Shown piece after piece: positions 1 through 31,808 of a stretch of 31,808 bases of DNA. Every line of letters starts with the position of its first letter. Positions within the stretch are counted from its first letter, which is position 1. Source of the stretch: a virus; IMG/VR virus record IMGVR_UViG_3300031951_000779, positions 1 to 31,808 of that record. One strand, written 5' to 3'. The notes beneath the pieces were generated by a model. The model searched no databases and had not been told where the DNA came from. It worked only from the letters and a program-made list of their open reading frames with translations. Made by a program: the position numbers and the translations under genes.

Positions 1-1
1 A

Positions 2-1030
2 GAGCGCAAGACGTTCGAGTTCGCACCCGGGGCGTTGTACCACCTCAAGATGCCCGGACCGGCGGGCGTACAGGCGCAGTGGGGCTTTCCGCCCATCACC
101 AGCGCCATCAAGAACTTCCTGTTCACGGCGGTGCTTCGTCGCGCGAACGAGGCGATTGCGCTGGAGCACATCACCCCTTTCAGGATCATTCACCCTCTGG
201 CCGCGAGCGGCGCGGGCGACCCCCTGACGACGATTCCTCTGGATCGGTGGAAGTCGGAGATGGAGCGCAACATGCGGCTCTTCCGACGCGACCCGCTGCG
301 GATCCAGTTTTCACCCGTGCCCGTCGGTGTGCAGAACATCGGCGGCGAAGGTCGCGCCCTTCTCACGCTGGGCGAGCTTCAGGAGGCCGAGAAGTCGATC
401 GTGCTGTCCCTGGGCGTTCCCATGGAATTCCTCTCTGGCGGGCTCGGACAGACGCGCGGCGAGATCACCCTGAGGATGATCGAGAACCAGCTGCAGACGC
501 ACATCGAAAACCTCAACGCCTTGGTGCAATGGGTGGAACGCAAGGTCGCCTCCTTCATGTCCTGGGCGTCGATTCGCATGCGTCTCGCCGACTTCAAGAT
601 GATCGACGACGTCGAAAACAAGCAGCTCAAGATTCAGCTGTGGCAGAGCCAGCTCCTGTCCAACACCACCATGGCGGAGATGCTGGACGTCGACCTCGAC
701 CACGAGCGCAAGCAGCGGCGCGAAGACGCGCTCGCCGACGCGCGCTCGGAACAAGAGACCTCCGTCGCGCTTCAAAAGCTGCAGCAGTCGATCTCGACGC
801 AAGCACAGCAGCAGGCCCTGCAAAACCAAGGGGGGCTGGCCTACGACCAACAGCAGATCCTTGCCAAAGCGCAGCCGATCGCCGAAGAGATGGCGGGGTA
901 CGACGCGGGCACGCGGCGCTCGCGGCTCGACTCTCTCAAAGGCGAGGACTTTGTCATGTACTGCATGACAAAAGAACTGCTGGAGCAGATGCAGCAGGAC
1001 CAAACTGCCGCGATGAAGGCGCAGGGCTGA
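2..1030 (+). CDS. Portal protein (5' end outside window)
   Basis: The reading frame is open from base 2 to the stop at 1030, so this is the C-terminal part (about 342 residues) of a longer gene; the TTG at 35 is not taken as the start. The protein forms the dodecameric ring at the capsid vertex through which DNA is packaged and to which the tail attaches. What is seen: an aromatic/proline stretch (GFPPITSAIKNFLF) followed by RRANEAIALEHITPFRIIHP, then a GVPMEFLSGG loop followed by a long helical segment (about residues 155-215) and a Gln-rich charged C-terminus. This order resembles the stem, clip and crown parts of myovirus portals. The identification rests on family resemblance and on its place upstream of protease and capsid genes. 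It is followed one base later by the next ATG, suggesting co-translation. Confidence 0.78.
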   Translation, partial: ERKTFEFAPGALYHLKMPGPAGVQAQWGFPPITSAIKNFLFTAVLRRANEAIALEHITPFRIIHPLAASGAGDPLTTIPLDRWKSEMERNMRLFRRDPLRIQFSPVPVGVQNIGGEGRALLTLGELQEAEKSIVLSLGVPMEFLSGGLGQTRGEITLRMIENQLQTHIENLNALVQWVERKVASFMSWASIRMRLADFKMIDDVENKQLKIQLWQSQLLSNTTMAEMLDVDLDHERKQRREDALADARSEQETSVALQKLQQSISTQAQQQALQNQGGLAYDQQQILAKAQPIAEEMAGYDAGTRRSRLDSLKGEDFVMYCMTKELLEQMQQDQTAAMKAQG

Positions 1031-1031
1031 G

Positions 1032-1442
1032 ATGGAAGACTGGATGGATCGGCAGCAAGCAGCGAAGGAAGAGGCCCAGAGGGGCCCACGCGTGGGGTTC
1101 ACCGAACCCTCCGAAGAGCAGCCCCGCCGCCTGCGCGTCGCGCACGAAACCTACTCGATCTTTCGGCCCTGGCAGGGATGCTCCCGCTGCAAGGACATGC
1201 TGAAGGATCAACCGGAGCTGCTGCCGGAGCTCGGCGACTTCGTATGCCCGCACACGCGGCACACCGAGTACATCACGCTGATCAACCGCTTGCGCAACGC
1301 AGGAGCAGCGGGGCCCTGGAAGCTCCAAGCACGCGAGTTCTCAAATGAACGCGGCGAGATCTACGTGACGATCGCGTGGGAAGAGCCCGAAGGGCCTATC
1401 AGCGAAACGAAGGCTCGGCCCAAGGGCGTACCGCGCTTGTAG
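1032..1442 (+). CDS. Small Cys/His protein downstream of portal, unknown function
   Basis: A 136-residue protein that I do not recognise. The ATG lies one base after the portal stop codon, so translation is probably coupled. The middle holds CSRCKD (about residues 55-60) and CPHTRHTE (about 80-87). This CxxC plus C-x-H-x2-H spacing could bind a zinc ion, though not in a classical family arrangement I can name. The N-terminus is strongly charged, and the C-terminus ends in a basic, proline-containing tail. The last codons form the left arm of an 11-bp inverted repeat (1419-1457). Its position suggests a head or packaging accessory protein; this is inference from context only. Confidence 0.6.
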   Translation: MEDWMDRQQAAKEEAQRGPRVGFTEPSEEQPRRLRVAHETYSIFRPWQGCSRCKDMLKDQPELLPELGDFVCPHTRHTEYITLINRLRNAGAAGPWKLQAREFSNERGEIYVTIAWEEPEGPISETKARPKGVPRL

Positions 1443-1457
1443 CGGCACGCCCTTGGG
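1419..1457 (+). terminator. Hairpin at the end of the portal operon
   Basis: CCCAAGGGCGT (1419-1429) pairs perfectly with ACGCCCTTGGG (1447-1457). Inside it CCGC (1431-1434) can pair with GCGG (1442-1445), leaving a seven-base loop. The left arm lies in the last codons of the upstream gene and the right arm in the gap. No T-run follows, so it could be a weak or factor-assisted terminator, or a structure protecting the mRNA 3' end. It separates portal-side genes from the RNAP gene. Confidence 0.5.
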
Positions 1458-1476
1458 TTCGGACTATCTCCGAATG

Positions 1477-1494
1477 CTTCGTTCGAGAACGAAG
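1477..1494. promoter_or_regulatory. Palindrome, possible operator
   Basis: Eight-base arms CTTCGTTC and GAACGAAG flank a two-base centre. This could be a dimeric repressor site or form a short hairpin (six-base stem, six-base loop). It lies about 110 bp before the RNAP start. There is no direct evidence for a binding protein. Confidence 0.3.
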
Positions 1495-1586
1495 ATCACG
1501 AACACGAACACGGATCGAATGAGCACGGCGATTCTCCTTTGATGAGCAGAAGGCGCTCACCATGGGCTTTTACCGCGTTCAGCAGC

Positions 1587-1592
1587 TAGAAT
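1587..1592 (+). promoter_or_regulatory. TANNNT box (TAGAAT) before the RNAP gene
   Basis: TAGAAT ends nine bases before ATG 1602, and no Shine-Dalgarno sequence lies between. If this is a -10 element, transcription would begin at or within a few bases of the start codon, giving a leaderless mRNA. No TTGACA-like -35 is seen. Confidence 0.35.
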
Positions 1593-1601
1593 TCGCTTGC
1601 G

Positions 1602-4600
1602 ATGAACGAGTTGACGCCGGTTCTGACGAGCGCGACAACGCTGCGTCAAAAGCTGCACGAAAAGACGACGCAAGCGCTGACCTCGGCGTTTCCACTCGAC
1701 CTCAAGGGCCGAACGCTGGAACTGAAAGACGTCCACGTGCAGGCCCAGAATTTCGGGCCCACGGACGAGTACGACGCGATCACCAAGGGCTCCTCGCTCA
1801 ATGAGCCGGTCAAGGGGACGCTGGTTCTGAAGGACTCCTCGGGGCGGGTCGTCGACGAAGCGAAGAACTTCACGCTGGCGCACATCCCGTACCTGACCGC
1901 GCGCCACACGTTGATCGCCGACGGCAACGAGTATCAAGTCGCGAATCAGCTTCGGCGCAAGCCCGGCGTGTATACGCAGCGCGCCGACAATGGCGAGCTG
2001 AAGACCGTCTTCAACCTCGGGCGTGGGCGCAATTTCGACCTCGCCTTCAACCCCGACAAGGGGACGTTCCATCTTCAGTACGGGACTTCGAACCTTCCTC
2101 TTTACGCCGTATTGCGCGGGCTCGGAGTGGAGCACAGCCAGATCGCCAAGCATCTCGGAGCGGGCGTCGCAAGCGCCAACGAAGAAGAGCACGGGCATCA
2201 GACCGTGCAGACGATCGGCAAGTTGTACGCGAAGCTGGAACATCCTGCGGTGATGGATCCGAAGGCGCCGCACGAGACGAAGATCGAAGCGATTCGAAAG
2301 CGCTACGACCAATCGACGCTCGATCCCGAGGTCACGTCAGTTACCCTCGGCGGCCCTCACTCGAAGGTGACGCCTGACGCGCTGCTCGTCGCCGCGAAGA
2401 AGATGCTCGACGTGCACGCCGGGAAGACGCCCGTCGACGACACGGACTCGCTGCGGTTCAAGACCTTTCACGCCCTCGACGACTTTGTGTCGGAGCGCAT
2501 TCGCCTGACCGCGCGCCAGTGGGCACCCAAGGCGAAGATGGCGCTGACGGGCAAGACCGTGATCCGCGATGCGTTGAAGCCCGCGCCGTTCTCGGACTCG
2601 ATTCGAAAGTTCTTGACCACGTCCTCGCTCTCCAGCGTGCCCACGGGCATCAACCCGATGGAGATCATCGACCACGCGGTGAAGGTCACGAGCTTGGGCG
2701 AGGGCGGTATCCCATCGGATCGCGCGATTCCGATGGACGCGCGCATGATCCACAACACGCACTTCGGAGCGCTCGACCCGATCCGTACGCCGGAGTCGAA
2801 CCACTCCGGCGTGGACATTCGCGCCACGATCGCTGCGCACCGCGACGACAAGGGGAACTTGTACACGGTGCTGCACAACGTGAAGACGAACAAGGACGAG
2901 TTCGTCCGCGCGGGAGACTTGAACAAGTACGTCGTGGCGTTTCCGCACCAAGAGCTCAGGGGGCTCGTCGACGCTTTCGTCGACGGCCACCAGACGCGCG
3001 TGATCGCGTCGCGTGTGACGCATCAGCTGGGACACGTCAAGCACCTCTACTCCCCCGCGACGTCGCTGATCCCCATGATTCACTCGATTCAGGGGAATCG
3101 AGCCATCATGGGTTCGAAGATGGGCACGCAAGCGTTGCCTCTCGTCGAGCGCGAGGCGCCCCTTGTTCAAGTCAGGTCCCATCACCCGGACGGCCACTCC
3201 TTCGAGACGCTGTACGGGCACATGATCGTGCCGACGGCTTCGATCGGAGGCACGGTGGCGAAGGTCGACGACCAGTTCGTATACATCCGCCCGCACGCAG
3301 AGAAGCGCAGCGCAGCAGGGGACGCAGCTCTCGTCAAAGTCCCCTACTTCAAGAAGTTCCCCTTCCCCTCGAAGACGTTTCTGAACCACGCCGTCGAAGT
3401 GAAGGCCGGGGACAAGGTCGAAGAGGGGCAGCGTCTCGCGGAGTCGAACTACACCCGCAACGGCGTCCTCGCGCTCGGCAAGAATCTGCGCGTCGGCTAC
3501 TTGCCGTACTACGGGTACAACTCGAACGACGCCGTGGTGATCTCCGCTGCGGCCTCGCAGAAGTTGACCAGCGAGCACATGTACCGCGAGATCTTCGAGC
3601 TGGGCGGCGGCATCGAGCTCAATCGCGCCAAGCACCAGCTGTACTACGGCGCGAAGTACCCCGCGTCGATGTACGCCAAGCTCGACGACAGCGGCGTGAT
3701 CAAGAAGGGCACGAAGCTCGACCCCAAGGATCTCCTCGTCGCTGGGCTGATGAGGCAGGCCATCACCGGCACCGACGCGATGCTGGGACGCATCGGCAAA
3801 GCGCTGGTGAAGCCCTTCAAGGACATCGCGCTGGTCTGGGACCACGGCGTGCCCGGTGAAGTCATTGACGTCGTGCGCGTGAGCGGTCGGATCACGATCT
3901 TGGTCCAGACGCGCGAAGCTATGCAAGTTGGCGACAAGCTCGCAGGGCGCTACGGCAACAAGGGCGTCGTCGCGAAGATCGTCCCAGACCACGAGATGCT
4001 GCGTGACGAGCAGGGGAACCCCCTCGATCTGCTCCTGACGTCGGCGGGCGTCATCTCCCGCATCAATCCCGCGCAGGTCATCGAGACCGCTGTCTCCAAG
4101 GTGGCGGATAAGACGGGCGTACCCATCGTCTACGACAACGCGGCGGGGCATAACGCCGTAAAGTGGGCGCGGAACTTGATGCGAGAGCACGGCGTCAAGG
4201 ACAAGGAAGAGCTCTATGACCCGCTGCTTCAACGCAAGGTCGTTGGCGCTGACGGCAAGGGCGTGCTCGTCGGGAAGCAGTACATCTACAAGCTGTTCAA
4301 GAGCACGGACACCAACTTCGCCGGGCACGGCGTCGGCCCGTACGACCTGAACGAGCAGCCGCTCAAGACCGGAGGCGATGAGAGCGCCAAGGGCCTCGGC
4401 AAGATGGAGTTCGACGCGCTCCTGGCGCACAACGCCCGAAACTTCCTGCGGGAAGCAGCGACCGTACGGGGTCAGAAGAACGACGAGTACTGGAAGGCTG
4501 TGCAGACGGGGCTCCCCCTGCCTACGCCCAAGCCTTCGTTCGCGTTCAACAAGTTTCTCGCGCTCCTCGAAGGCGCCGGAGTCAAGGTGGACAAGCGCGG

Positions 4601-6143
4601 ATCGAAGTTCGCGCTGCTGCCTATGACCGACAAGGACATCCTCGCGCGAAGTGCAGGGGCGATCGATCACGGCGGAACCGTGCGCGCCAAGGACCTCAAG
4701 CCCGAAACGGGAGGTCTGTTTGACCCGCGCAAGACCGGAGGCGCGCAAGGCACGCTCTACAGCCACATCGTCTTGCACGAGCCCGTGCCTAACCCCGTGT
4801 TCGAGGAGCCCATTCGGCGCCTCCTCGGCATGACGGAGCCAAAGTTCAGGGAGGCGCTGCGCGACAAGGGCGGTGCGTGGTTCCGTGCTGAGCTGTCGCG
4901 CCTCGACGTGCCCGCGAAGCTGCGGGAGCTGCGCGAGCAGCTGAAGAACGCCAAGGGCCCCGTGCTCAACGACGTCGTGAAGCAGATCAAGTACTTGGAG
5001 GCGCTGCAGAAGCACAAGCTGAATCCCGGCGACGCATACGTCATGCAGAACGTCCCCGTCATTCCGCCGATGTTCCGCCCGATTCAGCCCGGAGTTCGTG
5101 ACCCCTCGCAGCTCATGGTGGCGGACGCGAACAAGCTGTACGGACAGCTCTTCGACTCCGATAAGACGCTGCGAACGACGGCTGTTGAATCCGATCGCGG
5201 CAAGCACCGCCAGGACCTCTACGAGAAGGTTGAGGAGCTGTACGGAACGGCGCTTCCACGGGACCCGAAGCTTCAGCAGCAGAAGGTCAAGGGGATGCTG
5301 GCGACCGTCGCAGGCGTCGGTACGCCCAAAGGCGGCTTTTTTCAGCGTAAGCTCATGCGCCGCACGCAGGATGTGTCGGGGCGCGGAACCGCTGTGCCCG
5401 ATTCAAACCTCGGCATGGACGAGGTCGGCATCCCCGAACCGATGTTGTGGCAGTCGCTCGACAAGCTCATCGTCGCGCGCCTGATCCGAACGGGCTACCC
5501 CGCGCTCGCTGCCCGCGAGCTCGTGAACAATCGGGCTCCCGCCGCACGTGACGCCATGCTCGCAGAGACGCGCGAGCGCCCCGCGATCATCAACCGCGCC
5601 CCGACGCTCCACCGAGGGTCCATCGTCGCAGCCTACGCGAAGCCCGTGCCCGGCAAGACGATCCGCGTCTCGGCCTTCGCCGAGAAGGGAATGAACCTCG
5701 ACTACGACGGAGACACCCTGCAGGTTCACTTCCCGATCGGAGCTGAATCAGTTCAAGACGCGAAGCAGATGACGTTGAGCAACATGTTGCTCAGCGATCA
5801 GCAGCGAAACCGCTTGATGGTGTTCCCACAGCACGAAGCCATCATCGCGTTCACGCTCGCGGCCAAGCACGTGACGCCGACGGGACCTGTCCGCACGTTC
5901 AAAACGCGCGAAGAGGCTCTCGGTGCGTACCGCCGAGGCGAGCTCAAGCTGTCGGACTCCATCGAGATCGAGAATGAAAAGCGCGCCGAAAGCGAAGAGC
6001 TGTATGATGGATACGGCGAAGGCGACCCTCTCCATGCCTCGTTCTATCCCGTGGAGCCCGACGAAGCGCTATCCTATTTCCCGCCGGAGCTGCTGACGGG
6101 CGAAGGTGACGACGAGGACCCCGATGTTCGACTTCTTGAATGA
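1602..6143 (+). CDS. Fused RNA polymerase beta / beta' N-terminal half
   Basis: A 1513-residue catalytic subunit of a multisubunit DNA-dependent RNA polymerase. Beta-type blocks come first: IPYLTARHTLIADGNEYQV (about 94-112), VTSLGEGG followed by the THFGALDPIRTPES rifampicin-region block (about 361-400), the GYNSNDAVVIS block (about 640), GDKLAGRYGNKGV with the two active-centre lysines (about 776-788), and KGLGKMEFDALLAH (about 929-942). From about residue 1000 it becomes beta': KPETGGLFD, the VPVIPPMFRPIQPG block, VSGRG, NRAPTLHRG (about 1331), and the catalytic LDYDGD at 1366-1371 with Asp 1367, 1369 and 1371, matching NADFDGD of cellular enzymes. The beta part (about 980 residues) is much shorter than the E. 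coli subunit (1342). The beta' N-terminal zinc domain is absent. The protein stops before the bridge helix; the rest of beta' is at 7702-9501. Start at ATG 1602: no Shine-Dalgarno, with a TAGAAT box nine bases upstream. No alpha, omega or sigma gene is visible here. Confidence 0.95.
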   Translation: MNELTPVLTSATTLRQKLHEKTTQALTSAFPLDLKGRTLELKDVHVQAQNFGPTDEYDAITKGSSLNEPVKGTLVLKDSSGRVVDEAKNFTLAHIPYLTARHTLIADGNEYQVANQLRRKPGVYTQRADNGELKTVFNLGRGRNFDLAFNPDKGTFHLQYGTSNLPLYAVLRGLGVEHSQIAKHLGAGVASANEEEHGHQTVQTIGKLYAKLEHPAVMDPKAPHETKIEAIRKRYDQSTLDPEVTSVTLGGPHSKVTPDALLVAAKKMLDVHAGKTPVDDTDSLRFKTFHALDDFVSERIRLTARQWAPKAKMALTGKTVIRDALKPAPFSDSIRKFLTTSSLSSVPTGINPMEIIDHAVKVTSLGEGGIPSDRAIPMDARMIHNTHFGALDPIRTPESNHSGVDIRATIAAHRDDKGNLYTVLHNVKTNKDEFVRAGDLNKYVVAFPHQELRGLVDAFVDGHQTRVIASRVTHQLGHVKHLYSPATSLIPMIHSIQGNRAIMGSKMGTQALPLVEREAPLVQVRSHHPDGHSFETLYGHMIVPTASIGGTVAKVDDQFVYIRPHAEKRSAAGDAALVKVPYFKKFPFPSKTFLNHAVEVKAGDKVEEGQRLAESNYTRNGVLALGKNLRVGYLPYYGYNSNDAVVISAAASQKLTSEHMYREIFELGGGIELNRAKHQLYYGAKYPASMYAKLDDSGVIKKGTKLDPKDLLVAGLMRQAITGTDAMLGRIGKALVKPFKDIALVWDHGVPGEVIDVVRVSGRITILVQTREAMQVGDKLAGRYGNKGVVAKIVPDHEMLRDEQGNPLDLLLTSAGVISRINPAQVIETAVSKVADKTGVPIVYDNAAGHNAVKWARNLMREHGVKDKEELYDPLLQRKVVGADGKGVLVGKQYIYKLFKSTDTNFAGHGVGPYDLNEQPLKTGGDESAKGLGKMEFDALLAHNARNFLREAATVRGQKNDEYWKAVQTGLPLPTPKPSFAFNKFLALLEGAGVKVDKRGSKFALLPMTDKDILARSAGAIDHGGTVRAKDLKPETGGLFDPRKTGGAQGTLYSHIVLHEPVPNPVFEEPIRRLLGMTEPKFREALRDKGGAWFRAELSRLDVPAKLRELREQLKNAKGPVLNDVVKQIKYLEALQKHKLNPGDAYVMQNVPVIPPMFRPIQPGVRDPSQLMVADANKLYGQLFDSDKTLRTTAVESDRGKHRQDLYEKVEELYGTALPRDPKLQQQKVKGMLATVAGVGTPKGGFFQRKLMRRTQDVSGRGTAVPDSNLGMDEVGIPEPMLWQSLDKLIVARLIRTGYPALAARELVNNRAPAARDAMLAETRERPAIINRAPTLHRGSIVAAYAKPVPGKTIRVSAFAEKGMNLDYDGDTLQVHFPIGAESVQDAKQMTLSNMLLSDQQRNRLMVFPQHEAIIAFTLAAKHVTPTGPVRTFKTREEALGAYRRGELKLSDSIEIENEKRAESEELYDGYGEGDPLHASFYPVEPDEALSYFPPELLTGEGDDEDPDVRLLE

Positions 6144-6597
6144 GCTGCTGAGCAAAAGCCCTCAGGCCCCCGAGAAGGACGGCGCCGAACACCTCGCGTG
6201 CCTTCAATCGATCCTGACGAAGAAGTACGCATTGCTCCTCGCGTACATCTCGTACGGGGATCAGCTGCGCGCCTTTGGTCGTGACGGTGTCTACGAGCAC
6301 TTCCAAGAACACATCAAGGAAGAGCGGGACACGATTTACCAGCTCAACAAGAAGATCACTGCGCTCGGCGGAGACGCCGTCGTCAGCGTCGACCCTGTGC
6401 CCTCCGTGCCTCTGAACCAGCCGCGCGCCGTCTTCGAAGCCCTCCTGGCGATGGAACAAGCGTCGGTCGCGCTGTGGTCTGAACTGTTCCGCAACACCGA
6501 AGACGATGTCGCGCTGAACGCCATGGCGCAGAACGGGGCTCTCGCGGATCAGCAGCACGCCGACGACATGCGCCGCTACCTTCGGAGTGAGTGCTAA
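6124..6597 (+). CDS. Ferritin-like four-helix protein
   Basis: A 157-residue, mostly helical protein resembling the ferritin/bacterioferritin/Dps superfamily. What is seen: a first helix LTKKYALLLAYISYGDQLRA, a second with EHIKEERDTIYQLNKKITAL ending in GG, a third with FEALLAMEQASVALWSELFR, and a fourth ending ADQQHADDMRRYL. The E-H-x2-E-E cluster, the glutamate in the third helix and the final Q-x2-H resemble diiron ligands, so iron or another metal could be bound; whether the site is complete is uncertain. ATG 6124 is chosen over GTG 6106 because GAGGA lies about six bases upstream. The gene overlaps the RNAP gene by 20 bp and its stop overlaps the next ATG by one base, so it is co-expressed with the polymerase. 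In a virion-gene cluster it may be a structural or minor virion protein rather than an iron store. Confidence 0.7.
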   Translation: MFDFLNELLSKSPQAPEKDGAEHLACLQSILTKKYALLLAYISYGDQLRAFGRDGVYEHFQEHIKEERDTIYQLNKKITALGGDAVVSVDPVPSVPLNQPRAVFEALLAMEQASVALWSELFRNTEDDVALNAMAQNGALADQQHADDMRRYLRSEC

Positions 6598-6974
6598 TGC
6601 CTAACCTGCAGGACGTAGCGCGCGGCATCACGACGCGCCTGAAGAAGCGCCAGCGCGGATTCCACTTCGAGCGGGAGCCCGGCTTTTACGGCGTAACCAA
6701 GGGCTTTGGCGACGCCGCGAAGCTGAAGGTCGCCAGCGAGGCCCGCGCGCGAGCGATTCGAAAGGTGGCGGAGAAGTACGCGCTGCTTGATGAATCGGGC
6801 GAGCCCATCGAGGCGTTGGCGAAGCTGTTCGCCGAGAGCAACTTCGGCTACGGGGACGAACCTGTGGCCGCGAAGCGCACCGGGGACCCCATTTGGGGTC
6901 CCTCGATGGGAACGCCGAACGAACCCGGAGACCGTAACGGGCTGAGTCGCGGCCTTTCGTACGGAGGAGTCTGA
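6597..6974 (+). CDS. Small basic protein in RNAP operon, unknown
   Basis: A 125-residue protein with no family I recognise. The N-terminal half is basic (TTRLKKRQRGFHFEREPGFYG), the middle is helical with many Arg/Lys/Ala (SEARARAIRKVAEKYALL), and the C-terminus is rich in Gly, Pro and Asn. ATG 6597 is used because it overlaps the previous stop as TAATG; the GTG at 6591 would lie inside the upstream gene. A - strand match to the AACGCCGTAAA word falls inside the gene (6685-6694). It lies between the two RNAP genes, so it could be an RNAP partner or a minor virion protein, but nothing in its sequence decides this. Confidence 0.6.
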   Translation: MPNLQDVARGITTRLKKRQRGFHFEREPGFYGVTKGFGDAAKLKVASEARARAIRKVAEKYALLDESGEPIEALAKLFAESNFGYGDEPVAAKRTGDPIWGPSMGTPNEPGDRNGLSRGLSYGGV

Positions 6975-7654
6975 TGATCTCGAATGAAGCCTACGCCGAA
7001 GCACAAGTGCGCGGCGTGCAGAAGACGCTGGCCTTCTACGGCCTGGAGAAGGCAGCCGCTGCGGGGGTGCTCGCAACGCTGGGCCGCGCCGGGTCGCGCG
7101 CGCTGAGCGGCGGCATGAAGGCCTATCAACACGGCGGCGGCAGCATGATGCAGAACGTCGGCAAAGGCATCGCCTCCGGCGCCAAGAGCTTCCAACGCGC
7201 GGGGGGTCTCCCTGCTGCGGGGAAGGCGCTGGGGGCCACCGCTGCGGTGGGCGCTGGAGCGTACGGCGCCGGTCGCGCGTTTGGCGCAGGACAAGCAGGT
7301 GGCCAGAAGCAGGCGAGCGACGCAGACACGCTCGGTATCACTGCTGACGACGCCGAAGGTATCGCGCGAACAATCGGTATGGGTTTCATCCCCTTCGGCA
7401 ACACCGCGCAGGGCGTTCACCGTGGGTCTCTCCACGGGTACAACGAACCTTTTCAAGGCGCGGTGCGCATGCTCGGGGGGACCATGGCCGGAGGGATGGT
7501 CGGAGGCGCCGCAGGCGCAGTCATCGGAAAGGGGCTCGGCATGAATAGGGGCGCCGTTCACGGCCTCAATGGGGCGCTGACCCTCCTTGGAAGTGGCGTC
7601 GGGGGGCACTTGGCGACGCGCAAGTACCTCAAGCCCCCGGAGGAACAGGGCTAA
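6974..7654 (+). CDS. Glycine-zipper (Gly/Ala-rich) putative virion protein
   Basis: A 226-residue protein dominated by Gly and Ala. Two long low-complexity hydrophobic stretches are seen: about residues 75-105 (LGATAAVGAGAYGAGRAFGAG) and about 160-205, where GxxxG spacing is dense (LGGTMAGGMVGGAAGAVIGKG). Such glycine zippers pack membrane helices or insert into membranes. The N-terminus carries a short amphipathic helix (VQKTLAFYGLEKAAAAG). ACGGAGGAGT provides a Shine-Dalgarno before ATG 6974, which overlaps the previous stop (TGATG). It sits directly before the beta' C-terminal gene. It resembles in style the proteins at 17525 and 29126. A minor virion or membrane-penetrating role is inference. 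Confidence 0.62.
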   Translation: MISNEAYAEAQVRGVQKTLAFYGLEKAAAAGVLATLGRAGSRALSGGMKAYQHGGGSMMQNVGKGIASGAKSFQRAGGLPAAGKALGATAAVGAGAYGAGRAFGAGQAGGQKQASDADTLGITADDAEGIARTIGMGFIPFGNTAQGVHRGSLHGYNEPFQGAVRMLGGTMAGGMVGGAAGAVIGKGLGMNRGAVHGLNGALTLLGSGVGGHLATRKYLKPPEEQG

Positions 7655-7701
7655 AGTCCCCCCCTCACTCCCTTTAACCCGCGCGCGGCTCTGGTGCCTT
7701 C

Positions 7702-9501
7702 ATGCCCACGACTGTCGGACAATTCCTGATCAATGACGTGATGCCCGCCGGATACAAAATCACCGGGCAACTCACGAACAAGGCGTTACACGACCACGTC
7801 GTGGGTCTCGCGAAAGCGGATCCGCAAAAGTACGTCTCGACGGTGCTCGCGCTGAAGCGCCGAGGCGACGAGATCGCGACGCTCGAAGGCATCTCGGTCG
7901 GCCTCGACGACATCGAACCCGACTACGCCGCCCGTGACGCGATCGTTCAGCCTGCGCTCGCAAAGCTGGAGAAGCTGAAGGATTCAGCAGCGCGTGAACG
8001 CGTGATCGTGGAGACGCAGGAAAAGCTCCTCGCGCACACGAAGCAGCACCCGGGGTCAATGACGCACATGGCGCTCTCGGGCGCGCGTGGAAATCCCGCC
8101 CAGCTCATGAAAATCGTCGCCACCCCGCTGGCGACGGTCCATCCGAAGCACGGCGTACTGCATCAGTTGATCGACCGTTCGTATTCCGAAGGGTTGACCC
8201 CCGCGCAGTACTGGATGACTGGGCCCGAGATTCGAGAGAACGAGGTCAAGGCTCGAATCTCCGTCTCCGAACCAGGAGAGATGGCCAAAGTCCTCGTCGC
8301 CAACATGATCTCGAAGGTCGTGACGACACAGGATTGCGGCACGATGAACGGCGTAAAGATGACGATCGACGACGGACACGTCCTCGATCGCTACACGCAG
8401 GCGGATCACGGCTTGCCACGAAACACGCTCGTAACGCCGCAGCTTGTACAACAGCTGAAGATCAACGGCGTAAACACCCTTCTCGTGCGATCCCCGATGA
8501 CGTGTACGGCGCAACACGGCGTCTGCCAGAGGTGCCAGGGCCACAACGAGAAGGGCCAGCCTCACTCCATTGGCATGACAGTGGGTGTTCGCGCCGCCCA
8601 AGCGATGGCCGAGCCTTTGACGCAGATGGCGTTGTCGTCCAGGCACGGAACGCTCACCGTGAAAGCGACAGACAAGTCTCCGACGGGGCTCAAGGGCGTC
8701 CGCCAACTACTGGAGGTCCCTGCAGCGTTCCGCCACGAAGCGGTGCTCGCGCCGGAGCATGGGTCCGTGACGAAGATCGAGAAGGCCCCGCAGGGTGGGC
8801 AGTACCTCTACCTCGGCACGAAGAAGATCTACGTGAGCCCCGACTTGACGCTGCGGACCAAAGTGGGTGACGTTGTAGAGCGCGGTGACGCGTTGACGGA
8901 CGGCGTCCCGCATCCCGCCAAGGTCGTAGGCTACAAGGGCATCGGAGCGGGGCGCGCGCACTTCGTCGACGCGCTGCACCACTTGTACAAGAGTGAAGGC
9001 ATCAATCTCGATCGACGGCACCTGGAGTTGCTTGCGAAAAGCGAGATCAACCACGTGAAGTTGCTCGACGCCGATCCCCATCACCCTGAGCTGCTCAAGG
9101 GCGACGTCATCAATTACAACGCGTTCCGCGACGCGTACCACGCGAGCGCTACACGTGTTCCAATCGCCGACGCCGTCGGACAACGGCTCGGGCAAGAAGT
9201 GCTGCACCATACCGTCGGTACGCCCGTCACGCCCTCGCTCGTGAAGGAACTTCGAGGCCACGGTGTGACGGAGGTCTACGTCAATCGCAGCATGCCCCCT
9301 GTGGAGTTCGTCATGAAGCCCTTCACGATGAATCCGCTGTTGGAAAAGGACTGGATGGCGCGTCTCGCGCACCGCTACTTGAAGAGCACGATTCAAGAAG
9401 CTGCACACTTCGGGGACCTCGCCGATATTCACAGCACTCATCCCGTCCCTGCGTATGCTTTTGGCGCGGAGCTACACCATGGAGCCGGCGGTGCATTCTA
9501 A
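7702..9501 (+). CDS. RNA polymerase beta' C-terminal half
   Basis: A 599-residue protein that continues beta' where the 1602-6143 fusion stops. It begins with TTVGQFLINDVMPAG, then EGISVGLDDIEPD (matching the GISIGIDD block of cellular beta'), then MALSGARGNPAQL (the SGARG block). A bridge-helix region precedes DCGT at about 211-214. All four zinc cysteines of the second beta' zinc site are present: C212, C268, C275 and C278 (TCTAQHGVCQRC). The trigger-loop region follows: GVRAAQAMAEPLTQMALSSRHG (about 295-316), keeping the catalytic-position histidine. A clamp/jaw-like C-terminus ends near residue 590. The split position resembles the rpoC1/rpoC2 break of cyanobacteria and plastids. ATG 7702 has no clear Shine-Dalgarno, and only a weak TTTAACCC lies upstream. 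It must assemble with the fusion protein to form an active enzyme. Confidence 0.94.
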   Translation: MPTTVGQFLINDVMPAGYKITGQLTNKALHDHVVGLAKADPQKYVSTVLALKRRGDEIATLEGISVGLDDIEPDYAARDAIVQPALAKLEKLKDSAARERVIVETQEKLLAHTKQHPGSMTHMALSGARGNPAQLMKIVATPLATVHPKHGVLHQLIDRSYSEGLTPAQYWMTGPEIRENEVKARISVSEPGEMAKVLVANMISKVVTTQDCGTMNGVKMTIDDGHVLDRYTQADHGLPRNTLVTPQLVQQLKINGVNTLLVRSPMTCTAQHGVCQRCQGHNEKGQPHSIGMTVGVRAAQAMAEPLTQMALSSRHGTLTVKATDKSPTGLKGVRQLLEVPAAFRHEAVLAPEHGSVTKIEKAPQGGQYLYLGTKKIYVSPDLTLRTKVGDVVERGDALTDGVPHPAKVVGYKGIGAGRAHFVDALHHLYKSEGINLDRRHLELLAKSEINHVKLLDADPHHPELLKGDVINYNAFRDAYHASATRVPIADAVGQRLGQEVLHHTVGTPVTPSLVKELRGHGVTEVYVNRSMPPVEFVMKPFTMNPLLEKDWMARLAHRYLKSTIQEAAHFGDLADIHSTHPVPAYAFGAELHHGAGGAF

Positions 9502-10123
9502 CTTCGAGGCGCGCTTGAACGCCGTAAAGACGGCCGCACGGACGCGTGTGCTAGGGCGTTATGGCCTCAAAGATCTGTTTCGCGAGCATCAGATCGCGCC
9601 CTCCGCGCCCGGAGCGCTCAACAAAGCCAAGACTTTCGGCAAGCACGTAGCCGAATTCGGGCGTGAAGCGGTGTTTGGGAGCCCCCTCACCGTGCGCAAA
9701 CAGCTCGCGGATCGGTACAAGCGAACCGGCAGCATCCTGCGAACCCTTGGAGGTCACGCCAAAGGCTTCTATTACGACCCCAAGGTTCACCCGCTAATTC
9801 GAGGCCTTTCCATGGGTTTGCCCGCCTTGGAGCTTGGAAACGTCCTGTATCACGGAGACCCCGCAACACGAAAAGGAGATGTAGCGCATGCCCTGTCAGG
9901 TATCGCTGCTGCGCCTTTCACTGCGCGACTTGGCCTACTTGGAATTCCGTTGCAGGGAGCCGCTCAGGCCGCCGCGCGCTACGCGGGCTCTAAGCTCGAC
10001 CCAAAGCCCCTGCCGCCGCCCGCCCCGGCCGACGTAGAACTAAATGTGCCCCGCCATCTTGCGCGGGCCTGGAAGAGCAACTCACCCATCCTGGGGGGCG
10101 ACGACACTCCCGTCTCCCCCTAA
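9479..10123 (+). CDS. Unknown protein following beta'C, possible virion protein
   Basis: A 214-residue protein not recognised. ATG 9479 is chosen because CGGAG lies eight bases upstream; TTG/ATG-type alternatives near 9455 lack this. It overlaps the RNAP gene by 23 bp. The N-terminus has a basic helical stretch containing NAVKTAARTRVLGRYGLKD; the middle has a hydrophobic Gly/Ala/Leu region (about 100-165: HPLIRGLSMGLPALELGNVL, then a Gly/Ala stretch), and the C-terminus is Pro-rich. The HPxxxxxL...D...ALSG layout loosely resembles the C-terminal half of the protein at 29126, so they may share a domain. The 12-bp word AACGCCGTAAAG is in the gene (9518-9529). Likely a minor virion protein by context. 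Confidence 0.6.
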   Translation: MEPAVHSNFEARLNAVKTAARTRVLGRYGLKDLFREHQIAPSAPGALNKAKTFGKHVAEFGREAVFGSPLTVRKQLADRYKRTGSILRTLGGHAKGFYYDPKVHPLIRGLSMGLPALELGNVLYHGDPATRKGDVAHALSGIAAAPFTARLGLLGIPLQGAAQAAARYAGSKLDPKPLPPPAPADVELNVPRHLARAWKSNSPILGGDDTPVSP

Positions 10124-10126
10124 ACT
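10121..10126 (+). promoter_or_regulatory. TANNNT box (TAAACT)
   Basis: TAAACT overlaps the stop of the upstream gene and ends 18 bases before ATG 10145. GGAG of the Shine-Dalgarno lies near the predicted start of transcription. The same 18-base gap is seen before 20148 and 21722. The overlap with the stop codon weakens this instance. Confidence 0.3.
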
Positions 10127-10144
10127 ACGCACTGGAGCCAAGAA

Positions 10145-11749
10145 ATGACCACGACGCTGTTCACCCGCACCCTCCTCAAGGGCCTCTCCGACGGCATGGC
10201 TGACGCCGGACACATGGCCCCCTTCGCGAACGACGATCTCGCCATCGGCGTCTTCGACAAGATCAGCGCCGACCTCGGTCTGCCCGCGATCCTCGAAGCC
10301 CCGCTCCCCAACGACACGTACATCAAGATGGGGCAGTGGCTCCTCGACGCGTCGGCAAGCGCCGTCCAGCAGGGGATGGGGCCAACCGCCTCGACCCAGG
10401 CGATGTCCAAGCAGGCGGCACACGTGCCGCTGGAGACGCGCGCGATGAAAATCGCCGCGTTCATGATGGCCAAGACCGCCGAGGAGGCGTCACTCAACGG
10501 CACGGGTTCGAACACGCCCGAGAGCGCCGCCGCGACGAACGCCATCGCGGCGCTCGACCAGAAGAACCGCAGCTCGCTCCAGTACCTCGTCGGGATGGGC
10601 AACACCGACATGCCCGAGGGCGGCGTGCAGGGGCGCCAGATGCCGCACCCGATGGCGCCCAAGGGCCCCGCGATCAACAACAGCCTGACGCACCTGGACA
10701 AGCAGGCCTCCGAGAAGGTGGCGCGCGCCGCCACCTTCGTGCAGGGCCTCGCGCAGCGTGGCGCGGAGGTGACGGCGAAGACGGTGCTCGCTTCGGCGGC
10801 TCTCGTCGAAGGCGGAGCCCCGGGCAACGACGTGATGCTCCACATCCTCCAGAACGTGAAGACCGCCGAGGAGCTCGACGGGATGCTCGGCGGCGTCATG
10901 GACGCGCAGCAGGCGCACGGCGCGGAGCCCGATCCGGCGCTGGTCGCCGCGATCGAGCAGGTGCTCATGGAGCACGGCCTGCTCGATGGCGGAGATGAAG
11001 GCGGAGCCGGCGACGAAGACCCGGGCATGCCCGAGGATGGCGAAGGCGTGGACCCGGATCCGAAGGTCGCAGCCATGTCGAGCGTGGTGAAGAGCCTGAA
11101 GGGCGGAGCGCGAAGCGCGCGCAGCGCCGTGCGTGGCGCGACGAACAAGGCGAAGGGCGCCATCAGCGACGTCGCCGCCAAGGCCAAGGACAAGGCGAAG
11201 GACGCGGGCAGCGCCATCGCCAAGGCAACGAAGAAGCACGGTCCGGCTGCAGCAGCGGGCGCGGCGGTGGGCGCGGTCGGTGGGGCCGCCGCGATGCACG
11301 CAGCGCACAAAGCCAAGGACGAATCCGCGAAGGAAGCGGAACTCCTGTCGGTTCTGAAGGCGGCGGCGGACGGGTCGCTGAACGCCGTTGGGGAGAACAC
11401 CCCGGAGGACGCGGCGAAGGACAACGCCAACGCGGAGCTCGACATGGAGAACCGCAAGCCCGAGGAGTACCTCAAGGGCCCCGGCAAGACCGATCTGCCG
11501 AACGTGGGCCACGTCGGAGCGTCGATGGACGCTCCGAAGGGCCCGGAGAAGCTCAACCCCGACACGACGCCCGCGCGCGAGACCAAGAGCGCGAGCTTCA
11601 ACGAGGCGGTCAAGACCGCAGCCGCGCAGTGGGGCGGCAAGCTCCCGCTGACCATGCCCCAGACCGAGAAGCGCGCGCACATCCTGGCCATCGCGGGCAT
11701 GCCCGAAGACATGCGCGAAGGCTACGTTCAGCATCTGCTCGGAAGCTGA
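10145..11749 (+). CDS. Large Ala-rich protein with internal duplication, putative head protein
   Basis: A 534-residue protein, unrecognised by family. Two segments of about 70 residues (about 109-180 and 404-473) are related: both read SLN-x2-G-x-NTPE-x-AA, later a L-D-x2-NR stretch, then Y-L, G-x-TD-x-P and APKGP. Between them are a helical region with a very acidic Asp/Glu/Gly/Pro linker (about 280-305) and a Lys/Ala-rich stretch leading into a Gly/Ala zipper (AAAGAAVGAVGGAAAMHAAH, about 375-394). Several short KTA motifs occur (AKTAEE, VKTAEE, VKTAAA), the type found in neighbouring head proteins. Start ATG 10145 has GGAG 10 bases upstream. A scaffold, core or internal virion role is inferred from context. 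The gene is followed by a strong terminator. Confidence 0.65.
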   Translation: MTTTLFTRTLLKGLSDGMADAGHMAPFANDDLAIGVFDKISADLGLPAILEAPLPNDTYIKMGQWLLDASASAVQQGMGPTASTQAMSKQAAHVPLETRAMKIAAFMMAKTAEEASLNGTGSNTPESAAATNAIAALDQKNRSSLQYLVGMGNTDMPEGGVQGRQMPHPMAPKGPAINNSLTHLDKQASEKVARAATFVQGLAQRGAEVTAKTVLASAALVEGGAPGNDVMLHILQNVKTAEELDGMLGGVMDAQQAHGAEPDPALVAAIEQVLMEHGLLDGGDEGGAGDEDPGMPEDGEGVDPDPKVAAMSSVVKSLKGGARSARSAVRGATNKAKGAISDVAAKAKDKAKDAGSAIAKATKKHGPAAAAGAAVGAVGGAAAMHAAHKAKDESAKEAELLSVLKAAADGSLNAVGENTPEDAAKDNANAELDMENRKPEEYLKGPGKTDLPNVGHVGASMDAPKGPEKLNPDTTPARETKSASFNEAVKTAAAQWGGKLPLTMPQTEKRAHILAIAGMPEDMREGYVQHLLGS

Positions 11750-11781
11750 GCGCATCTCGCACATCGCTGCGCTGAGGTGTA

Positions 11782-11818
11782 GAACGCCTGTTGCCGTATA
11801 CTTCGGCAACAGGCGTTC
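11782..11818 (+). terminator. Strong intrinsic terminator with TATACTT loop
   Basis: GAACGCCTGTTGCCG (11782-11796) and CGGCAACAGGCGTTC (11804-11818) form a perfect 15-bp stem with a seven-base loop TATACTT, followed by GCCTTTTG. This is the best rho-independent terminator in the window and closes the transcript of the 534-residue protein. The loop itself contains TATACT, a match to the TANNNT boxes seen before other genes. Confidence 0.8.
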
Positions 11819-11840
11819 GCCTTTTGAGGAGACACAGACG

Positions 11841-14435
11841 ATGACCATGAACGGCTTCCCGCTCTCGCAGTCACCACGGACGCAGGGCTTCGCGCAGCCC
11901 TCAAGTCCTGAGGACGAGGAGGAGCTTTTCTCGAAGGGCTTTTCGGACCTCGCGTACCGCGCCTTCCAGAAGACGCATCCCGAGCTGTACGGCGATCTCG
12001 TGTCCTTTCGCGTCCTTGCCACGGACGCGCAGAGCGGCGAAGGCGTGGGAGCGTTCATCCTCAAGCGCGCCGCCGAAGTGCTGTTCGTCCCGGCGGTGAT
12101 CGCGGACAACGCCGTAAAGCCGTTGGACATGGTCTACGTGCGATCGAAGGACCGCTTCTATCCGCTCACCCCGGAGTGGATCGAGAAGGCTACGTCGGGG
12201 GGCGTCAGCGCCTTGGGTCGCGGCATCGAGCCGCCCAAGGACCTGAACACCGACGTGGACATCCGCAACGTCGTCGTGCCGCCCACGACAGGCCGCTACA
12301 GCTACGCGTCGGAGTTCGACGCTGCGTCGATCAGCGACGATGAACTGTGGAACGTCTACCGCGCGGCGAACGACAACGAGAAGCGCGCGGCTGACGACAT
12401 GCCCCTCGTCTTCCCTGAGGTGGTGCGGCGTATGCCGAACACCATCAAGACGGCGTACGCGACGTGGCTGGCGAAGCGTCCCCGCTACTTGCGCAAGATG
12501 GCGGAGATCTACAGCGCTGGCGTTCTTCGCGACGCGTTCACCCTCATCGAAGCGCCACACGCGAAGACGGCCGCAGACTTCCGCAAGGAAGTCCCCCTCA
12601 AGCACGACGTCTACCTCGCAGTCGCGGGCATGCCCCTACAGGAGATCCGCAAGGAGCTCGCGCCGGGCGACATGCCCGAAGCCTACAAGGCGCTGCGTAC
12701 GCACGGGTTCTACGTCAAAGACCGTAGAACCGCGCCCCTCAACGGCATCACCGTCGAAGACGAAGAGGCGCTCGCGCTGACGGCGCCGGAAGCCCCTGGC
12801 ATCTATCGCATCTACCTCTCAGACGGAACCAACACCAAGGCGTTGATCATTCCGCAACCCGTCCAGGTCGCGCGCCCCCGAACGGATCACCAGGAGATGG
12901 TGTCAGGGGACTACAGCCGCCGCGAAGTCAACGACGTGCCGTCCCCGTACTCCACGGGGAAGCGCTACCTCGTGCTTCTCCCGGATGGGCGCGGCGGCTG
13001 CGTGTCCGAACTCGTGGCGGAGCCCGTGACGAATGAGTCGTTCGACTCAGTCACGTCGATGCTCAAGTCGATGACCCGCGAGACGCCGCAAGGCAAGCAG
13101 CGGGGCGTCCTGATCTCCGCCGACAACCTCACGCTGCGCGCGACGGAGCCTTTCTTCGCGGAGAAGCCCACGTCGCGCGGCGACATGGTGTCTTTCGTCG
13201 CGGGCTACGACATGACGGCCGTGATCTCCAAGAAGATGACCGGCTCGAAGATCGTCCGACCCGTGAATCAACCCATCATGGTCTTCCCCCAGAGCTATCG
13301 CTGGTTCCCCATCAAGGAAGACCTGTCGGATCGAGACGTGCTGGCGCGCCCGGAGCTGATCGGAAGGTCGATCGAAGCGAAGATCGAAAAGACCGGCGCA
13401 GCCCGCATCAAGGTCGCACGGGATCACGACGGGTTTCGCGTCGGCGAGCGCCGCGAGAAGCTCTCTGCGCTGGAAGCCGTCGTCAAGGTCGCCAACGTGT
13501 ACGGCGTATCCGTTCCCGACGCCTCGCGCGTGGTCGAAGCCGTCGCGAACGGCCTCACTGTCCGAGCCTGGATCACGCCGAAGACGGCGGCGGCGGCGGC
13601 CGAAGGACAGGATCCAAACGGAATGACTCCGATGGATCCGAACGCGATGGCCGCGATGCAGGCGCCGCCCCCGCCCCCGCCAACGGGAATCGACCTCGCG
13701 ATCTCCGAAAAGCTTCAGATGATCCAGGCGCAGCGCGCGGCGCTGGAGCAGATGGAACAGATGCTCGGCGAGCTTCAGGGAAGGGCGCAGGGCATCGATC
13801 AAGGCGGCGGAGCGATGGCCGCGCCCCAAGGCGCAGCTGGCATGATGGCTGGACCGGCGCAAGACGTCATGGGACAGCCCGCGATGGCTCCCGTGCCTGG
13901 AATGAGCCCCCAGGCGCCTCCCGCTGGCGGTGGAATGCCGCAGGGCAGCGATCCGAACGCCATGGCTCCCCAGGGTGGCGACCCGAACGCGATGGCCCCC
14001 CAGGGCGGCGATCCGAACGCGATGGCGATGCAGGGCGAACCCCCGCCTCCGCCGCCGCAGCCGGTGATGCCGAAGGAGCCCAACCCCGCGCTCTTCGCCG
14101 AGCAGGTCGCACCTCAGTTCCTCGATCAAGCGATGGAGCTGGATCAGGCGGGGGTCTTCGACGCTTCGGCCGTCGCCTCGCTGGCGAATGTTCGAAGCAT
14201 CCGAGACTTGCTCCAGAACTACACCCCCTCCCTGGACAACGCGCTCGATCGGCTGGGCCGCACGCTCCTGCTGCTCTACGTCAAGAGCAAGCAGATCCGC
14301 GAGCGGATCGGCGAAGAGGCCTTCACATCGCTGGAACAAGTCGTGCGGGACGTGTTCCGAATGCTGGGCGACGCTGTGCTGTCGTTGGAGCAATACGGCG
14401 ATCAGCTGTTGCCTGCTGGAGCGCGGTCGGCATAA
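11841..14435 (+). CDS. Large putative virion structural protein with Pro/Gln/Met repeats
   Basis: An 864-residue protein not recognised by family. Residues 1-560 look globular with alternating beta-rich parts; two KTA motifs occur (IKTAYA, AKTAAD). A low-complexity region from about 580 to 745 follows: an Ala/Glu stretch after PKTAAAAAEG, DPNGM and DPNAM repeats, a run of Pro, a predicted coiled coil (SEKLQMIQAQRAALEQMEQM), then three exact 30-bp tandem units encoding QGGDPNAMAP-type decapeptides and a second Pro run. The last 115 residues are helical (NPALFAEQVAPQFLDQAMEL onward). Such a flexible Pro/Gln linker between domains is usual in large virion proteins. A GAGGAG Shine-Dalgarno precedes ATG 11841. 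It is the first gene after the terminator, so it has its own promoter or depends on read-through. Confidence 0.65.
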   Translation: MTMNGFPLSQSPRTQGFAQPSSPEDEEELFSKGFSDLAYRAFQKTHPELYGDLVSFRVLATDAQSGEGVGAFILKRAAEVLFVPAVIADNAVKPLDMVYVRSKDRFYPLTPEWIEKATSGGVSALGRGIEPPKDLNTDVDIRNVVVPPTTGRYSYASEFDAASISDDELWNVYRAANDNEKRAADDMPLVFPEVVRRMPNTIKTAYATWLAKRPRYLRKMAEIYSAGVLRDAFTLIEAPHAKTAADFRKEVPLKHDVYLAVAGMPLQEIRKELAPGDMPEAYKALRTHGFYVKDRRTAPLNGITVEDEEALALTAPEAPGIYRIYLSDGTNTKALIIPQPVQVARPRTDHQEMVSGDYSRREVNDVPSPYSTGKRYLVLLPDGRGGCVSELVAEPVTNESFDSVTSMLKSMTRETPQGKQRGVLISADNLTLRATEPFFAEKPTSRGDMVSFVAGYDMTAVISKKMTGSKIVRPVNQPIMVFPQSYRWFPIKEDLSDRDVLARPELIGRSIEAKIEKTGAARIKVARDHDGFRVGERREKLSALEAVVKVANVYGVSVPDASRVVEAVANGLTVRAWITPKTAAAAAEGQDPNGMTPMDPNAMAAMQAPPPPPPTGIDLAISEKLQMIQAQRAALEQMEQMLGELQGRAQGIDQGGGAMAAPQGAAGMMAGPAQDVMGQPAMAPVPGMSPQAPPAGGGMPQGSDPNAMAPQGGDPNAMAPQGGDPNAMAMQGEPPPPPPQPVMPKEPNPALFAEQVAPQFLDQAMELDQAGVFDASAVASLANVRSIRDLLQNYTPSLDNALDRLGRTLLLLYVKSKQIRERIGEEAFTSLEQVVRDVFRMLGDAVLSLEQYGDQLLPAGARSA
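13941..14030 (+). repeat. Three tandem 30-bp units
   Basis: Units start at 13941, 13971 and 14001, each beginning CAGGG(C/T) and containing GA(T/C)CCGAACGC, with a partial fourth unit at 14031. They are in frame and encode Q-G-(S/G)-D-P-N-A-M-A-(P/M). Related DPNGM and DPNAM words occur upstream near 13612-13650. The copy number may vary between relatives by slippage or recombination. Confidence 0.85.
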
Positions 14436-14446
14436 TCAGTGAGACC

Positions 14447-15151
14447 ATGCAGCCCGCTGTCGCGCCAAGCCACAAGTACGAAAAGATCGCGGCGCTCGCG
14501 GAGCAGACCGGCGTCGAACCCCCGTCAGACCCTCTCTCCCTCGCACTCTTTCGTATTCTGCGAGGACAGACGGACGATCCAGTCGTTGCGAGCGCGTATG
14601 CGATCTTCCGTTCCGCTGACCACCATGTGCTAGATGCACTCAGCTTGTGCGTCGCAAAAGAGGCTGAAGTCGAAGCAGCGTTGGAGCTGAAACCCGGTGT
14701 TTACGCCGTTTATCGAACGCTGTTCTTCGATCGATCCGTCTTCGCGAACGTCTTCGAGATCCGCAACTACGTACAGCACCTTCGCCTCACGAAAGCTGAG
14801 CGGGAAGTCTACGAACTCGCGCTCATCGAAGGCGGAGCGCGGCTGCTCGACAGGTACAGACTGACGCCGCGTACGGCACCTGATGCCCAAACGGTGCTGG
14901 AAGACATGATGGGAGAGGCCCACAGCCGCGCGTTCGAGCATCGGGGGAAACCCATCACCAGCAAAGTCGCACAAGAGTCGTTCAAATGGGGCCGTGCAGC
15001 AGCGGCGACCGCAACGGCGATCAAGGCCTCGTCGTCCGCCAACCGAATCTCCGACGCACTTTCCACGCTGGAGTTCGCCCTGACGAGTAAGAGCTCTACG
15101 AAGACCCCCGAAGAGCTCGGTACGACTCGCGAAGAGATTCTGAAGGGCTGA
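14447..15151 (+). CDS. Unknown helical protein
   Basis: A 234-residue protein, largely helical, that I do not recognise. The start ATG 14447 follows the previous stop by 11 bases, with GTGAGA as a weak Shine-Dalgarno. The sequence shows LALFRILRGQTDDPVVASAY near residue 30, then VYAVYRTLFFDRSVFANVFE around 85-105 and an Arg/Glu-rich helix. The C-terminal third is Ala/Ser/Thr-rich (AAAATATAIKASSSANRISD). No metal, nucleotide-binding or membrane motif is evident. A fixed position between large structural genes suggests a head or connector accessory protein. Confidence 0.6.
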   Translation: MQPAVAPSHKYEKIAALAEQTGVEPPSDPLSLALFRILRGQTDDPVVASAYAIFRSADHHVLDALSLCVAKEAEVEAALELKPGVYAVYRTLFFDRSVFANVFEIRNYVQHLRLTKAEREVYELALIEGGARLLDRYRLTPRTAPDAQTVLEDMMGEAHSRAFEHRGKPITSKVAQESFKWGRAAAATATAIKASSSANRISDALSTLEFALTSKSSTKTPEELGTTREEILKG

Positions 15152-15159
15152 GCGCCCCC

Positions 15160-15165
15160 TACCTT
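15160..15165 (+). promoter_or_regulatory. TANNNT box (TACCTT)
   Basis: TACCTT ends 12 bases before ATG 15178. GAGG directly follows the box and could be a Shine-Dalgarno, so this instance is intermediate between the leaderless and leadered types. Confidence 0.3.
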
Positions 15166-15177
15166 TGAGGCACGCCG

Positions 15178-16029
15178 ATGGCACAATGGGACTCCACCGA
15201 CTTCGACCGCGAGGCGACCGCTATCGCTCGTGCTTTCTGGGCTGGCCGCGAGCAGAACGGGGCCCCGCTCAATGAGCTGGCCACGAAGACGGCGCGCGAC
15301 AACGGCCTCAACCCCGAACAGATTCGGCGCCTCTGCCGCAGCGCGAACACGAAAGCGTTCGAGCAGAAGCACGCCGCGCTGAAGGGAGAGGACGATCGAA
15401 CCCCCAACTTCGAGCTGTCGGATCCCGAAGCGGTGATCTCCAGTCTTCATCAAGCGGTCACCGCCGCGCACACCAAGCAAGCAGCGGCCGAATACCCCGA
15501 CCTTCCGAACGAGTACGCGCCGCCCGTAGACGCGTCGCTCTTTGCTCGGGAGAAAGTCGCGGCTCTCGAAGGCGAGATCAACGGCTACTTGAGCCCTCGG
15601 CGCTCGCCCCTCGTGGAGCTGCGCCGTGCTGAGAAGCTCGCTGCGGATCTGGCCGTGGAGCGGCACGCCTTGAACTTCGCGTGGGATGACGCGCTCGACG
15701 GCATCGCGGCTCAGTCGCGATTCCAAAACTGGAATCACGACGACTTCGAGAAGAACGCCGTGGCGCTGTTTGGCGCGGACGTGCTACCCGAACTCAACGC
15801 GGTGCGCCATCGTTGCCGCTTGAGTGCGCTGGGCAACGGTGCGGACGAAGCTGAGGTTTCAGCGAAGCTCGCGTCGCTGCAGCACACATGGGTGGGGGTG
15901 CCGGACGCTCTCACCGCGCGCCTGAAGATCGCCTTGGACGTCCGCACAACGTTCAAGGCGCTCGTCGCGCAACAGGAAGCTGTCGCGGCCAAGATCGCGG
16001 GGCTCAAGAAGGTCGTGCGCCATGGGTAA
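15178..16029 (+). CDS. Unknown charged helical protein
   Basis: A 283-residue protein rich in Ala, Glu, Arg and Leu and mostly helical, with no family I can name. Notable are a first helix DREATAIARAFWAGREQNG (about 9-27), a central LRRAEKLAADLAVERHALNF stretch (about 149-168) and a C-terminal helix ending in basic residues. KQAAAE and REKVAALEG fit the loose xKxA motif common in this region. It overlaps the next gene by eight bases, indicating an operon. A structural or scaffolding-type role is possible from composition and location alone. Confidence 0.58.
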   Translation: MAQWDSTDFDREATAIARAFWAGREQNGAPLNELATKTARDNGLNPEQIRRLCRSANTKAFEQKHAALKGEDDRTPNFELSDPEAVISSLHQAVTAAHTKQAAAEYPDLPNEYAPPVDASLFAREKVAALEGEINGYLSPRRSPLVELRRAEKLAADLAVERHALNFAWDDALDGIAAQSRFQNWNHDDFEKNAVALFGADVLPELNAVRHRCRLSALGNGADEAEVSAKLASLQHTWVGVPDALTARLKIALDVRTTFKALVAQQEAVAAKIAGLKKVVRHG

Positions 16030-17308
16030 GCTGGAAGCGGAGATCCTCGATCACGTCGGAGCCGCGTTGGAGAAGAACGCGGGAATCCTTCAGCAGATGG
16101 GCGCGGGACTGCGTGGCCTGCGGCAAGGCGCGTCGCAAGTAGCGCACAACCAGAAGTCGCGCGCAGCGCTGCAGGGGGCCGTCAATACCCTTCACGCGCA
16201 TGGCGAGCTGCCGATGAACGTGGTGAAGGGGGTCGTGCAGCCCTTGCCGATGGGCGTCAGCGTCGGCGGCAGGAATCAAGGATTCTTCGCGCGAGCCAGC
16301 GACCAGATTCGTGGAGCCGTGGCCGGCGCGAAGAGCGAATACGGCGCGACCCGCGCCGCTGACCAAGCCGCAGCCAAATTCCAACAGATCCAGGAAGCGG
16401 CAAAGGTCACGGGACAGCACGGGCTCCCCACCCCCGTCGACTACTCGAAGATGACGCCCGCGCAGTACCTGCAAGCGCAGGGACATGCTGTGCCCGCGCA
16501 CCACCAGACCCCCGCTGCGCAGCCGAGCGCACCCGCTGCCGCACCCACGCGCCCGGCGCCGAGTCCGCACGCGCAGCAAGCTGCGCCCAGGCCTCAAGCC
16601 TACCCCCAGGCGCAGGCCCCGCAAGGGCCCATTCCAAGCGGTAACGCCCCTTCTGCAAGCGCCCCAAACGCCGTAAACCCGCCCACGCAGCAAAGCTGGC
16701 TCGCGCAAAATGCCACCCCACTCGCGCTAGCCGCTGGCGGCGGCGCCATGGGCGTATCTATGCTGCGCGGCGGTCCAGCCGCTGGAGAACAAGACGCGCG
16801 AATGAGGGATTACATGCGCAACGCACAGATGAACATGGCGTACCCCATGCCTCCAATGTCGGTCTACGCCAGCTACGACGCATTTGCCGAAGAAAAGATC
16901 GGAGCGGATACCATGGTGTATCCCACGATGCAGGGAGCGATGGCGAACTCTTTGGCCAACCAGTTGGCGCAGAAGTTCGTCGGAGACCCCATCGACGCGG
17001 TTCACAAGGTGCTGAAGAAGAAGCTCTACGATGAACCGAAGCATCAAGCCGCGTTTCAGGCGGCGATCGACGGCGACGAGATGCTTCAACAGGCGCACCA
17101 AGAGAACCCACAGGGCTTCGCAGAGACCTTCAAGACCCTCAAGACCTTCGCGCCGTCTGTGGCTCGCAACCCGATGGCTACGCGCACGTTTCTCCGCCAA
17201 GCCACGATGTCCGGCATGCACAACACCGGGCCGGACTTCGCGACGATCCGCATGATGACCGAGACGGAGAAGTTCATTCAGAACGCGAAGGGACGAGGCA
17301 CGCCGTGA
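16022..17308 (+). CDS. Putative virion protein with Pro/Ala/Gln linker
   Basis: A 428-residue protein not recognised by family. Residues 1-150 are helical with several Gly/Ala pairs; about 155-225 is a disordered Pro/Ala/Gln/His linker (repeated PAAQPSAP-like and PQAQAPQG words). A Gly/Ala hydrophobic patch follows (LALAAGGGAMGVSMLRGG, about 238-255), then Met-rich residues, then a well-ordered helical C-terminus (about 300-428) including NPMATRTFLRQATMSGMH. The layout of an N-terminal domain, flexible linker, short membrane-like patch and compact C-terminal domain suits a virion protein that moves or is ejected. ATG 16022 has AAGAAGG upstream and overlaps the previous gene. The 12-bp word occurs at 16667-16678. 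Confidence 0.6.
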   Translation: MGKLEAEILDHVGAALEKNAGILQQMGAGLRGLRQGASQVAHNQKSRAALQGAVNTLHAHGELPMNVVKGVVQPLPMGVSVGGRNQGFFARASDQIRGAVAGAKSEYGATRAADQAAAKFQQIQEAAKVTGQHGLPTPVDYSKMTPAQYLQAQGHAVPAHHQTPAAQPSAPAAAPTRPAPSPHAQQAAPRPQAYPQAQAPQGPIPSGNAPSASAPNAVNPPTQQSWLAQNATPLALAAGGGAMGVSMLRGGPAAGEQDARMRDYMRNAQMNMAYPMPPMSVYASYDAFAEEKIGADTMVYPTMQGAMANSLANQLAQKFVGDPIDAVHKVLKKKLYDEPKHQAAFQAAIDGDEMLQQAHQENPQGFAETFKTLKTFAPSVARNPMATRTFLRQATMSGMHNTGPDFATIRMMTETEKFIQNAKGRGTP

Positions 17309-17535
17309 ACATCGACAAACTCATCTCCCCGAGCCTTCGCGCGGCCCTGCGCACGCACGGCTGGTCGAAGCTGGCCTTCGAGGTGATCCACCAAAACGGA
17401 GGCTATCCGCCTTCCTCCGCCACCCTCCCCGACGTCGTCAAGGCGTTGTCGGTGAAGCTCGCCGTGGATCAAGTCAATCAAGCCATCATTCGCGATGGCC
17501 TCGCGGCGTACAAGGAGCTGCACGGTGACAAGTAA
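17305..17535 (+). CDS. Small unknown protein
   Basis: A 76-residue protein starting at GTG 17305, whose GTGA overlaps the preceding stop; GAGG lies nine bases upstream. It is helical, with an N-terminal amphipathic stretch (MNIDKLISPSLRAALRTHG), a WSKLAFEVI segment and a charged tail. Its 3' end contains AAGGAG, which serves as the Shine-Dalgarno of the next gene, so the two genes are translationally linked. No function is recognised. Confidence 0.55.
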   Translation: MNIDKLISPSLRAALRTHGWSKLAFEVIHQNGGYPPSSATLPDVVKALSVKLAVDQVNQAIIRDGLAAYKELHGDK

Positions 17536-18178
17536 CGCCGTAAAGACGCGCGAGCTGCGCGCACAGTGGACGGCCATCAAGACCGCTGCGGCGCAGCAGG
17601 GCCCAACTCTGCTCGACGGTCTCGCGAAGATCGCGCTGCACACATGGGCGACGAACGACGCGGGAACCAAGCTCAGCGAAGATCGCTCCACCCGTGAGGC
17701 CTTCGTCGCGTCCCTCGTCGGCGCTGCCGTCGTAGACACGACGATCGACAAACTGGCCGAAGACGGTGCGTACACCGTTCACGAGCTGGAGTTCCTGCGC
17801 GACCTCAACGCAGAGGCCGCTCTGCGTGATCTCTCGCGTTTTCAGAAGAGCGCGAGCTACGGCGCCCAGCTTCTGGCCGCGCTGAAGGCGCATCCGGCCG
17901 CCGTCGGTGCAGTGGGAGGCGGCCTCGCAGGCGGGGCATTCGGCGCCTACGCAGACGATGAAAACCGTACGCGCGGCGCTTTGCGCTTCGGCCTCCCTGG
18001 GGTCGCGATGGGCGCGATGCTCGGGCATGGGGCGGGTCAGCTGCAAAACGAAATGCGCGACACAAAGCGAACGGCAACAGAGATCGCAAGAGACGCGGAG
18101 CTGCACGCAGCTCGCCTGAAGTTGATGAAAGCACAGACCGCCGCAGCCGCGCGCGCGAACGCGGGTCGCCGTCGCTAG
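17525..18178 (+). CDS. Glycine-zipper putative virion protein
   Basis: A 217-residue protein. Start GTG 17525 is supported by AAGGAG seven bases upstream; longer alternatives reach into the previous gene without a ribosome site. Residues 1-110 are helical and contain NAVKTRE and IKTAAAQQG. About 120-175 forms a membrane-like Gly/Ala region (HPAAVGAVGGGLAGGAFGAY, then FGLPGVAMGAMLGHGAG), and the C-terminus is a basic helix ending in Arg residues. The Gly-zipper type recurs at 6974, 16022, 18215 and 29126. A membrane-active virion role is possible but not shown. The word AACGCCGTAAAG overlaps codons 4-7 (17534-17545). Confidence 0.6.
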   Translation: MTSNAVKTRELRAQWTAIKTAAAQQGPTLLDGLAKIALHTWATNDAGTKLSEDRSTREAFVASLVGAAVVDTTIDKLAEDGAYTVHELEFLRDLNAEAALRDLSRFQKSASYGAQLLAALKAHPAAVGAVGGGLAGGAFGAYADDENRTRGALRFGLPGVAMGAMLGHGAGQLQNEMRDTKRTATEIARDAELHAARLKLMKAQTAAAARANAGRRR

Positions 18179-18199
18179 CGCAGAGGCGCCCAGCAGTCG

Positions 18200-18205
18200 T
18201 ATCTT
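18200..18205 (+). promoter_or_regulatory. TANNNT box (TATCTT) before the protease gene
   Basis: TATCTT ends nine bases before ATG 18215, and no Shine-Dalgarno sequence is present, as at the RNAP gene. This suggests a leaderless or nearly leaderless mRNA. No -35 element is recognisable. Confidence 0.4.
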
Positions 18206-18214
18206 TCCATCGCG

Positions 18215-20122
18215 ATGGACAAGCTTCTAGAGCTGGACGACCGCTTCCCCAAGACCGGGGAGCCCACGGTGCAGTTGGTGGCGTGGAGGGGCGCTCGCGG
18301 CGGGCTCAGCATCGAGAAGCGCGCGTTCACCGAGAGTCGTTCCCCTCTCTACGACTTCCTCTCCACCGTCCAGCCCGAGAGCGGCGTCTCGTACATCCTC
18401 GTCAACGCGCTGGGCGCGTACGAGTACTACGACGACAACCGCAACGGAGACGGCTTCCCGAACGCCCCCTACAAGGTCGGGGAGCTCGCTGCGTGTGGCC
18501 ACCCAGAGTGCACGGCGGCGCTCGACGGCTGGATCTCTGAGCCCGAGACGCTTCGCCACCACTACCCGTCCTTCGAAAAGCATGGCGGGATCTACAAGCA
18601 CCACGTCAACAAAGACCCCACGAAGTCGCTCGGGTACATCAACAAGGCGATTCTCAACCCGTACATGCACCGCGTCGAGCTGCTGCTGAAGCTCGTCAAC
18701 GGGCGCGACCCTGAGATCGCGCAGCGAATCGGTGATGGCGACTTCCCTGCGGTCTCGATGGGTTGCCACGTGCGCTGGGATGTCTGCACCATCTGCGGCC
18801 ATCGCGCTCCCACCCGCGCACAGTACTGCGAACACGCCCTGCGGATGCTGCGTCGCATTCTTCCTGATGGAAGAAAGGTCGCCGTCCTCAATCCCAGCCC
18901 GAAGTTCTTCGATATCAGTTTCGTGTTTCGACCCGCAGACCCCACCGGGTGGATGCTCAAGAAGGTCGCGGGGGAAACGGCCTTCCGGTACAGCGCCGAC
19001 CTCGGCGAGCAGCTTCGCGCATACGAGGCGCGTGCAGTGGAGATCCGTAGCCGCTGCGAGAAGACCGCTGCGGCACTCGGCACCGCCTACGGCGTCCAAG
19101 CATCGTCGATCGTGCAAGAGTGGCCGCAGCTGTCTGCCGCCGTGTACGCGACTGCAAAGACGGCCGGAGTGACAAGCACGCTCGCGACGCTCGCTGCGAA
19201 CGGCGTGGTGCTCGCTACAGGAGAAGTGATCGACCTGTTCGCCAAGGCTGCGAACGTCACCGCGTCCAGCTCGGACCTCGATCGCCTCGTCGCGCTCGAA
19301 CCCGTGCTGACGGAGATCATCGCGCGGTACCCCGACGTAGAAACGAAGCTGGGGTCCTTGGTCGCGTTGCGTGTTGACGCCGTAAACGACGACGTGGCTC
19401 GTCCGTTGTCCTCGTGGATCGAGAAGCGCGGGGGCATCTACGACTACGTCCGGCAGCAGGCGTACAGCCCCACGGACTTGTTCCAGCTTCCGATTGGCCC
19501 TGGGGCGCACTACCGCGCGACCGAGCCGGCGAAGACGGACGTGCTGTCGCTGTCGGACCCCTACACGGGGACTCAGTACCAAACGACACGGGGCGCCGCG
19601 ATGGCGGCGCACAACGAAGATGCCAAAGCGCAGCTCGGCTCAACCGCGTTGCTCGGCGCCTTGTACGCTGGGGGCCTGCGCGCGGCGCTCGGTCCAGGTA
19701 GCGGCGTGTGGTCGCTACCGATCGGGCTCGCTGCCGGATACGCCACCCAGCGCGCGCTGCGAAAGCAGTTTCGCCCCCATCGATACAATCGCTACGTCAC
19801 GGATCAGGGCCTACCCGTTTCAGGCGGTACCGAATTCGTGAAGGTCTCAGGGTACGACCGCCCCTCTCGGGCCGACGTCGTGCACAAGGCGGCGTTCGAT
19901 CTGATCGAGCGCGTCGGCGCCCCCGACTACAACGCCCTGCTCAAAAAGGTCGCGCGCGAAAACGGCGCAGCGTATGCACAGTGGCTGGAGACAACGCCGC
20001 TGCATCAAAAGGTCGCCACGCTCGTGTCGGGCGCGGAGATCGAGGCTCACGACGTCCAAGAAGCCCCTGGCTTGAACGTCGCGCGCCTCGTCGAAAACAT
20101 CAGCCGCCTCGTTTGGCGCTGA
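18215..20122 (+). CDS. Putative prohead maturation protease with long C-terminal extension
   Basis: A 635-residue protein. The first 250 residues look like a phage capsid-maturation protease: a DDNRNGDGFP loop (about 70-79), then HHVNKDPTKSLGYI with candidate catalytic His 129/130, then DFPAVSMGC with candidate nucleophile Ser 181. This His-then-Ser order with VSxG fits the prohead protease superfamily. Just after it, C184, C191, C194, C205 and H207 (DVCTICGHRAP, then QYCEH) form a likely zinc site. Residues 250-635 are a long extension: helical with CEKTAAALG and AKTAGVTS motifs, a Gly/Ala hydrophobic stretch (about 470-515) and a charged end. The extension may act as a core/scaffold domain removed on maturation. 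The gene lies upstream of the capsid gene, as protease genes usually do. ATG 18215 has no Shine-Dalgarno. Confidence 0.72.
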   Translation: MDKLLELDDRFPKTGEPTVQLVAWRGARGGLSIEKRAFTESRSPLYDFLSTVQPESGVSYILVNALGAYEYYDDNRNGDGFPNAPYKVGELAACGHPECTAALDGWISEPETLRHHYPSFEKHGGIYKHHVNKDPTKSLGYINKAILNPYMHRVELLLKLVNGRDPEIAQRIGDGDFPAVSMGCHVRWDVCTICGHRAPTRAQYCEHALRMLRRILPDGRKVAVLNPSPKFFDISFVFRPADPTGWMLKKVAGETAFRYSADLGEQLRAYEARAVEIRSRCEKTAAALGTAYGVQASSIVQEWPQLSAAVYATAKTAGVTSTLATLAANGVVLATGEVIDLFAKAANVTASSSDLDRLVALEPVLTEIIARYPDVETKLGSLVALRVDAVNDDVARPLSSWIEKRGGIYDYVRQQAYSPTDLFQLPIGPGAHYRATEPAKTDVLSLSDPYTGTQYQTTRGAAMAAHNEDAKAQLGSTALLGALYAGGLRAALGPGSGVWSLPIGLAAGYATQRALRKQFRPHRYNRYVTDQGLPVSGGTEFVKVSGYDRPSRADVVHKAAFDLIERVGAPDYNALLKKVARENGAAYAQWLETTPLHQKVATLVSGAEIEAHDVQEAPGLNVARLVENISRLVWR

Positions 20123-20123
20123 C

Positions 20124-20129
20124 TAACCT
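20124..20129 (+). promoter_or_regulatory. TANNNT box (TAACCT)
   Basis: TAACCT ends 18 bases before ATG 20148, and GGAGAG follows as Shine-Dalgarno. The predicted leader would be about 12 bases. Confidence 0.35.
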
Positions 20130-20147
20130 ACAGCTGGAGAGCCCACC

Positions 20148-20714
20148 ATGAACCTCGACGATATGCTCAACAAGCAGATGCCGAAGACCGCCAGCACCCA
20201 GGCCCAGCCCTCGGGAGCCAAGCCCTCGACCAAGGCGGCGAGCGCCGTCGCCGACGCCGTCGCGGCGGTCACGCAGACCAAGACGGCGAGCGCCGCGTCC
20301 CCCGCTGGCGCTGCGGCGCCCATCTTCGACAAGCTCGCCTCGGACCTCGCGGCGCAGGATCAGGAGGGCTCCCTGAAGATGGCGAACCTCTACGGCGCAG
20401 CCATCGCCGACGGCTTCATGGCGCAGCTCGGGATGTACGAGAAGGTCGCGGAGAAGCTCGCGGCGCAGGTCGGCGAGAAGACGGCCGGCGCGGGAGACCT
20501 GGACCCCGAGATGGTCGCGCTCGTCAAGGAGGCGCAGGAGAACCCCCGCGCGTTCCTGGCGCGCGTCGAGCGCGCGGCCCAGTCGGAAGACATGCAGCTC
20601 AAGGAAGCGGAAGACCGCGAAGCCGCCGAGCTGGAGCAGGCCGTCCAGGTCAAGGCCGCCGAGCACTACGCCCACGGCTACGAGATCGGCAAGCTCTTGG
20701 TGAGCGCGGGATGA
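20148..20714 (+). CDS. Ala/Lys-rich head protein, likely scaffold or core
   Basis: A 188-residue protein between protease and capsid genes, where scaffold genes are typically found. It is Ala-rich, with a disordered N-terminal 60 residues and a helical C-terminal half ending in a charged coiled-coil-like stretch (KEAEDREAAELEQAVQVKAA). It has an unusual density of one short motif: PKTAST, TKTASA, DKLASD, EKVAEK, EKTAGA and TKAASA. If this is the cleavage signal of the adjacent protease, the protein would be cut into small pieces, as scaffolds and cores often are. The GGAG Shine-Dalgarno is 11 bases before ATG 20148. The stop overlaps the next ATG (ATGA). The scaffold assignment is inference from place and composition. 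Confidence 0.55.
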   Translation: MNLDDMLNKQMPKTASTQAQPSGAKPSTKAASAVADAVAAVTQTKTASAASPAGAAAPIFDKLASDLAAQDQEGSLKMANLYGAAIADGFMAQLGMYEKVAEKLAAQVGEKTAGAGDLDPEMVALVKEAQENPRAFLARVERAAQSEDMQLKEAEDREAAELEQAVQVKAAEHYAHGYEIGKLLVSAG

Positions 20715-20899
20715 ACGACGACCGCCGCCGAGCGCTGATCGAGGCGCATCGCGACCTGCGCAAGGCGGCGTTCGATGCCGTCTCCCCGAAGGTCGCGGAG
20801 TACTTTCGCGACGCCAGGGAGTGCCTCGGAGCAGCGAAGCATGCCTCCGAAGCCTCTGCCTTCGACCCCGTCCTTCGCCGTCACCTCGTGGAGCCGTAG
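20711..20899 (+). CDS. Small helical protein, unknown
   Basis: A 62-residue protein whose ATG overlaps the previous stop (ATGA). It is helical, Ala/Arg/Glu-rich, with RKAAFDAV near the start (a loose match to the xKxA motif) and FDPVLRRHLVEP at the end. There is no recognised domain. The stop is immediately followed by the next ATG with no gap, so it is translated as part of the head operon. Its reality is supported by the tight packing of both junctions. Confidence 0.55.
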   Translation: MNDDRRRALIEAHRDLRKAAFDAVSPKVAEYFRDARECLGAAKHASEASAFDPVLRRHLVEP

Positions 20900-21280
20900 A
20901 TGCCGACGCTCGATGAAGTCTTGCGCACCCTCCCTCGGGCGCCCGAGCAGACGACCAAGACCGCCTCTGCCTTGCCGGACTCCGTTTCCGGGCAAGTCCG
21001 AGCAGTGGCGGGAGCGCTGCGCGCGCTGCCGGACCCGGAGATTTCGTGGGCCAGCCTGAACGCCGTAAAGACGGCAGGCTTTCGCTCCGCGCCGCCGAGC
21101 CTCCCGGACTCGGTGTTTCCCGAAGACGACGAGAGGCCCGGAGCGCCCCTGCGCAAGCTCGCGCACGCGGTGCGTTGTGTCGAAAACACGCGCGCTGTCC
21201 AGCTTTTCGAGAAGTCCGCCCTCGCGCTACGCGCCGTGCGGGGCCTTACACTCCTTCACGAACGGATCTCGTCGCCATGA
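20900..21280 (+). CDS. Small head-operon protein, unknown
   Basis: A 126-residue protein beginning directly after the preceding TAG. It is Pro/Ala/Leu-rich with three xKxA motifs: TKTASAL, VKTAGFRS (inside NAVKTAG) and EKSALAL. Two related segments reading (L)PDSV occur at about 26-29 and 69-72, a possible short internal repeat. The 12-bp word AACGCCGTAAAG is at 21059-21070. The stop overlaps the next ATG (ATGA). No family is recognised; a scaffold- or core-associated role is a guess from location and motif content. Confidence 0.55.
   Translation: MPTLDEVLRTLPRAPEQTTKTASALPDSVSGQVRAVAGALRALPDPEISWASLNAVKTAGFRSAPPSLPDSVFPEDDERPGAPLRKLAHAVRCVENTRAVQLFEKSALALRAVRGLTLLHERISSP
21247..21252 (+). 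promoter_or_regulatory. TANNNT box (TACACT), within a gene
   Basis: TACACT ends 24 bases before ATG 21277, inside the upstream coding region. It could be an internal promoter, but the genes are already translationally coupled, so support is weak. Confidence 0.2.
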
Positions 21281-21663
21281 CCACCGCGCTCAACAAGATC
21301 GCCTCCGCTCTCGAACTGCTCGCCGAAGACTTCGACGCGCGCCCCGCCGCGACGCCCTCGCCGACGGTGCCCGAAGAGAAGCGCGCCAGCAGCGCGGAGA
21401 TGCTGCGGGAGCTGTATCACCAGCAGACCGGAGAGGATCTCCCTGCTGCGGTGCAGGAGAAGCTCTCGGCGGCCGATGACCAAGAGCTGCAGACGGTGTT
21501 CGGCCGGATGCTCAAGACCGCCGCGCCCGAGCGGCCTACGCCGCTCGGTTCGCCCAGCGGCACGCGCACTCCCGGCGCCGCGCCCACGGACTCGGCAGAG
21601 GCCACGAAGCTCGCCTGGGACGCGTTCGAGGACACGATCCTCAACGGGACCTACAACGACTGA
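21277..21663 (+). CDS. Small head-operon protein, unknown
   Basis: A 128-residue protein. ATG 21277 is chosen because it forms an ATGA overlap with the preceding stop; a longer in-frame extension to 21046 would run through the upstream gene in another frame. Motifs: NKIASALELLAEDF at the start, EKRASSAEM, a helical centre, LKTAAPERP, a Pro/Gly/Thr-rich linker, and TKLAWDAFEDTILNG at the end. The repeated xKxA pattern links it with the neighbouring head proteins. No domain is recognised. It is the last gene before the hairpin at 21675. Confidence 0.58.
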   Translation: MTTALNKIASALELLAEDFDARPAATPSPTVPEEKRASSAEMLRELYHQQTGEDLPAAVQEKLSAADDQELQTVFGRMLKTAAPERPTPLGSPSGTRTPGAAPTDSAEATKLAWDAFEDTILNGTYND

Positions 21664-21674
21664 CGCGCTGTCCC

Positions 21675-21696
21675 GCGCCGCAGCGTTGTGCGGCGC
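21675..21696 (+). terminator. GC-rich hairpin before the capsid genes
   Basis: GCGCCGCA (21675-21682) and TGCGGCGC (21689-21696) form a perfect eight-base stem with loop GCGTTG, followed by TTAACATC with no T-run. It may attenuate upstream transcription or mark an mRNA end. The TAACAT box begins two bases after the hairpin. Confidence 0.5.
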
Positions 21697-21697
21697 T

Positions 21698-21703
21698 TAA
21701 CAT
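21698..21703 (+). promoter_or_regulatory. TANNNT box (TAACAT) before the capsid block
   Basis: TAACAT ends 18 bases before ATG 21722. GAGG follows as the Shine-Dalgarno. Sitting just after a terminator-like hairpin, it is well placed to start the high-level transcript for cement and capsid proteins. Confidence 0.4.
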
Positions 21704-21721
21704 CCCCAACGAGGTAGTGAC

Positions 21722-22234
21722 ATGAAGCTCAACTCGAACTACGACCTGATCTCCGCCCAGCCGAACCCGGGCGCCTACGCCGCGCTCTGGATCTCGGACG
21801 TTCTGGCGCAGGAGGCGGCCACCGCGATCGACGCCGGAACCGGCGTGACCACGCCGGACAGCCAGGGCACCCCGCAGCCCGGCACCATCGTTCCGGGCAT
21901 GGTGGTGACCCTCAACGCCAACGGGTACTGGGGTCTCGCGACGTCCCCGGACCTCGCTGCGGCCCTTCCGATCCCGACGGGCCTCGTGCACGGCGGCGAC
22001 GACGACTTCGACGGCGCGTACCTGGGCAAGCTCGTCGTGCTGGCGGGCGTCCTGGAGTGCCTGACGGACCAGTTCAACGGGGTCACGTTCCCGCCGGGCG
22101 CGCCGCTCGTGGTGAACGCGGGCAAGTTCGAGGCGAAGACCAACCCCGTGAGCGCGCTTCAGGTGGTCGGCTACGTGGGGAACCGTGGCCTCCAGAACGG
22201 CATCCTGCACGTGATGTTCGGTCTCCGAGGCTGA
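21722..22234 (+). CDS. Putative capsid cement/decoration protein
   Basis: A 170-residue, beta-rich protein directly upstream of the major capsid gene, where decoration proteins are commonly encoded. It shows PGMVVTLNANGYWGLAT (about 58-74), ALPIPTGLVHGGDDDF (about 81-96), LGKLVVLAGVLECLTDQF and FPPGAPLVVNAGKF, ending in VVGYVGNRGLQNGILHVMF. The PGxVV...G...PGxPLxV pattern resembles compact beta-barrel capsid-stabilising proteins of tailed phages. There are no helical bundles, signal peptide or metal motif. GAGG lies about nine bases before ATG 21722. The assignment is by context and fold impression; a head-fibre protein is the alternative. Confidence 0.55.
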   Translation: MKLNSNYDLISAQPNPGAYAALWISDVLAQEAATAIDAGTGVTTPDSQGTPQPGTIVPGMVVTLNANGYWGLATSPDLAAALPIPTGLVHGGDDDFDGAYLGKLVVLAGVLECLTDQFNGVTFPPGAPLVVNAGKFEAKTNPVSALQVVGYVGNRGLQNGILHVMFGLRG

Positions 22235-22246
22235 TCTCACTACCAC

Positions 22247-22252
22247 TAACCT
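22247..22252 (+). promoter_or_regulatory. TANNNT box (TAACCT) before the capsid gene
   Basis: TAACCT ends 27 bases before ATG 22280. It lies in the loop of a weak inverted repeat (GATCTC 22233-22238, GAGATC 22260-22265). GGGAG serves as the Shine-Dalgarno. Confidence 0.33.
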
Positions 22253-22279
22253 CTTCACCGAGATCGGGAGACGACGACG

Positions 22280-23203
22280 ATGTACAACACGGAAACCGTT
22301 CAGCAGAACGCGAGTGCTTTGAACCAGAAGTTCGTGAGCATGCTCGGCTCTGGCAACACCAAGCTCGCGGAAGAAGCCGGCACGGCGTTCATCCGCAGCA
22401 TCGTCCGCCAGGAAGCGGCCGTGCGCATGGTGCTGCCGCCGCAGCCGCTCCAGGACGACGAGATCGATCGGGACGTCGACAGCGACGAGCCCCGCAAGAT
22501 CGTCGAGAAGGAGCCGGACAGCGCGGCGACGTACGTGCAGTTCGACGGCACGCCGCGCGCGCGCTGGTTCCGAGGCAAGCGCTACGTGGTCTACTTCGGC
22601 AAGACCCAGAGCGACCTCTTCACGAAGTCGAAGTTCAAGCTGATGTCGTATCAGAACGACATCCGCAAGATCCTCGCGGACAACAGCGTGAAGGACCTCG
22701 CCGATCAGGAGGACCTGTACTTCCGCCGCACGTGCCTGACCCTGGTGAACCGCAACGCGGCCAACCAGCGCTCGAACGTCAGCGCGTTCACGCCGGGCGC
22801 GTTCGTGAAGGGCTTCCAGGCGATGGACGGCCGCCGCCGCCCCATCGGCAAGATGCTCATGACCAACAGCCTCTACCGCGAGGCCATGAACCTCCCGGCG
22901 ACGCTGGTCGGCGACTCCATCGCGCGCGCCCACTACCAGGACGGCATCGACAAGGAAGAGCGCCTCTGGGGCATCCCGGTCATCACGACCGCGAAGACCG
23001 ACATCTACAACCCGCGCGAGTGCTGGATCTTCAGCCCGCAGAACTTCCTGGGGAACTTCTTCCTCCTCCAGGACGCCACGCTCTTCATCGAGCAGCGCGC
23101 CGACATCATCACGTTCTTCTCGTACGCGGCGCCCGGCATCGGCATCGGCAACTCCGAGTCGATGCAGCAGCTGGTGTTCGACACCCCGCCGTCCTCGATC
23201 TGA
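22280..23203 (+). CDS. Major capsid protein, HK97 fold
   Basis: A 307-residue protein matching the major capsid protein type of tailed phages. A helical N-terminal arm (LNQKFVSMLGSGNTKLAEEA) is followed by TAFIRSIVRQEAAVRMVLPP and a charged linker (about 60-80). A beta-rich region with RGKRYVVYFGKTQSDLFTKS follows, then a long spine-like helix with KILADNSVKDLADQEDLYFR (about 132-151), and a domain with GIPVITTAKTDIY and an RECWIFSP edge. The C-terminal end reads IEQRADIITFFSYAAPGIGI. This order (N-arm, E-loop, spine helix, P domain, A domain) is that of the HK97 fold. NTKLAEEA at about 26-33 contains the xKxA motif and could be a maturation cut. GGGAG precedes ATG 22280. Confidence 0.85.
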   Translation: MYNTETVQQNASALNQKFVSMLGSGNTKLAEEAGTAFIRSIVRQEAAVRMVLPPQPLQDDEIDRDVDSDEPRKIVEKEPDSAATYVQFDGTPRARWFRGKRYVVYFGKTQSDLFTKSKFKLMSYQNDIRKILADNSVKDLADQEDLYFRRTCLTLVNRNAANQRSNVSAFTPGAFVKGFQAMDGRRRPIGKMLMTNSLYREAMNLPATLVGDSIARAHYQDGIDKEERLWGIPVITTAKTDIYNPRECWIFSPQNFLGNFFLLQDATLFIEQRADIITFFSYAAPGIGIGNSESMQQLVFDTPPSSI

Positions 23204-23229
23204 TCGCTGAGCAGCGGGGGCGGTAGGGC

Positions 23230-23235
23230 TATCCT
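23230..23235 (+). promoter_or_regulatory. TANNNT box (TATCCT), leaderless type
   Basis: TATCCT ends six bases before ATG 23242, so the start codon would be at or near +1. The surrounding TATCCTTCGGGTATG closely matches TACGCTTCGGGCATG before 30491. No Shine-Dalgarno is present. Confidence 0.45.
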
Positions 23236-23241
23236 TCGGGT

Positions 23242-23628
23242 ATGCCCTTCGTCTCCGACCGCCAGCGGCGCTTCTTCCACACGGAGTCCGCGCGCAAGCA
23301 CGGCATCACCCCTGCCATGGTGCGGGAGTATGACGACGCGTCGCGTGACCAGCGCATCCCGGAGCGTGCTGAAAAGCACGCAGCAACCGGCGTTGGCGCA
23401 ACGAGCGGCGCGACAAGCGGTGTATCCACTGCTGTGTCAGCGCCGAAGCCGCCGTCCATGGGCTCGCCCAAGTACAAGAGCGAGGGCGCACAACATGGGC
23501 CTCTGCGCCAACCCTCGCCCGGGGACTACAAGCAGAACTTCTTGGAGTCTTCGGCCTCTGCCGCTCAGCGCTCGACCGCTGACAAATTCGAAGCGGGAGA
23601 GCAAGCCACGTTGCCGGTGACCCGATGA
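23242..23628 (+). CDS. Small MPFVSxxQRRFF-type phage protein
   Basis: A 128-residue protein. The N-terminus MPFVSDRQRRFF, then KHGITPAMVREYDDAS, is a short module found near the start of many small phage and prophage proteins (PFxSxxQRRxF followed by a helix ending in D-x-A-S). Its role is not settled. The remaining 85 residues are low complexity (Ala/Gly/Thr/Ser/Pro), likely disordered. The start lies six bases after a TATCCT box with no Shine-Dalgarno; ATGA overlap at its end couples it to the next gene. It lies between capsid and neck-type genes. Confidence 0.68.
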   Translation: MPFVSDRQRRFFHTESARKHGITPAMVREYDDASRDQRIPERAEKHAATGVGATSGATSGVSTAVSAPKPPSMGSPKYKSEGAQHGPLRQPSPGDYKQNFLESSASAAQRSTADKFEAGEQATLPVTR

Positions 23629-24302
23629 GGACAACGGAGCAACGCCTTCAACATGTTGTGCCTGTCACCGAAGGCACGGGTGTCGCCTCTCCCGCGAGTC
23701 GATCCGGTGAAGCCTCGCGAAAGGAAGAGGTTCCGCTCGGAGTCAGCGGCTCCTTCAACGCGAACGACTTCTTCAACTGGTACGATCGGCCTGTCGACGA
23801 GGGGCCCCCATACGCCGTAAAGGGCGCGGCCCACGCACACGACCGCATGGAGGAGCGCACGCCCTTCGCGCGTAGCAACGTGGCCCCTTTGCAGCGGGCC
23901 ATCGACGCGATGGGCCTCCCGCCCGGGCGCTACCACCTGCCTCTACGTGGTCGCGATGGACGTGTCTTGGGCTACGCGCAGTTCAAGAGCGTGCCGGGCC
24001 GCGCCAGCCCCGTGCTGGCTACCGTGCTGGGGCGCGAAATGCAGCCCAGCGGCATGGACCTTGGGACCTTCGTCAAAGGCGCGGGCCTCTCTCCCGAAAC
24101 AAACGTGACTCCCGTCGCTGAGGGCAAGTTCGACACCGACAATCTCGACCCCCGACTCCCAGAGTCGAAGGCCTGGAACCTCGCGCACACGCTGGCCGGG
24201 AGCCAAGAGACCAAGCACTACGCCATGCGGCGCGCGTTCAATCACATGTCGGAGCCGACGGGTGAAGCCCAAGAATCCGCCGGGAGCCCCCCGCAGCCAT
24301 GA
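23625..24302 (+). CDS. Unknown virion-region protein with HDRMEERT motif
   Basis: A 225-residue protein translated through an ATGA overlap. The N-terminal 60 residues look disordered. A folded middle reads YAVKGAAHAHDRMEERTPFA (about 63-82), then LQRAIDAMGLPPGRYHLPLR (about 89-108) and LGYAQFKSV, and later ATVLGREMQPSG. The H-D-R-M-E-E-R pattern followed by helix and strands resembles small HxRxxER folds, but I cannot assign a family with confidence. The C-terminus is Pro/Gly-rich. The next gene again overlaps by ATGA. Context suggests a head-completion or accessory protein. Confidence 0.55.
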   Translation: MRTTEQRLQHVVPVTEGTGVASPASRSGEASRKEEVPLGVSGSFNANDFFNWYDRPVDEGPPYAVKGAAHAHDRMEERTPFARSNVAPLQRAIDAMGLPPGRYHLPLRGRDGRVLGYAQFKSVPGRASPVLATVLGREMQPSGMDLGTFVKGAGLSPETNVTPVAEGKFDTDNLDPRLPESKAWNLAHTLAGSQETKHYAMRRAFNHMSEPTGEAQESAGSPPQP

Positions 24303-25123
24303 ACCTGAAGATCACACGCCTCAGCGCGCTCTTCCCGTACGGCTACTTCGTGCAGTGGACGATCGACAGCGTTTCTCCCACAGAGAGCGGTGTCTTCCTC
24401 TTTACGCTGTATCGAAGCGGCGGCCCGGAAGGTCCATGGGAACAGATCTTCTCTGGAACGGACCAGTACGCGTTTAAGGACGCCTTCAACTCCATCGCGT
24501 CGACGCTCGACAACCTTCAACCCAACTCCCTGCGCCTCTTTCAAGAGGTTCACTACCGCGTCGTTTGCCTCTTGCCATCCGGCGCGCAACTGGAGTGTCG
24601 AGAAGAAACGGGCCCCGCGTTTACCGACCGCAAGATGTCTCAGTACTTGCGAAAGACGCAGCGCGACTTCCGTTTGACGCTCAAGTTCAACGGCACACGC
24701 GTCGTCGTTCTGAAGCGTCGCAGATGGGGGGAGCGCTGCTTGAAGTGCACCGACAAGCGCACCAAAGAAGTCGTACGCCCCAACTGCGTCACGTGCTGGG
24801 GCACCGGCTTCGTTGGGGGCTACTGGACGCCCTTCGTGACCTACGCACGCAGCAACGTGACGTCCAACACCTCGAATGTGGGGCCCAACCAAAAGAGCGA
24901 CGCCAATGACGGCTCGTTCTGGCTCCCCGACTATCCGACCCTTGAGCGAGACGACGTGCTCGTGCGCCTGTCCGACAATCGGCGTTTCCGGCTGGATCAA
25001 CAGGTCGAGACGCAGATTCAGCTGAATTCCGCGCACCAAGAGGTGTCGGGCCAAGAGCTCCCACACGACAACGTACTCTATCGGTACGCTCTCAACCCGA
25101 ACGCGATCGAGCCGTTGTACTGA
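24299..25123 (+). CDS. Neck-type virion protein with zinc ribbon
   Basis: A 274-residue protein. The N-terminal 110 residues are beta-rich and fibronectin-III-like in pattern (GYFVQWTID, then LYRSGGPEGPWEQIF). About residues 142-165 hold CLKCTDKRTKEV followed by NCVTCWGTGFVGGYWTP, a CxxC...CxxC zinc ribbon with a GTGFxGGY turn. The C-terminal part is beta-rich (RDDVLVRLSDNRRFRLDQQV) and ends VLYRYALNPNAIEPLY. Placement between the capsid and sheath genes suggests a head-tail neck component; this is inference from synteny. GGGAG precedes ATG 24299, which overlaps the previous stop. Confidence 0.6.
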   Translation: MNLKITRLSALFPYGYFVQWTIDSVSPTESGVFLFTLYRSGGPEGPWEQIFSGTDQYAFKDAFNSIASTLDNLQPNSLRLFQEVHYRVVCLLPSGAQLECREETGPAFTDRKMSQYLRKTQRDFRLTLKFNGTRVVVLKRRRWGERCLKCTDKRTKEVVRPNCVTCWGTGFVGGYWTPFVTYARSNVTSNTSNVGPNQKSDANDGSFWLPDYPTLERDDVLVRLSDNRRFRLDQQVETQIQLNSAHQEVSGQELPHDNVLYRYALNPNAIEPLY

Positions 25124-25125
25124 AC

Positions 25126-25827
25126 ATGACCAACGTCCGCCCGTTCTTTGGAACAGCCCGAGTCGATGACCAGCACTCGGACATTTTCCCCGGCTCCCCG
25201 ATGGCCCTCGTCGCGGTGCTCACCAACTGCCTTCAAGCGCGGTTCAGCGGAAGCAACGCCCTAGACAACCCCTACATCTGGGCCGCTGACGCGCAGCCAC
25301 TGAACCCCGAGACGGGACAGACTCGAATCTACATCGAGAGCCAGTACACCGACGAGCCCGACGCACGCGATCGAACGCCATCCCTCTTGGTAGAAAAGGG
25401 CGTAACGCAGCCGCAACAAGTAGCCGTCGGTCATCGCGCCGACATCGACTTGCCCTCGATGACAGAGCTGTTCATCGCGTGGGCCAATGTGCCCCTGTCC
25501 GTGCTCTGTATCGGGAGGACGCGCGGAGTCAGCGCCACGCTCGCCGACGTGGTGTTCGCGTTTTTGCTCGGCTCCCGCAACCACATTCGGGAAGCGTTCA
25601 GCATTCACGACATCACGGCTCCAACGCTGAGCGACACGCAGCCCTACCGACCGACGAGCTCCAACGTCGAGTCCTGGGTCACGACCGTGACCCTGACGAC
25701 GATGATCAAGTTCGCGTGGCGTACGCGCCCCATCGCCCCGCTCCTCAAGGAGATCGCGGCAAAAATGAACTTCGGAAACGAAGATGCACTCGAACTGCGC
25801 GCGCTCGACCTTCGCAACGCGCGATGA
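25126..25827 (+). CDS. Putative neck or tail-terminator protein
   Basis: A 233-residue protein starting two bases after the previous stop. It reads as a mixed alpha/beta protein: FPGSPMALVAVLTNCLQARF, a polar loop with RIYIESQYTDEPDARD, hydrophobic strands around WANVPLSVLCIGRTRG, and a final segment VESWVTTVTLTTMIKFAWR leading to a helical tail. I do not recognise a family by motif. Its position just before the sheath gene is where tail-completion or terminator proteins are encoded in contractile-tailed phages. Start ATG 25126 has no strong Shine-Dalgarno, so it probably depends on coupling. Confidence 0.52.
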   Translation: MTNVRPFFGTARVDDQHSDIFPGSPMALVAVLTNCLQARFSGSNALDNPYIWAADAQPLNPETGQTRIYIESQYTDEPDARDRTPSLLVEKGVTQPQQVAVGHRADIDLPSMTELFIAWANVPLSVLCIGRTRGVSATLADVVFAFLLGSRNHIREAFSIHDITAPTLSDTQPYRPTSSNVESWVTTVTLTTMIKFAWRTRPIAPLLKEIAAKMNFGNEDALELRALDLRNAR

Positions 25828-25831
25828 GCGC

Positions 25832-25843
25832 AACGCCGTAAAG
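25832..25843 (+). repeat. Intergenic copy of the AACGCCGTAAAG word
   Basis: This is the only one of 14 copies outside a coding region. It lies between the stop at 25827 and the TATCTT box at 25850, six bases upstream of that box. The remaining copies are listed in the findings. Its presence without coding constraint argues that the word is selected as DNA or RNA. Confidence 0.7.
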
Positions 25844-25849
25844 AACTCC

Positions 25850-25855
25850 TATCTT
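25850..25855 (+). promoter_or_regulatory. TANNNT box (TATCTT) before the sheath gene
   Basis: TATCTT ends 25 bases before ATG 25881. GGAGAGG provides a strong Shine-Dalgarno. Its core matches the box before the protease gene, and AACGCCGTAAAG stands just upstream. Confidence 0.42.
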
Positions 25856-25880
25856 TCAGCCGACAGCGGAGAGGAACACC

Positions 25881-28800
25881 ATGGCACGCCCCCTCGTTCT
25901 CATCTTTCAAGAGCTGGCGCAGCCGCAGGCGACGCCGAACACGCCCGATCTCAACACCGTCGTGTTGGGTCCGGCGTACGACCTGTTCGACTACCCCGAT
26001 GATGCGAGCACCATCCTGCTCACGTCGGCGTACGGACAGCTGGAGTCCCGCGCGGGCAACGGCACGTACACGGGCTATCAGCCGCCCGCGTCCGGGAGCG
26101 CAGCCGTCACCGTGCTCGACGGGGGATACCCCGGCCAGAGCGCAGGATCGAAGGTCGATCACGACTCCGTCAAGGCCGTGCTGCGCCTGCCGCACGTCGT
26201 CCTCGGCTCCACCTACCTGAACGCGCTGATCGCTCCGGTGTTCGGGGGCAGCGTCACGACGACCTCGGCGGATCGCACGCTCGTGTCGATCACGGGCGGC
26301 GTCACGACAGACTTCGTCGCGGCGGGGATCCAGCCGGGCGACAAGATCATCCTCACGTCGTCGCAGGCGGGAGTCGAACAGACCGTCGTGCGCGTCGTTC
26401 AGAGCGTGGGCGAGCCCAACGGCTCGGGCCTCGTGGCGCCGGGCAACGAGAACAAGCTCCGTCTGACGCAGCAGCTCCCCGACTCCGGCGTGGGCCTGGG
26501 CCAGTGGACCTACGACGCGAACGGCGAGATCCGCATCGAGCGCACGCTGGCGTCGCAGGACCTGCTCGACCCCACGGACACGATCGTGACGTTCCCGGAG
26601 CCCGGATCCGACAAGCTCGTGATCAAGGGCGGCATCACGCTGTCGGTGCAGCTGACGCCCGTCGCCACGGTCGCAGTGCCCGCCCCGGCCACCACGACCG
26701 CGTCGCGCGCGCTGTCCTACGCCGAGCTGTATCTGGCGTACCGAGCGCTTCGTCAGGACCTTCAGGAAGTGGGGTCCGTGACGGCCGATGACGTGCGCGT
26801 CGTCGGTGGTGTCTCGACCCTCTTGGGCCTCGGCAAGATCGACAGCCGAAACCCCCTCGCGGTCGGCGTCTACCTCGCCCTGCAGAACGGCGGCGCAGTG
26901 CCGATCTACTTCTACGGCGTCGCCACCGACGACGCAGCGGGCCACACGGCTGCGCGCGGCGCGCTGTCCCCCAGGCGTGATCTGTACTGCTTCATCCCGC
27001 TCACGCAGGACATCAACATCCACGCCGCGTACAAGGCGGAGTTCGACCAGCTCGCGGACCCCAACTTCGCGCAGACGAACGGGGTGATCCAGAAGTTCCG
27101 CATCGTGCTCGGTTCGATTCCGCTGCCCACGACGGAAGCGATCTACTCGGGCTCGATCTCGGGCGTGTCGCAGCAGCCCTCGGGCGTCAACACGGCGAAG
27201 TACCGCACCGTCTCGCTCGCAGCAGCTTCCACGGGCTCGATCAGCGTGCAATCCGTGCTGCCGGGCGACTCCGTCACGATCGGCCTGACGCCCAGCTCCT
27301 CGGACTGGCAGAACAGGCGTGGAACGCACACGCTCGGACACGTCAACAGCTCGAAGAACTACCCGAACCCCGGTGACCCGAGCGCTTTCGAAGTGGTGCC
27401 CGGCTCGTCGCGTTGGGACGACGCGGCGGGAGCCGTCGCGGGGGACATCGAAGTCCTGATCCGCGCGCCCGACGGCACGGTCAAGGTGTCGAACCTCGCG
27501 CAGGTCGACATCTCCACCGGCGCCGGTGGAACGCTCGGAACCGCGCGTTACACCATGAAGAACCCCACGACCGTGGGCGGCCCGTACACCATCACGTACG
27601 TCGCCAGCCCCGGTCTGCCCGCCGTCACGGTCTCGATTGCGGGCTTCGCGATCACCGTCACGGTCGACGGCACCACGCACACGCACACGCAGGTCGTGAA
27701 CGCCGTAAACGCCCATTCGGTCGTCTCGGCGCTGTTGCTCGCGGGCGTGCAGGCAGGTGGCGCGCAGGTCGTCGACCCCGCGACCCAGGCGACGCGCGAC
27801 GCGCTCACCGGGCAAACCGGCGCGGCGGCGAGCATCGTCGCTGGCGCAGGCGGCGGCCAGATGCGAATCACGGGCGTGTCCGGCATGTCAGCGCTGAGCG
27901 TTGGCCGCTACCTGACCATCACGGGAGCAGCGAGCCCCGCGAACAACGGAACGTTCCTGATCTCCGCGTTCGGCGGCGCCACCCAGGTAGACGTCGTCAA
28001 CGCGGGCGCGGTGATCCCGGACGCCAACAACGGCGCGCTCGGCTGGACCGAGCGCTACGCGTACACCTCCGTCGTGCCCGTGACCGGATCGTGCACGGCG
28101 ACCGTCGCGCTCAACGACGATCTGTTCAACCGACTGGAGGACGCGAGCGCGTCGTTCCTGACGGCGGGAGTCCTTCCGGGAGACACCATCGAGTTCCCGC
28201 TCGATCCGAACAACTACGGACCGACGGCGTACGACGGGCGCGTGCTCAGCTACAAGGTGAGCACCGTCCAGAACGAGAACAGGCTGCTGATCGCCAACGG
28301 AGAGGATGACTCGGGCTCCGTCGCCAAGGAGCTCCCGCACTTCTTCGCGCGCGATCTTCAGGACCGCTTCATCGACAACACCACGCCGAACGCGCAGAAC
28401 TACCGGATCCTGCGCGCCCTTTCGCTGGAAGATCAGCTGCTCGCCCTCGTGACGATCGCACAGTCGGTGCGATCGAAGCGCCTGACGGTGATGTGGCCCG
28501 ATCAAGTTGAAGTCGCGGATCTCCGCGACGGCGCTCTCGCTCGCGCGGTGCCCACGACCCGAACCCTCGCCGGACTTCAGCCGAGCTTCTACCTCGCCTG
28601 CGCCGTCGGCGGCGTGATCGCAGGAATTCCCCCGCAGGCGGGTCTCACGAACGGAACCTTCATCGGGTTCACGAAGCTGGTCCACTCGCAGGGCTACTTC
28701 AGCGAGCCCCAGCTGTCTCGCCTCTCCGACGGCGGGCTGTTCGTGTGCGTGCAGCGCACGCCCAGCGCGCTGCCCGAGTGCATCCACCAGCTGACGACGG

Positions 28801-29120
28801 ACCCGACGGCCATCGAGACGGGTGAGCTCTCGGTAGTCAAGAACGTGGACTTCATCTCCATGTTCATGCAGGACATCCTGGAGACGTTTATTGGTCAGTA
28901 CAACGTGCTGCCCGAGACGGTGAACGAACTGGCGCGCGCGGTGTCGGATGGCGCCGAGCAGCTCAAGGGCCGGCGCGTCGCGCGCTTCGGTCCCCCCCTT
29001 CTCGAAGGGTCAATCAGCTCGATCGGCGTCAGCGAATTCGCTGCCGATCGCATCGAGCTCTTCTTCAACGGTCGCGTGGCTCGCCCGTTGAACACGGTGG
29101 CCTTCCACCTCGTGGTGTGA
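25881..29120 (+). CDS. Tail sheath protein, unusually large
   Basis: A 1079-residue protein forming the contractile tube around the tail. The sheath nature shows at the ends: the N-terminal 110 residues (LVLIFQELAQPQATPN, then LNTVVLGPAYDLFDYPDD) and the C-terminal 230 residues (YFSEPQLSRLSDGGLFVCV, then HQLTTDPTAIETGELSVVKN, VDFISMFMQDILETFIGQYN) give the conserved C-terminal sheath domain. Between them are several inserted beta domains: about 115-175 with IQPGDKIIL, about 440-500 with VLPGDSVTIGL, an immunoglobulin-like stretch around 550-680 with AASPANNGTF, and about 740-800 with VLPGDTIEFPL. Sheath proteins are usually 400-700 residues, so these insertions double the size and probably decorate the tail surface. 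GGAGAGG precedes ATG 25881. Confidence 0.88.
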   Translation: MARPLVLIFQELAQPQATPNTPDLNTVVLGPAYDLFDYPDDASTILLTSAYGQLESRAGNGTYTGYQPPASGSAAVTVLDGGYPGQSAGSKVDHDSVKAVLRLPHVVLGSTYLNALIAPVFGGSVTTTSADRTLVSITGGVTTDFVAAGIQPGDKIILTSSQAGVEQTVVRVVQSVGEPNGSGLVAPGNENKLRLTQQLPDSGVGLGQWTYDANGEIRIERTLASQDLLDPTDTIVTFPEPGSDKLVIKGGITLSVQLTPVATVAVPAPATTTASRALSYAELYLAYRALRQDLQEVGSVTADDVRVVGGVSTLLGLGKIDSRNPLAVGVYLALQNGGAVPIYFYGVATDDAAGHTAARGALSPRRDLYCFIPLTQDINIHAAYKAEFDQLADPNFAQTNGVIQKFRIVLGSIPLPTTEAIYSGSISGVSQQPSGVNTAKYRTVSLAAASTGSISVQSVLPGDSVTIGLTPSSSDWQNRRGTHTLGHVNSSKNYPNPGDPSAFEVVPGSSRWDDAAGAVAGDIEVLIRAPDGTVKVSNLAQVDISTGAGGTLGTARYTMKNPTTVGGPYTITYVASPGLPAVTVSIAGFAITVTVDGTTHTHTQVVNAVNAHSVVSALLLAGVQAGGAQVVDPATQATRDALTGQTGAAASIVAGAGGGQMRITGVSGMSALSVGRYLTITGAASPANNGTFLISAFGGATQVDVVNAGAVIPDANNGALGWTERYAYTSVVPVTGSCTATVALNDDLFNRLEDASASFLTAGVLPGDTIEFPLDPNNYGPTAYDGRVLSYKVSTVQNENRLLIANGEDDSGSVAKELPHFFARDLQDRFIDNTTPNAQNYRILRALSLEDQLLALVTIAQSVRSKRLTVMWPDQVEVADLRDGALARAVPTTRTLAGLQPSFYLACAVGGVIAGIPPQAGLTNGTFIGFTKLVHSQGYFSEPQLSRLSDGGLFVCVQRTPSALPECIHQLTTDPTAIETGELSVVKNVDFISMFMQDILETFIGQYNVLPETVNELARAVSDGAEQLKGRRVARFGPPLLEGSISSIGVSEFAADRIELFFNGRVARPLNTVAFHLVV

Positions 29121-29125
29121 CCCTG

Positions 29126-29659
29126 ATGGACGCGAAACAAAAAATCGCGTTCTGGGGCGCCATCGCGCGAGGCGCAGGAAGCGCCATGCGTGGTGCCGGC
29201 AACTTCGGAAAGGGGTTGTTCGGAGCGGGCGCTCTTGCCTCTGCAGGTCGCGGAGGAAAAGCCCTGAACATGGCCGGCAAAGCGACGGGCGTGATCGCGC
29301 CCGTGGCGGGCGCCATGGCTGCCGGACAGGGCGCGTCCGTCATGGGTATCGGCGGTCAACCCAAGACGGGGTCTCTCGTCCTCGACGCTGTCGGCCTGAA
29401 GGTGGCGAACTTGGGAGCCAGCGATCTCGCTGACATCGCGAGCTACGGCTCCTTCATCGGAGCCAAGCTCGTGGACCCTCACACCCACCCCAAGCTGCAC
29501 GCGGCGCTCGACGCGGCGGGGCTCCTTGGTCTTGGCGCTACGACCGCGCACAGCCTCGCAACGAACCCGGCTGATCGAGGACCCTCCGCAAAAGACCTCG
29601 CCGGTCTCGCCCTCATGGGCTCAGCGCTCTATGACCGCGCGAAGGCGCACGGGCACTGA
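29126..29659 (+). CDS. Gly/Ala-rich protein between sheath and tube genes
   Basis: A 177-residue protein, Gly and Ala rich throughout. ATG 29126 follows the sheath stop by five bases; GTG 29117, which would overlap the stop, is the alternative start. Residues 1-75 are an amphipathic/glycine-zipper stretch (RGAGSAMRGAGNFGKGLFGA and ATGVIAPVAGAMAAGQ). The C-terminal half contains HPKLHAALDAAGLLGLGATT and DLAGLALMGSALYDRAK, faintly like the C-terminal part of the 9479 protein. It does not look like a tube or tape-measure protein by length. It may be a virion membrane-active protein; function unknown. Confidence 0.55.
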   Translation: MDAKQKIAFWGAIARGAGSAMRGAGNFGKGLFGAGALASAGRGGKALNMAGKATGVIAPVAGAMAAGQGASVMGIGGQPKTGSLVLDAVGLKVANLGASDLADIASYGSFIGAKLVDPHTHPKLHAALDAAGLLGLGATTAHSLATNPADRGPSAKDLAGLALMGSALYDRAKAHGH

Positions 29660-29669
29660 ACCCAGATCC

Positions 29670-29675
29670 TATCCT
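29670..29675 (+). promoter_or_regulatory. TANNNT box (TATCCT) before the tube-like gene
   Basis: TATCCT ends 15 bases before ATG 29691. GGAGTAGAGAG supplies the Shine-Dalgarno. The core is identical to the box at 23230. Confidence 0.4.
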
Positions 29676-29690
29676 ACGGAGTAGAGAGCC

Positions 29691-30476
29691 ATGCCTACGT
29701 ACCCGATCGGCGTCACCAAGTCCCTGGCCACGTGGTCCCTTCAGCGGAACCACGTGGAACGCGTCCTCGACAACGCCACGTACGACGCGGCGCACCCGGA
29801 CGACACGCTGCTGCTCGCCGGTCCGGCGCGGCGCTCCGTCGCGCGCCCCGAGCGCAACACCCCCCGCACCCTCATGGCGCTGGGGATGTTTACGGCGTTC
29901 GGAGTGCAGACCCAAGCGCCCGTGACGCCGATGATGGCGATCGGATCGGGCCGCTCTTACTTCCTTCGAGGCAAGAGCCAGTCGTCTTGGAACGTGCAGC
30001 GCGTCATGATGAACGGCCGCAATCTCCTGCGGGCGCTCTATCACAACGCTGTCGAAGTGGGCGGGCTGAACCCTGACAAGTTCGACGACCCGGCCGCGTT
30101 CGAAGGCGCGCCGACCTCGCAGTTCTTCATCAACCTGGACTCGGAGCTCTTCTACATCCCCTTCGGCATGGCGGTCATCATGCGCACCAAGAGCCGGACG
30201 CTCGTCGCGTCCTGCTACCTGGAGCTCTGCATGATCAACTCCTGGGGCATGCAGATCGGCGCGGGTCAGGCGATGGTCATGGAGCAGGTCTCTGGCTTCT
30301 GCGACCGAATCCTGCCCTACCAAGCGTCGGACGCGATGGAAGTCCCCTCGGTGGGCCGCGCGCTCATGGACGCCGTCCTCGGGCTGGCGCCCAACGTCTT
30401 CCCCGAGCCCACGTACAACCGCATGGGAACGTTCGGGGATTCGGGCCTCGGCGACTCCACCGTGAACGCTCTGTAG
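29691..30476 (+). CDS. Putative tail tube protein
   Basis: A 261-residue protein two genes after the sheath, where contractile-tailed phages usually encode the inner tube. The middle reads RSYFLRGKSQSSWNVQRVMM, NGRNLLRALYHNAVE, then FFINLDSELFYIPFGMAVIM followed by KSRTLVASCYLELCMINSWG. This long beta-rich core with an N-terminal arm suits a tube subunit. The C-terminal 70 residues are Gly/Pro-rich. Motif-level proof is lacking, and another tail-baseplate structural protein is possible. A - strand copy of the 12-bp word lies inside (29888-29899). A GAGAG-type Shine-Dalgarno precedes ATG 29691. Confidence 0.5.
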   Translation: MPTYPIGVTKSLATWSLQRNHVERVLDNATYDAAHPDDTLLLAGPARRSVARPERNTPRTLMALGMFTAFGVQTQAPVTPMMAIGSGRSYFLRGKSQSSWNVQRVMMNGRNLLRALYHNAVEVGGLNPDKFDDPAAFEGAPTSQFFINLDSELFYIPFGMAVIMRTKSRTLVASCYLELCMINSWGMQIGAGQAMVMEQVSGFCDRILPYQASDAMEVPSVGRALMDAVLGLAPNVFPEPTYNRMGTFGDSGLGDSTVNAL

Positions 30477-30478
30477 CG

Positions 30479-30484
30479 TACGCT
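30479..30484 (+). promoter_or_regulatory. TANNNT box (TACGCT), leaderless type
   Basis: TACGCT ends six bases before ATG 30491, the same spacing as at 23230, and is followed by TCGGGC as there by TCGGGT. No Shine-Dalgarno is present. Confidence 0.4.
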
Positions 30485-30490
30485 TCGGGC

Positions 30491-31808
30491 ATGGCCCGTC
30501 GCTCCGCTCCGCGTCCCTCTGGGCGCCTGAACAACACGCCTGACCCGCTCATCCCTGAAGGAATGGCCGATCCGCGAGGAGCCGGCCCTCTCGCAGGTGC
30601 CACGAGCGCAGGCACACCCCACATTGAGCGGGGAACCATCCTCAGCTGCGACGCGCGCGGGCAAGCGTACCGCGTACAGCTGAACTCCGGGCGCACCATG
30701 CAGATGGGCCGCATCCGCAGCCATCCGGGGGACATGACGCTGCTGCCGCCGCGTACAGCTGTTGTGGTCACGTGGGCCCTGGGGTTGCCGTACATCATGG
30801 GCGTCCTGCCAGCGGAGGTAGCGACGACGAGCAACGAGACGCCGCAATCGGTCACCGACGTCACGGGGCACGGGGGAGATGACCCCGTTCTTCAACGAAA
30901 TCTGGGCGCGAGTTCGAGAGCCCCGAACGAGCCCCGAGACATCATGCCCGGCGACTTCGTCGGCACAAGCCCAGATGGCGCCTCCGTGGCCGCGCTACAC
31001 GGCAAGATCGCGCAGATCCGAGGCGGCGCCCTCGCCAAAGTCCAAGCGTTTGGTGAGGGCGATCTCGTGAAGATCGTGACCGGCCTGTACCAAATGGTCT
31101 CTTGGATGGGCGAATCGAAGATCATCAACGAGGACGGCAAGACCTCATTCGTCTGGCGTGGCGGAAGCGATCAGATCACGCAGACCGGTGGAGACGAAGA
31201 GAACTACACCATTCGACTCGACGTGGGGCACACAGGCGACGTCGTGAAGCTCGAAGTCACGAACCGCGAGGGCCAGGCTCTGTTCCGCTTTCATGTTGGT
31301 GCCACCGGAGCGTGCGAGATCTTCGCGGCGGGCGGAATCAATCAGCACGGAGGCGGCGCTGATAGCGACGTCAACCCTGTTCGATTCTACGGGCAGCGAG
31401 TGACCGAAGTCGAAGGCCAAAGCACTGAGCGCGTCAGCGGCAACGCCAACGTTCAATACGAAGCCAACGTACGTCGCGACGTGAGCAACAACGAAGAAGT
31501 GTTCGTCGGCGGTTCCAGCACTACCTCCGTAACGCAAGACCACAACGTGCGAGTAGGTGGAAACGCTAACGAAATCGTCGCGGGGCGTCGAACAACGATC
31601 TCTAGCGGGCAAATGCGCTTCGAAGTTCGGGAGGGGCAGCTTTACGCGGTACAGGCGCTCGGTGGCAACATTGAGTTCACGCCGCAAGGCTCAGTGTTCA
31701 AGGTGAACACCACCCGCCCAGACTCGATTCAGTTGGGGCCAGCGGACAGTCACGCGACGAAGTTTGAGGCGCTCAGCGTCGCGCTCAACGCGCTGAAAAC
31801 GCAGCTCG
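30491..31808 (+). CDS. Baseplate spike / puncturing protein, 3' end outside window
   Basis: Translating from ATG 30491 gives an open frame of 439 residues to the window edge with no stop. After a disordered Pro/Gly-rich N-terminus, about residues 45-110 form an OB-like beta domain (ERGTILSCDARGQAYRVQLN, then GRIRSHPGDMTLLPPRTAVV and WALGLPYIMGVLP), as at the base of gpV/VgrG-type spikes. From about 305 the sequence shows repeated short strands: VTEVEGQSTERVSGNANVQY, then SVTQDHNVRVGGNANEIV, resembling the triple-stranded beta-helix of membrane-piercing spikes (V-x-G-x-x-T-x-x-V). This supports a cell-puncturing spike or hub. The start has no Shine-Dalgarno; a TACGCT box lies six bases upstream. 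Confidence 0.7.
   Translation, partial: MARRSAPRPSGRLNNTPDPLIPEGMADPRGAGPLAGATSAGTPHIERGTILSCDARGQAYRVQLNSGRTMQMGRIRSHPGDMTLLPPRTAVVVTWALGLPYIMGVLPAEVATTSNETPQSVTDVTGHGGDDPVLQRNLGASSRAPNEPRDIMPGDFVGTSPDGASVAALHGKIAQIRGGALAKVQAFGEGDLVKIVTGLYQMVSWMGESKIINEDGKTSFVWRGGSDQITQTGGDEENYTIRLDVGHTGDVVKLEVTNREGQALFRFHVGATGACEIFAAGGINQHGGGADSDVNPVRFYGQRVTEVEGQSTERVSGNANVQYEANVRRDVSNNEEVFVGGSSTTSVTQDHNVRVGGNANEIVAGRRTTISSGQMRFEVREGQLYAVQALGGNIEFTPQGSVFKVNTTRPDSIQLGPADSHATKFEALSVALNALKTQL

Follow-up and report, generated by a model that had tools for sequence, protein, structure and literature searches.

The beta and beta' subunits are covalently joined in the cellular rpoBC of Helicobacter and Wolbachia, in which beta' is complete and alpha is present, and both barrels lie in one chain in the crAss-type and YonO phage polymerases, of which the crAss RNA polymerase (RNAP) is packaged in the virion. 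The crAss enzyme has no recognisable similarity to bacterial beta/beta' profiles (PMC7481178). The mReC group was defined by COG0085 and COG0086 matches of at least 800 aa and by the motif NADxDGD; its capsid proteins all belong to PF07068 (Gp23-type), and the main text makes no mention of gene fusions or splits within the group (PMC7481178). For split phage RNAPs, one proposal reads the shared beta' cut as a possible sign of cyanobacterial ancestry (PMC7598289), and another regards these enzymes as pre-LUCA remnants that did not arise by splitting (PMC7824862). The RNAP chains of Salmonella phage Arash are annotated only as beta and beta', and the accessible part of that report mentions neither a fusion nor a shifted cut (PMC10585845). 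No described phage rpoB-rpoC fusion was found in the open literature searched.

Here we analyzed a window of 31,808 nt of viral DNA, by which we mean the whole stretch studied. We regard it as likely that its two polymerase genes together specify the core of one phage RNAP of the bacterial multisubunit type that derives from an ancestral fusion, was later re-cut, is packaged in the virion and transcribes early genes.

Architecture of the polymerase genes and their neighbourhood

The features of the window, with the evidence for each, are the following:
2..1030, +, portal protein, C-terminal part, truncated by the contig edge (homology)
1032..1442, +, small ORF between portal and polymerase (close relatives)
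1602..6143, +, RNAP chain 1, beta fused to beta'N, 1513 aa (Pfam, Arash gp206 match, 120-genome survey)
3930..3965, +, beta active-site loop GDKLAGRYGNKG; K779 and K787 correspond to E. coli K1065 and K1073 (alignment)
4578..4610, +, beta/beta' junction (alignment with bacterial RpoB/RpoC)
4740..4755, +, site of the gap left by the missing beta' N-terminal zinc-binding domain, E. coli C70-C88 (alignment)
5694..5714, +, beta' catalytic motif NLDYDGD (alignment)
5970..6140, +, chain 1 C-terminal extension, predicted disordered (pLDDT <50 for the last 54 residues)
6106..6597, +, ferritin-like protein between the two polymerase genes (PF00210, 2.6e-13)
6591..7654, +, two small lineage-specific ORFs (6591-6974, 6974-7654) in the polymerase gap (relatives' loci)
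7702..9501, +, RNAP chain 2, beta'C, 599 aa (Pfam, AlphaFold)
8200..8307, +, predicted bridge helix, chain 2 residues 167-202 (structure prediction)
8335..8535, +, beta' Zn2 cysteines C212, C268, C275 and C278 (alignment)
8644..8646, +, trigger-loop histidine H315, E. coli H936 (alignment)
11841..14435, +, homologue of Arash virion protein gp218 (26.7%, E=2e-15)
15178..16029, +, homologue of Arash virion protein gp220 (homology; gp220 in Arash virion mass spectrometry)
18215..20122, +, predicted prohead protease, Arash gp222 homologue (phrog_18299 head maturation protease, 9e-8; 36.7%, E=4e-43)
22280..23203, +, major capsid protein (39% to Arash gp226, E=2e-64)
25881..29120, +, likely tail sheath (C-terminal 240 aa match a 706-aa protein of phage D69, E=6e-37)
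29691..30476, +, likely tail tube (30.7% to the D69 ORF beside its likely sheath, E=2e-30)
30491..31807, +, baseplate hub/spike (gp5-like), cut by the contig end (phrog_430, 1e-7; Gp5_trimer_C, 1e-4)

An earlier note on this DNA had read the two large ORFs as beta-beta'N and beta'C, and Pfam confirmed both assignments at the coordinates that it gave. Chain 1 matches Rpb2_2, Rpb2_3, Rpb2_6 (8e-39) and Rpb1_2 (2e-17) in a single uninterrupted frame and is 34.7% identical to Arash gp206 over 96%. The beta loop and the beta' DxDGD motif do occur in this one chain, as the note had stated, and the remaining beta' is indeed in the second gene, which matches Rpb1_5 (9e-16) and, weakly, Rpb1_4. Chain 2 starts at a TTxGxxLxNxxLP element (E. 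coli beta' ~570) and is 31% identical to Arash gp216; its AlphaFold model (pLDDT 85.5) has Thermus beta' as the best PDB match (E=3e-30).

The marks of the superfamily, namely the beta DPBB lysines, the beta' DxDGD, the trigger-loop histidine and the bridge helix, are all present. The equivalents of E. coli beta K1065 and K1073, beta' D460 and D462 and trigger-loop H936 are invariant in 125 of 125 fused-clade phage rows, and beta' D464 is kept in all covering rows except one; the bridge-helix R780 equivalent occurs in 61 of 68 split rows and 57 of 57 one-chain rows. At the junction, approximately 8-10 residues stand in place of the beta end and the beta' start. The zinc-binding domain that follows in bacteria is a gap in all 125 fused-clade rows, and its cysteines are retained in 10 of 13 separate-gene phages. 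The C-terminal extension of chain 1 is missing from most relatives. Both chains are under purifying selection (dN ~0.11, with dS saturated, against relative L009). Some relatives, such as those of the L040 type, carry a pyrophosphatase domain of their own on the polymerase chain.

By homology to Arash, the RNAP genes lie between the portal and major capsid protein genes, in agreement with the virion-gene cluster described in the earlier note. The portal is 28.8% identical to Arash gp204 (E=1e-48) and 30% to the D69 portal (E=1e-54), and the small ORF behind it is conserved at 71% in the L092/L009 contig and at 30-40% in three further relatives (L096, L098 and L040). Three non-RNAP ORFs (6106-7654) separate the polymerase genes; the ferritin-like family is found at the equivalent place in 13 relatives. 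The capsid protein has no PF07068 match, and among isolates it matches only Arash and three Vibrio phages. The product of 25881-29120 is likely the tail sheath, a name suggested by its order and size. Portal, protease, capsid and both RNAP chains are thus homologous to those of Arash and in the same order. Neither a sigma gene nor an Rfam intron was found in the window.

Among 120 distinct relatives, 70 have the split form, 50 have a one-chain beta-beta' of ~2,100 aa and none has the cellular beta|beta' boundary. The same split occurs in the complete genome of the Arash isolate, in three Vibrio phage isolates and in more than 60 metagenome contigs, and hence is not an assembly accident. The cut falls between E. 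coli beta' 551 and ~570 (medians 552 and 570), and the gap between the split genes is never shorter than 638 nt (63 loci). A split intein rejoining beta'N and beta'C was rejected for the clade at large, since most chains end or begin within ~20 residues of the cut and the gaps are at least 638 nt. Two apparent cases of a cellular layout were also discarded: the canonical boundary of L296 came from a Trp-coding TGA within a fused frame, and wastewater records L004/L005 proved to be Bacillota RpoB/RpoC contamination. The portal-RNAP order, which the earlier note had proposed to check in relatives, is conserved, with the portal upstream in 17 of 22 one-chain loci, including the deepest (L294); in the L015/L171 one-chain subclade the RNAP adjoins a primase-helicase instead.

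Each of 18 relatives has one RNAP per genome, with no second RNAP found. In profile searches of 12 relatives, whose records are partly incomplete, neither alpha (PF01193) nor omega (PF01192) was detected (0/12 each), which points to a core-only phage form rather than a cellular-type set. Sigma genes were found in 8 of the 12, and in 8 of 9 split relatives tested; sigma region 2 was not detected in the other four genomes. Several split relatives have their sigma genes ~7-10 kb upstream of the RNAP.

Probable virion packaging and possible role in infection

In Arash virions, mass spectrometry detected the orthologous fusion gp206 with more spectra than any other protein, at 100% coverage and with 128 unique peptides, and placed beta'C gp216 among the top five proteins with 40 unique peptides (PMC10585845). 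Per 100 aa these values correspond to 8.4 and 6.6 unique peptides, beside 9.8 for the capsid protein (30 peptides) and 5.5 for the portal (32 peptides); gp218, which has a homologue in the window, had 36 (PMC10585845). The presence of the same two proteins in Arash particles gives strong, if indirect, support to the packaging proposed in the earlier note, so that the RNAP of the window phage probably accompanies the DNA into the host.

It is doubtful, although worth weighing, that the enzyme is instead made after infection for middle or late genes. Its proximity to the portal would then reflect no more than late expression, and carry-over would account for its detection in Arash particles. The Arash report lists 116 proteins for the preparation, with ribonucleotide reductase, ligases and primase among the replication enzymes, and its authors note that abundant intracellular protein may be carried over (PMC10585845); a single RNAP per genome could also serve every phase. 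However, most replication enzymes in that list have few unique peptides, often 2-3, whereas the fusion chain tops it and beta'C is comparable to capsid and portal. The genes also lie amid virion genes across most of the clade.

Relationships and order of events

Trees inferred under LG+C20 covered phages and sampled bacteria other than Helicobacter and Wolbachia. Phages and cells were separated at 100/100, and the separate-gene phage RNAPs, whose beta' is mostly uncut, were sister to the fused clade. This deep-branching position in tailed phages would also fit plain membership of the window in the mReC lineage (Weinheimer and Aylward 2020), and a one-chain ORF could pass both mReC profile filters, but we consider such membership unlikely. 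Against matches of at least 800 aa, one ORF of the window holds beta plus beta'N and beta'C has 599 aa, as judged from ORF lengths and Pfam rather than with the mReC HMMs. Its motif is NLDYDGD rather than NADxDGD; the motif varies in the clade, with NADFDGD in 33 one-chain forms. PF07068 capsids, universal in mReC, were found in 0 of 18 fused-clade genomes; of the 4 separate-gene genomes, 2 have one, namely L340 and Carin-5. Judged from its genes, the clade is not mReC as defined, differing in capsid, gene layout and motif.

Every bootstrap tree recovered the split clade (support 100/96), which nests within the one-chain forms; the latter never formed a single clade, and the AU test rejected their monophyly (p=7e-5). 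The paraphyly of the one-chain forms is due to L294 and L120, whose branches are fairly long. Since the split clade nests in paraphyletic one-chain forms, the phylogeny shows, for the sequences compared, an ancestral full beta-beta' fusion that later underwent a single cut at the hinge behind the catalytic barrel (E. coli beta' 552-570). The reverse order would make the split ancestral, for instance acquired along with cyanobacterial or phiKZ-type genes, and the one-chain forms products of re-fusion; it draws on the likewise cut beta' of phiKZ/AR9 phages and cyanobacteria (PMC7598289; profile ends). It is very improbable given the bootstrap trees and the AU test, a cyanobacterial cut ~20 residues further on and a sister group with mostly uncut beta'. 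Recent capture of a host rpoBC, which has in its favour nothing beyond recognisable similarity to bacterial beta/beta', can be dismissed: the window RNAP is 24-30% identical to any cellular RpoBC found, and the phylogeny, the check that the earlier note had proposed, shows no nesting in one bacterial clade, so that capture is already refuted within the sampled bacteria. One scan of genome contigs returned only cellular rpoBC and thus no prophage or host link.

By the phylogeny, ancestors joined beta and beta' end to end in a chain of ~2,100 aa, with loss of the beta' N-terminal zinc domain, and one later event cut this chain in the linker after the barrel, a gap that other genes now occupy. 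Chain 1 comprises beta in full together with the catalytic double-psi barrel of beta', and chain 2 the bridge helix, trigger loop and remainder of beta'; chain 2 would dock non-covalently. The covalent joint may substitute for the alpha dimer as assembly platform; recruitment of host alpha could, on the contrary, occur. Both chains, packaged in Arash and presumably in the window phage, would accompany the DNA into the cell and, together with a phage sigma, transcribe phage genes from the onset of infection with no wait for the host polymerase.

The well-supported tree lets the order be read as separate genes, full fusion and one cut at that hinge. Such cuts can therefore be produced within phages and are not necessarily a sign of origin. 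For this lineage at least, the joint would offer a natural explanation for beta/beta' cohesion without alpha, and Arash offers a growable phage for testing packaging, rifampicin resistance and alpha-free activity. The chances seem evenly balanced for the wider picture of a large phage lineage with an alpha-free covalent beta-beta' RNAP in the virion, recut at the cyanobacterial/phiKZ hinge, the shared cut perhaps being convergence rather than ancestry, and with a pyrophosphatase in some members, a self-driving injected polymerase.

Comparison with known systems

Unlike the crAss-type and YonO polymerases, the window RNAP has the full bacterial-type domain set. It shares with cyanobacterial and plastid rpoC1-rpoC2 a beta' cut just after the barrel, but there beta is separate and the cut lies ~20 residues downstream. 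The phiKZ/AR9-type RNAPs likewise have beta' cut after the catalytic barrel, lack alpha and omega and include a virion-packaged form; however, they consist of 4-5 polypeptides with beta cut too, occur as two RNAPs per genome and are extremely divergent (PMC7598289, PMC7824862). In the window beta is uncut and fused to beta'N, and the enzyme aligns readily with those of bacteria; relatives have one RNAP per genome. The N-terminus of AR9 beta'C did not align. The mReC phages resemble the window in having deep-branching bacterial-type beta/beta' in tailed phages (PMC7481178). Two points go beyond the earlier note, namely the origin of the arrangement in a complete beta-beta' fusion with a subsequent cut, and a lineage distinct from the phiKZ/AR9 type and, by published criteria, from mReC.

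The closest likeness is to Arash (gp206 and gp216) and Vibrio phages D69, D148 and D181, which have the same two-chain layout, a portal beside chain 1 and the same capsid family, and which carry sigma genes, the sigma proteins of Arash being gp10 and gp196. The genes in the gap differ between this group and the window. The Arash RNAP is virion-associated (PMC10585845); the window phage shares with Arash both polymerase chains and their place among the virion genes.

Polymerase genes and their surroundings

The window, a complete IMG/VR virus record of 31,808 bases, carries a single block of plus-strand genes. The beta domains and the catalytic NLDYDGD motif of beta' share one frame and the remaining beta' lies in a second gene, as the earlier note had proposed; its placement of the polymerase between portal and capsid genes was also confirmed, and the gene order is that of Salmonella phage Arash and Vibrio phage D69.

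2-1030, +, portal
1602-6143, +, polymerase chain 1: beta domains, then the N-terminal part of beta'
7702-9501, +, polymerase chain 2 (beta'C): remainder of beta'
18215-20122, +, protease
22280-23203, +, capsid protein
right end of the window, +, tail genes

In alignments to Salmonella RpoB and RpoC, beta runs to near its natural C-terminus, followed by 8-10 residues and then beta' from about residue 17-25. The N-terminal zinc domain of beta' is absent from the window fusion, the second zinc site is complete, and the catalytic Asp, Lys and Arg are all retained, as is the trigger-loop His. PDB-sequence profile searches retrieved bacterial beta' at 1e-94 and 1e-106, and when AlphaFold models were compared with the PDB, bacterial beta' gave the top matches for both beta'C (pLDDT 85.5) and the joint plus beta'N (pLDDT 79.7). 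Strong purifying selection (dN 0.11, dS saturated, window versus relative L009) and the conserved catalytic residues indicate an active enzyme. The aligned rifampicin-pocket residues at 516, 531 and 540 are unlike those of E. coli and predict resistance to rifampicin.

A single polymerase set was present in each of 18 genomes. Neither alpha nor omega was detected in any of 12 genomes (controls positive in 13/14 and 14/14 genomes, respectively), and 8 of the 12 gave a match to sigma region 2, with Arash, D69 and the six closest long relatives among them. The covalent joint may take over the role of alpha in holding beta and beta' together.

Nine relatives carry an inorganic pyrophosphatase domain (PF18823, best 1.5e-36; L019 weak) of ~140-230 aa within the beta part, in the loop after window residue ~569 (E. 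coli beta 737-742). Such a polymerase could clear its own by-product; this domain is known from phage polyvalent proteins (PMC5512222).

PF18823 inserts in relatives
L016:12767-13192
L019:11708-12136
L032:11702-12403
L036:4788-5216
L038:11708-12151
L039:11717-12220
L040:11705-12148
L047:11702-12118
L106:4940-5368

The gap between the chain genes holds a ferritin-like protein gene and two small ORFs in the window; among 63 split relatives it spans 638-4770 nt and its gene content varies by subclade. The ferritin-like gene (6106-6597) begins shortly before the fusion gene has ended and is kept at the same position in 13 relatives.

Relatives, branching order and the cut

The IMG/VR profile scan confirmed 454 relatives, part of which may be more distant or cellular, and 80 were kept; the underlying records are mostly incomplete. 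The only isolates that combine a full-length polymerase match with the same capsid are Arash and three Vibrio phages. The 120 distinct complete sets comprised chain 1 plus beta'C (65), the same with an extra break (5) and one continuous beta-beta' chain (50), with the cellular beta|beta' boundary in none. A NADFDGD pattern scan additionally recovered separate-gene phages with the order beta' then beta, in Cobetia phage Carin-5 close to DNA polymerase and sigma genes. Two public 'Staphylococcus' and 'Enterococcus' phage records (L004, L005; OR844998.1, OR846602.1) were rejected as carriers, their rpoB/rpoC being Bacillota contamination of unverified wastewater assemblies. In relative L296 (1-4120) the fused frame reads through TGA at a Trp position of relatives; this phage probably reads TGA as Trp (recoded host).

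In the mixture-model tree (55 sequences, 1475 columns), where cells were bacteria only, mainly CPR, Bacillota and two gammaproteobacteria, phages separated from the sampled cells at 100/100 rather than nesting in one bacterial clade, a nesting that the earlier note had named as refuting its reading. Separate-gene phages branched first (99/99), followed by one-chain forms, and split forms made a single clade (100/96; 200/200 bootstrap trees) whose sister was the one-chain L120 (support 99, quick tree). Constraining one-chain forms to one clade was rejected (AU p=7e-5). A FastTree with 169 taxa was concordant; long branches persist (L294, L168, L120, L356). With cells as the outgroup, the branching order, the single split clade and the rejected constraint thus argue that separate genes were fused and then cut once. 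The joint and the lost zinc domain, common to all one-chain and split members (the fused clade), are in line with a single fusion.

The cut falls between E. coli beta' 551 and ~570, immediately ahead of the TTxGR element. Cyanobacterial rpoC2 starts ~20 residues further on and YerA41 is cut near 622-637; because the positions differ, the three cuts look separate. The break may have been left by a mobile element that entered the fusion gene and was later lost; such elements do enter this gene in relatives, both as inteins and as a homing endonuclease gene. In Vibrio phage D181 (L268:2986-8500) the fusion gene is broken by a homing endonuclease gene, a recent invasion and probably an intron; the gene is intact in its sister D69 (L002:19986-24569), with 99% identical protein.

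Large in-frame inserts occupy conserved sites in other relatives, after window residues 398 (L007, L016, L034, L152), 640 (L120), 780 (L094, L152, L168) and 1370 (L025, L094, L099, L175, L176), two sites falling within active-site motifs (GDK|LAGRYGNKG and DYDG|D). Inserts in L007, L175 and L013 match LAGLIDADG and/or intein-splicing domains, identifying them as inteins; the window copy has no such large insert.

Probable virion packaging

In published Arash virion proteomics, gp206 (orthologue of chain 1) was the most detected protein, with 3516 spectra, 128 unique peptides and full coverage; gp216 (orthologue of chain 2; 1210, 40), helicase gp217 (1148, 38), gp218 (1149, 36) and sigma gp10 (467, 24) were also detected, compared with 877 and 32 for the portal and 1333 and 30 for the capsid, and its authors allow for carry-over (PMC10585845). 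The portal also adjoins the polymerase in most one-chain forms, the deepest included, and packaging is therefore probably ancestral to the fused clade. We consider it likely that the window phage packages its polymerase, as the earlier note had suggested, and reasonably likely that the enzyme transcribes early genes.

The gp217 gene (L003:31154-32572) lies directly 3' of beta'C in Arash, its product being among the best-detected virion proteins (PMC10585845), and a homologue follows the one-chain polymerase of L124; this helicase may work with the polymerase. In the L171/L172/L174/L015 subclade, the one-chain polymerase sits next to a primase-helicase (in L171), its surroundings showed no portal and sigma went undetected in three genomes, possibly reflecting a role for this enzyme outside the virion.

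Across all window proteins, the tripeptide K-[TV]-A occurs several times more often than expected (KTA 16 versus 3.3 expected, KVA 17 versus 3.8); it is concentrated in head-module proteins (6591-22300) and nearly lacking in tail proteins and polymerase. Head proteins of Arash and D69 are likewise enriched, and the tripeptide is possibly a processing or packaging signal.

Comparison with known systems

In the open-access literature we found no phage beta-beta' fusion like this one described, and the Arash genes for both chains are recorded merely as beta and beta'. The published multi-subunit-RNAP-encoding Caudovirales (mReC) were selected by beta and beta' matches of at least 800 aa plus NADxDGD, with a Gp23-type capsid (PMC7481178). 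This capsid was found in 0/18 fused-clade genomes versus 2/4 separate-gene genomes; the published criteria thus set the fused clade apart from mReC through the capsid, and the mReC set may include one-chain members. In phiKZ and AR9 polymerases, unlike the window-type enzyme, beta is also cut and each genome carries two sets (PMC7598289).
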